Origin: Sinohyriopsis cumingii
Lineage: Eukaryota; Mollusca; Bivalvia; Unionida; Unionidae
Length of the DNA stretch: 64,000 nucleotides
Assembly: GCA_028554795.2 (NCBI GenBank)
Contig: CM068839.1
Coordinates: forward strand, 16,500,720 to 16,564,719
Reading direction: 5' to 3'
A model generated the notes under the pieces. That model was not told the DNA's origin. It saw nothing but the letters and a program-made list of their open reading frames with translations, and made no database searches. Numbering within the stretch: the stretch's first letter is position 1; each line of letters opens with the position of its first letter. Shown one piece after another: positions 1 to 64,000 of the stretch. The position numbers were made by a program, and so were the translations under genes.

Positions 1-764
1 TTATATTGTGGACAGTGGTATTACAAAACAATGCAGTTTTCTCCCTTTTTTCTCAATTGTACAGTTGATCACCTAGACGTAGCTTAGCTTGCTCAATAGC
101 TTTATCTCACCAAACAAGTATTGTGTAGACTATTGTGACAGGAGAGCAAGATCCATTCTCCTTTGTTCATTTTAATAGACTTGACGAGAAGATAAATATT
201 TATATATGTATTTGAATTTAATACTGAATTCCTTCCCAGACTACTAAAATGAACTAACTGAACTGGTAAATAATTGAAAACATAAGGAAGTTCATTTTCT
301 ATCACTGTTTTGTGCACAGACCTTTTCTTAAGGACCAAAAAACTCCAACTATTATATCTGAGGCATTAGAAATATGCAGGTATCAAATTGTATACATTTT
401 CAGACCTTATGTACATATAACAAATGACTGATTTTATGGTGTGCATGAATATACCTTGCACTGAAGATGGGGATCCAGCATGAATCAATCTATGTACCTT
501 TCTAAGGTCTTCCCCATTCCAAGTGCAATTGTCGCAAAAAATGATATTTATGTGATTGTTTTCACTTGAAAGACAGCACAGAATATATTCATTTAATTTG
601 TTATATTGTGGAGAGTTGTATTGCACAACAATGCAATTTTCTTCTTTTTCCATTGTACAGTTGATCACCTAGATGTAGCTTAGCTTGCTCAATAACTTTA
701 CCACACCATACAAGTTTTGTGTAGACTACTGTAGCAGGAAAGTAAGACCCATTCTCCTTTGTTC
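1..764. repeat. Direct repeat pair, period 600 bp
   Basis: Bases 1-168 and 601-764 are clearly homologous, with scattered substitutions and small indels. Both start ttatattgtgga and end ctcctttgttc. The 430 bp between them is not repeated. This could be two units of a tandem repeat running off the left edge, or the ends of an unidentified element. No coding potential was recognised in either arm. Confidence 0.85.
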
Positions 765-1468
765 TAACAAGGTCCTCAGATAGTCAAAAGGTGAAGTTGG
801 TGTTGTGTCACTTGAATATGGAGGTCGTCTTCTTACCAGCAAACTGGTGTTTTTTCTTATAAGAGGTGTACAATTAATGTTTCTGCATCTGGAAAGTTTC
901 AACTCTTTTCTCGATAGATTTGATGCTGCCTTTATTAATAGCTGCTGTCATAGCACAGATTGTACAAACTGGGAAAAGAGCCCGAAGATTTTTAATCTCC
1001 TTGTATGCGGGTCTAAATTCATACTGTACAAAGTGCATGTTGAATTTGTGTTCAAGATGATGTTCATCGTAACACAAGTATAATTGATACTACATATTGA
1101 ACTCTTTTGATATGAATGTTACATAACTTATTTCTTATTAATGAACTCATGAGATATATACATACAAAACAATCGTAAGATACACGTTCATTTTTTCCCT
1201 TTCATACTTGTTCACATGGGCGTAAACTGAAACATTATCACATTTGCATAGAACTATATGTATTCAATTATCAGAACATGAAAATGACATATGACAAAGA
1301 GAAACCAAGAAAGGCACATATGCAAGTGCTATATTTGATATATTTCCTTTTAAGTCAAAGAAACTCAAAGAGTTACTGCTGTCCATATTTAATCATACAA
1401 GTTTATGAAAAAAATGATTTATGTATCAGCTTTTATGAGACGGATTGTCTCAGAACTCTTGGTTCATT
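765..1468. other. No gene recognised
   Basis: AT-rich DNA with short open frames on both strands (805-1083 plus, 874-1077 minus). The minus frame has a cysteine pair (CTIC) and could be a decayed exon, but I recognise no family and no splice context. Confidence 0.5.
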
Positions 1469-1751
1469 GATTTATTTTTAACGGTTCATCAGCACTGTTT
1501 AAGGGTACGTAGCGTAATGCAAAATGTTATAAGTATAATCTTTAAAAAATTATAAAACTTATCATATCGACATGCGATATAAAAAAATAAATAGTTGAAA
1601 TTGAGACGGTCAAGATGGTAGCGGTGCAAAATAAAGCTTCCCGATCAACGGGGGATGTAAATGTTGTATGTTAATGAAAAGGTATTAAAAAAGGAAGGTA
1701 TGTATATTGCACAAAACTGCACATGGTATCGGCATAAAACTTAGAGCTTAA

Positions 1752-4700
1752 GAGTAAATATTTAATGCTTTTAGGAACTCTATAATACGAGTGATGTTTA
1801 TAGTATCAAAAAGTTCTTTTATGTTATGCACACTGTAATAACGATCGCGCGTAGGTTGCAGGTCAAAGCACTCTATCATAAAGTGCTTGACAGTGAATGG
1901 TTCATTGCAAGAAACGCACTCTGGTAGGCAATCACATTTTAGTATGTGGAGTGGGTGATATGAGTATGACCAATTCGGATTCTTGCAATGACTACCTCCT
2001 CCCTACGCATGGTTCTGTAGGAAGGAGTCCATTCTCCTAGAGTTGGCTTGATTGCATGAAGTTTGTTATTCACGGCATCATTCAATGATGCCTGCCACTT
2101 CTGACGAAAGAACTTTCTGATACAAGGTTTAAAATCAGTATATGGTATTTTAAAATCAGATGGTTCTTGAGTAAGGGCCATTTTAGCAGCGCGATCTGCT
2201 CTTTCGTTACCTTTAATACTAATGTGGCTACTTAACCAACGGTATATTATATTGTGGGAGACACTCAGCTCGGTATTTTTTAAGAGTATGTTTTTTAATA
2301 ATGGGTTCTCCGGTTTTCTATTATGTAGTGACTGGAGTACTGATAGCGAGTCGGAGAAGATGATACTGTTTAAAAAATGTTTCTTTGTATATGTTGCAGA
2401 GCAAGGTCTATTGCTCTGATTTCGGCTGTAAAAATTGATGCTCCATTTGGTAAGCGAACTTGCGTTGTGTGATTTCCACAAACAAAGGCTGCAGCAGCCT
2501 TTTCCTCATCCTTTGATCCATCCGTGTAAATTCTTGTGTAGGTTTTAAATTCGGTGAGTTCATGGAAAGAGTTGTGGAAGACAGAAGGACGTGTCTCGGA
2601 TTTCTTTCCATCGTGTAGTGTAAAAAGTACTTTTGATTATTTGTGTAACTAGGGTGGTGTTTCGGAGATGGACGTTTTCTGAATTTTAGAAAGACCTACT
2701 TTTGTACTGTCAAGGTTGGATGATATTCTAATGTCAAAGGAAGGTATGGCGTTTGGTTTATTTTCGTACAAGGTTTTAATATTTTGGGTTGAAAAACGGC
2801 CGAAAAAGCAGGATTCAGAGCGTTTGATTTTAATTTGAGAGCATATTATGCGGAAAGCATTTCTCTACGATGCGATAACGGTGGTTCGTTCGCTTCAGCC
2901 ATCAGACTTTCATACGGGGATGTTTTAAATGCTCCCAGAGCCAGTCTTATTCCCTGATGATGAACTGGATCAAGTATTTTAAGATATGATTTTCTGGCTG
3001 AACCATTCACAACGCAACCATAGTCCAGTTTGGAGCGAATAAACGTTCTCTATAAATTCAGGATGACTTTTCTATCAGCACCCCAGTCAGTGTGCGCCAC
3101 TACGTTAAGTGGGTTAAGTGCTTTTAAGCATTTGGCTTTCAAGTTCATTAGGTTTGGAATGAAAATCAGTTTTCTGTCAATGAGTATAACTAAAAATTGT
3201 TTCCTCAACAAGTGGAATAGGTGTTCCATCCAGCGTTAGTTTAGGTTCATCGTGGTGTCGTCGTAATTGACAGAAATGCATGCATACCGTTTTTGATTTC
3301 GAGAATTTGAAGCCGTTCGTACTTGTCCAATTTTGAATCTTGTTATTTTGCTGTAGTTGTCTTTCAATTGTATGCATGTGCTTTGACCGATAACATATGA
3401 GAAAATCATCAACATATAGTGAACAATCCACACCAGGAGTCAAACACTTGATGTTATTCATTTTGATATTGAAAAGTGTCAGACAAAATACTGCCCTGGG
3501 GCACACCCATCTCTTGCTCGTGCAAATCTGAGAGAGTAGAGCCCACACGTACCCCGAATTCTCTGTCTGAGAGGAAGTTGGATATGAAAGAAGGCAGACG
3601 GCCTTTTAGACCTAGATCATGCAGGTCTTTTAGTATCCCGTACTTCCATGTCGTGTCAGAGGCCATTTCTAAATCAAAGAAAACCGCTACTAAATGTTCT
3701 TTCTTGATAAATGCATCGCGAATGAATGTTTCTAGTCTAACCAGATGTTCGTTGGTGCTCCGTCCATAACGAAAGCCACTTTGGAAAGAGGATATTAAAT
3801 TGTTAGTTTCCAGGTACCATACAAGCCGAGAATTGATCATTCGTTCCATTGTTTTGCACATGCAGCTTGTGAGTGCAATAGGTCGATAGTTGGTAGGATC
3901 TTCGCTATCTTTACCGGGTTTGGGAACTGGTATTACTGTTGCTTCTTTCCATATTTTAGGCAGATTACCAGTAATCCATAAATCATTGAAGAGTTTCAAA
4001 AGAGATGTTAAAGATGATTCTGTAAGATGTTTTAAAAACTGGTAATGTATTTTGTCAGGCCCAGCGGAAGTATCATGGGCCTTGTCTAAAGCCTCCACAA
4101 GTTCTGATAGTAAAAACAGTTGGTTGTAGCTTTCCGAGTTGTTGGATGTGAATTTTAAACGTGACTTTTCTTTTTGAGTTTTCAATTTTTGAAAGGCTTC
4201 GGAATAATTAGATAATGAGGAATTTTTAGAGAATGTATCAGCAAGAACATTTGCTATGTCACGTTTTGAGGTAAGATTGTTATTGTTCACTTTTAGATGT
4301 CGGAAAGAATTGTGTTTTCTCTTTCCGTTTATTTTTTGGATCTTGTCCCAAACTTTCTTAATTGAGGAACGAGAGTTTAAAGAGGAAACATATTTCTTCC
4401 ATGATGCTCGTTTACTTTCTTTGATTGTGCGGCGAGCTTTGGCCCGGAGAATACGATATTTACTTAAATTCTCGGGCGTCGGATGATTGTTAACTTTTTC
4501 AAGGCTTCTCGGCGTTGCCGTATGGCTTCCTTACATTTCTTAGTGAGCCAAGGTTTTAGGGTTCTTTTACAGTTTGTTGAGTACTTTGGGATAGATTCTT
4601 CTGCAATGTCTGTTAAAACAGATGTAAAATGCTGAATGGGGTCGTTAACATTGAAACTGTATCCTCATTCAGCCTAGTTTTACAGAGTGTTTCAAACTTG

Positions 4701-5405
4701 GCCCATTCGGCCTTTTTCAAATTCCACTGTGGAAAAACTTCATTAATTGTAGAGTTATGATTTACAAGGGAGACTGGGAAGTGATCGCTGCTGTGAAGGT
4801 CATCAGCGACCTTCCATTCATAGTCCAAAAGCAGCGAAGGAGAACAAATTGTCAAATCGATGCATGTGTATGTACCCGTGCCTGGGTGTAAATATGTCGG
4901 TGTTTTGGTGTTATATAGACACAGATCGTGTCTAGAAATAAAGTCTTCAAGTTTGTGACCTCTGTCACTTGTATGATTTGATCCCCATAAAATGTTATGG
5001 GCATTAAAAAGCTCCGAGTAAAACAAAGGGTGCGAGAAGCTGTTGAACAAGATTGTCGAGTTCGTTTGGTACTAGGTTAGTGTTTGGTGGTAAGTAAATA
5101 GAGCCAAATGTAATCACTCGATGTAGAGTGACTCTTACCGCAATGGCTTGTAAATTGGTGTTTAAATGTATGAAGCTATGAGGGGCTCTGTTGTTCACAA
5201 TAACAGATACTCCTCCTGAGGCCCTGTCAACATTCTGTGAGTAGGTGTTAAACAGTTTGTAGTTTTTAAGTGTGATGTTATTCGTATCTTTCAAAAATGT
5301 TTCTTCAAGACATAATACTGCAGGATCATGTTCGTTTAAAAGCAGAATATCATTGTAATTTGCTTCAAGTCTTCGACAGTTCCATTATATGATGGTGTTC
5401 TTCAT
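1752..5405 (-). pseudogene. ORF2 remnant of copy A (endonuclease/RT/RNase H)
   Basis: Decayed polyprotein gene of the retrotransposon. Reading 5' to 3' on the minus strand it keeps endonuclease pieces (4613-5294; TYTCIDLTIC and SSDHFPV are visible), reverse transcriptase pieces (3177-4290; NYRPIALTSC, MGVPQGSIL and YVDDFLICYR) and RNase H pieces (1939-2481; NERADRAAKMAL). Several frameshifts and stops break the frame, and the motif A region reads FFDLEMASD in place of the usual FFDLEKAYD. An intact protein would copy element RNA into DNA at a nicked target. This one cannot. Start assigned at the ATG aligned with ORF2 of the other copies. Confidence 0.88.
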
Positions 5406-5469
5406 TATCCTTTTAAATTAAAGATTGTGGACCTAGGTTATAGACTTTTCGCGGAGGCAATTTGTGTGG

Positions 5470-6610
5470 TTATTTCTCTGGAGGAAGCACGGGGGTGAAT
5501 TTTTTGTTGTTAGGTCTGGAGCTACCTTGAGCGCAAGAAGCAGATTCTTCTGCATCCATGCTCTCAATGTCTCCAAACCTGTTGTAGAATTTGATGGGGT
5601 CATCTGACCCCTTTTGTTGTCTGTTTCCTTAAGACTTTTTTTGACTTTTCGGTGATTTCGGTGGTTGGGTATTGAATGTAGTTTGTGTATATGCCGTGTT
5701 TTTCTGTGGTTGGTAATGGGGTGGGGTGGGGTATTAGAGCTTGGTGTTGAATCGGGTAGATCTATGTTTGAGCGTCCTTCGTTGTTTTAGGATTGCTCTT
5801 CACTACAGTGGAAAAGGATGGGCTGTTTTCGCCTGTACAAGTTTTCTGGCTTCTGGATAGGGAATATTACTTGTGTAATTTACCCTCTGAATTTCCTTCT
5901 CCTGTTTCCAGGTATCGTAATCCTTTGAATTGGCGTGGTGCTCTTTTCCACAGTTGACACAATGCGGAGTTGCTCTGCAATGATATTCCTGATGAGAATG
6001 GGCTCCACATCGGTCACATATTTGGCTTTTTGATCACCATGACCATATTTTTGACACTTATAGCATCGAGGTGGGTTTGGAATGTATTTGGAATGTATAT
6101 CTCAACCTTCACTTGCAAGAAGCCAACTTAGACTACTTTGGATAAAGTTGGTGTGTTGAAGGCGAGTACAATGGTGTTGGTGTCCTGCAGGTTATTATTA
6201 CGTTTGATACGTATTCGACGGACTGCAGTGACACCTTCACTTTTTATTCCTTAAATGATATCTGCGTCGGTGACTCCAGCCAAGTCACGCCTTTGGACGT
6301 ATTCAGTGTGGTGTGAGCGAATGAGGTCACTGGAATATGTGAGAAAGTTTTAATTTTCTTGATACTGTCTGTCCTCGTCGCTCACATTCAACAAGAAGGA
6401 AACCCGATGTCATCTTTTTTACGCTCTTTGGCGTACCAGTCAATCCTGTTATAGTTTTCTCGATCACAAACAGAAAGAGTCAGGCAAGGGATTTTGTGGC
6501 ATCTTTAGATTGTATAAACATGAAGCGTGGAAATGGATCCACACAGCATGGTTCGTCATCAGAGTCACATAAAGGTTTCGTACGTTTGTTCTGATTTTTT
6601 TATGAAACAT
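5470..6610 (-). pseudogene. ORF1 remnant of copy A (zinc-knuckle nucleic acid-binding protein)
   Basis: Aligned by eye to the intact ORF1 at 60423-61589. The CCHC region around 5940-6080 is recognisable but carries substitutions and frameshifts. The GAG codon that became a TAG stop in copies D and F is still intact here (ctcctgtttcca on the plus strand). The expected role is RNA binding and particle formation. The gene is inactive. Confidence 0.75.
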
Positions 6611-7074
6611 TTGGCTTAATTAAAATTCAGCACCCATGCTCCCCGCCCAAAGGGGACACTTTTTAAGTGCCAAGGATACACAGATGCCATTCTCAGTTGA
6701 CAAAATTACCTTTGATTGACCTGAAGTCGCCAATTTCTAGTGTCAGTAAAATTACCTCCCGACTGACCCGTTAACCCACCGCCTTCTAGGAAGTCTGGGA
6801 AGACTTTGGAAAGGCAAAGATAAAGGATTGATTGATTTTTAACGGCGCATCAGCACTGTTAGGCTATTTAGCGCCAAAAAAGTGTTATTTGTATAATCTT
6901 TTAAAAATATAAAAGGTCCTATATCGACCAGCGATATAAAAGAACAAATGGTTGAAATTAATGATTGAATGATTGATTTTTAACGGCGCATCAGCACTGT
7001 TAGGCTATTTAGCGCCAAACAAAGTGTTATTTGTATAATCTTTTAAAACTTATAAAAGGTCCTATATCGACCAG

Positions 7075-7076
<2 letters not shown>

Positions 7077-7133
<57 letters not shown>
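7077..7133. repeat. (TA)n microsatellite in the 3' UTR of copy B
   Basis: About 28 TA units lie between 'gcgatat' and 'agcataaaag'. In copies D and F those two flanks are separated by roughly 150 bp of 3' UTR that contains a short native TATATATA tract. The tract seems to have expanded here while the DNA between was lost. Confidence 0.9.
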
Positions 7134-7134
<1 letters not shown>

Positions 7135-7142
7135 CATAAAAG

Positions 7143-10100
7143 TCAGAGTTTAGAGTAAATATTTACGGCTTTCAGGAACTCTATAATACGAGCGATGTGT
7201 ACAGTATCAAAGAGTTCTTTAATGTCATGCACAATGTATTAACGATCGCGCGTAGGTTGTAGGTCAAAGCACTCTATCATAAAGTGCTTGACAGTGAATG
7301 GTTCATTACAAGAAACGCACTCTGGTGGGTCTTCACCTTTTAGTATGTGGGTGTGGGTGATATAAGTATGACCAATTCGGATTCTTGCAATGACTATCTC
7401 CTCCCTACGAATGGTTCTGTAGGAAGGAGTCCATTCTCCTAGAGTTGGTTTGATTGCATGAAGTTTGTTATTCACGGCATCATTCAATATTGCCTGCCAC
7501 TTCTGATGAAAGAACTTTCTGATACAAGGTTTAAAGTCAGTATATGGTATTTTAAAATCAGATGGTTCTTGAGTAAGGGCCATTTTAGCAGCGCGATCTG
7601 CTTTTTCGTTACCTTTAATGCCAATGTGGCTAGGTAACCAACAGTATATTATATTGTGGGAGACACTCAGCTCGGTATTTTTAAAGAGTATGTTTTTTAA
7701 TAATGGGTTCTCCAGTTTTCTATTGTGTAGTGACTGGAGTACTGATAGCGAGTCGGAGAAGATGATACTGTTTAAAATGTTTCTTTTCTATATGTTGCAG
7801 AGCAAGGTTTATTGCTCTGATTTCGGCTGTAAAAATTGATGCTCCATTTGGTAAGCGAACTTGCGTTGTGTGATTTCCACAAACAAAGGCTGCAGCAGCC
7901 TTTTCCTCATCCTTTGATCCATCAGTGTAAATTCTGGTGTAGTTTTTAAATTCGGTGAGGAGTTCATGGTAAGAGTTGTGCAAGACAGAAGGGTTTATTT
8001 CTGATTTTTTCCCATCGTGTAGCGTAAAACGTACTTTTGGTTGTTTAATTAACCAAGGTGGTGTTTTGGAGATGGACGTTTTCTGAATTTTAGAAAGACC
8101 TATATTTGTAGTGTCAAGGCTGGGTGGTATTCTAATGCCAAAGGAAGGTATGGCGTTTGGTTGATTTTCGTATAAAGTTTTGTATTTGGGTTGAAAAACA
8201 GCCGAAAAAGTAGGATTCAGAGGGTTTGATTTTAATTTGAGAGTATACTGTGCAGAAAGCATTTCTCTGCGATGCGATAACGGTGGTTCATTCGCCTCAG
8301 CTAGAAGGCTTTCACACGGGGATGTTTTAAATGCTCCCAGAGCCAGTCTTATTCCCTGATGATGAATTGGATCAAGCATTTTAAGATATGACTTTCGGGC
8401 TGAACCAAACACAACGCAACCATAGTCTAGTTTGGAACGAATAAACGTTCTGTATAAATTTAGGATGACTTTTCTATCAGCACCCCAGTCAGTGTGCGTT
8501 ACTACTTTAAGTAGGTTAAGTGCTTTTAAGCATTTAGCTTTTAAGTTCTTTAGGTGTGGAATAAAGGTCAGTTTTCTGTCAAAGATTATACCTAAAAATT
8601 TGGTTTCCTCAACAACTGGAATAGGTGTTCCATCCAGCGTGAGGTTCGGTTCATCGTGATGTTTTCGTAACTGACAGAAATGCATGCATACCGTTTTTGA
8701 TTTCGAGAATTTGAAACCGTTTACATTCCCCCAATTTTGAATTTTGTTTATATTTTGCTGCAGTTGTCTTTCAATTGTATGCATGTGCTTTGACCGATAA
8801 CATATTAGAAAATCATCAACGTATAACGAGCAATCCACACCAGGAGTCAAACACTTGGTGATGCTATTAATTTTGATGTTAAAGAGCGTCACAGATAAAA
8901 TACTGCCCTGGTGCACACCCATCTCTTGCTCGTGCAGATCTGGGAGGGTAGAGCCCACTCGTACTTTGAATTCTCTGTCGGAGAGAAAATTGGATATGAA
9001 AGAGGGCAGACGGCCTTTTAGACCTAGATCGTTCGGGTCATTTAGTATCCCGTACTTCCATGTCGTGTCATAGATCTTTTCTAAATCAAAGAAAACCGCT
9101 ACTAAATGTTCTTTCTTAATAAATGCACCGCGAATAAATGTTTCCAGTCTAACCAGATGATCATTGGTGCTCCGGCCATATCGAAAGCCACTTTGGAAAG
9201 GAGATATTAAATTGTTAGTTTCCAAATACCAGACAAGCCGAGAATTGATCATTCGTTCCATTGTTTTGCACACACAGCTTGTGAGTGCAATTGGTCGATA
9301 GCTGTTGGAGTCTTGGCTATCTTTACCTGGTTTGGGGACTGGTATTACAGTTGCTTGTTTCCAGATTTTTGGTACATTACCAGTAATCCATAAATCATTG
9401 AAGAGTTTCAACAGAGATGTTAAAGATGATTCTGGAAGGTGTTTCAAAAACTGGTAATGTATTTCGTCAGGCCCAGCGGAAGTATCATGGGCCTTATCTA
9501 AATCCTCCCTAAGCTCCGATAGTGAGAACAATTGATTATAACTTTCCGAATTTTTGGATGTGAATTTTAAACGTGACTTTTCTTTTTGAGTTTTAAGTTT
9601 TCGGAAGGCTTCTGAATAATTAGATGATGACGAATTTTTCGAGAAACTGTCAGCAAGAATATTTGCAATGTCACGTTTTGAACTAAAGTTGTTATTGTTC
9701 AGTGTCAGATGTCGGATTGGGTTTTGTTCTCCCTTTCCGTTTATTTTGCGTATAGTGTCCCAAGCTTTCTTAATAGAGGAACGAGAGTTTAAAGAAGAAA
9801 CATATTTCTTCCATGATGCTCTTTTACTGTCTTTGATTGTGCGGCGAGCTTTGGCCCGGACAATGCGATAAATATTTAAGTTTTCGGGCGTCGGGTGATT
9901 ATTGAATTTTTTAAATGCTTCTCGGCGTTGCCGTATGGCTTCCTTATATTCCTTAGTGAGCCAAGGTTTTAGGGTTCTTTTACAGTTTGTTGAGGACTTG
10001 GGAATAGATTCTTCTGCAATGTCGGTTAAAATAGATGTAAAATGCTGAATGGGATCGTTAACATTGAAAACTGTATCCTCATTCAGCCTAGTTTTACAGA

Positions 10101-10820
10101 GTGTTTCGAACTTGGCCCAGTCGGCCTTCTTTAAATTCCATTGTGGAATTACTTCATCAATTGTAGAGTCATGATTTACAAGGGAGACTGGGAAGTGAGC
10201 GCTGCTGTGAAGGTCATCAGCGACCTTCCATTCATAGTCCAAAAGCAGCGAAGGAGAACAAATTGTCAAATCGATGCATGTGTATGTACCCGTGCCTGGG
10301 TGTAAATATGTAGGTGTTTTGGTAATATATAAAAACAGATCGTGTCTAGAAATAAAATCTTCAACTTTGTGACCTCTGTCACTTATATGATTCGATCCCC
10401 ATAAAATGTTACGGGCATTAAAATCCCCCGAGTAAAACAAATGGCGCGGGAAGCTGTTGAACAAGGTCGTCTAATTCGTTTGGTACGAGGTTTGTGTTTG
10501 GTGGTAAGTAAATAGAGCAAAATGTAATCACTCGATGTAGAGTGACGCTTACAGCAATGGCTTGTAAATTGGTGTTTAAATGAATGAAGCTATGAGGAGC
10601 TCTGTTGTTCACAATAACAGAAACTCCTCCTGATGCCCTATCAACATTTGGAGAGCAGGTGTTAAACAGGGAGTAGTTTTTAAATGTGATATTGTCAGTA
10701 TCTTTCAAGAATGTTTCTTGAAGGCATAGTACCGCAGGATCATGTTCGTTTAAAAGCAGGAGAATATCATTGTAATTTGCTTTAAGTCCTCGACAATTCC
10801 ATTGTATGAGTGTTTTTCAT
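7143..10820 (-). pseudogene. ORF2 of copy B, nearly continuous but broken
   Basis: Endonuclease, reverse transcriptase and RNase H polyprotein. A continuous frame of 914 codons spans 10464-7720 and includes TYTCIDLTIC, SYRPIALTSC, QSGFRYGRSTNDH, YVDDFLICYR and YTDGSKDEEKAAAAFVC. Lesions include a 2-nt deletion just after the start codon near 10810, a frameshift near 10440-10470, a frameshift in the RNase H region near 7780 and a premature TAA at 7239-7241. Motif A reads FFDLEKIYD (usual FFDLEKAYD) and motif B reads MGVHQGSIL (usual GVPQG). The protein was probably already impaired. The copy is dead. Confidence 0.9.
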
Positions 10821-10881
10821 TATAAATTTAAATTAAAGATTGTGAAGCTAGGTTAGACCTTTCGCAGAGGAAATTTGTTTT

Positions 10882-11010
10882 GTTATTTCTCTGGAGGAAG
10901 TACGGGGGTGAATTTTTTGTTTGTAGGTCTGGAGTTCCCTTGGGCGCATGTCTCCAAACCTGTTATAAAGTTTGATGGGGTCATCTGACCCCTTTTGTTG
11001 CCTATTTCCA
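10882..11010 (-). pseudogene. 3' end of ORF1 in copy B
   Basis: Only the C-terminal tail of ORF1 survives, with a block matching NRQQKGSDDPIKLYNRFGD. The 5' truncation of the element falls within this gene at 11010. Truncation of this kind is typical of incomplete target-primed reverse transcription. Confidence 0.8.
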
Positions 11011-11430
11011 GGTTGAAATGAAAAACAGTAAGATGGTAACGGTGCAAAATAAAGCTTCCCGAGCAACGGGAGATGTAAATGTTCCATGTTAATGAAAAAA
11101 GATGAAAAGGTATTAAAATGGGACGGTATATATATTGCATAAAACTGCACAAGGTGATAGCAAAAAAAAGTCAGAGTTTAGAGGAAATATTTACGGCTTT
11201 CAGGAACTCTATAATACGAGTGATGTTTATAGTATCAAAAAGTTCTTTCATGTCATGCACAATGTAAGAACGATCGCGCGTAGGTTGCAGGTCAAAGCAC
11301 TCTATCATAAAGTGCTTGACAGTGAATGGTTCAATACAAGAAACGCACTCTGGTAGGCAATCACATTTTAGTATGTGGAGTGGGTGATATGAGTATGACC
11401 AATTCGGATTCTTGCAATGACTATCTCCTC

Positions 11431-11475
11431 GCAAAGATAAAGGAAAAGACTATAGGGGCAACGGTGGTATCTCAT
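11431..11475 (-). mobile_element. Remaining 5' UTR of copy A
   Basis: The sequence gcaaagataaagga...ggggcaacggtggtatc matches the 5' UTR of D (24790-24832) and F. It is the continuation of the copy A 5' UTR beyond the nested insertions. Similarity ends near 11471. Confidence 0.8.
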
Positions 11476-11950
11476 CAATGATGTTCCGGACGGACATGCC
11501 GATGTATGTCCGATCCAAGTGGACTATTGTCCATAGGACAGAAACAAGCCTGTGGATGAGAAAGATTTACGTGGAGAGGCAAGGATGCCTAAAGAGGGTG
11601 TTAGTGTACGGTCCTGAAGTCAGACTTAGTGTAAGGAAAAGAAGAAAATCCCAAAGGTGCCCTCTATGTTGATAGTAGGGTATGTTAACTTAAACCGAAA
11701 GACCCTTCTGAGGGCCACTCCTATATCTCGAAAAGACCTAGACTTTCATGCCTACCTTATTTAAACCAATGTCTATTTTGTGTATGTGCGTGTTGTATCC
11801 CTCTCCCCTGTTTAGTTTCCCTTGATGATATACAGTCCCATATTCACATGTTAAATTCCCCTTGCGCTATATCGTCGCAGGGGTTTCCTTAATGTTAAAT
11901 TTCCCATTGACGCCATATCGTCCCAGGGTAGTTTTTTATGGCAAGTCCCA
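11476..11950. other. No gene recognised
   Basis: About 475 bp between the end of copy A and the Gag-like array. A 64-codon open frame at 11478-11672 is rich in Arg, Lys and Met and matches no family I know. 11830-11970 contains short imperfect repeats of 'cattgacgc(c)atatcgtccca'. Confidence 0.5.
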
Positions 11951-13555
11951 TTGACGCTATATCGTCCCACCCTACTACTGACGTTACTCCTGTTTGACAG
12001 TGCAGCCATTCGATCGACGTCACTCCTGTCAGACCGTGCAGCAGACATCGATACATCACCTGTGAAAATTTATCCACCACTGACCACCTCGCAAACGATT
12101 TCGACGAGCTCCACGTGTACCTTGACCACACCTACCTTAGCGCCAGTGATTCAACCTACGCCTGATCCCGGTTCAACTGACCTAACAACGCCAACTCCAG
12201 CACCAGTGACCCACCCGATTTCGCCACAACATCGTTCGAAAGTCTCAACCAGCTAAAATCGTAGTTTGAAACAGTTTCACCAGTGCTTGTGACTCCTAAA
12301 TGTACTATTTTCACGGCAAATTCATTGAACATTACACCGACCTTTCCCACTGTGTTGGACAATAGGGCATTCACGGTTCAGCCGTTTAGCCCAGTGTACG
12401 TCACCTTAACCCTACCATAATATTTTTCTCGGAATGGTACTATTTTCGGAAACAACAAAATCTCAAAAACAGTTATGTCTTCTGTTATTAAATTATATGT
12501 TTTCACGAGAAAACAAAACAATCGGACGGATTCTTTCTCCGGAATGTTATCATCAAAGAACACCTTTTTTTTTTAAAACTACCTTACACTATTTTGCCGT
12601 AAATACACAGACGTGCCCATGTTCTCCTTAACGAGGAAAATACGTCTATTTTTTGATCGGTGACTAATACTAAAAATACAAATTAAAAAAGAAAAATAAA
12701 TTAAGAGTGCAAATAGTCTTAGATTGACTTAGAACGCATGTACTTATTTCGTTGTGGATAACAATGTATTTTTATCAACAGACCTTCCTATAATTAAATG
12801 AATAGCTCATAAATTATATCTATTGTTTTTTTCAAACTAGCCATGTAACGTTGGGCACCCGCCTCCACCCCCGAAGGATCGTGAGGCGAGAGACAGTAAA
12901 CCTATAAACACAAAATCCTCAAGACGAAAAAAAAATCCGCTCGATCAACGTGTGAAAAATGGAAGGATCAATCACATTAATTTTCGGTAAAAAAAAATTA
13001 AAAAAAAAAATCGTCTTACAAACCTCTGTAATCGAATAGGTGGTTCACCTTTCACCGGTGTTACAGGCTTTTCTTAGGTGGGGAGGTTCTGTTCTCCACA
13101 TGGGCAAATCTGACATATCGATAGTTAGACATTTAATTTCATCAATTGACAGAGGCACGACATTATATAATAATCCAAATTTCTTATTTCACGGAGTCGG
13201 CATCGCAGCTTATCTTCTGTTTACTGAAAAAAACTTGAGCACGGTTACTTACTGTAACTGTATCTTCGTCTGATGCGATCCCGAGCTTTCTAGGGTTTTG
13301 TTTCTTCAACTTTTAACTCGCGCTTACTCTGGATTGGCTGAATTATATATTAACAACACTAAATTACTCTTTTCACTTCTACAAGATCCACAGATTCCTC
13401 ATCATAAATTTAAAACGTTATGCCGAGATGTCCACAATCTCAAAGAATATTTAAGAAAAATAGTAGAGTGTGAGTGTGCCCCGTACACCCATTATAGGGC
13501 AGAACGTTTTCGATCAGATCCTAATAGTTATACACCATAACTTGTTTGCCCAGGT
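11951..13555 (+). pseudogene. Decayed LTR-retrotransposon Gag-like repeat, unit 1
   Basis: First unit of an array that recurs through 19.4 kb and again at 27.1-30.2 kb. It has three segments. One is Thr/Pro-rich, with PTPDPGSTD. The second is a box of about 205 bp (about 12253-12462) whose translation contains LNITPTFPTVLxNR. The third is a 3' segment (12600-13555) shared with the other units. The Gag link comes from better-preserved units: 27448-27560 encodes VFNGDQSQNAVKWLNHF followed by HLQGHAKI, resembling the Ty3-type Gag pattern of a conserved WL/F helix. Stops and frameshifts are frequent and no pol was found. Confidence 0.5.
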
Positions 13556-14756
13556 AGGATATGTTTCTTTCCTCAACAGTCCGGGTAACCCTCGTATTTG
13601 ACACTCAAAAATAAGCAAGCGACTTCAGCACACAACAAAGATACACCGTTAAAAAATATATAGATAATTGCCCTTGTTCTGTAGGATGTCTACGACGGCA
13701 ACCGCCTGGAATCCTCTTGTCACGGCGACAATCGTCTGACAAGCCTACTGGTACAAGTAGATTGCGTATACTTTTTTTTACTGGAATACTTTAAAACCTT
13801 ATTGGTCAGCGTTTCCTTCAAATTTTTATTTAATGTCGTGCTATGATCTTGTTATATCATTTTTGTATAAAAATTATATCGATATTGTCAAAATGTTCCA
13901 TCCATTACATTGAGAATCTTATTAAATGTTTTGCAAAATTATTCTTTATTATATTTTCCTTTGCATTTTAGTGAGTATTTAACATTAATTGTTCTCACTA
14001 TTTTACTAAGAACGTTTCAACGATTTGTATTTTATTAAGTACTTGAAATCAATTTTCTCATTTTATTTTCCATTTTACTAAATATAATGCAGGAATTTTT
14101 TCTCATTGTATTTCACTATTTTGCAGTTATTTTTCTTACTGTAATTCTTCAGTTATACTGAGTATTTTGCAGTGACGTTTTCATTTTATTTCTCGTATTT
14201 TACAAAACATTTTGCAGTGATTTTTCTTATTGTATTTTTCAATTTTACAGATTACCTTCAAGTGATTTTTCTCAATCTATTTTCTGTATTTTACTGAATA
14301 GTTTGCAACGTTTTTTCTGTTCTTCTCATTGTACCGTTGGTGTTATATTAACTACTTGCATTGCTTTTGTCATCGTATATTTTGTATTTAACTCTGTATT
14401 TGCAGTATTGTTCTTGTGTATTTTTATACTTACAATATGTCTCACAATGTTTATAGCTTTTACCTTTATTTTACGAATAAATTTTTTCTCTCGCGAGTCT
14501 CGACTCACATGACCCAGAGTGTATTGTTAGGACAGAATTTTTTTAGTACAAGTGAAAATATTGAAATCTGCTCTGATTTTATTTTATGAAATATAAGTTT
14601 TAATTAAATTATATCGAAAGTCACTCTTTTTATAAAAATATTTAGATTAAATCCATTTATTTCGGTATTACAATTATATACTATTTCATACAGATTGCGC
14701 CCCTATGAACAAATACAAACCGTCTTATACGTACATTTCCCCCGTTTCTTAAAGTC
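13556..14756. repeat. Flank with a T-rich degenerate minisatellite (about 13880-14340)
   Basis: After about 200 bp shared with 30050-30260, a T-rich tandem array appears with a loose unit of about 60 bp: 'ttttctcattgtattt...ttttactgagtattttgcagtgatt'. About seven degenerate units can be followed. The sister copy at 30260 lacks the array and passes straight into the sequence that follows it here (about 14306-14500 matching 30265-30420). No gene seen. Confidence 0.7.
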
Positions 14757-16120
14757 AGCAAAAAACACATTGGGTAGGTTGCATAGACGAATTAGACAAG
14801 ATTCCAACGATTTGTCTAGAGGGCAAATGCGCTGATCTTGCAGAAGTACCTACGTAATAACGAACATTGACTTCACAAGATACTCTCTGTAAGAGACTAT
14901 GAAGCCTCACCTTGAGATTTTCGCTAGGCACATGTGCATATTTAGCTTCACCCAAAGAAACTGATATAAATTACCCCAGCCTACAGGCACGCCAGTTTAT
15001 TTCGCCAGAAACGCAAACAGGCTTCTATCTTTACAACATCCCGTTTCTCTTGCAAGCGAATTCGCCAGATATAGGTACAGCTTCATCGTCAAATGACACC
15101 TCTTTCAAGAGGATTGAACGTTGTCTTTCCTTCTCTCTCTCTCCAATGGGTTTTGAAAACAGCTTGACCTAGAGTTTACGAGACAAAACGTCTCTTAAAA
15201 GCTGGTGGAGATTAAAACGAAGGAAAAGATGTCGTGAATAAAGGTGTCACCCCACATAATTATAACCTAAGGAACAGAATCGCCACACAGCTCTTAAGGC
15301 CATCAGATTTTACACCGCCCAGCTATGCCGCAATAGCCCCATCAGCGATAGCGCCACAATCTCCACACGACAGCCGCCTTATTCGATCGACGTGTCTCCT
15401 ATTAGACGGTGCAGCCATCGATACATCGCCTGTGATAATTTATCCACCACTGGCCACCTCGCGAACGATTTCTACGAGATCCACAGGTACCTTGACCACA
15501 CCTACCTTAGCGCCAGTGATTCAACCTACGCCCGATTCCGGTTCAACTGACCGAACAACGCCACTCCAGCACCTGTGAACCAGCCGAATTCGCCACAACA
15601 TCGTTCGAACGTCCCAGCCAGCTAAAATCGTAGTTTGAAACAGTTTCACCAGTGCTTGTGACTCCTAAATGTACTCTTTTCACGGAAAATTCATTGAACA
15701 TTACACCGACCTTTCCCACTGTGTTAGAAAATAGGACATTCACGGTTCAGCCGTCGAGCCCAGTGCACGTCACCTTAACCCAACCAGAACATTTTTCTAG
15801 GAGTGGTACTATTTTCGGAAACAACAGTCTCACAAACAGGTATGTATTCTATTAAATTAAACGTTTTTAATGGAGATGAGTCTCAGAATGCTGTTAAATA
15901 ATTTTATACAATGGGAAGCTAACGCTTTCCCTTTCCATCTTCAGGGGCATGCTAAAATACAATATGATACTTTACCAGATAACCAATTGGCACAATCAAG
16001 TCACTGCATTTAAAGCTAATTTCACAATGACGATGTCATTTTAGATCATCTTTGCAAAGTCAGCAAGGGTCTTCTACAACAATTTTGGACCAAGTCGGCT
16101 TTTGCAAATTTCTCTAGAAC
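14757..16120 (+). pseudogene. Gag-like repeat, unit 2 (with leader-proximal part)
   Basis: 14780-15180 is homologous to 31790-32160, which follows a possible LTR leader there, so it may be the start of the element's coding part. Next comes HNYNLRNRIATQLL at 15255, a Thr/Pro-rich stretch, the LNITPTFPTVLENRTF box (about 15620-15820) and a degenerate Gag-like piece (KLNVFNGDESQNAVK near 15853). Reading frames are broken throughout. Confidence 0.5.
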
Positions 16121-17602
16121 CTCAAACAAGCTTCTGTCTTCACAGCATCCCGTATGTCTCGCAAGCCAATTCCCCAAATGTAGCCATATAAGTGACACCT
16201 GTTTCAAGAGGATTGAACTTGGTCTTTCCTTCTCTCTCTTCGTTGGGTTTTGAAAACAGCTTGACCCAGAGTTTACGAGACAAAACGTCTTTATAAAGCT
16301 GGTGGAGAATAGAACGAAGGAAAAGATATCACGAATAAAGGTATCGCCCCACATAATTACAACCTAAGGAACATAATCGCCACACAGCTCTTAAAGCCAT
16401 CAGATTTTACACCGCCCAGCTACGCCGTAATAAGCCCAGAAGCGACAACCACCTTATTCGATCGACGTCACTCCTATCAGACGGTGCAGCAGACATCGAT
16501 ACATCGCCTGTGGCAATTTATCCACCACTGACAACCGCGCAAACGATTTCTACGAGATCCACAGGTACCTTGACCACCTACCTTAGCGCCAGTGATCCAA
16601 GCTACGCCTGATTCTGTTTCTACAGACCTAACAACGCCAACTCCAGCACCAGTGACCCAGCCGAATTCGCTACAACATCGTTCGAAAGTCCCAGCCAGCT
16701 AAAAATCGTCGTTAAAAACAGTTTCACTAGTGCTTGTGACGCCTAAATGTACTCTTTTCATGGCAAATTCATTGAACATTACACTGACACTTCCCACTGT
16801 GTTAGAAAATAGGACATTCACGGTTCAACCGTCGAGCCCAGTGCACGTCACCATAACCCTACCAGAACATTTTTCTAGGAGTGGTACTATTTTCGGAAAC
16901 AACAGATTCTCACAGACAGATATGTCTTCTGCTATTAAATTGTTTTCAGGAGAAAACAACGCTTGGACGATATTTTTTCGGAATATTCACCTCAAGCACA
17001 CGTTTTTTTCCCACCTTACACTATTTTACCCTATATACACACATATATATGCCCATGTTTTAATTCTTAACGAGGAAAATACTTTTTTTTGGTTGTTGAT
17101 CGATGACTAATACAAAACATATAAATTAAAAAATAAAAATAAATTAAGAGTGCAAATAGTCTTGGATTGACTTAGAACGCATGTACTTATTTCGTTGTGG
17201 ATAACAATGTATTTTTATTAACAGACCTTCCTATAAGTAAATGAATAGCTCATAAATTATATCCATTGTTTTTTTCTTCAAACTAGCACTGTTAACATTG
17301 GACACCTCCTTGAAGGATCGTGAGGCGTGAGACAGTAAAACTCTAAATCCAAAATCCTCAAGAAGATAAAAAATGCGCTCGATAAACATGTGAAAAATGG
17401 AAGGATCGATCAGATTGATTTTCAGTACAAATAAAAAAAATTGTCTTACAATCCTCTGTACTCGAATAGGTGGTTGATTTTTAATATCTTCAATTGACAG
17501 AGGCACGACATTATATAATAATCCAAAATTTTTTTCACGTAGCCTGCATCGCAGCTTATCTTCTGTACTGAAGAAACTTTAGCACGGTTACTTACTGGAA
17601 GT
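16121..17602 (+). pseudogene. Gag-like repeat, unit 3
   Basis: Contains the NYNLRN segment (about 16352), the Thr/Pro-rich stretch, the box (about 16698-16904) and the 3' segment ending at 'ggttacttactg' (17600). The unit then abuts the next one in mid-sequence, at the words 'gtgattcaacctacg'. The junction shows that units are joined head to tail after internal deletion. Confidence 0.5.
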
Positions 17603-19397
17603 GATTCAACCTACGCCCGATTCGGGTTCAACAGACCGAACAACGCCAACGCCCATTTCAGCACCTGTCACCAAGCCGAATTCGCCACAGCATCGTTCGA
17701 AAGTCCCAGCCAGCTAAAATCGTAATTTGAAAGTTTCACCAGTGCTTGTGACTCCTAAATATACTCTTTTCACGGCAGATTCATTGAACATTACACCGAC
17801 CTTTCCCACTGTGTTAGAAAATAGGACATTCACGGTTCAGCCGTCGAGCCCAGTACACGTCACCTTAACCCAGCCAGAACATTTTTCTAGGAGTGGTACT
17901 ATTTTCGGGAACAACACTCTCACAAACAGGTATGTATTCTATTACTAAATCTTCAGGGACATGCTAAAATAAAATATGATACCTTACCAGATAACCAATT
18001 GGCACAATCAACTCACTGCATTTAAAGCTAATTTCACAATGACGATGTCATTTTAGATCATCTTAGGGTCTTCTACAACAATTTTGGACTATGTAAGTCG
18101 TCTTTTGCAAATTTCGCCTGTGGCCCAGCCGAATTCGCCACAACATCGTTCGAAAGTCCCAGCCAGCTAAAATCGTAGTTTGAAACAGTTTCACCAGTGC
18201 TTGTTACTCCTAAATGTACTATTTTCAGGGCAAATTCATTGAACATTACACCGACCTTTCCCACTGTGTTAGAAAATAGGACATTCACGGTTCAGCCCTC
18301 GAGCCCAGTGCACGTCACCATAACCCTAACAGAACATTTTTCCGGGAGTGGTACTATTTTCGGAAACAACAGATTCTCAGACAGGTTATGTCTTCTGCTA
18401 TTAAATTATGTTTTCACGAGAAAACGCTCGGACGCAATTGTTTCGGAATGTTGTCCTTAAGCACGCGCTTTTTTCACCTTACACTATTTTACCCTATATA
18501 CACACACATATGCCCATGTTTTACTTCTTAACGAGGAAAATACGTGGTTTGTTTTGATCGGTGTCTAATACTAAAAACATAAAATAAAAAATAAAAATAA
18601 ATTAAGAGTGCAAATTGTCTTGGATTGACTTAGAACGCATGTACTAATTTTGTTGTAGATAACCATGTATGTTTATTAACAGATCTTCCTATAAATAAAT
18701 GAATAGCTCATAATTATAGTTTTTTTCTTCAAACTAACACTCTAAGATTGGACACCTCCCTGAAGGATCGTGAGGCGAGAGACAGTAAAACTCTAAACTA
18801 AATATCCTAAAGAACAACAAAATAAATCCGCTCGATCAACGTGTGAAAAATGGAAGGATCAATCACAATTATTTTCGGTATAAAAAATAAAATACAATTG
18901 TCTTACAATCCTCTGTCCTTGAATAGGTGGTTGACCTTTCACCGGTGTTACAGACACTTCGGTGGGGACGTTCTTTTCTCCACATGGACAAATCTGACAT
19001 ATCGATAGTTAGACGTTTAATTTCATATTGACTGAGGCACGACATTATATAAAAATCCAAATTTCTTATTTCACGGAGTCGGCATCGCAGCTTATCTTCT
19101 GTTTACGGAAGAAACTTTAGCACGGTTACTTACTGTAACTGTATCTTCGTATGATGCGATCCCGAGCTTTCTAGGGTTTTAACTCGCGCTTTCTCTGGAT
19201 AGGCTGAATTATATATTCCCAACGCTAAATTACCCTTTTCACTTCTACAAGATCCACATATTCCTTATCATAAATTTAAAAAGTTATGCCGAGATGCCCA
19301 CAATCTCGAAGAATATGCAAGAAAAATAGTAGACAAAGATGAGTGTGCTTCGGTGCACCCAGTATCGCACAGAACGTTCTCGATCAGATCCTAATAG
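17603..19397 (+). repeat. Gag-like repeat, unit 4; near-duplicate of 28210-30015
   Basis: Matches 28210-30015 at a constant offset of 10607 bp through at least 17727-19060, with only scattered substitutions. It holds two LNITPTFPTVLENRTF boxes (about 17713-17917 and 18165-18370) and one 3' segment. Similarity to the sister falls over the last 250 bp before the D block. Confidence 0.85.
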
Positions 19398-19668
19398 TGA
19401 TTGATTGTTTGTTTTTTAACGGCGCATCAGCACTTTTAGGCTATTTAGCGCCAAACAAAGTGTTACTTGTATAATATTTTAAAAATTATAAAAGGTTCTA
19501 TATCGACCAGCGATATAAAAGAACAAATGGTTGAAATTAAAAACGGTAAGATGGTAACGGTGCAAAATAAAGCTTCCCGATCAACGGGAGATGTAAAAAA
19601 AATGAATAGGTATTAAAATGGGACGGTATATATATTGCATAAAACTGCACAAGGTGATAGCATAAAAG

Positions 19669-22600
19669 TCAGAGTTTAGAGTAAATATTTACGGCTTTCA
19701 AGAACTCGATAATACGAGTGATGTTTATATTATCAAAAAGTTCTTTCATGTCGTGCACAACGTAATAACGATCGCGCGTAGGTTGTAGGTCAAAGCACTC
19801 TATCATAAAGTGCTTGACAGTGAATGGTTCATTGCAAGAAACGCACTCTGGTGGGTCTTCACCTTTTAGTATGTGGGTGTGGGTGATATAAGTATGACCA
19901 ATTCGGATTCTTGCAATGACTACCTCCTCCCTACGAATGGTTCTGTAGGAAGGAGTCCATTCTCCTAGAGTTGGTTTGATTGCATGAAGTTTGTTATTTA
20001 CAGCATCATTCCATGATGCCTGCCACTTCTGACGTAAGAACTTTCTGATACAAGGTTTAAAATCAGTATATGGTATTTTAAAATCAGATGGTTCTTGAGA
20101 AACGGCCATTTTAGCAACGCGATCTGCTTTTTCGTTACCTTTAATACCAATGTGGCTAGGTAACCAACAGTATATTATATTGTGGGAGACACTCAGCTCG
20201 GTATTTTTTACGAGTATGTTTTTCAATAATGGGTTCTCCAGTTTTCTATTGTGTAGTGACTGGAGTACTGATAGCGAGTCGGAGAAGATGATACTGTTTC
20301 AAATAAAGTTCTTTTCTATATGTTGCAGAGCAAGGTCTATTGCTCTGATTTCGGCTGTAAAAATTGATGCTCCATTTGGTAAGCGAACTTGCGTTGTGTG
20401 ATTTCCACAAACAAAGGCTGCAGCAGCCTTTTCCTCATCCTTTGATCCATCAGTGTAAATTCTGGTGTAGTTTTTAAATTCGGTGAGGAGTTCATGGTAA
20501 GAGTTGTGGAAGATAGAAGGGTTTGTTTCGGATTTTTTGCCATCGTGTAGCGTAAAACGTACTTTTGGTTGTTTAATTAGCCAGGGTGGTGTTTCGGAGA
20601 TGGATGTTTTCTGAATTTTTGAAAGATCTATATTTGTAGTGTCAAGGCTGGATGATATTCTAATTCCAAAGGAAGGTATGGCGTTTGGTTTATTTTCGTA
20701 TAAAGTTTTGTATTTGGGTTGAAAAACAGCCGAAAAAGCAGGATTCAGAGGGTTTGATTTTAATTTGAGAGCATACTGTGCGGAAAGCATTTCTCTACGA
20801 TGCGATAACGGTGGTTCATTCGCCTCAGCTAGAAGGCTTTCACACGGGGATGTTTTAAATGCTCCCAGAGCCAGTCTTATTCCCTGATGATGAATTGGAT
20901 CAAGCATTTTAAGATACGATTTTCTGGCAGAACCATACACAACGCAACCATAGTCTAGTTTGGAGCGAATAAACGTTCTATATAAATTCAGGATGACTTT
21001 TCTATCAGCACCCCAGTCAGTGTGCGCTACTACTTTAAGTAGGTCAAGTGCTTTTAAGCATTTGGCTTTCAAGTTTTTTAGGTGTGGAATAAAAGTCAGT
21101 TTTCTGTCAAAGATAATACCCAAAAATTTGGTTTCCTCAACAACTGGAATAGGTGTTCCGTCCAGCGTGAGTTTAGGTTCATCGTGGTGTCGTCGTAATT
21201 GACAGAAATGCATACATACCGTTTTTGATTTCGAGAATTTGAAACCGTTCGTACTAGCCCAATTTTGAATCTTGTTGATATTTTGCTGTAGTTGTCTTTC
21301 AATTGTATGCATATGCTTTGACCGATAACATATGAGAAAATCATCAACATATAGTGAGCAATCCACACCAGGAGTCAAACACTTGATGTTATTAATTTTG
21401 ATATTGAAAAGTGTCACAGATAAAATACTGCCCTGGGGCACACCCATCTCTTGGTCGTGCAAATCTGAGCGAGTACAGCCCACTCGTACCTTGAATTCTC
21501 TGTCGGAGAGGAAGTTGGATATGAAAGAGGGCAGACGGCCTTTTAGACCTAGATCGTGCAGGTCTTTTAGTATCCCGTACTTCCATGTTGTGTCATAGGC
21601 CTTTTCTAAATCAAAGAAAACCGCTACTAAATGTTCTTTCTTGATAAATGCATCGCGAATGAATGTTTCTAGTCTAACCAGATGATCGTTGGTGCTCCGT
21701 CCATAACGAAAGCCACTTTGGAAAGGAGATATTAAATTGTTAGTTTCCAGGTACCATACAAGCCGAGAATTGATCATTCGTTCCATTGTTTTGCACATGC
21801 AGCTTGTAAGTGCAATAGGTCGATAGTTGGTAGGATCTTCGCTATCTTTACCGGGTTTGGGAACTGGTATTACTGTTGCTTCTTTCCATATTTTAGGTAG
21901 GTTACCAGTAATCCATAAATCATTGAAGAGTTTTAAAAGAGATGTTAAAGATGATTCTGGAAGACGTTTTAAAAACTGGTAATGTATTTTGTCAGTCCCA
22001 GCGGAAGTATCATGGGCCTTGTCTAAAGCCTCCATAAGTTCTGATAGTGAAAACAGCTGGTTGTAGCTTTCCGAGTTGTTGGATGTGAATTTTAAACGTG
22101 ACTTTTCTTTTTGAGTTTTCAATTTTTGGAAGGCTTCGGAATAATTAGATGAATTTTTAGAGAATGTATCAGCAAGAACATTTGCTATGTCACGTTTTGA
22201 GCTAAGATTGTTATTGTTCACTTTTAGATGTCGGAAAGAATTGTTTTCTCTTTCCGTTTATTTTTCGGATCGTGTCCCAAACTTTCTTAATTGAGGAACG
22301 AGAGTTTAAAGAGGAAACATATTTCATCCATGATGCTCGTTTATTTTCTTTGATTGTGCGGCGAGCTTTGGCCCGGAGAATACGATATTTACTTAAATTC
22401 TCGGGCGTCGGATGATTGTTAAATTTTTTCAAGGCTTCTCTGCGTTGCCGTATGGCTTCCTTACATTCCTTAGTGAGCCAAGGTTTTAGGGTTCTTTTAC
22501 AGTTTGCTGAGGACTTGGGGATAGATTCTTCTGCAATGTCGGTTAAAATAGATGTAAAATGCTGAATGGGGTCGTTAACATTGAAAACTGTATCCTCATT

Positions 22601-23338
22601 CAGCCTGGTTTTACAGAGTGTTTCGAATTTGGCCCAGTCGGCCTTCTTTAAATTCCATTGTGGAATTACTTCATCAATTGTAGAGTTATGATTTACATGG
22701 GAGATTGGGAAGTGATCGCTGCTGTGAAGGTCATCAGCGACCTTCCATTCATAGTCCAAAAGCAGCGAAGGAGAACAAATTGTCAAATCGATGCATGTGT
22801 ATGTACCCGTGCCTGGGTGTAAATATATAGGTGTTTTGGTATTATTTAGACACAGATCGTGTCTAGAAATAAAGTCTTCAACTTTGTGACCTCTGTCACT
22901 TACATGATTCGATCCCCATAAAATGTTATGGGCATTAAAATCCCCGAGTAAAACAAAGGGTGCGGGAAGCTGTTGAACAAGATTATCGAGTTCGTTTGGT
23001 ACTAGGTTAGTGTTTGGTGGTAAATAAATAGAGCAAAATGTAATCACTCGATGTAGAGTGACGCTTACAGCAATGGCTTGTAAACTGGTGTTTAAAGGAA
23101 TGAAACTATGAGGAGCTCTGTTGTTCACAGTAACAGAAACTCCTCCTGATGCCCTATCAACATTTGGAGAGCAGGTGTTAAACAGGGAGTAGTTTTTAAA
23201 TGTGATGTTGTCCGTATCTTTCAAGAAGGTTTCTTGAAGGCATAGTACCGCAGGATCATGTTCGTTTAAAAGCAGGAGAAGATCATTGTAATTTGCTTTA
23301 AGTCCTCGACAATTCCATTGTATGATAGTGTTTTTCAT
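19669..23338 (-). pseudogene. ORF2 of copy D (endonuclease-RT-RNase H), frameshifted
   Basis: The N-terminal part (23338 to about 22245) is open, starts MKNTIIQWNCRGL and holds the endonuclease with LLGDFNAHNILWG and CIDLTICSP. A 2-nt deletion near 22243 relative to F shifts the frame. The reverse transcriptase and the start of RNase H then read openly from 22221 to 20299, with FFDLEKAYD, MGVPQGSILS, YVDDFLICY and YTDGSKDEEK. A second frameshift near 20300 separates the C-terminus (20226-19669), which has NEKADRVAKMA and the terminal CCHC (CVSCNEP...HFMIEC). D keeps CGA at codon 11, where F has TGA. Confidence 0.93.
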
Positions 23339-23400
23339 TATAAATTTAAATTAAATATTGTGGAGCTAGGTTAGACCTTTCGCAGAGGGAATTTGTTTTG

Positions 23401-24570
23401 TTATTTCTCTGGAGGAAGTACGGGGGTGAATTTTTTGTTTGTAGGTCTGGAGTTCCGTTGAGCGCATGGAGCAGATTCTTCTGCATCCATGCTCTCGATG
23501 TCTCCAAACCTGTTATAAAGTTTGATGGGGTCATCTGACCCCTTTTGTTGCCTGTTTCCATGAGATTTATTTTTGTTTTTTGGTGATTTAGTTTGTTGGG
23601 TATTGCTGAATGTAGTTTGTGTAGATGCCGTGTTTCTCTGTGATTGGTAATGAGGGGTATTTGAGCTTGGTGTTGAATCGGGTGCTTCTGTTTGTGTTTG
23701 AGCGTTCTTCGTTGTTTTAGGATTGCTCTTCACTACAGTGGAGAAGGATGGGCTAGGATGGGCTGTTTTCGCCTGTACAAGTTTTCTGGCTTCTGGATAG
23801 GGAATATTATTTGTGTATTTTACCCTCTGAATTTCCTTCTACTGTTTCCAGGTATCGCAATCCTTGGAATTTGCGTGGTGCTCTTTTCCACAGTTGACAC
23901 AATGCGGAGTTGCTCTACAGTCAGCTTCCTGATCAGAATTTTCTCCGCATCGGCCACATATTTGGGTTTTAGAGCAGCGGTCTTCGTGATGGCCGTATTT
24001 TTGACATTTGTAACATCGAAGGGTGTTTGGAATGTAGATGTCAACCTTCACTTGCAAGAAGCCAACTTTGACCACTTTGGGTACAGTTGGCTTGTTGAAG
24101 GTGAGTACAATGGTGTTGGTGTCCTGCAGGTTATTATTACGTTTGATACGTATTTGACGGACTGCAGTGACACCTTCACTTTTCATTCCTTCGATGATAT
24201 CTGCGTCGGTGACTCCAGCCAAGTCACGACAGCGAATCACGCCTTTGGACGTATTCAGTGTGGTGTGAGCGAATGAGGTCACTGGAATATCGAAGAAAGT
24301 TTTTATTTTCCCGATATAGTCTGACTGACCTCGTCGCTCACATTCCACGAGAAGGCAACCCGATTTCATTTTTTTGACGCTCTTTGGCGTACCAATCAAA
24401 CCTGTAATTGTTTTCTCAATCACAAACGGAGAGAGTGAAGCAAGGGATTTTGCGGCATCTTTAGATTGTATTACCATGAAGCGTGGAAATGTGTCCACAC
24501 TACTTCTTTCGTCGTCCGAGTCAGATAAAGTTTTGGTACGTTTATTTTGATTTTTTTTGGAAATATCCAT
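23401..24570 (-). pseudogene. ORF1 of copy D with one in-frame TAG
   Basis: 390 codons aligned with the intact ORF1 of copy G. The first 243 codons carry the conserved N-terminal region and three CCHC zinc knuckles. Codon 244 is TAG where A and G have GAG. The rest (to VLPPEK and stop at 23401) stays in the same frame. The same stop occurs in F, so it predates the D/F duplication. The intact protein would bind element RNA. Confidence 0.9.
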
Positions 24571-25123
24571 TTTGGCTAGATTAAAAATTCAGCACCCGTG
24601 CTCCCCACCCACCAAGGAGCCCAACAAGGGGACACTTTTCAAGTGTCAGGGATACACAGATGCCATACTCAGTTGATAAAATTACCTTTGGTTGACCTTG
24701 AAGTCGCCAATTTCTAAGGTCGGTAAAATTACCCCCCGATTGACCCGTTAAGCCACCGCCTTCTAGGAAGTCTTCTAAGACTTGGAAAAGGGAAAGATAA
24801 AGGAAGAGAATTAAGGGGCAACGGTGGTATCAAGAGAGATACAAGGAGACAGATAAAGAAGGTGAGAGAGTAAATAAAGACCTCCTAGGGCTCGGCGTGA
24901 CCAGCCGATTTGTCGGAACCGGGCCCATCCCGACCACCCGTCTAAGAGAAGTAGAGGCCAAAGTAGTGTGTTGCAGGGAAAGCCTCTGCTCAACTACCAG
25001 GATCCTTTCCTCCTCCGACACGGGACGCAACCCACGGCAAACAGGTTGCCTCTACTTAGTCGCCTTTTACGACACGTAGCGAGGCACGTCGGTCCAATTC
25101 TACAACCCCGGACCCGCAGGGGG
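24571..25123 (-). promoter_or_regulatory. Structured 5' UTR of copy D
   Basis: 553 bp upstream of ORF1. The first 17 nt (CCCCTGCGGGTCCGGGG) can form a small hairpin. Bases 25048-25085 form an interrupted three-part stem identical to those in F and G. Elements of this type carry internal promoters near their 5' end, so this region probably holds one; that is inferred from family knowledge. Confidence 0.7.
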
Positions 25124-25202
25124 AGTAATATGTAGAAAAACATGAAAATGATTGCATTGTTCAGAGTATGTATTTGCTTTTAAGTCACTTCACATTTTTC
25201 AG

Positions 25203-25246
25203 ATGATAATGAAGAAGATACAAATGAGTATGATACATACGCAGAT
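25203..25246 (+). pseudogene. Duplicate of a KDZ-gene exon (44 bp)
   Basis: Copy of exon 52994-53037, flanked by a tttttcag acceptor and a gtaagt donor. It encodes DDNEEDTNEYDTYAD, with Tyr where the other copy has Cys. It lies in the 5' flank of copy D, cut off from the rest of the gene. Confidence 0.85.
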
Positions 25247-25849
25247 GTAAGTTGAAATTTTGTTAGGTATTAAATAACCTGCCCAACCCCACCTTAAAGA
25301 GTATGGTTTACATTCCAATCTAATACCTAAATTTCCCTCATCATAAAAAGGTATGCATCACTTAAAATTGTTGTCTATAATTGTGTTTCTTTTAGTAAGA
25401 TCTGAAAAGATCTTTGAAAAGTAAATGACAGGAAGTATGAAGTAAATATCGGTAGATAATGCAAAAGACATGTCACAATAAAATATGGGTAATTGGCTAT
25501 CTTGATCTTCAGGACTTTAAGACAACATTATTGTTTTTAAAAATCAGTTTATACAGTAATGATTTCCTTTCTTTGTAAATTGAACATAATTTCTTTAACT
25601 TAGAGATCTGAAAATAATAGCTTGGTTTCTTTTATAACTTGTATATTTACATGATGCTTTTATTTTCAGTTGAATAACAAATTTCCTTGATTGTGTGTCT
25701 GTTACAAACATTGAATTATTCAGTAAACCTTCTGTGATAACATTATTTTCCCGTCCTCAATGCAGACAAGTAGGTACCAAATATTTTTTTATAAAAAAAG
25801 ACTGAAAAATTATATGAACCAAAATTGTTGAATATTCAAACGCGATGAA

Positions 25850-25852
<3 letters not shown>

Positions 25853-25909
<57 letters not shown>
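25853..25909. repeat. (TA)n microsatellite in the duplicated KDZ intron
   Basis: About 28 TA units ending 18 bp before the acceptor of the next exon copy. The sister tract is at 53646-53701. Confidence 0.95.
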
Positions 25910-25912
<3 letters not shown>

Positions 25913-25927
25913 TTTGTTTTTTCATAG

Positions 25928-26345
25928 AAAATAACAGAAGTGAGGAAGGGGCTGTTCTGTATTGTTATAGAACATTGTCATGGTGTAATCGATATCTCAA
26001 AAGAAACTAAATGCTTGACCTGTGGAACCACCATGAAGGTCAAGTGCATACGCCTTCAGAAATTTTCTTCCCATCATGAAGAACTCTGTCAGACAAGTGG
26101 GAGCACACGTCCGTCATCATATGAGCCCAAATGTTTGTCAAAGAGGAAAATACCATTTCATTCCTCCATCCTAATGCAAGCAGAGTATAAGAAACCATTC
26201 ACAGAGAGATTCATATACGATGGTGAATATGTCATCTTGGTTTCTGATAACCAGCTGTGTGATGTTTGCTCTGGTAGACTGCAGGAAACCAGCAGCCACA
26301 TACAGGCCAACATATTTGGTGTCCAGCAGATATTAAGTGCTAAAA
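25928..26345 (+). pseudogene. Duplicate of a KDZ-gene exon (418 bp)
   Basis: Copy of exon 53722-54139, open across its length, acceptor catag and donor gtaagt. It has cysteine pairs CLTC and CDVC that suggest zinc binding. Differences from the sister are mainly amino acid changes (Cys for Tyr in EPKCLSK, His for Tyr in SSHIQ). Beyond 26345 the intron copy continues to 27106 and then stops, so the next KDZ exon is missing. This is an orphan fragment. Confidence 0.85.
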
Positions 26346-27106
26346 GTAAGTAAACTTGAAATTTTAACTGGAAATTTAATTTTACTTTCATGGGACAGTT
26401 AAGCTCAAACATTTTGTGCTATCTCAAAAGGTTCTTCTGGGCATATGAGTGATTGATTGTAGGTGCAAATGCAGTCTGGTTATGGTATTTTAAGGCTACA
26501 TATGAAGAAATGTCCCAAATGTTTTAAAAGATGAGCTAAAGAGAGACAATCGTTTTTTCTATTTTTGCACCATTGCAATAAACAGAATCAGTTACTTTTG
26601 TTCCACTTTCTTATTGAATTCAATTTTTATGGCACACTGAGAGGACAAAACTATTACCCAATTCACCACCTCACCCTTTGTTTTGCTCATTCCTTTTGAT
26701 TAGCCCCCATTTTTTTCCTTCTTGACAGTGCCTAAATTAACCCAATCATAAATGTAATCCTGTTGCTTAAATTAACTGCTTTCATTACATCATACTATAA
26801 AACTGAATAATTAGCTTGTTGCTCAGAACTGGTAGAATGGTTTTTATCTGTTTTGATGAAAAATGCTTTCTTATACACACAAATTAAATTATTACGACTT
26901 TTTCATGAGAAAATAAATAGTGTGTCATGTGCAACAGTTCAACTTTTCAGAGAAAGTTTGTAATATAATATGAAATGTTAAGTACAGATATATGGAAAGA
27001 TAACAGGTACACTTCATTAAGAGTAAACATTGAGAATATGTTATCATTACCTACTGATATAATCCTTAAGCCTGTTATATTATCCAGTACCACTGTAAAT
27101 AATACA

Positions 27107-28209
27107 ACGATTCAACCTACGCCTGATTCCGGTTCAACTGACCGAACGCCAACGCCCACTCCAGCACCTGTCACCAATCCGAATTCGCCACAGCATCGTT
27201 CGAAAGTCCCAACCAGCTAAAATCGTAGTTTGAAAAAGTTTCACCAGTGCTTGTTACTCCTAAATGTACTATTTTCAGGGCAAATTCATTGAACATTACA
27301 CCGACCTTTCCCACTGTGTTAGAAAATAGGGCATTCACGGTTCAGCCCTCGAGCCCAGTGCACGTCACCTTAACCCAACCAGAACATGTTTCTAGGAGTG
27401 GTACTATTTTCGGAAACAACAGTCTCACAAACGGGTAAATATTCTGTTATTAAATTAGATGTTTTTAATGGAGATCAGTCTCAGAATGCTGTTAAATGGT
27501 TAAATCATTTTATTCAATGGGAAGCTAACGTTTTGAATGCTTTCTCTTTCCATCTTCAGGGGCATGCTAAAATATAGTATGATACCTTACCAGATAACCA
27601 ATTGGCACAATCAAGCCACTGCATTTAAAGCTAATGTCACAATGACGATGTCATTTTAGATCATCTTTGCAAAGTCAGCAAGGGTCTTCTGCAACAATTT
27701 TGGACTATGTAAGTCGCCTTTTGCAAATTTCGCTACAAACTCAAACAGGCTTCTGTCTCCACAGCATCCCGTATCTCTGGCAAGCCAATTCCCCAAATGT
27801 ACCCATATCTTTATCGTTAATTGACAACTGTTTCTCTTTCCGTCTCTCTCTCTCCGATGGGTTTTGAAAACAACTTGACGTAGAGTTTATGAGACAAAAC
27901 GTCTTTTAAAAGCTGGTGGAGAATAGAACGAAGAAAAAGATATCACTAATAAAGGTTTCACCCCACATAAGTACAACCTAAGGAACATAATCGCCACACA
28001 GCTCTTAAGGCCATCAGATTTTACACCGCCCAGCTACGCCGTAATAAGCCCAGAAGCGACAACCGCCTTATTCGATCGACGTGTCTCCTATTAGACGGTG
28101 CAGCAGCCATAGATACATCGCCTGTGACAATTTATCCACCACTGACAACCGCGCAAACGATTTCTACGAGATCCACAGGTACCTTGACCACACCTACCTT
28201 AGCGCCAGT
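27107..28209 (+). pseudogene. Gag-like repeat, unit 5 (best-preserved Gag box)
   Basis: Starts abruptly at 'acgattcaacctacg' right after the D-block flank. Contains the Thr/Pro-rich stretch, the LNITPTFPTVLENRAF box (27217-27421) and the clearest Gag-like part: LDVFNGDQSQNAVKWLNHF at 27454, FHLQGHAKI at 27547, and in another frame LDYVSRLLQISLQ at 27697. HKYNLRN follows at 27963. The layout suggests a Ty3-like Gag joined to a second element start. Broken frames; no protease or RT seen. Confidence 0.55.
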
Positions 28210-30250
28210 GATTCAACCTACGCCCGATTCGGGTTCAACAGACCGAACAACGCCAACGCCCATTTCAGCACCTGTCACCAAGCCGAATTCGCCACAGCAT
28301 CGTTCGAAAGTCCCAGCCAGCTAAAATCGTAATTTGAAAGTTTCACCAGTGCTTGTGACTCCTAAATATACTCTTTTCACGGCAGATTCATTGAACATTA
28401 CACCGACCTTTCCCACTGTGTTAGAAAATAGGACATTCACGGTTCAGCCGTCGAGCCCAGTACACGTCACCTTAACCCAGCCAAAACATTTTTCTAGGAG
28501 TGGTACTATTTTCGGGAACAACACTCTCACAAACAGGTATGTATTCTATTACTAAATCTTCAGGGACATGCTAAAATAAAATATGATACCTTACCAGATA
28601 ACCAATTGGCACAATCAACTCACTGCATTTAAAGCTAATTTCGTAATGACTATGTCATTTTAGATCATCATAGGGTCTTCTACAACAATTTTGGACTATG
28701 TAAGTCGCCTTTTGCAAATTTCGCCTGTGGCCCAGCCGAATTCGCCACAACATCGTTCGAAAGTCCCAGCCAGCTAAAATCGTAGTTTGAAACAGTTTCA
28801 CCAGTGCTTGTTACTCCTAAATGTACTATTTTCAGGGCAAATTCATTGAACATTACACCGACCTTTCCCACTGTGTTAGAAAATAGGACATTCACGGTTC
28901 AGCCCTCGAGCCCAGTGCACGTCACCATAACCCTAACAGAACATTTTTCCGGGAGTGGTACTATTTTCGGAAACAACAGATTCTCAGACAGGTTATGTCT
29001 TCTGCTATTAAATTATGTTTTCACGAGAAAACGCTCGGACGCAATTGTTTCGGAATGTTGTCCTTAAGCACACGCTTTTTTCACCTTACACTATTTTACC
29101 CTATATACACACACATATGCCCATGTTTTACTTCTTAACGAGGAAAATACGTGGTTTGTTTTGATCGGTGTCTAATACTAAAAACATAAAATAAAAAATA
29201 AAAATAAATTAAGAGTGCAAATTGTCTTGGATTGACTTAGAACGCATGTACTAATTTTGTTGTAGATAACCATGTATGTTTATTAACAGATCTTCCTATA
29301 AATAAATGAATAGCTCATAATTATAGTTTTTTTCTTCAAACTAGCACTCTAAGATTGGACACCTCCCTGAAGGATCGTGAGGCGAGAGACAGTAAAACTC
29401 TAAACTAAATATCCTAAAGAACAACAAAATAAATCCGCTCGATCAACGTGTGAAAAATGGAAGGATCAATCACAATTATTTTCGGTATAAAAAATAAAAT
29501 AAAATTGTCTTACAATCCTCTGTCCTCGAATAGGTGGTTGACCTTTCACCGGTGTTACAGGCACTTCGGTGGGGACGTTCTTTTCTCCACATGGACAAAT
29601 CTGACATATCGATAGTTAGACGTTTAATTTCATATTGACTGAGGCACGACATTATATAAAAATCCAAATTTCTTATTTCACGGAGTCGGCATCGCAGCTT
29701 ATCTTCTGTTTACTGAAAAAACTTTAGCACGGTTACTTACTGTAACTGAATCTTCGTCTGATGCGATCCCGAGCTTTCTAGGGTTTTGTTTCTTCAACTT
29801 TTAACTCGCGCTTACTCTGGATTGGCTGAATTATATATTAACAACACTAAATTACTCTTTTCACTTCTACAAGATCCACAGATTCCTCATCATAAATTTA
29901 AAACGTTATGCCGAGATGCCCACAATCTCAAAGAATATTTAAGAAAAATAGTAGACAAAGCTGAGTGTGCCCCGTACACCCATTATAGCACAGAACGTTT
30001 TCGATCAGATCCTAATAGTTATACACCATAATTTGTTTGCCCAGGTAGGATATGTTTCTTTCCTCAACAGTCCCGGTAACCCTCGTATTTGACACCCAAA
30101 AATAAGCAAGCGACTTCAGCACACAACAAAGATACACCGTTAAAAAATATATAGATAATTGCCCTTGGTCTGTAGGATGTCTACTACGGCAACCGCCTGG
30201 AATCCTCTTGTCACGGCGACAGTCGTCTGACAGGCATAGTGGTACAAGTA
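28210..30250 (+). repeat. Gag-like repeat, unit 6; near-duplicate of 17603-19397
   Basis: Two LNITPTFPTVLENRTF boxes (about 28320-28524 and 28772-28977), then the 3' segment with 'ggatcgtgaggcgagagacag' (29370) and 'gatcctaatagttatacacc' (30008). It continues into 30050-30250, which matches 13556-13760. This is the more complete partner of unit 4. Confidence 0.85.
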
Positions 30251-31204
30251 GATTGCGTATGAATGATTTTTCTTTCCTTCTTATTGTACCTTTGATATTA
30301 ATATATTAAATACTAGCATTGTTTTTCTCATTGTATATTTTGTATTTAACTCTGTATCTGCAGTATTTTTCTTGTGTATTTTTATACTTACAATATGTCT
30401 CACAATGTTTAGTTAATAAATGTTTTGATGTTTCACATTCCTTTTAGGAATATTTTTTTCTTTCGAGCCTCGACTCAAATAACCCAGAGGATATTGTTAG
30501 GACAGAATTTTTTGAATAAGTGGAAATATTGAAATCTTGTCTAAATTTTATTTAAAGTAAGTTTTAAATAAATTGTATCGAAAGTATTTTTTTAAAAACT
30601 ATATTGAGATTAAATCCATTTATTTCGGTATAACAATTACATACTACTTAATACAAATTGCGCCCTTGTGAACAAATCCAAATCTTCTTATACATACATT
30701 TCCCATGTATCTTTAAAGTCAGCAAAAAGTACATTCGATGATGTGATGTTTTACCCCAACCCCTTGTATTATACATGTATTTATAAATCTGTAAGTGGAG
30801 CCAGGTAAGCTTTGTTTTTCCAAGTACCTAAGTTGGCTGATCCTCTTACGTAACCCAGTCTTTGTTTGAGCTCTTGAGTGGAAATCTGGCGGGAATCTTT
30901 GCACATGGGGACACGTGACGTAGACAACTTCAAAGAGCCGGAAGCCGACAATGGTAGGCTGGACAGTACATGGGGACACACAGACTGACATTTTTATGAT
31001 TGACAGTTCGATCAAATGACCAGAGTCCGTCGCCATCCAATCGGGATGCGTTGTAGGTGGGACTTGATTCGAGAAACTGGCATAAGACTTGTACAAGCCT
31101 GAAATTCGTCAGTTGGTGTTTAAGAGTCGCAGTGACACACACTCCGTTAGCCATTCGTAAAAATTGGCGGAATTTAGGAAATTCATGAAATAGCTTCGAT
31201 CAGG
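30251..31204. other. No gene recognised; possible decayed coding on minus strand
   Basis: 30265-30560 matches 14306-14600. Overlapping minus-strand open frames (31096-30719 and 31154-30930) start near MANGVCVTATLKHQL and look like one frameshifted reading. I do not recognise the protein. Confidence 0.4.
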
Positions 31205-31320
31205 AAGCTTTCGGGGGACGAAAGAATTTCAGAGAATTTCGGGGGACGAGAGAAGTTCAGAGAATTTCGGGTGACGGTGAGAGATACCGAGTGAATTTCG
31301 GGTGACCTCAAGGGATACCG
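31205..31320. repeat. Short tandem repeat, about 28-31 bp unit, four copies
   Basis: Units begin cgggggacga, cgggggacga, cgggtgacgg and cgggtgacct. The first two are nearly identical (28 bp each, ending cagagaattt). The last two are more diverged. Confidence 0.85.
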
Positions 31321-31789
31321 TCAAGGGTTCTGGATACTAGAAGAGAAACCGGAAGTCAAGATAACGGCAAGGAACAAGGATTATAGAAGAGGAGGCGGAA
31401 GTGGAGATCACGAAAGGAGAGAAAGACAAGGGAACGAAGAGATTTAGATGAGTAGCCCTCAAGAAGGGAAAAATCTCCTCACACTGTGAACTTAAATGAT
31501 GATCAAAGGGATCATTGGGTGAAAGAGAGACATTGATTACTTTAAATTCTTTTAAATTTCATTTATTAAATTGTTATTGTTTAAATTTCATCTTTGTATT
31601 TCTTTTAATTTAACTGTCGGCATTGCTGACTGGGGGCTCGTAGCCATAAATATATTTAGTCAATAAATAATATAGTGTCCAGAATTAACCTTCTGAATAA
31701 GGACCAGGGGAACTTCTCATAACTCGTTAAAGTCTATAAGAAGAACCCCACCCCTAGACAACCAGGACACCCCCACAGATATGTTGTTT
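31321..31789 (+). other. Possible LTR end and leader of the Gag-like element
   Basis: 'tgactgggggctcgtagcc' at about 31627 resembles the TGGGGGCTCGT sequence that often follows the 5' LTR of Ty3-type elements at the primer-binding site (from memory). The AT-rich stretch before it would be the LTR end, and Gag-like DNA follows at 31790. No second LTR copy was found, so this is tentative. Confidence 0.3.
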
Positions 31790-32170
31790 AAATAGACGAA
31801 CAGATTCAAAAGATTTGTCAAGAGGGCAAATGCGTTGATCTTGCAGAAATATCTAAGTAATAACGTAGATAGACTTCAGAAGATACTCTTCAAGATACTA
31901 CGAAGCCTCACCTTGAGATTCTGGCAGACACGAGAGCTAGGCACATGTCCAGATTTGGCTTTGTCCGAAGAAATTGATATAAAAATTTCCAGACCACGGG
32001 CACGCCAGTTTATTTCTCCAGAAAGTCAAACAGGTTTCTATCTTTACAGCATTCCGTATCTCTTGCAAGCCAGATGTAGGTAGGTACAGCTTTATAGTGG
32101 ATTGAACGTTGACTTTCCTTCCCCTCTCTCCGTTGGGTTTTGAAAACAACTTGACCTAGAGCAAAACGGC
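31790..32170 (+). pseudogene. Fragment of the Gag-like element (leader-proximal)
   Basis: Homologous to 14780-15175. An 82-codon open frame (31835-32083) contains ARQFISPESQTGFYLYSIPYL, matching RQFISPETQTGFYLYNIPFL in the other copy. Function unknown; part of a decayed LTR element. Confidence 0.55.
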
Positions 32171-32645
32171 TCATGAAATACCTTTTATATCCGTAATTTT
32201 TCAGTTGTTGAAGATTGATATTGTAATGTAATTGTACATGTTGAGTCATTTACTAAAGTTAGTCCATGCGCCATAATCTCTGAGGTTAGTGTCATTACAT
32301 CACCCCGTAATATCCTCCCATTGCCATATTCCCCAGATTCAGTTATACGACGACAAAATTACACCTTTTTTCAAGAAAGCTTGAACTTCTTCCGTTCATT
32401 ATATCGGGTCATGGGAAACAGGATTACTTAGAGTTTAGGAGATGAAGTCTCGTAAAATTATCATCTGATTTTAGAGCAGGTCATCGTGCTGTAATCTAAG
32501 AATGGTCCTTTGAAGCACAAATATGCTGTGCACGAGGAAAATTATGTTTACGTCAGAAACGTGGTAGTGTCAAATATGGTATTAGAAAAACAACGTTTAC
32601 CACTGACTTATGTTACTAAGCAACCAACAAGATAATCTTTTCTTT
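32171..32645. other. No gene recognised
   Basis: About 475 bp of AT-rich unique-looking sequence with no frame or repeat I can identify. Confidence 0.5.
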
Positions 32646-32783
32646 AACATCAGAGTCATGGTGGTAGGACAATATGGTAATAATTGCAATGCCAGTAGCT
32701 GGAACAGGAAAGTAACATTTCCATTGGTCAGATTCTTACCACGTGATCAAAATGAATTGCGTTCATTTCTGTATGAACTGTAA
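32646..32783 (+). pseudogene. Fragment of a P-loop GTPase exon, Walker A damaged
   Basis: Reads NIRVMVVGQYGNN and continues open to a stop at 32781. The start matches the fragment at 38295 (VNIRIMVVGQYGSGKT), but the GSGKT of the nucleotide-binding loop has been lost. The hydrophobic strand plus GxxGxGKT pattern is typical of Ras-like or Roc GTPase and NTPase domains. I cannot name the family. Confidence 0.5.
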
Positions 32784-32814
32784 GGAGAACTACTTTTCTA
32801 AGAATACCCACTTC

Positions 32815-32832
32815 TATAAATAGAGTCACGTG
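32815..32832 (+). promoter_or_regulatory. Candidate core promoter: TATA box and E-box
   Basis: TATAAATAG at 32815-32823 and CACGTG at 32827-32832, about 260 bp upstream of the ATG of the recombinase gene. The spacing leaves room for a transcript start near 32850. No experimental support; could be chance in AT-rich DNA. Confidence 0.35.
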
Positions 32833-33420
32833 TACAGCATAATATAAACACTGCTAGTGAAGGCAGACACGAAGTAAGCAATAAAGGAAAAGAACATTCT
32901 TACAATTTAAACAAAAAGAATTAAATCTTAAAGACTAAAGCAACCGATATATCTCATCTTTTATGAATAAAATCATTCTTTCTTTGGGGAAATTTGTTAA
33001 AAATATGGATAAAAATGTTTGAAAGTGCGCTAGGTCAAGGTCACCAGTATACGGTATTTATAGCTATCCAACGCTGAAACTGATATGTCAGAATTTGGAG
33101 ATTTTTCGCTAACTTTGCCTTATCAGATAGATTATATGCAGGAAGATATTGAAAATTTTGACCCATCCATATTTGACGAGCCTTTTGAAGTGGAAGAATC
33201 ACAAACTGATTTACCATTTAGTTTGAATGAACCAACACCAGTCACGTTCCCATTTGATAACAAGGATGACCATAAACCAAAACGCTTTAAATCACTTAAA
33301 GAGGAAGATCTCTTAAACATATCTGAACAGCGGTACTCAAAGTCTACGAAGAAAAATACTCAATGGGGCTACAACCCTTTCGCAGGTAGATTTATTCATT
33401 CATTTAATAATCATAATAAA

Positions 33421-33463
33421 TTAACAACAACAACAACAACAATAATAATAATAATAATAATTA
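33421..33463. repeat. (CAA)n(TAA)n microsatellite in the intron
   Basis: Six CAA followed by about eight TAA/ATA triplets within the recombinase gene's intron. Confidence 0.95.
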
Positions 33464-34625
33464 GTAGTAGTATATTGGACTGTTCATCAATGTAAGCTTA
33501 AAGTAACGTTGCTTGATACTTAATTTGCTCTTATTTATTATTGTCTTAAATTATGTTATGAAAAGGCATTATTTTGTTAATTTTTGTGCAAAAAGAAACA
33601 ACCAAAAATAATTATAAATCATTCCATTTTTTTTAAAAAAATGAGACTTAACTTGCTCTACAGTGAATAAGGTGTACTTTATCTTTAAAGTAATACTTGT
33701 GACAGCCTAAAAATGTAACCAATCTTTTATATAATAGTAAATAATAATAAAAAAATGAAGAGAAGATATGCATGAATGATTCTTCCCAAAGATCTAAATA
33801 TTTTAAATGTTAAAAAATTAGATACTACCAAGCTGAAAAACATGAATTTCAGAATGGTGCAAAGAGAAGAATATTGAGATTGATCTGAAGTCAGCTGATT
33901 TTTCACATTTGGCCCATTAAATATTAGCCATATTTTATGCCGAAGCAGCCCCCAAGGTCACCGAAACAAGAAAGAGGATGCTCCCTGAAGCCCAAGCTGA
34001 GGAATACCATAAAAACAAATTAAAAAATGTCTGTGCTGCTATTAATCGCTACATGCAGGTTGAATGTGGTTGTCAAATCAATATTGTTACAGACCTTGAG
34101 TTAAGAAAAGCAAATGACATGTTAAATGGAAAATTAAAGTTTAACACAAAGAATGGTTTATCAAGATCAACTCAACACAAACCCATTATTCCTCCATCAG
34201 ACATGTATGCAATCAATAAGTACCTGATGCAAGATAACCCTATCACACTCAGATACAGGATTTGGTTATATCTGTCCATCCACTATGTTACTCGTTGATT
34301 AGAATTTCACAGTCAATTAACACCCAACAGTCTTGAAATCCGGTGTGATGAAACAGGGGCTGAATATGTCATTCTGACCCATCAAACTATACAAAAAAAT
34401 CATCAGGGAGACTTAAATGCTAAGGAGGAAAATTCTGACAAGAGAATGTATGCAACTGGTGGTCAAAACTGCCCAGTCAGGTCAGTAAAATACTACCTCA
34501 CACGCATTAATCCAAAAGCTGAATCATTATTTTGTCACACTGATAAAAATGCTTTTGAATATCCCAAATTGTGTCAAATATGGTACACAACAAGATGTGT
34601 TGGAAAGAGACAATTTAGCTGTTTT

Positions 34626-35345
34626 ATGCCTGTGCTGTTACCGTTGGAACAGCCACAGTAGTTCTTTAGATTTGTCTCCCTTTTTTAACTCTTCTTCATA
34701 AATATCAGTTTCCTATTTTTCGTTTGTAATACGTCCAGGCAGGAATGTGAACGTGCCTTCACAGCTCTTTTCGTTGAATCTGACGCCCACCACAGTGTGA
34801 GTAAATTTATGAATTATTGTTAATGCCTCGTATATTTAATTTCGGATATGGATGTTAATTGAAAATGACAATAAGTTACGACATAGGGATAGTTAACTAT
34901 ACGCAATGCCACGTGGTTTGCGAGTGCATACGATACTCTTTATTTGTGTGAGATTCATCTCATAAACATTCCTTTTGTGTCATCATTTAAACCCTCTTAG
35001 TAACAATCTTTGTTAAGCTACGGTAGAAATATTAACGGAAATGTACCTTATTGAATTTCAAAGTATGGAAGCACATACTGGACATTATTTCGATTAGTAA
35101 ATTTAAAAGGATGGAAAGACATAAGAAAGCTTTTACTTTCAATATATGTTGATGTAGTAATTTCATGTTTTGTAATGGTTGTGTTTCCATTTATTACAGC
35201 TTTTTACCTCACCTAATTTCAAGAGAGTTCTCGCCTACGAATAAAAACAGTATTTAAACACATTGTGTTGTCTTGTGTCTTGGATGCTGGAGAACTCGGG
35301 GTTATGCTAACTGTAATTCCTCCAGGGGAAAGGCAGTATAATGCC
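34626..35345. mobile_element. 710-bp insertion in the recombinase gene, flanked by ATGCC
   Basis: ATGCC occurs at 34626-34630 and 35341-35345. Without the insert and one ATGCC, the frame reads continuously from FSCFM into PDICKNAH, as the family requires. The insert starts TGTGCTG and ends GCAGTATA. It contains AATAAA (35240) near the right end, followed by a TG-rich stretch. A 5-bp duplication plus TG start fits a solo LTR, but the end is not CA. No convincing terminal inverted repeat was found. Confidence 0.6.
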
Positions 35346-35784
35346 CGACATATGCAAAAATGCCCATATATCTGCAAGATACACTGCTCACTCTCTTCGT
35401 GCCACAGCTTTGAATGCAATGACAGATGCCAACCTTCCAGCTAGGCACATTATGTCTTTGTCTGACCACTCGAATGAACTATCATTGAAACTATACACAA
35501 GGCCCAGCACTCAACATAAACAACAAATGAGCAACATTCTTTCCAATGTGTGTTCAAATGTAGCATTGTCTGCTCAAGACTCTTCAGCAATATCTCATGC
35601 AACTGTAAATGTTCAAATGACCACTACAGACTCAAGCAGTACAAATCAAGTAAATGTTAGCACTGAATCTGCTCAAAATCAACTACAAGCACTGTCACAT
35701 AGTACAATGAACTCTATGACGGGTTTCATTACACAATCAACCTGTCATTTCAATAACTGCACATTCCAGTTTAGTTCCAACTAA

Positions 35785-37070
35785 AACGAGTAAGTGCAAA
35801 CAAGTTAAGGAAATACATGATTTTCAAGTTAAGTGCCCCATCTCAACTATCCAGGCTAGAATAATAATTTACAAAACATCATGTACAACTCCTGGTTTTT
35901 ATTATATGGCAATTTTCAATGAATAATTATAGACAAATTAAGAAAATGCATAACAAATAGTTAGATACAAGTACAAATATCAAAGTAGTAAATACATGAA
36001 TGTGTCATACCATTTTTCATTTTTATAGTGATATTGCTGTATTGTAATTATTGTTACACTATACTTAGAAAAGTGTGTAAACAATAAACACAAAATTCAA
36101 CAAATTAAATTGTCTTGCTGTTTTGAACACCCGAGTTAAAAAGTCATAGCTTCTTCCACAAGGAGCATTCTATATCAGCATTTGCCTCTGTTTGCATCTG
36201 TCCTTTTGTGTGTCTATTTTCAACAATGATGTCTCAAAATTTAATGAGAGAGATCAGGTTATAAACCAATCACTAATCAAATCATAATAATAACTTAAGG
36301 GATAAAATAAATACTCAGTTACATTAGATATGTGTGTGTGTGTATGTCTGAACTAACAAAACTGATCACAGACTTTATATAACCTAACATCATACACATA
36401 AATGTTTATTAGTCTATCTTGTTTATAAACACGAAAATAGGTTTTGAATAGCGAAATTAGATCACTCATGTGTCAGAACAGTGATGAATCTGCCAAATCA
36501 CATTCAGTCTAGCAAAATACTATGAATACGAGGCATTCCCTACCGAAGAGTATGAAGAGACTCACACAGCGGAAGAAACCTGGTACTATGAAAAAGACCG
36601 CAACATATTCAGGCTGCCGACCTGAATAAAATAGCCCTTTTAAGGGCTTAAAGAATGCCTAATACCAAGGGGTTTCATTTTGGCTTGGAACCCCGTTTCG
36701 ACACAACTAGCTGAACTAATTTGATCCTTTACCACCGCTACTAAATACAACCAAAATTTACCTAACAATGACTACAAAAATTCATTAACTTATTTTTACT
36801 TTAAAAGTCGCTAAGACAGAACGCTAAATTTCTAGGGAAAAAGTAACGTGCACTTTGTACTAGAACATTGGCAAAACCTAAGAAATAGAAAATAGGAAAA
36901 TTTTGAAACTTGAACAATTCGACACAATTGCAGAGGTGGCTAACACATTATTGGGAAATTATTTTTATCCATTAGCACAACTGGACTTGATTTGATAAAT
37001 AAATAAATGCGACCTGGCGTTTTGGAGCGTAAACAACAGCAATGGCAAGACGTGGGAAGGACGACGGATT
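35785..37070. other. 3' flank of the recombinase gene; no other gene seen
   Basis: An AATAAA signal at 36085 could end its transcript. A short perfect stem (agccctt/aagggct) lies at about 36634. Otherwise AT-rich, with no supported frame. Confidence 0.5.
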
Positions 37071-37077
37071 AACAACA

Positions 37078-37375
37078 TGGATCTGATTGGGTATCAGCAA
37101 ATACAATTTCAATCCTAAGGTAATTCATATAACTCAGATTGGAAAACGGATTGAAACTGGAAAAACTGGACCCGCAACTTTACGCGGGACAGCTATGTTT
37201 GTTAACTCGATTCTGATTGGCGGTTGGATTTCAATCCTAGGGCAAACTCATACATTGAAGCTTGATAAACGGATTGAAACAAAACGGATTGAAAACTGAA
37301 AAACTGGTCTAGCAACTTTGCGCGGGATAACCAGGAATGTAAACATGGTTCTGATTGGTAGTTAACTATGCTGGA
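37078..37375. repeat. Degenerate tandem repeat, unit about 130-138 bp
   Basis: The word tctgattgg recurs at 37082, 37212 and 37350. Between the occurrences are shared blocks: ttcaatccta, acggattgaaa, aaaactgg and gcaactttacgcggga. About 2.3 units. Confidence 0.75.
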
Positions 37376-38060
37376 TATTAAACTAACAGGAGAACAACTG
37401 AATTGAAATTGGGAAAACAAACTGCATTTAGCGGCTTCGATTGGCATATAACTCAACAGACTATTCCTGTATATTGTAAAATTTAACAACTTGACTAATT
37501 ATAATTTATACACTTAACTAATAGCGGTCTTAATCAAATTTGGTTTCTTTAACCTTGCTTGGACAATTTTTTCACTTTACCAAGTCCAGACTAATTAAAA
37601 AGTGCGGTCATCGCACAGTAAACACGGGATTGTAGTGGCTCTAATACCTACAACCGACCAATTAAGTAGCCTAGTCATTAGGCATTAACAAGACGCAAAA
37701 GCACTAGTTTGCGTAAGCGTCTATAATTTATATTCATTCATACATTCAGTCAGTCTACGAATGCATACATTCTTACAGCCATGACATCGTGACTTTAAAT
37801 ATTGAGCTCTCACTTTGAATAAAAGTGTCCATTAAGGCAAAATATAAGAATCATGGCAGCATTGTTATAATTCATTACACGGGCTATCATTGGTTGGAGG
37901 ACTGGTATTATGATGACCTTGTTACGATCAAGCAGGACAATCCTAACTGCTATAAATAGCTACGTAACAGAAAAACCCCAAACATGTATTACTACGCTCA
38001 ATTAAGATTTATATTTTTTAATGATGCAAACAAAATAACATAACAAATAATTAAAATTTC
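37376..38060. other. No gene recognised
   Basis: AT-rich, no supported frame or repeat. Confidence 0.5.
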
Positions 38061-38231
38061 AATTATAAGAGTTTAACGTTGTTTTTTCTGAGTTCATCGT
38101 GGTATAAACTGTCAGTTGCCGACTCACACAGCTTACATAACGCCCTTCGGGCGTTATTTGCCGTGTGAGTCGGCAACTGACAGTTTATATCACGATGAAC
38201 TCAGAAAAAACAACGTTAAACTCTTAATTGG
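38061..38231. repeat. Long near-perfect hairpin (inverted repeat, arms about 85 bp)
   Basis: The left arm runs 38061-38145 and the right arm 38149-38231, around the core ataacgccc-ttc-gggcgttat (38137-38157). Mismatches are few: a 2-nt difference near the base, one base at 38101, and about 7 nt by the inner stem. Such freshly symmetric DNA suggests a foldback element, or a recent hairpin-type rearrangement. Confidence 0.9.
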
Positions 38232-38294
38232 AAAAACTACGCGTACCACAAACAAATGTGACAAGGAAACCTATACTATCTTTTCTCGTCCCTT

Positions 38295-38398
38295 CAAGTC
38301 AACATCAGAATCATGGTGGTTGGACAATATGGTAGTGGAAAGACAATGCTCATCAGACACAAGACTAGGCGGTGGCACTACTTACTTTTTTATATAAA
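38295..38398 (+). pseudogene. P-loop GTPase exon fragment with intact Walker A
   Basis: An acceptor-like cttcaag precedes QVNIRIMVVGQYGSGKTMLIR. The Walker A motif GQYGSGKT lies at 38322-38345. After about 30 codons the similarity to any GTPase is lost and a stop follows. Probably the first part of a GTPase/NTPase domain exon. The partner fragment is at 32646. Confidence 0.55.
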
Positions 38399-39402
38399 AA
38401 ACATCAAATCACGTTTATAGAAGATGCAATCCTGAACACGCACCGTCCCAAATAACATTTCATCAACGGTAGTTATAAACATGAAAAAATTCAAGTACCA
38501 GTTTTAGTAAGTAAACAGAGTTCTTTTTCAATGGAGATGGATTCAAGAATAATTTTAACACACCAACATCGCATACAATCATATATTAGATGATGTACTA
38601 TATATTGACAGAATATTAAATTTCGTTTTCGAGAGAGAGAGAAAAAAATAAAAATAAAATCACTGGAGACGAATAGGCGGGGTGGGTGTGCCATTCCCTA
38701 AGAGACATGTTGACAATCCCTAATATATCAAACATAAATCAGCTACAAGAGTTAGCATAACAAAGTCGCAAAAAACGGAATACAACACTATTTTTTGTGT
38801 TGCAATTACAGATTACTGAATTTCATGATCAGTTATATGTTAGTTTCTCTGTGTTATGCTGCGACTATGTTAATGAAACTATAATAATAAAGCTGTTTGC
38901 GCCATCTAGGTACTGAGTAGCGCTTCTATTTATTTGATCCCGGATGTATTATTATCGAAGTCATTGTGAATGAATAATATAAATATCAATTTTGCGCATC
39001 ATTAAAAAACAGTAGTAATAATAATTCGTCTGCTTTAAGATGTCCAATTCGATTGCATTCTACTTGCGGACGATGTCAGCTTTTCAAGTTTCTTGAATGA
39101 ATAAGATCAACTTCTCGTTTTCAGAAGTTGATCTGACATGCATTCATTTTTTCCTCTACAATAGACACATTTGACAATCACCAATAATCAAAGGTAACAG
39201 CGCATGGCATTAACTTGTGAATGAAAAGATAGGTCTTATTTGCTACGAGCAGTAATAGGGGAGGATATATGGAAAATGGAAATTAGCATTACAAGACACC
39301 CTGCTGCCTATTCTAGCCTTGTCACTGCATGAGATTCTGTTTGGTCTACGCTTGTTAATGAGACCTCGAGTATTTTTTCAGTTGGAAGAGAGGGCTATTT
39401 CT
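38399..39402. other. No gene recognised; small hairpin at 39104-39134
   Basis: A perfect 12-bp stem (agatcaacttct / agaagttgatct) with a 7-nt loop is flanked by weaker outer pairing (tgaatg / cattca). No coding sequence supported. Confidence 0.5.
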
Positions 39403-39712
39403 TATTCTTCGTTACCTTTAATATCAATATAGCTAGGTAACCAACACTATATTTTATTGTGGGAGACACTCAGCTCGGTATTTCTGACGAGTGTTTTTCA
39501 ATAATGGATTCTCCACTTTTCTCTTGTGAGGCGACTCAAGTACTGATAGCGAGTCGGAGATGATGCTGTTTAAAATACGTTTGTTTTCTATATGTTGCAG
39601 TGCAAGATCTATTCCTCCGATTTTGGCTGAAAAAACTGATGTTCCATTTGGCAAGTGAACTTGCGTTGTACGATTTCCACAAACGAAGGCTGCAGCAGCC
39701 TTTTCCTGATCC
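39403..39712 (-). mobile_element. I/Nimb-like fragment E1 (RNase H part only)
   Basis: Matches copy D at about 20133-20441. Encodes part of RNase H (FSAKIGGIDLALQHIENKR, SDSLSVLES) with substitutions. Neither end corresponds to an element terminus. Its right end abuts the 3' tail of E2. Confidence 0.85.
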
Positions 39713-39715
39713 TGT

Positions 39716-39960
39716 TTTTTTTATTGTATTTTATCGGCGCGTCAGCAGTGTTAGGCTGTTTAGCGCCAAACAAAATGTTGTATGTATAATCTTTTAAAAA
39801 TTATAAAAAGTATCATATCGACCAGCGATATAAAAAACAAATATTTGATATGAAAACGGCAAGATGGTAACCGTGCAAAATATAGCTTTCCGATCAACGG
39901 GGGATGTAAATGTTGTATGCTAACGATAAAGGGTGAAAAGGTATGAAAAAGGGACGGTAT

Positions 39961-40050
<90 letters not shown>

Positions 40051-40862
40051 CTGCAAGGTGATAGCATAAAGGTTAGAGCTTGTAGTAAATATTCACTGCT
40101 TTCAGAACTCTATAATACGAGTCATGTTTTTAGTATAAAAAATTTCGTTCATGTCATGCACATTGTAATACTGATCGCGTTTAGGTTGCATTTCAAAACA
40201 CTATCATAAAGTGCTTTACAGTTAATGGCTCATTGGAAGAAACGCACTATGGAGGGTCTTCACCTTTTAGTATGTGGGAGTGGGTGATACAAGTATGACC
40301 AATTCGGATTCTTGCAATGACTACCTCCTCCCTACGCATGGTTCTGTAGGAAGGAGTCCATGTTCCTAGAGTTGGCTTGACTGCATGAAGTTTGTTATTC
40401 AATGCATCATTCCATGATGCCTGCCACTTTTGACATAAGGACTTTTTGGCACCAGGTTTAAAATCAGTATAAGGTATTTTACAATCAGATGGTTCTTGAG
40501 TAAGGGCCATTTCAGCAGCGTGATCCGTTTTTTCGTTACCATTAATTTAATACCAGTATGGCTAGGTAACCAACAGTATATTATATTGTGGGAGATACAC
40601 ATCTCGGCATTTTTATCGAGTATGCTTTTCAATAATGGATTCTCCAATTTAATATTGTGTAGTGACTGAAGTACTGATAGTGAATCAGAGAAGATGATGC
40701 TGTTTAAAATACGTTTGTTTTCTATATGTTGCAGAGCAAGGTCTAAAGCTCTGATTTCGGCTGAAAGAATTGATGTTCCATTTGGTAAGCGAACTTGCGT
40801 TGTGTTATTTACACAAACGAAGGCTGCATCAGTCTTTTCCTCATCCTTTAATCCATCCCAGA
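39716..40862 (-). mobile_element. I/Nimb-like fragment E2 (3' end, 5'-truncated)
   Basis: Matches copy D from its 3' tail to about 20450. Holds the 3' UTR (with a (TA)n expansion at 39973-40049), the ORF2 C-terminus (40247-40510, TLGTWTPSYRTMRREEVVIARIRIGH) and part of RNase H (40510-40860, SDSLSVLQSLHN). Frames are broken. It is 5'-truncated in RNase H at nearly the same point where E1 ends. Confidence 0.88.
39973..40049. repeat. (TA)n microsatellite in the 3' UTR of E2
   Basis: About 38 TA units at the position where other copies have the short tract ggtatatatattgc. Confidence 0.95.
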
Positions 40863-40934
40863 TGTTTGTCAGTGTTTGTGCTATGGGCCAATACTTGCAC
40901 ATAGGATGGGAGTGTTGTACTGCGAATTGTATTT

Positions 40935-41475
40935 TACGGTTTTACGGGTTAGTGTTGTTTTGTTTTTGTGGGCAGTTCCATACTTTGCGACCAATTGAGG
41001 CCACGCTCATGAAGATACAGTTTCGCCGGGAAGGGCAAGTTCCAGGATGGAGGATCATCGCCTGCCAAAGATCGCGTTGTATGGTGAGCTGTCAACTCGC
41101 CACCGTGATAAAGGGACACCTCGAAAGAGATATAAAGACACTTTAAAAAAGACCCTCACCAACCGTGTCATCGAACACCGCCCAATGGGCATCAGAAGCT
41201 GCTGACCGTGAAAGCTGGCGGTGTACAGTCCACCAGGCCGCTGGCACGTTTGAACAAAACAGATGGGCCATCTTGGAGGACAAACTATGGCGAATTAAAA
41301 ACCGGGAACCATCGGCAGCACCCACCACAACCCAGACATTCTCCTGCAGGCTCTGGACGGACTTGGCTGTCACGTATAGGGCTCGTCAGCCACCTGCGCG
41401 CGTGCAATACACATGGACATACCCCTTCCTAATCTTCGCAAGCGAAGTCAAGCCAACAACAAAAATGGCGTGATT
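40935..41475 (+). pseudogene. C-terminal remnant of an unrelated non-LTR reverse transcriptase
   Basis: Read over three frames: IEATLMKIQFRREGQVPGW, then RLPKIALYGELSTRHRDKG and RKRYKDTLKK, then ESWRCTVH and FEQNRWAILEDKL. This matches, from memory, the C-terminal region downstream of the RT of RTE/CR1-type elements (pattern RW.GH..RM.D.RLPK...YGEL, ending in a C..C...H....C finger). The finger survives partly as IGLVSHLRAC in one frame. Frameshifted and truncated at the 5' side; no RT core here. Confidence 0.7.
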
Positions 41476-42420
41476 GAGCCAAAACATTCTACAGAATACT
41501 GGAAAGTCCACTGTTAAGCAGGAACTTCTTGTTTCAACAATTATCCCAAGTATTTCATCAAACATATTCTTATATAATATGCAGTCAATTCTGTCCATTA
41601 GCAATATTTTTCAAGCCTTTGCATGTAGGGTACTTCCCATGAATGGCTGTTTTGAACGATAAGTACGAACTTTGCTGAGATAAACACTCTGGTTGCTATT
41701 ATTCATCGGGTTTTCTCCAATCAAGCTATTTTAAACAAGCAACTTACGAGCTGTGAAGGTCTACGAATGACACACTCCAATGAGCAATACGAAAGATAGA
41801 CTATGTGATCAACCCTTTTGCATCTTTTTGTATTTCCTATTATATCCAGTCCAGATTTATCGTCCTACAAAAAATAGTCTTGTGATGTTTCAATTTTACC
41901 ATTAAAACCTACTACAGCTAGATAAGTTATCCGCCCAAGATAATTTTTCGTTTCGTTACAGTGAGGCGCCACGTTTTGTTTACATCACTAAGTGGCGCAC
42001 ACCTGATGTGCATGTTTCAACACGCTTGGCATTAGAAAGTAAACGATATGAGTATCGATTAAAGTATATAGCTGTCAATTTGGGATCTAAATATTTTATA
42101 TCCAGGGCACTAATTACGAACAATAAGCACGAGGGTACAAAACTAACGTGTAATAGCACTGATTATATCGAGACCTACGAGTCACTAGTAAAACCAAACA
42201 CTAAAGAATGGAACACATCTACACACTAATAAAAAGTTAAAATACGATATCCTATATTATATTTCGAGGTATATTAGTGGACAAAAAATGTCTTAGAACG
42301 GAACGCACAGAACAGTGACGTCAAAACTGATTCTTAACTTTGAGCATGCGCAATTTTAGTTACAACAAAAATGGCGACTCCGGTTAAAAAGGTATCATCT
42401 CGAAATTAGGTAGCAGAATA
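41476..42420. other. No gene recognised
   Basis: AT-rich, unique-looking. A 73-codon open frame at 42008-42229 is not recognisable. Confidence 0.5.
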
Positions 42421-42422
42421 GA

Positions 42423-42720
42423 GACAAAATTTGTTTTTTTTTATGAAACAGTCCTAATTTATTAAGTTGTAAACCTGTTTTGATGGGCAAAAAGTTGTCT
42501 TCATAGAACAACCTGTCTTGTTGAATTGTGTATCTGTTCTGTTGACAAAATTGTCCTTGCTGAATGAACTGAGTTAGTGAGTATAGCTGTTTAGACAAAA
42601 TTGTATTCAGTGAGTAGTCTCAAGTTATCGAATTGCATATCAGTTTTGATGGACAAAATTTGTCTTCATGGCTCCATGAATTGTTAATCTGCTTTCTAGA
42701 CGTAATTTGTCTTGACAGAA
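42423..42720. repeat. Degenerate minisatellite, unit about 47-63 bp, six copies
   Basis: The core gacaaaattgtc (with variants) recurs at 42423, 42486, 42544, 42593, 42652 and 42699, each followed by t/c-rich 'ttca' and a 'gaa...tgaa' stretch, and mostly preceded by 'ctgttttgatg' variants. Confidence 0.75.
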
Positions 42721-44120
42721 CAGTACCGGAGTTGTGCATTTATTCACAAGTGCTCGACGCGAGATTGATGTTGAGAAAAAAAAATAATCTGAAGGAAAAA
42801 ACATCATACAGAGTGACAAAACTACTTTAGACTACCCCCATGACCCGTTCTGACATAGGACCCTCTCTATCATAATATATAAGAGAGAAGGTATGTAACT
42901 TCCAAACACTTCGTAACTTACACCCATGACCCTCGATTTCCTTCTGCTATTTCCGTCTTTAAAGACAACCGGCCGTACTATATTGCTTGTTTTACTCCCG
43001 AGATGTTTTTCTGTTCATTAAATCATCATTCACTTTTTTGCATTGTACCAAAATAAAGTTACAGGCTCTGTCTACAATAATGTCAGTTATTGGTTGTTGA
43101 TACCTTGCTGAAGTCGGTTAAAATCTCAAAATGTTTTCCCAAGTCATGATGTTTCCTTTAAATGCTGTATTGCAGCATAGTCCTATGTGTAAGACCTTGA
43201 CAGTGATATTTATGTTTCGGGCATCAGGGTCTTACTGCCTAACTAACAGGGCTGTGTAGTGTGCTTTGATGTTGACTAACATCGTAACGAAAGTAAAATC
43301 TTCAGGAATATCTCACAACTGGCAACTAAAATAACGGCACTTTTCTACAAAGTAAAGGCATAATGTTTTGGTCAGACTTTACTTACTTTTGTGTCTTTTC
43401 TCTAATAAATTCAAATTCTCACAAAAGAAATGGACCTGTTTTCAAGTTTCGTTGGCCTCCATTCCAATTGACTGGACAGCGATGAATGCCGAAGTCGGGT
43501 TAAGTTGAAATTCTATTCTTTAACGAAACGAATAAAAATATATTATTCCTATTGGAACTGTAAAGCAACGTTTCGTTTTGTTCAAGAAACATATCCGTCG
43601 CATGAACCTACTTAAACATACTTTGGCATACCTCGACTACCGTCGCATTGCAAAATTTTTAAATGTATGTCAACGGAACAAGAAAATGCATCCATTTGCT
43701 AGTGTGATATTTTCATTCCCCCAGGATGAAGACAGCACAGTAAATATATTAATTACACATAAATTAGTAGAAGAGTGTTGATATATGCTGCTGAATGTGT
43801 GAGATATTCCTGAAACTTTGACTACTCGTTCCGAAGTCAACATCGGACCATGCTATACATGGCCGTTATTTGGATAGTACGACATAGCACTATAACAAAA
43901 CCATCATGTGCTATGTCTTACATTGTAGGACTATATTGCATCAGTGCTTAAAAATTTCTCACTACTTACCTACCCACATCCGTTTGACATAATTGGATAT
44001 TTTGGAATTTGTGTTTTAAAAAAAACAATTGTATCAGTCTATTTTGCAGTACAAAATCATAAGGCACATTTATATTTGGTGTGTAAATATTTAAATTCAG
44101 ATTATCTTAATTATTTGCAG
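42721..44120. other. No supported gene; upstream region of the KDZ-like gene
   Basis: The exon at 44121 begins in phase 0 after a good acceptor, so at least one earlier exon is expected here or further left. I could not identify it. A frame at 43578-43781 (MFKKHIRRMNLLKH...) is unrecognised. A 10-bp stem (gacatagcac/gtgctatgtc) lies at 43881-43918. Confidence 0.45.
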
Positions 44121-44333
44121 AAGAGAATCAGAGCATCAGACTTGATGAAAAGTTGTTGTCGTGTCGGTGAGGAAAAGTATGACTTCAGCAAAATTGTTGA
44201 TCTAAAGGGAGGCGGTGGTAGAGATTCAACAAAGAAGGGTAGACCACCAGGTATTACATCAGACATGCCATCAAAGACTGCAGTGAAACCTGTTGTATTG
44301 ACACTACCAGATGCAGTACCATGTGAAACTGAG
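44121..44333 (+). CDS. KDZ-like gene exon a
   Basis: 71 codons, phase 0 to 0, acceptor tttgcag, donor gtaaga. Starts KRIRASDLMKSCC and has a Gly-rich GGGGRDSTKKGRPPG stretch, which looks like a flexible basic linker, possibly AT-hook-like (KKGRPPG). Confidence 0.75.
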
Positions 44334-47300
44334 GTAAGATACTATTTTCATTGCCCAACATGCTTTAGGATTGTAAAAATATATTTAACTCATTACCGTT
44401 TAAGTCCATTTGAGTAATGTCTGCTGCTATATATTTTCTTCTTTTACAAATTTAATTACACATATAAAAGTGCCCTGTTCCCGTATGTGTTTGTACTGTG
44501 TGCAAGAACCATGTGAGAAATAAAAATTTCTTTTGCAGAGTCTCATCAAAATGTAAACAGTTACTGTTATATCAATAGATGACGTGTATTTACCAATTTT
44601 TCTGTATTTTATTTACTTTTGTCTTATTGTCTATGTTGAATGTCTATTGCAGACAGTAGTGGAGGATTCAACTACCGAGAGATTACTTACATCAGAAGAA
44701 ATGTATAGTAATCTTTTAAAGGAGTCTGATGGTCTTTTCATGATTGACAAGACCTACCAGACATTTATGTTGCAGGATTTTGACAAAGATAGGATGGCCC
44801 TTAAGGTAAATTTTTCTTTAAATTTTTAATCTTTCTAGATTTGTGTAGCCTAGCACTCCATACTCCAAGTTCCTGCTTCCAGAGCCTTACATTAGGTAAT
44901 AGTTCTATTATGATGGACATCTTGCTAAAAGAATGAATAATTGGAAATGAGTTTTGCTAGTAGGAGATAGGCTACTTTAAACTAGTGATACTTTGTCAAT
45001 TATACATGTATTCAAAACATTATATAATACTGTATGTATGTTTATTCACAGATTGTGTCCTTTGTATATTATTGTTCTATATTTATGTGAACATTGTTCA
45101 CTAACAAAATATTGTTTATGTTCAGGCATCATATTTGCAAGATATAGCAAAATTACCTTGTTTATATCTGGCATACACAATGTACATGCCATTAGACCAT
45201 TTTCTCAGGACCCTAATATATGTTATAATAAATAATTTAATGCCATGTCCTCCTAGTAGAGCTTTACCAACCGCTCACTGCTTTGATCATGGTATCAAAG
45301 TCAAGACACATGACAATAAGAAATTGTGATCATGATTTGTTACAATATGACTTTTGTTTGTTATTATGTTCATTATAATGTATTCATTTTTATAAGTTTA
45401 GACTGTTATCAAAGATCTTCTGTCTGTTTTATTTTTTCACAGACAGGGAAGTTTTTTTTTGCAACAAGAAGGGGGATGTCTCTCAATGACGATATGCATT
45501 GGATATATAAATGCACCTGCGATGTAACTAGATCTGAATTTATAGAATGCTGTAGAGAAAGGATGCATGTACCATACAGTGGTAAAAAAATAAAAATGAT
45601 TTCTCTGCAATTTCAATCAAATCATCCACTTTAAAGATGCATATTCCAGTTCTGACATTATCACAAGAAAGTGAGATATAGCAATAACTTTGCCCAATTA
45701 CATGGTCCATTTTGTTTTTGTTTTTCCCATTTCTGTCTAAACTATTTCTTGAGTTATGCATGCAGTTTCATAGAATTTTACTAAAATAACAATTCACAGT
45801 TGGAAATAGTGTTATACATCAAAGTCAAGTTCAGTGTGTCACTAGGAATTGTAGCTTTACAATCAAAATAATATTTGGCTATGTAACTTTTGTTTAGCTT
45901 TGGAAAAACCTCGTATAAATCAATTCTTTGTGCATTACTGATGTCATTGTTCATGACTTGGAACAATTATGTACCACTACAGTTTGGTTATGTAAGTGGT
46001 GTTTCTGCATTTGTTCTTTCTTAATAGTAAGTTTTATCCCATGTACGATGACTCATACTTTACATGGAAAGTTTTATTTGTCCAACACTATTTGTTGTTT
46101 CTGAAATATAAAAATTTAATCTAATATTATAATTACCTATTTATGTGATTACAGACAGTTTTTTTTCTATTATTATTGCCCACTTCAGTGATCATGGTTA
46201 AATTGTTTCATCCCTTATTAATTATTCAGCAGCTCAGTGGCTTGGATTATTATAACAAATTATGTTCACTTGTGTAAGGACACGTTTTTTATTTCAGATT
46301 TTATGAGGAGAGTGCCTGGATGCATCCACGTAAGCACATTGACAACCATTTTAGACCCCTTCGATGCAGTGAACCAGATTTTTCCGACTCTTTCAACAGG
46401 TATATAAATAATATTCCAAGTGCCAATCAGTATTGCAAATTACTGTGAAACCCAAGTTGTAAGGGTACAAAGAGAATGATATTATAAATAAGTCATGTCA
46501 TGACCAAAATTGACAGTCCATCCTTACTTAGTGTTTATTTTAGTGTTGCACATGTATTTGCATTTCATCTGAGGCATTAGCATTAATAACTGACTGATAT
46601 AATAACTTCTGGTAATCTGATTTCTGTAAAACAGTGAAGCTTTTAAATTGTTTTCTGTCAGTGGTGATACACATGTACAACATTAACATTACATCAACGA
46701 AACTCACGACAATTACACATTCAGATTCTCGTGGGTCGGTGGTTCTTTCCGGGGTTTTCCGGGTTCTTCCTCCACCATTAATACTGGCCGCCATGTATAG
46801 CCTATCGTGCTGAAAAATGGCGTTAAACCCCACAACAACAACAACACATTCAGATATGAATAATAAGTAAATAGCCAAAATTTAAAGCTGACAAAATTGA
46901 CATTTATTCGATAATTACCAACTGCATGAATTTGTAATAAATGGTTCATTTTTCAGCCTAATGTTATTGTTTTATTTAGATATTTAGTAAATCTTGTAAT
47001 ATAAGTTAACCCATTATCAAGACTATTTGCTATATTTACTTTTGAGTTTTCGTTTACAAATTCTTCACTGTAGTATTTTCAGTTTTATGAATATTACATT
47101 TCCGGTTAAAATTTCTGTTTGTCACCATGCCCAATTATTGCATCATGGACTGTCTGGTAATATGTAGATTGACTGATTGATTGATTGATTGTGTTTTAAC
47201 GGCGCATCAGCACTTTTAGGCTATTTAGCGCCAAACAAAGTGTTACTTGTATAATCTTTTAAAACTTATAAAAGGTTCTATATCGACCAGCGATATAAAA

Positions 47301-50300
47301 GAACAAATGGTTGAAATTAAAAACGGTAAGATGGTAACGGTGCAAAATAAAGCTTCCCGATCAACGGGAGATGTAAAAAAGATGAATAGGTATTAAAATG
47401 GGACGGTATATATATTGCATAAAACTGCACAAGGTGATAGCATAAAAGTCAGAGTTTAGAGTAAATATTTACGGCTTTCAAGAACTCGATAATACGATTG
47501 ATGTTTATATTATCAAAAAGTTCTTTCATGTCGTGCACAACGTAATAACGATCGCGCGTAGGTTGTAGGTCAAAGCACTCTATCATAAAGTGCTTGACAG
47601 TGAATGGTTCATTGCAAGAAACGCACTCTGGTGGGTCTTCACCTTTTAGTATGTGGGTGTGGGTGATATAAGTATGACCAATTCGGATTCTTGCAATGAC
47701 TACCTCCTCCCTACGAATGGTTCTGTAGGAAGGAGTCCATTCTCCTAGAGTTGGCTTGATTGCATGAAGTTTGTTATTTACAGCATCATTCCATGATGCC
47801 TGCCACTTCTGACGTAAGAACTTTCTGATACAAGGTTTAAAATCAGTATATGGTATTTTAAAATCAGATGGTTCTTGAGAAAGGGCCATTTTAGCAGCGC
47901 GATCTGCTTTTTCGTTACCTTTAATACCAATGTGGCTAGGTAACCAACAGTATATTATATTGTGGGAGACACTCAGCTCGGTATTTTTGACGAGTATGTT
48001 TTTCAATAATGGGTTCTCCAGTTTTCTATTGTGTAGTGACTGGAGTACTGATAGCGAGTCGGAGAAGATGATACTGTTTAAAATAAAGTTCTTTTCTATA
48101 TGTTGCAGAGCAAGGTCTATTGCTCTGATTTCGGCTGTAAAAATTGATGCTCCATTTGGTAAGCGAACTTGCGTTGTGTGATTTCCACAAACAAAGGCTG
48201 CAGCAGCCTTTTCCTCATCCTTTGATCCATCAGTGTAAATTCTGGTGTAGTTTTTAAATTCGGTGAGGAGTTCATGGTAAGAGTTGTGGAAGATAGAAGG
48301 GTTTGTTTCGGATTTTTTTCCATCGTGTAGCGTAAAACGTACTTTTGGTTGTTTAATTAGCCAGGGTGGTGTTTCGGAGATGGATGTTTTCTGAATTTTT
48401 GAAAGATCTATATTTGTAGTGTCAAGGCTGGATGATATTCTAATTCCAAAGGAAGGTATGGCGTTTGGTTTATTTTCGTATAAAGTTTTGTATTTGGGTT
48501 GAAAAACAGCCGAAAAAGCAGGATTCAGAGGGTTTGATTTTAATTTGAGAGCATACTGTGCGGAAAGCATTTCTCTACGATGCGATAACGGTGGTTCATT
48601 CGCCTCAGCTAGAAGGCTTTCACACGGGGATGTTTTAAATGCTCCCAGAGCCAGTCTTATTCCCTGATGATGAATTGGATCAAGCATTTTAAGATACGAT
48701 TTTCTGGCAGAACCATACACAACGCAACCATAGTCTAGTTTGGAGCGAATAAACGTTCTATATAAATTCAGGATGACTTTTCTATCAGCACCCCAGTCAG
48801 TGTGCGCTACTACTTTAAGTAGGTCAAGTGCTTTTAAGCATTTGGCTTTCAAGTTTTTTAGGTGTGGAATAAAAGTCAGTTTTCTGTCAAAGATAATACC
48901 CAAAAATTTGGTTTCCTCAACAACTGGAATAGGTGTTCCGTCCAGCGTGAGTTTAGGTTCATCGTGGTGTCGTCGTAATTGACAGAAATGCATACATACC
49001 GTTTTTGATTTCGAGAATTTGAAACCGTTCGTACTAGCCCAATTTTGAATCTTGTTGATATTTTGCTGTAGTTGTCTTTCAATTGTATGCATGTGCTTTG
49101 ACCGATAACATATGAGAAAATCATCAACATATAGTGAGCAATCCACACCAGGAGTCAAACACTTGGTGATGTTATTAATTTTGATATTGAAAAGTGTCAC
49201 AGATAAAATACTGCCCTGGGGCACACCCATCTCTTGCTCGTGCAAATCTGAGAGAGTACAGCCCACTCGTACCTTGAATTCTCTGTCGGAGAGGAAGTTG
49301 GATATGAAAGAGGGCAGACGGCCTTTAAGACCTAGATCGTGCAGGTCTTTTAGTATCCCGTACTTCCATGTTGTGTCATAGGCCTTTTCTAAATCAAAGA
49401 AAACCGCTACTAAATGTTCTTTCTTGATAAATGCATCGCGAATGAATGTTTCTAGTCTAACCAGATGATCGTTGGTGCTCCGTCCATATCGAAAGCCACT
49501 TTGGAAAGGAGATATTAAATTGTTAGTTTCCAGGTACCATACAAGCCGAGAATTGATCATTCGTTCCATTGTTTTGCACATGCAGCTTGTAAGTGCAATA
49601 GGTCGATAGTTGGTAGGATCTTCGCTATCTTTACCGGGTTTGGGAACTGGTATTACTGTTGCTTCTTTCCATATTTTAGGTAGGTTACCAGTAATCCATA
49701 AATCATTGAAGAGTTTTAAAAGAGATGTTAAAGATGATTCTGGAAGATGCTTTAAAAACTGATAATGTATTTTGTCAGTCCCAGCGGAAGTATCATGGGC
49801 CTTGTCTAAAGCCTCCATAAGTTCTGATAGTGAAAACAGCTGGTTGTAGCTTTCCGAGTTGTTGCATGTGAATTTTAAACGTGACTTTTCTTTTTGAGTT
49901 TTCAATTTTTGGAAGGCTTCGGAATAATTAGATGATGACGAATTTTTAGAGAATGTATCAGCAAGAACATTTGCTATGTCACGTTTTGAGCTAAGATTGT
50001 TATTGTTCACTTTTAGATGTCGGAAAGAATTGTGTTTTCTCTTTCCGTTTATTTTTCGGATCGTGTCCCAAACTTTCTTAATTGAGGAACGAGAGTTTAA
50101 AGAGGAAACATATTTCATCCATGATGCTCGTTTACTTTCTTTGATTGTGCGGCGAGCTTTGGCCCGGAGAATACGATATTTACTTAAATTCTCGGGCGTC
50201 GGATGATTGTTAAATTTTTTCAAGGCTTCTCTGCGTTGCCGTATGGCTTCCTTACATTCCTTAGTGAGCCAAGGTTTTAGGGTTCTTTTACAGTTTGCTG

Positions 50301-53300
50301 AGGACTTGGGGATAGATTCTTCTGCAATGTCGGTTAAAATAGATGTAAAATGCTGAATGGGGTCGTTAACATTGAAAACTGTATCCTCATTCAGCCTGGT
50401 TTTACAGAGTGTTTCGAATTTGGCCCAGTCGGCCTTCTTTAAATTCCATTGTGGAATTACTTCATCAATTGTAGAGTTATGATTTATAAGGGAGATTGGG
50501 AAGTGATCGCTGCTGTGAAGGTCATCAGCGACCTTCCATTCATAGTCCAAAAGCAGCGAAGGAGAACAAATTGTCAAATCGATGCATGTGTATGTACCCG
50601 TGCCTGGGTGTAAATATGTAGGTGTTTTGGTATTATATAGACACAGATCGTGTCTAGAAATAAAGTCTTCAACTTTGTGACCTCTGTCACTTACATGATT
50701 CGATCCCCATAAAATGTTATGGGCATTAAAATCCCCGAGTAAAACAAAGGGTGCGGGAAGCTGTTGAACAAGATTATCGAGTTCGTTTGGTACTAGGTTA
50801 GTGTTTGGTGGTAAATAAATAGAGCAAAATGTAATCACTCGATGTAGAGTGACGCTTACAGCAATGGCTTGTAAATTGGTGTTTAAAGGAATGAAACTGT
50901 GAGGAGCTCTGTTGTTCACAATAACAGAAACTCCTCCTGATGCCCTATCAACATTTGGAGAGCAGGTGTTAAACAGGGAGTAGTTTTTAAATGTGATGTT
51001 GTCTGTATCTTTAAAGAAGGTTTCTTGAAGGCATAGTACCGCAGGATCATGTTCGTTTAAAAGCAGGAGAAGATCATTGTAATTTGCTTTAAGTCCTCAA
51101 CAATTCCATTGTATGATAGTGTTTTTCATTATAAATTTAAATTAAAGATTGTGGAGCTAGGTTAGACCTTTCGCAGAGGGAATTTGTTTTGTTATTTCTC
51201 TGGAGGATGTACGGGGGTGAATTTTTTGTTTGTAGGTCTGGAGTTCCGTTGAGCGCATGGAGCAGATTCTTCTGCATCCATGCTCTCGATGTCTCCAAAC
51301 CTGTTATAAAGTTTGATGGGGTCATCTGACCCCTTTTGTTGCCTGTTTCCATGAGATTTATTTTTGTTTTTTGGTGATTTAGTTTGTTGGGTATTGCTGA
51401 ATGTAGTTTGTGTAGATGCCGTGTTTCTCTGTGATTGGTAATGAGGGGTATTTGAGCTTGGTGTTGAATCGGGTGCTTCTGTTTGTGTTTGAGCGTCCTT
51501 CGTTGTTTTAGGATTGCTCTTCACTACAGTGGAGAAGGATGGGCCAGGATGGGCTGTTTTCGCCTGTACAAGTTTTCTGGCTTCTGGATAGGGAATATTA
51601 TTTGTGTATTTTACCCTCTGAATTTCCTTCTACTGTTTCCAGGTATCGCAATCCTTGGAATTTGCGTGGTGCTCTTTTCCACAGTTGACACAATGCGGAG
51701 TTGCTCTACAGTCAGCTTCCTGATCAGAATTTTCTCCGCATCGGCCACATATTTGGGTTTTAGAGCAGCGGTCTTCGTGATGGCCGTATTTTTGACATTT
51801 GTAACATCGAAGGGTGTTTGGAATGTAGATGTCAAGCTTCACTTGCAAGAAGCCAACTTTGACCACTTTGGGTACAGTTGGCTTGTTGAAGGTGAGTACA
51901 ATGGTGTTGGTGTCCTGCAGGTTATTATTACGTTTGATACGTATTCGACGGACTGCAGTGACACCTTCACTTTTCATTCCTTCGATGATATCTGCGTCGG
52001 CGACTCCAGCCAAGTCACGACAGCGAATCACGCCTTTGGACGTATTCAGTGTGGTGTGAGCGAATGAGGTCACTGGAATATCGAAGAAAGTTTTTATTTT
52101 CCCGATATAGTCTGACTGACCTCGTCGCTCACATTCCACGAGAAGGCAACCCGATTTCATTTTTTTGACGCTCTTTGGCGTACCAATGAAACCTGTAATT
52201 GTTTTCTCAATCTCAAACGGAGAGAGTGAAGCAAGGGATTTTGCGGCATCTTTAGATTGTATTACCATGAAGCGTGGAAATGTGTCCACACTACATGGTT
52301 CGTCGTCCGAGTCAGATAAAGTTTTGGTACGTTTATTTTGATTTTTTTTGGAAATATCCATTTTGGCTAGATTAAAAATTCAGCACCCGTGCTCCCCACC
52401 CACCAAGGAGCCCAACAAGGGGACACTTTTCAAGTGTCAGTGATACACAGATGCCATACTCAGTTGATAAAATTACCTTTGGTTGACCTTGAAGTCGCCA
52501 ATTTCTAAGGTCGGTAAAATTACCCCCCGATTGACCCGTTAAGCCACCGCCTTCTAGGAAGTCTTCTAAGACTTGGAAAAGGGAAAGATAAAGGAAGAGA
52601 ATTTAGGGGCAACGGTGGTATCAAGAGAGATACAAGGAGACAGATAAAGAAGGTGAGAGAGTAAATAAAGACCTCCTAGGGCTCGGCGTGACCAGCCGAT
52701 TTGTCGGAACCGGGCCCATCCCGACCACCCGTCTAAGAGAAGTAGAGGCCAAAGTAGTGTGTTGCAGGGAAAGCCTCTGCTCAGCTACCAGGATCCTTTC
52801 CTCCTCCGACACGGGACGCAACCCACGGCAAACAGGTTGCCTCTACTTAGTCGCCTTTTACGACACGTAGCGAGGCACGTCGGGCCAATTCTACAACCCC
52901 GGACCCGCAGGGGGAGTAATATGTAGAAAAATATGAAAATGATTGCATTGTTCAGAGTATGTATTTGCTTTTAAGTCACTTCACATTTTTCAGATGATAA
53001 TGAAGAAGATACAAATGAGTGTGATACATACGCAGATGTAAGTTGAAATTTTGTTAGGTATTAAATAACCTGCCCAACCCCACCTTAAAGAGTATGGTTT
53101 ACATTCCAATCTAATACCTAAATTTCCCTCATCATAAAAAGGTATGCATCACTTAAAATTGTTGTCTATAATTGTGTTTCTTTTAGTAAGATTTGAAAAG
53201 ATCTTTGAAAAGTAAATGACAGGAAGTATGAAGTAAATATCGGTAGATAATGCAAAAGACATGTCACAATAAAATATGGGTAATTGGCTATCTTGATCTT

Positions 53301-53640
53301 CAGGACTTTAAGACAACATTATTGTTTTTAAAAATCAGTTTATACAGTAATGATTTCCTTTCTTTGTAAATTGAACATAATTTCTTTAACTTAGAGATCT
53401 GAAAATAATAGCTTGGTTTCTTTTATAACTTGTATATTTACATGATACTTTTATTTTCAGTTGAATAACAAATTTCCTTGATTGTGTGTCTGTTACAAAC
53501 ATTGAATTATTCAGTAAACCTTCTGTGATAACATTATTTTCTCGTCCTCAGTGCAGATAAGTAGGTACCAAATATTTTTTTATAAAAAAAGACTGAAAAA
53601 TTATATGAACCAAAATTGTTGAATATTCAAACGCGATGAA

Positions 53641-53705
<65 letters not shown>

Positions 53706-56700
53706 TTTGTTTTTTTGATAGAAAATAATAGAAGTGAGGAAGGGGCTGTTCTGTATTGTTATAGAACATTGTCATGGTGTAATCGATATCTCAAAAGAAA
53801 CTAAATGCTTGACCTGTGGAACCACCATGAAGGTCAAGTGCATACGCCTTCAGAAATTTTCTTCCCATCATGAAGAACTCTGTCAGACAAGTGGGAGCAC
53901 ACGTCCATCATCATATGAGCCCAAATATTTGTCAAAGAGGAAAATACCATTTCATTCCTCCATCCTAATGCAAGCAGAGTATAAGAAACCATTCACAGAG
54001 AGATTCATATACGATGGTGAATATGTCATCTTGGTTTCTGATAACCAGCTGTGTGATGTTTGCTCTGGTAGACTGCAGGAAACCAGCAGCTACATACAGG
54101 CCAACATATTTGGTGTCCAGCAGATATTAAGTGCTAAAAGTAAGTAAACTTGAAATTTTAACTGGAAATTTAATTTTACTTTCATGGGACAGTTAAGCTC
54201 AAACATTTTGTGCTATCTCAAAAGGTTCTTCTGGGCATATGAGTGATTGATTGTAGGTGCAAATGCAGTCTGGTTATGGTATTTTAAGGCTACATATGAA
54301 GAAATGTCCCAAATGTTTTAAAAGATGAGCTAAAGAGAGACAATCGTTTTTTCTATTTTTGCACCATTGCAATAAACAGAATCAGTTACTTTTGTTCCAC
54401 TTTCTTATTGAATTCAATTTTTATGGCACACTGAGAGGACAAAACTATTACCCAATTCACCACCTCACCCTTTGTTTTGCTCATTCCTTTTGATTAGCCC
54501 CCATTTTTTTCCTTCTTGACAGTGCCTAAATTAACCCAATCATAAATGTAATCCTGTTGCTTAAATTAACTGCTTTCATTACATCATACTATAAAACTGA
54601 ATAATTAGCTTGTTACTCAGAACTGGAAGAATGGTTTTTATCTGTTTTGATGAAAAATGCTTTCTTATACACACAAATTAAATTATTACGACTTTTTCAT
54701 GAGAAAATGAATAGTGTGTCATGTGCAACAGTTCAAATTTTCAGAGAAAGTTTGTAACATAATATGAAATGTTAAGTACAGATATATGGAAAGATAACAG
54801 GTACACTTCATTAAGAGTAAACATTGAGAATATGTTATCATTACCTACTGATATAATCCTTAAGCCTGTTATATTATCCAGTACCACTGTAAATAATACA
54901 TGAACATTTTACATGTTTCTAATGACTCATGTATTTATTGAAATGTAACAGAGTTATGTGATATTTAATTTTCAGTCTTCTCCAAAACATGCATGGAATG
55001 TGAGAAAACGTTCCATTTGGATGGCCTGGAGCAGTGTGTGCTAAATATGGGTAGATACATCATATGTCATGAAGTCCTTAGAAGATTCATGTATTACTTC
55101 TTAACTGGAAAGTAAGCATATCGTATTCTCTGAGTATTAATTAAAATATTTGCTTTATTAGGGGTTTTATCCCTTGTAATTAGGTTCTTCTTTTTCAGCC
55201 ACAGCAGCTTTGTTAAATAGCTCATGTTACTGTATTAAAGTTTATGAAAGCCCTCTTAATCATTTCCTTTATTGAACAGCATGTGTATGCTTAAGATATT
55301 ATCATTGTTATTAACTACCTGTTTTCTTGGTCATGTTTGATATAATCTTCAATTGTTTGCATATACATATAATTATATATACAGATCATGCTTTTGGCCA
55401 AAAATTGTATTGATTCCATGTTCATTTTTGAAGCAGATGAAGAAGAAATTTTTTTTTTGAAGCATCCAGTTTAAATATTATTCTTGGGGGTGGGGATTTG
55501 GCTTTTTACTTGCGATTATCTCAATATTCTGTAGTAATATTTGCAATTATTACAACAATGCAGTACTGCTTCGATGGCCTAGTCGTTAGAGTGGCTACCT
55601 CGGATGCTGTAGGTCGTATTATTGATCCCTGTCCGAGTCATACCAAAGACATACAAAAATGGTACTAACAGCTGCCTCGCTTGGCTCAGCATTAGGAGGT
55701 TAGTATTATGACTGGTCAGGATGATGTAACTGCGTGGGACCTAATGCTACATGTCTGCAGCATGATGCCCAGTGCTAGACAGCACTATAAACTGCCACAC
55801 TGCAGACATTGTAGCGATATGACTGAAAAATTGTTAAAGCAACATTAAAAATCCAAATCACACACACACACACACACAAATACATTTAAATTTGTACAAT
55901 ATTATAGTTGTAACACTTGGATTCATTTGAGCTTGCCAAGGTTCCTATATGACAGCCCATCTACAACTCGGCATATCGTGCAAATATTTCTGTGCTGCGG
56001 GTCTGTAAATTTCATTGGATATGGCAGCAAGCCACTGTATCCAATCAAAATTAAGCTGTTAAAATTTTAACACTGTTCCTACATGACCAAGACAAGGGGA
56101 GAACACAACTTGCATGGCTGATAAATAAGCAATTTTCCAGTGCTGGTCCATGTTTGCACAAATGCCTTTCACTCAAATACACCTGGAACTTTGGCTAGCA
56201 AAGATCCACATGGATTATTTTTAATATCACAATTGAGTAATTGCAAACTGGATGAAAGTAAAACTATGTGCTAATATCTTGTCCTTTGCTCTATCCTTAT
56301 AATTAATGATATCAAAAACTATTTTCATTATTCCTTTTTAATTGAATACTGGAATATTTGTTTATAATTTTATTTTGCACAGGTCAACAATTTTCACAGA
56401 ATACACAGTCCTGTGTAAGATGCACACAGATGCTGGACATGACATTCAGGGAAAACTCAGTTATGGTGAATTTAAATCAGCATGGTACAGCTTTTTGGAT
56501 CTGCTTGAAATAGAATATTCCAGTGCCTTTGTATGCCCACACTGTGGCCAAGATCCAGACACTGCAGTAATGGATGCAACGTCAGTGTCATTCCGGAAGG
56601 AACTTATGTCTTGGCAAAATATACTGTCTTCAGTTAACACTGTGGACAAACCATATGATGCTAGAGATGCACACAGGTAATAATATGAGAGTCTGTTAAC

Positions 56701-59700
56701 ATTTATTGATGTTTATCCATCTGCCAGAAATTTGGAAGGGACATATTGGCTTTTACCCTATCTTTGAAAAATATCTTGCATTGTTATTGGTAAAGTGTGT
56801 TATATTAGACCTGGCAAAATGCCATTTGAGGTCATTAGGAAATATAATAGGTCAGTGTTAGTTGATGTCAAAGATTACAGCATTTGAGCACTCATTCACT
56901 TATCATTGCTTAACAGTGTCTCCACAAATAATCGTTTGAAAATAATTAACACGTTATTTGTGGCAATTGTAGGAGTAAATTATTGGCATGGTTTGTTGCA
57001 ACCCAGTACTGATTGATAGTGTCATCTATATATTAGAACATACCAAGATTATAATAAATAATGTAACAAATATCCTACATGTGATTTTTAGTTGGTCACT
57101 TTCTCCACTTTAGCCAAACAAATGAGTATTATTTCTTATAATTATTTATATATGCAGATTTGTATGGTTTCATGGACACTATTGTTTCAATAGCAATATT
57201 GCTTTGCACTGCAAGTTCACAGTTATCACTATACAAGACAAATAAAGCTTGATTCTAATTGTGCATGTGTCAGTATATAAGTCAATAAGACATTATGGGG
57301 TTGAGAATCATTAAGTATTTCAACTCTAATAGCAAAGTAAGTTTTGTTTTACTAAAATATATTTTAAATCTGATGCTACCATTGGTGATTCTAATTCCTG
57401 AGTGACAAATGTTCATTCCTTTTTTGTATCATGTTCTGTGCCCTCACTTTCATTTTGTCACAGAAATGGCGCCAATATATTACCGTTTCTTTTTTAACAG
57501 AGCCAAGGAGCGGACACTTTTTTCAAGGATAGTGAGATCTTTCCTGCTTGACTTTACATCAAGGGGAATAAGTTTAGAGCAGAAAGGGAAACTCCTTCAA
57601 ACTGTTCAAGAAGAAAATCAAAGTTGTGAATTGTTGTCTTTCTTAACAGTTATACTAGAAGACTGCATCAACAGAGGAGACAGAATTGTAGCTAAAGGAT
57701 ATTGGAGGGAGCTGATCAAAGCTTTGGCTTCCTCAAACCCTTTGTGTAGTTTTTTAGCTCCATCAGAAGATTTATTTGCTTTTCTGAATTGTTCTTTGGC
57801 AAAACATGTTTCTATCTTTGAAGATGACACCACTCTTTCCAGAATTCAGAAAGAAATACCAGTATTTTTCAACCTTCTTTCAAATTTGAAGGAGAACTTT
57901 CCATTTGACACTCTACAAAACATCCTTCCCTATCTTAAACAAAAAGTTTTTGATCCATTCGTTAAAAAAACATGCCCATCAGAATTACTAAATGAAGAAG
58001 ATATCGATGATCTGGCATTTTTTCCTCAGCTTCCACAGATTAGAAAGAGAGGAACATTTGTTGCAGATAAGAAAGGGTCTAGACTGAAGGACATTTGCTC
58101 CAAATTTGCCAAGGGACATCCGCATCTGCTGCCAGGAGTGTTTACACTGTTTTGCCCACATGGTAAGCATAAGTAAGATATTGTCAGAAAAACAAATTGA
58201 ATCATGTAACAGAGTATATTTTACCCGAAGATTGTCTTAACACATTAACCCCTAGCGACAACTTTACGGGGCAGGAGGTAGTAACCTACTGCCGAGCTCT
58301 GTAGCGTCATGTTCATGCAAGATACACTAAAGTGGGTGGTATCATAGAAACGTAGACAGATGTAGCTCTACAATGAAACTAAATAATCTGGAATATCTAG
58401 TTGCACTTCAAAATACAGATAGAAAAACCTCATTTTTTAGACCCAAATTTTTTAAACCCAAAATTTGCCTGTGGTCGGAATCCGATTTTGTGTCTGGATT
58501 TTAGACTTTTTGGTATCAGATCTAAGGCAAACCAGTATGAACTGCAAACAGACAGATGAGTTTTGTAAAAGGTAGGATAAGATGGGCATTTGGAATAAAG
58601 AGTGGTCTCCATACAAAAATAATGGCTCCGTTTAGCAAAAAAATAAAAATAAAAAGAAATTCGAACTTTTACTCCTCTGCTCATGTGCGAGTCAAATAGC
58701 CAACAAATAACGATGTTTTTAACACAACTAGGTAGTATGTTATTGAAAGATGGCCGGGGATTTGGTGTTTTCGAGTCTATTCAGAATAGCTTTCAAAATG
58801 TGTTTCCTACTCGATTTTCAGGCAAAAATGACAAAAAGCTCCAGGGGTTAATGTGTTAATGGCATTAAATTAACTGCACACTGGTATCACCAAACTCCAG
58901 TTTAATGAGTTCTTATTTGCTCAAAAGGCTACGAAGTTTATCACTTTCAGTTAATCATTAATTGTTTTTAGCCGACATTTCTTCAGAATTGTTATTGTAT
59001 TAATAAATATTTTTGAACTAAATCACTTGCATGTACATGTTTTAGTTTGTTTATGTACTGTTACCCCATGATTTTGTCAAGAAAATATTTAAGTGTCTTA
59101 TTTTAATTTATAGGAATTTGCTACGGGTTCCAGGTAATGAAAGTGCATGAATCACCAGATGTTCCATTCACCCTCCTGAGGACCAGATTTAGGAAAGGTT
59201 AGTTGTGTGATTGGCTGTTATAAACTTAGATCTTTTGTTTCTTTTTTGAACATGTGACAAGATATAAATGTATATTTTCAATCATTATTCAGCTGATGGC
59301 TATATCTTAATAATACCTTTAGCAACAACCATTCAATAATCTTTTCTTTGTTGACAATATTAATTATAGAATGAAACAAATTTTGCCGTTTGGGAATATA
59401 GATGGTGTTGTGGATAAGTTCCTTGAATTTTTATACCATGTAATATGGATAATTGTCAAAGGTTATAATATTCGGCCTTTTTTCTACCATTCATAGTTAA
59501 GCAGTTAAGAAAGAAATGCTTGAGATTCATATACTTTATATACAAATTAGCAATGATAATTTTGATGGCATCATTCAGAAATAGTATATGAGTGTGATTT
59601 TTGTTTCAGCTCCAAAACTGGTAGTTTACGATAATGCCTGCTCTCTCCATGTTTACAGCCTTAATAGGGATCCAGTATTTTTCAAGGACACATCATTCCG

Positions 59701-59732
59701 AGTGGACAGTTTGCATTTTAGAAATCATACAG
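44121..59732 (+). CDS. KDZ (Kyakuja-Dileera-Zisupton) transposase-like gene, multi-exon, partial at both ends
   Basis: Eleven exons with GT/AG borders were placed: 44121-44333, 44653-44805, 45443-45581, 46298-46399, 52994-53037, 53722-54139, 54976-55111, 56383-56676, 57501-58162, 59114-59197 and 59610-59732. All phases agree and no stop interrupts the joined frame (about 790 codons). Order of features: a basic Gly/Lys segment, a SWIM-type finger (CTC...CIH) split by an intron, paired-Cys segments (CLTC, CDVC, CMEC), then the transposase core. That core has FVCPHCG followed by VMDATS (first catalytic Asp, 56573), a long helical insert, VFTLFCPHGICYGFQVM, and LVVYDNACSLHVYSLNRDP (second Asp, 59630). 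The catalytic Glu would lie right of the window. KDZ enzymes are DDE/RNase H-fold transposases; vertebrate HMGXB3 may be related (from memory). It could be an intron-rich transposon or a domesticated host gene. The absence of coding lesions favours function or youth. Confidence 0.8.
44653..44805 (+). CDS. KDZ-like gene exon b
   Basis: 51 codons, phase 0 to 0, acceptor attgcag, donor gtaaat. Encodes a short charged segment ending DFDKDRMALK, which joins TGKFFFATRRGMS in the next exon. Confidence 0.75.
45443..45581 (+). CDS. KDZ-like gene exon c, first half of a SWIM-type finger
   Basis: 139 bp, phase 0 to 1. Contains WIYKCTCD; the Cys codons at 45512 and 45518 form the CxC half of the finger. 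The CxH half is in the next exon. Confidence 0.78.
46298..46399 (+). CDS. KDZ-like gene exon d, second half of the SWIM-type finger
   Basis: 102 bp, phase 1 to 1, acceptor atttcag. Encodes DFMRRVPGCIHVSTL with CxH at 46321-46329, completing CxC-x(n)-CxH. The following intron holds a SINE fragment and copy F. Confidence 0.78.
46718..46860 (+). mobile_element. SINE fragment (mollusc-type, 3' part)
   Basis: Contains ccggggttttccgggttc, a tactggccgccatgtata core and the 3' end gaaaaatggcgttaaacccc, followed by a (CAA)n tail. From memory this is the conserved core and tail of a widespread bivalve SINE. The tRNA-like head is missing or unrecognisable. Confidence 0.7.
47449..51129 (-). pseudogene. 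ORF2 of copy F, one stop codon from intact
   Basis: 1227 codons. Codon 11 is TGA (51097-51099) where D and G have CGA or AGA (Arg in NCRGL); all the rest is open. Domains in order: EEP endonuclease (about residues 1-225; LQET, LLGDFNAHN, CIDLTIC, SSDHFP), reverse transcriptase (NYRPIALTSC, FFDLEKAYD, MGVPQGSIL, YVDD at residues 667-670), RNase H (YTDGSKD with Asp near 967, TAEIRAIDLALQ, FSDSLSVLQS, GNEKADRAAK) and a C-terminal CCHC (residues 1169-1185). This set is typical of the I group. The first in-frame start after the stop would lack the endonuclease N-terminus. Confidence 0.94.
51192..52361 (-). pseudogene. ORF1 of copy F with one in-frame TAG
   Basis: 390 codons; starts MDISKKNQNKRTKT. 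Three zinc knuckles (CYKCQKYGHHEDRC, CGRCGENSDQEADC, CVNCGKEHHANSKDC; the second lacks the usual His). TAG at codon 244 (GAG in A and G), then open to the stop after VHPPEK. The truncated 243-residue product would keep all three knuckles and lose only the Pro/Ser/Thr-rich tail, so partial function is conceivable. Confidence 0.92.
52362..52914 (-). promoter_or_regulatory. Structured 5' UTR of copy F
   Basis: 553 bp. The three-part stem is at 52839-52876, identical in sequence to D and G. A likely internal promoter, inferred from the family. Confidence 0.7.
52994..53037 (+). CDS. KDZ-like gene exon e (44 bp)
   Basis: Phase 1 to 0; acidic DDNEEDTNECDTYAD. Very short exon with good acceptor and gtaagt donor. 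Duplicate at 25203. Confidence 0.75.
53646..53701. repeat. (TA)n microsatellite in a KDZ-like gene intron
   Basis: Lies 20 bp before the acceptor of exon f, where a polypyrimidine tract is normally needed. Sister tract at 25853. Confidence 0.95.
53722..54139 (+). CDS. KDZ-like gene exon f (cysteine-pair segment)
   Basis: 418 bp, phase 0 to 1. Encodes KIIEVRKGLFCIVIEHCHGVIDI with the pairs CLTC and CDVC, probably zinc-binding. KDZ proteins carry cysteine clusters upstream of the core. The acceptor reads ttttgatag, weaker than the duplicate's tttcatag. Confidence 0.78.
54140..54975. other. KDZ-like gene intron
   Basis: Homologous to 26346-27106 up to about 54899, where the D-block duplication ends. 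No other feature seen. Confidence 0.7.
54976..55111 (+). CDS. KDZ-like gene exon g
   Basis: 136 bp, phase 1 to 2. Encodes IFSKTCMECEKTFHLDG and CHEVLRRFMYYFLTGK. Adds a CxxC pair and leads into the transposase core. Confidence 0.75.
55569..55880 (+). mobile_element. tRNA-derived SINE, complete-looking
   Basis: The tRNA-like head has an A box (tggcctagtcgttagag, from 55575) and a B-box-like gtcgtattattgatccc. A core with gctgcctcgcttggctcagc and gacagcactataaa follows, then the 3' end gttaaagcaacattaaaaatcc and a (CA)n tail at 55859-55878. From memory the core matches SINEs of bivalves. Lies in a KDZ-like gene intron. Confidence 0.8.
56383..56676 (+). CDS. KDZ-like gene exon h, first catalytic Asp
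   Basis: 294 bp, phase 2 to 2. Encodes FTEYTVLCKMHTDAGHD, then FVCPHCGQDPDTAVMDATS. CPHC at 56534-56545; the Asp at 56573 is the expected first catalytic residue of the KDZ RNase H fold. Confidence 0.8.
57501..58162 (+). CDS. KDZ-like gene exon i, helical insert
   Basis: 662 bp, phase 2 to 1. Mostly helical, Leu- and Lys-rich region (RTLFSRIVRSFLLDF...), ending PHLLPGVFTLFCPHG, a KDZ core motif that continues in the next exon as ICYGFQVM. Confidence 0.82.
58237..58859. mobile_element. piggyBac-type MITE with TTAA flanks
   Basis: TTAA at 58237-58240 and 58856-58859 flank a 615-bp element with perfect 13-bp terminal inverted repeats CACATTAACCCCT / AGGGGTTAATGTG. No transposase frame inside, so non-autonomous. 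TTAA duplication and a CAC-start terminus are hallmarks of piggyBac. Lies in the intron after exon i. Confidence 0.92.
59114..59197 (+). CDS. KDZ-like gene exon j
   Basis: 84 bp, phase 1 to 1. Encodes GICYGFQVMKVHESPDVPF and TLLRTRFRK, a conserved stretch just before the second catalytic Asp. Confidence 0.82.
59610..59732 (+). CDS. KDZ-like gene exon k, second catalytic Asp
   Basis: 123 bp, phase 1 to 1. Encodes APKLVVYDNACSLHVYSLN, then RDPVFFKDTSFRVDSLHF. YDxxC-type motif; Asp at 59630-59632. Donor gtacat. Copy G begins 138 bp into the following intron. Confidence 0.85.
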
Positions 59733-59870
59733 GTACATGTATTTAAATGAAGTTTTGTTTATTGAATTCCTATACAACATTCTGTGCTATCCATCCTGTT
59801 ATAGCGTTATTTTTATCTGTACATTGCAAACTACACTTCATACCAAAGACTTGGTATCAGCAGCTGTCAT

Positions 59871-60422
59871 CCCCTGCGGGTCCGGGGTTGTAGAATTGGC
59901 CCGACGTGCCTCGCTACGTGTCGTAAAAGGCGACTAAGTAGAGGCAACCTGTTTGCCGTGGGTTGCGTCCCGTGTCGGAGGAGGAAAGGATCCTGGTAGT
60001 TGAGCAGAGGCTTTCCCTGCAACACACTACTTTGGCCTCTATTTCTCTTAGACGGGTGGTCGGGATGGGCCCGGTTCCGACAAATCGGCTGGTCACGCCG
60101 AGCCCTAGGAGTTCTTGATTTGCTCTCTCACCTTCTTTATCTGTCTCCTTGTATCTCTCTTGATACCACCGTTGCCCCTAAATTCTCTTCCTTTATCTTT
60201 CCCTTTTCCAAGTCTTAGAAGACTTCCTAGAAGGCGGTGGCTTAACGGGTCAATCGGGGGGTAATTTTACCGACCTTAGAAATTGGCAACTTCAGGGTCA
60301 ATCAAAGGCAATTTTATCAACTGAGTATGGCATCTGTGTATCCCTGACACTTGAAAAGTGTCCCCTTGTTGGGCTTCTTGGTGGGTGGGGAGCACGGCTG
60401 CTGAATTTTTATTCAAGCCAAA
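59871..60422 (+). promoter_or_regulatory. Structured 5' UTR of copy G
   Basis: Terminal hairpin at 59871-59887. Three-part stem at 59908-59945 (GCCT/AGGC, CTAC/GTAG and GTCG/CGAC around the loop taaaagg). Likely holds the internal promoter. Conserved between G and the D/F lineage beyond the surrounding sequence. Confidence 0.7.
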
Positions 60423-61589
60423 ATGGAAAATCAAAAAAATCAAAATAAGCGTACCAAAACGGGAACTGACTCAGATGATGAACCATGTAGTGTGGAATCG
60501 TTTCTTCGCTTCATGGTCATCAAATCAAAAGATGAAACCAAACCCCTAGCCGCACTGTCGCCATTTATAATCGAAAAGACTATACTTGGATTAGTCGGCA
60601 AACCAAAAAGCGTTCAAAAGATTAAATCAGGTGGTCTGCTTGTGGAGTGCGAACGTAAAGCACACACTGAGAACATTAAAAAAATTAAGGTATTTCATGA
60701 CATCCCAGTGACTTGTTTCGCACACACATCTCTAAATACATCAAAAGGCGTCATTCGTTGCCGTGACTTGGCTGGAGTCAGCGACAAAGACATCGTAGAG
60801 GGGATGAAAAGTGAAGGTGTCACTGCAGTTCGTAGGATTCGTATCAAACGAAACAACGATCTGCAAGACACCAACACCATTATACTCACCTTCAACAGAC
60901 CAACGGTACCTAAAGTTGTCAAAGTTGGGTTCTTACAAGTTAGGGTTGAGGTATACATACCAAATCCCCTCCGATGTTACAAATGTCAAAAATACGGTCA
61001 TCATGAAGATCGCTGTTCCAGAAACCAAGTATGTGGACGATGTGGAGACCCTTCTCATCGGGAATCCGAGTGCAAAGCCACTCCGCATTGCGTCAACTGC
61101 GGCAAGGAACACCATGCAAATTCAAAAGATTGCGATATATGGAAACAGGAGAAGGAAATCCAAAGGATCAAATACACATCCAACATCCCGTATCCAGAGG
61201 CCAGGAAGCTTGTACAAACTAGAACATCACTCCCCGGCCCATCCTTCTCAACCATAGTAAAGAGCAATCAAAAAGCAACGAAAGACGCCCAAACCCAAAC
61301 AGACCCACCTGAATCTCCTTCCGTATCGAACATATCGCATTACAAACCCCCAAAAAACTCAACATCGACGCAAACAACGTTCAACAATCCTCCACCATCA
61401 AAATCACCAAACAGTAAGAAAAAGTCGACAGCAAATAGGCAGCAAAAAGGGTCTGATGACCCAATAAAACTGCACAATAGGTTTGGAGACTTTGAGGATA
61501 TGGATGCAGAAGAATCTGCTCCATGTCCTCAAGGTGGCTCCAGACCTAACAACAAAACATTCACCCCCGTACTTCCTCCAGATAAATAA
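60423..61589 (+). CDS. ORF1 of copy G: zinc-knuckle RNA-binding protein
   Basis: 388 residues, intact. A Lys/Asn-rich start (MENQKNQNKRTKT), then a conserved domain to about residue 180, then three zinc knuckles: CYKCQKYGHHEDRC (185-198), CGRCGDPSHRESEC (204-217) and CVNCGKEHHANSKDC (223-237). The Pro/Ser/Thr/Gln-rich tail contains KDAQTQTDPPES and ends in a block with NRQQKGSDDPIKLHNRFGD. In the I group, ORF1 proteins coat the element RNA and help integration. The codon that is TAG in D and F is GAG here. The ATG is the first in a frame aligned with D and F. Confidence 0.93.
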   Translation: MENQKNQNKRTKTGTDSDDEPCSVESFLRFMVIKSKDETKPLAALSPFIIEKTILGLVGKPKSVQKIKSGGLLVECERKAHTENIKKIKVFHDIPVTCFAHTSLNTSKGVIRCRDLAGVSDKDIVEGMKSEGVTAVRRIRIKRNNDLQDTNTIILTFNRPTVPKVVKVGFLQVRVEVYIPNPLRCYKCQKYGHHEDRCSRNQVCGRCGDPSHRESECKATPHCVNCGKEHHANSKDCDIWKQEKEIQRIKYTSNIPYPEARKLVQTRTSLPGPSFSTIVKSNQKATKDAQTQTDPPESPSVSNISHYKPPKNSTSTQTTFNNPPPSKSPNSKKKSTANRQQKGSDDPIKLHNRFGDFEDMDAEESAPCPQGGSRPNNKTFTPVLPPDK

Positions 61590-61651
61590 CCAAAGACATT
61601 GCCTCCGCGAAAGGTCTAACCTAGCTCCAGAATCTTCAATATAAACTTGTA

Positions 61652-64000
61652 ATGAAGAACACCATCATACAATGGAACTGTAGAGGACTTAAAGCCAACT
61701 ACAATGATATTCTTTTGCTCTTAAACGAACGTGATCCTGCAGTACTATGTCTTCAGGAAACATTTTTGAAAGATACAGATAACATCACACTTAAAAACTA
61801 CTCCCTTTTTAACAGCTACTCTCATAATGTTGACAGAGCCTCAGGAGGAGTCTCTGTTATTGTGAACAACAGAGCCCCTCATAGCGTTATCGCTCTAAAC
61901 ACAAATTTACAAGCCACTGCTGTGAGCGTCACTCTGCATCGGGTGATTACCTTTTGTTCTATCTACCTACCACCAAACACCAATTTAGTAACAAATGAAT
62001 TAGACGACCTTGTTCAACAACTCCCCGCACCCTTTATTCTACTCGGTGATTTTAATGCCCATAACATTTTATGGGGTTCAAATCACATAAGTGACAGAGG
62101 TCACAAAATAGAAGACTTCATTTCCAGACACGATTTGTGTCTATATAATACCAAATCACCGACATATTTACACCCAGGAACTGGTACATACACGTGTATT
62201 GATTTGACAATTTGTACCCCATCGCTGCTTTTGGACTATGAATGGAAGGTCGCTGATGACCTTCACAGCAGTGATCACTTTCCAATCTCTCTTAACAATA
62301 CCAACGTTACAATTGACGAAGTAGTTCCACATTGGAATTTAAAGAAGGCCGACTGGGCCAAATTTGAAACACTTTGTACAACTAGACTTAATAGGGATAC
62401 TGTCTTAAACGACAATAACCCTTTTCAATATTTTACTTCTGTTTTAATCGACAATGCAGAAGAATCCATTCCCAAGTCCTCACCAAACGGTAAAAAACTC
62501 TCAAAACCATGGTTCACAAAAGAATGTAAAGAGGCCATTAGACAATGCCGAGAAGCACTGAAAAATTTTAATAATCGTCCAACACCCGAAAATTTAACTC
62601 AGTACCGTATTGTTCCGGCCAATGCTCGCCGCACGATTAAACAAAGTAAAAGAACATCATGGAAAAAATATGTTTCAACTCTAAACTCTCGTTCCTCTAT
62701 AAAGAAAGTTTGGGACACGATCCGCAAAATCAATGGAAATAGGAAATACAATTCCTTTCGACATCTCAAAGTAAACAACAAGAATATCAATTCCAAACAT
62801 GACATTGTTAACATACTTGCTGATAGCTTCTCAAAAAATTCCTCATCCTCTAATTACTCAGAAGCATTCAGAAGATTAAAAACTCACAAAGAAAAGACAC
62901 GGTTGAAATTCACATCGAATAACTCAGAAAGTTATAATCAACCGTTCACAATGTATGAGCTGAAGGAATCTCTGAATAAGGCCCACGATACATCCACTGG
63001 GCCTGACGAAATACATTACCAGTTTTTGAAACACCTCCCAGAACCTTCATTAACAGCCCTTCTAGAAATTTTCAACAATTTATGGATTACTGGTAATGTA
63101 CCTAAAATCTGGAAAGAGGCAACAGTAATACCAGTTCCCAAACCCGGTAAAGATAGCGCAGATCCTAACAGCTATCGACCAATTGCACTCACAAGCTGTG
63201 TGTGCAAAACAATGGAACGAATGATCAATTCTCGGCTTGTCTGGTACTTGGAAACTAATAATTTAATATCTCCTTTCCAAAGTGGCTTTCGATATGGCCG
63301 GAGCACCAACGATCATCTGATTAGACTGGAAACATTTATTCGAGATGCATTTATCAAGAAAGAACACTTAGTAGCGGTTTTCTTTGATTTAGAAAAGGCC
63401 TATGACACGACATGGAAGTACGGGATACTAAATGACCTGCACGATCTAGGTCTAAAAGGCCGTCTGCCCTCTTTCATATCCAACTTTCTCTCCGACAGAG
63501 AATTCAAAGTACGAGTGGGCTCTACCCTCTCAGATCTGCACGAGCAAGAGATGGGTGTGCCCCAGGGCAGTATTTTATCTGTGACGCTCATTAACATCAA
63601 AATTAATAGCATCACCAAGTGTTTGACTCCTGGTGTGGATTGCTCGTTATACGTTGATGATTTTTTAATATGTTATCGGTCAAAGCACATGCATACAATT
63701 GAAAGACAACTGCAGCAAAATATAAACAAAATTCAAAATTGGGCCAATGCAAACGGTTTCAAATTCTCGAAATCAAAAACGGTATGCATGCATTTCTGTC
63801 AGTTACGAAAACATCATGATGAACCGAACCTCACGCTGGATGGAACACCTATTCCAGTTGTTGAGGAAACCAAATTTTTAGGTATAATCTTTGACAGAAA
63901 ACTGACCTTTATTGCACACCTAAAGAACTTAAAAGCTAAATGCTTAAAAGCACTTAACCTACTTAAAGTAGTAGCGCACACTGACTGGGGTGCTGATAGA
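61652..64000 (+). CDS. ORF2 of copy G: endonuclease-reverse transcriptase, open to window edge
   Basis: 783 codons without a stop, beginning MKNTIIQWNCRGLKANYND 62 nt after ORF1. EEP endonuclease: LQET, LLGDFNAHNILWG, CIDLTICTPS, SSDHFP. Reverse transcriptase: SYRPIALTSCVCK, QSGFRYGRSTNDH, FFDLEKAYD (motif A), MGVPQGSILS (motif B), YVDDFLICYR (motif C, Tyr at 63650, residue 667 as in F) and ETKFLGIIFDRKLTF (motif E region). RNase H and the C-terminal CCHC seen in F should follow beyond 64000. The protein nicks target DNA and copies the element RNA from the nick. All visible catalytic residues are present. Confidence 0.94.
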   Translation, partial: MKNTIIQWNCRGLKANYNDILLLLNERDPAVLCLQETFLKDTDNITLKNYSLFNSYSHNVDRASGGVSVIVNNRAPHSVIALNTNLQATAVSVTLHRVITFCSIYLPPNTNLVTNELDDLVQQLPAPFILLGDFNAHNILWGSNHISDRGHKIEDFISRHDLCLYNTKSPTYLHPGTGTYTCIDLTICTPSLLLDYEWKVADDLHSSDHFPISLNNTNVTIDEVVPHWNLKKADWAKFETLCTTRLNRDTVLNDNNPFQYFTSVLIDNAEESIPKSSPNGKKLSKPWFTKECKEAIRQCREALKNFNNRPTPENLTQYRIVPANARRTIKQSKRTSWKKYVSTLNSRSSIKKVWDTIRKINGNRKYNSFRHLKVNNKNINSKHDIVNILADSFSKNSSSSNYSEAFRRLKTHKEKTRLKFTSNNSESYNQPFTMYELKESLNKAHDTSTGPDEIHYQFLKHLPEPSLTALLEIFNNLWITGNVPKIWKEATVIPVPKPGKDSADPNSYRPIALTSCVCKTMERMINSRLVWYLETNNLISPFQSGFRYGRSTNDHLIRLETFIRDAFIKKEHLVAVFFDLEKAYDTTWKYGILNDLHDLGLKGRLPSFISNFLSDREFKVRVGSTLSDLHEQEMGVPQGSILSVTLINIKINSITKCLTPGVDCSLYVDDFLICYRSKHMHTIERQLQQNINKIQNWANANGFKFSKSKTVCMHFCQLRKHHDEPNLTLDGTPIPVVEETKFLGIIFDRKLTFIAHLKNLKAKCLKALNLLKVVAHTDWGADR

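Follow-up and report, generated by a model that had tools for sequence, protein, structure and literature searches.

Among the closest described systems, giant KDZ transposons are known from algae: in the accessible parts of PMC12477816, Ectocarpus elements reach 30.3 kb and carry nested insertions, and a 31.7-kb active KDZ element in Chlamydomonas is cited. Zisupton elements are multi-exonic and resemble ordinary genes, and related sequences have been found in mussels (PMC9297572, accessible sections). Zisupton and one Dileera family generate 8-bp target duplications, and fungal Kyakuja elements generate 7-bp duplications, begin with CA, end with TG and have no inverted repeats (PMC12730594, accessible sections). 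A review of giant transposons contains no occurrence of Zisupton, KDZ or Kyakuja (PMC6431247). Here, we describe an intron-rich gene in the bivalve Sinohyriopsis cumingii that, in our assessment, very probably encodes the transposase of a giant cut-and-paste KDZ (Kyakuja-Dileera-Zisupton) DNA transposon that has recently spread in the genome. The window is the whole stretch of 64,000 nucleotides that we analyzed, C16:16500720-16564719; labels such as C6, C7 and C8a denote copies on contigs of the same 2.9 Gb genome.

The features of the locus are listed in Table 1. The sequence-only reading had described eleven in-phase exons of about 790 codons without a stop, and we confirm this description: from 44121 to 59732 the exons form one continuous frame of 2368 nt, or 789 codons, with 0 stops, and GT donors and AG acceptors are present throughout. 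When the frames were checked with slightly different borders, the other two reading frames both contained stops in nine of the eleven exons; exon 4 (102 nt) and exon 5 (44 nt) each have one alternative frame that is open as well. The gene extends past the window to a final exon 12, which encodes NSQVVEQSN followed by a TGA stop, has no stop or frameshift before it and carries a third acidic residue (E819), giving 853 aa from exon 1 to exon 12. We also predict a previously unlisted first coding exon of seven codons, joining exon 1 in phase 0 and situated at the inner boundary of the left terminal repeat; with this exon the predicted protein has 860 aa. Its ATG and donor are the same at eight left ends, including that of the window copy, and were not found in an exact-match search of C7, C8a and C2.

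Table 1. Features of the locus, in window coordinates
Feature	Position	Strand	Basis
Left terminal inverted repeat, ~114 bp	42266..42379	+	sharp homology start, inverted copy in C6
Predicted first coding exon, MATPVKK	42371..42391	+	ATG and GT donor; inferred
Exon 1	44121..44333	+	in-phase exon chain
Exon 2	44653..44805	+	in-phase exon chain
Exon 3, CxC half of SWIM-like motif	45443..45581	+	exon chain, residue pattern
Exon 4, CxH half of SWIM-like motif	46298..46399	+	exon chain, residue pattern
SINE-like insert, intron 4, 110 bp	46727..46836	.	absent from C7 and C8a
LINE, intron 4, flanked on both sides by GTAATATGTAGA (12-bp duplication)	47169..52915	-	absent from C7 and C8a; open frames
Exon 5	52994..53037	+	in-phase exon chain
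Exon 6, CxC4-like cluster begins	53722..54139	+	exon chain, Pfam scan
Exon 7, rest of CxC4-like cluster	54976..55111	+	exon chain, Pfam scan
Exon 8, VMDATS, likely first catalytic Asp D473	56383..56676	+	exon chain; Asp by position
Exon 9	57501..58162	+	exon chain, genome matches
MITE-like insert, inverted ends, 612 bp, intron after exon 9	58240..58852	.	absent from C8a, C8b and C29; present in C7
Exon 10, KDZ profile match begins	59114..59197	+	exon chain, KDZ match
Exon 11, YDNAC, second catalytic Asp D763	59610..59732	+	exon chain, KDZ match
LINE, intron 11, continuing to 65606 past the window end	59867..64000	+	absent from C7 and C8a; 9-bp duplication
Exon 12, E819 and stop	65990-66183, beyond window		sequence past window end
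Partial second copy: LINE, exons 5 and 6 (25203-25246, 25928-26345), intron pieces	19398..27106	+	98.98% to 47178-54900

The family assignment rests on the C-terminal part of the protein. A 152-aa C-terminal fragment that includes the last exon matches Pfam KDZ (PF18758) at E=8.1e-7 (29.4 bits, cut-off 26.6) over profile positions 76-206 of 217, in agreement with the KDZ-like character suggested earlier; a fragment without the last exon gives KDZ only at E=0.04, and KDZ is absent from the Pfam scan listing of the full 853 aa, which contains CxC4 and weak others. CxC4 itself scores below its cut-off, at E=0.0037 for the whole protein and E=0.0019 for a fragment, and a search of the genome for the CxC4 family was uninformative, since it returned 0 matches and its controls returned 0 as well. 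The previously noted VMDATS and YDNAC motifs are both present and lie at residues 471 and 762 of the predicted 860-aa protein. D763 and E819 lie inside the KDZ profile match; D473, in VMDATS, lies outside it and is, by its position, the likely first catalytic aspartate. The SWIM zinc finger has the pattern CxCx(n)CxH, and where a SWIM finger had been proposed there is a SWIM-like CxC...CxH pattern at residues 153-186, split across exons 3 and 4; Pfam listed no SWIM profile, either for the whole protein (E<=1) or for that part (E<=10). No related solved structure was found at E<=1, and two fragments tested against NCBIfam gave no match. Vertebrate HMGXB3 has been linked to KDZ/CxC4 and may resemble the gene described here in the C-terminal half. 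Unlike HMGXB3, the 853 aa have no HMG box listed at E<=1 in the Pfam scan, and the gene belongs to a multicopy element with terminal repeats; our literature search found no work linking HMGXB3 with KDZ.

The gene sits inside an element with well-defined ends. The element starts sharply at 42266 (homology between the window copy and C7 begins at 42265), and in seven of nine further left-end stretches the start falls at 42264-42266 with unrelated flanks; the remaining stretches are C2, which begins at 42390 and has no intact left end, and C6:150998800-150999900, which gave no match. The terminal repeats of C6 begin with GAGG and are identical at 112 of 115 aligned columns. The inverted tip recurs exactly 36,594 bp downstream in C6, 36,749 bp in C21, 38,029 bp in C16b and 39,692 bp in C12, and with 2 mismatches at 39,926 bp in C7, so that the five complete copies with paired tips measure 36.6-39.9 kb. 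The tips of C8a and C8b (C8:51483342-51548074 and C8:52252990-52317576) have 1 and 2 mismatches and stand about 64.7 and 64.6 kb apart. Because an 18-base tip with up to 2 mismatches occurs at 62 forward and 68 reverse places, no more often than a reversed control (84 and 97), such matches are meaningless by themselves; we relied on exact tips and accepted tips with 2 mismatches only where one was expected (C7, C8). Among the exact tips listed, 14 of 17 lie at gene-bearing copies and three (C3, C5 and C9:38537113) at no known copy. A genome search with 135 terminal bases gave 42 matches, including a 14.3-kb pair on C15. At C143:929597-929899, two inverted tips lie within 303 bp and resemble a miniature non-autonomous derivative.

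Perfect 7-bp target duplications flank four of the six tip pairs whose right flanks were read (AGAGACG in C6, CATGGGT in C12, AAAACTA in C16b and CATTAGT in C21), and none was seen in the other two, C7 and C8a. Of the terminal inverted repeats and 8-bp duplications that had been proposed as search targets outside the gene, the repeats are present, and the duplications are 7 bp long, not 8. The left terminal repeat contains TGACGTCA and GCATGCGCAA, which we take to resemble CRE and NRF1 sites. The right terminal repeat of C6 also has an ATG, opening the frame MAASMT before a GT donor; no gene behind it was found in the parts of C6 read, which exclude 5.7 kb. A Pfam scan for cargo genes in the right part of C6 likewise listed no family at E<=0.1; it covered two concatenated sequences of 1646 and 1157 aa, selected from 76 open frames (4,999 aa), with the same 5.7 kb outside. 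About 400-900 bases inside the right end, the right arm of C6 has YADD-containing open frames that by eye resemble part of a LINE reverse transcriptase and for which no Pfam family was listed.

Copies of this element are dispersed in the genome. The 789-aa sequence gave at least 58 matches at E<=0.001 at dispersed sites, and the C-terminal part gave 140, with exon 12 present in the window copy and in nine or more further locations. Five locations (window, C6, C16b, C21 and C12) have a complete exon 9 without stops, with 97-99% protein identity; the C2 match covers residues 499-708 of the exon 9 part, and in C9a, C8a, C8b, C29, C7 and others the matching part is damaged, covers less or is more diverged. 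Dispersed copies keep the introns and the order of exons 1, 6, 8 and 9, and in C6 the distance from exon 1 to exon 9 is about 7.5 kb, without the LINE of the window copy. Neither stops nor gaps occur in the compared exons of C6, C16b and C21, all of which retain both ends, and C6 and C16b are 99.4% identical across 5.2 kb of non-coding right arm. The exons of the window copy are 98-100% identical to those of C6, C16b and C21 where compared (97% in part of exon 11). Single stops occur in C12 (exon 6), C2 (exon 7) and C7 (exon 11), and C8a, C8b, C29, C12b and C2b carry stops or gaps. More distant KDZ relatives (~37% identity) occur as uninterrupted open frames, the longest of 1387 codons, at C15:124815008, C15:86497434, C10:46245147, C852:8400 and other places; intron-poor and intron-rich KDZ families therefore seem to share one genome.

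The window copy has itself become a target of other elements. As had been recognized from the sequence, retrotransposons occupy two introns, namely LINEs in introns 4 and 11 with flanking duplications of 12 and 9 bp, and for the reported MITE and SINEs we find a 612-bp MITE-like and a 110-bp SINE-like insert, both intronic. A third LINE, with a 13-bp flanking duplication and absent from C7 and C8a, lies beyond the last exon at 68004-73729. All three LINEs inserted after the window copy formed, and none lies within an exon. We attribute the clean exons to the youth of the copy and to the later insertions having landed in introns. Element sequence continues beyond the window to 74797, where homology to other copies ends; we rejected this position as the right end, since C7, C16b, C2 and C9a continue beyond it. 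No convincing short inverted repeats were seen near 74797, and neither the tip search nor the 135-base search listed a right tip there. Since the homology stops at that point with no right end found nearby, the window copy, which has the left end and the full reading frame, has probably lost its own mobility.

Part of the copy is duplicated within the window. The stretch 19398-27106 aligns to 47178-54900 over 7723 bp, includes the first LINE, and runs from the 3' tail of this intron-4 LINE into intron 6; the only exons in it, 5 and 6, differ from those of the gene by 1 synonymous and 4 non-synonymous codon changes. Its ends show no target duplication, and a LINE 5' transduction, a segmental duplication or a fault in the assembly could each account for it. 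It is flanked by diverged direct repeats of a single unit (12008-19401 and 27109-32161). Sequences of one LINE family, 79-99% alike, occur on both strands of the window at 1459-11430, 19398-25124, 39405-40857, 47169-52915 and 59867-64000. At 33921-35784, separate open frames match DUF3504 at E=0.00048 (below the cut-off) and Phage_integrase at E=3.6e-6 (just above it), and resemble a tyrosine recombinase of the Crypton-like kind.

The sequence-only reading had favored a maintained, possibly domesticated gene, and had itself named many copies with terminal inverted repeats as one observation that would overturn this view; such copies are what we found. Copy number, paired ends, terminal repeats and 7-bp duplications together rule out a single-copy domesticated gene. 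One could still envisage that a KDZ transposase was taken over as a host gene, with the dispersed copies as its mobile relatives and the window copy immobilized and kept. The absence of stops and frameshifts over 789 codons and the last exon, the failure to find a right end and the signature of selection all fit this scenario. By the Nei-Gojobori method, applied to gap-free exons only and leaving out several exons of dispersed copies, dN/dS between the window copy and C6 is 0.22 (12 synonymous and 10 non-synonymous changes; binomial P=0.00065), with ratios also below 1 against C16b (0.24), C21 (0.24), C9a (0.26), C9b (0.26) and C12 (0.36). Ratios against C12b (0.34), C29 (0.46), C2 (0.60), C8a and C8b (0.66 each) and C7 (0.78) complete the series, the simple binomial test for C7 giving P=0.32; divergence in exons and in the rest of the sequence is 3.09 versus 3.81% to C7 and 7.74 versus 9.15% to C8a. 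However, the two-ended copies C6, C16b and C21 likewise lack stops and gaps in the compared exons, and C6 gives ratios of 0.07 with C16b, 0.11 with C21, 0.16 with C9a and 0.18 with C12, as well as 0.29 with C2, 0.29 with C7 and 0.55 with C8a; C16b against C7 gives 0.33. Since the two-ended copies share these low ratios, constraint is a property of the family. Ratios below 1 between copies fit the production of new copies from working sources and do not require a role in the host. The entry of three LINEs into the window copy and the duplication of part of it also speak against a retained host function, and we regard domestication as very improbable.

We give even less credence to the idea that the copies are segmental duplications or assembly duplicates rather than transpositions. 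In its favor, C8a and C8b, about 770 kb apart, have the same identities and the same damage and are probably one insertion that was duplicated, and the partial second copy in the window is a duplicated piece without terminal repeats. However, homology stops exactly at the terminal repeats, with unrelated flanks, and four copies, each on a different contig, have perfect 7-bp duplications. Provided that the assembly is correct, duplication is refuted for C6, C12, C16b and C21, and it is still likely for C8a/C8b and the partial copy in the window. That the transposon died long ago and its exons merely happen to be clean is scarcely credible: the three LINEs, the failure to find a right end for the window copy and the stops or gaps in C8a, C8b, C29, C12b and C2b would suit it, but the near-identity of its exons to those of C6, C16b and C21 and the excess of synonymous changes point to recent spread from a working source.

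Read as a mobile KDZ element, the locus suggests a coherent mode of action. Transcription would probably start in the left terminal repeat; because the predicted start codon lies inside this repeat, the repeat probably also serves as the promoter. A transcript of 13 exons would encode about 860 residues, in which the SWIM-like pattern and the CxC4-like zinc cluster probably bind DNA, such as the terminal repeats, or chromatin. An RNase H-type core with the acidic residues D473, D763 and E819 is predicted to be catalytic, and the enzyme would cleave the DNA at the inverted repeats and integrate the element through a staggered cut of 7 bp. We infer this D-D-E cutting and staggered insertion because of the combination of domain, repeats and duplications. 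The element is presumably active at the present day.

As far as the accessible parts of PMC12477816 describe them, the giant KDZ elements of algae share with this element the KDZ transposase, great length, nested insertions and many copies, and differ in the kind of host; the element here measures 36.6-39.9 kb, with no accessory gene in the parts read. Because giant KDZ elements are known in algae, we regard it as a known kind of object that is unusually large and complete. With the Zisupton elements of fish, nematodes and fungi it has in common a multi-exon, gene-like transposase and terminal inverted repeats, but its duplications, 7 bp in four of six pairs and none seen in two, depart from the 8 bp given for Zisupton (PMC9297572, PMC12730594, accessible sections). 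It resembles Kyakuja in its 7-bp duplications, and differs in having 115-bp inverted repeats that begin with GAGG in place of CA..TG ends without inverted repeats (PMC12730594, accessible sections). A literature search that took in few subscription papers, some of the sources being partly accessible, found no animal KDZ element of such size and end type, which is weak evidence of absence. It is tempting, if rather doubtful, to see here a new KDZ sub-lineage of giant elements with long terminal repeats and 7-bp duplications, in which both repeats would supply a promoter and a start codon, on the left for the transposase and on the right (MAASMT) for a second, inward-reading gene.

The complete elements of 36.6-39.9 kb exceed the reported KDZ sizes we found, 30.3 and 31.7 kb (PMC12477816, accessible parts). 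More generally, our findings illustrate how a transposase gene of many exons can be mistaken for a conserved gene of the host, with clean exons, element-filled introns and dN/dS below 1. With near-identical copies and exact target duplications at hand, it becomes possible to test excision, the choice of target and the largest size that cut-and-paste transposition can handle.
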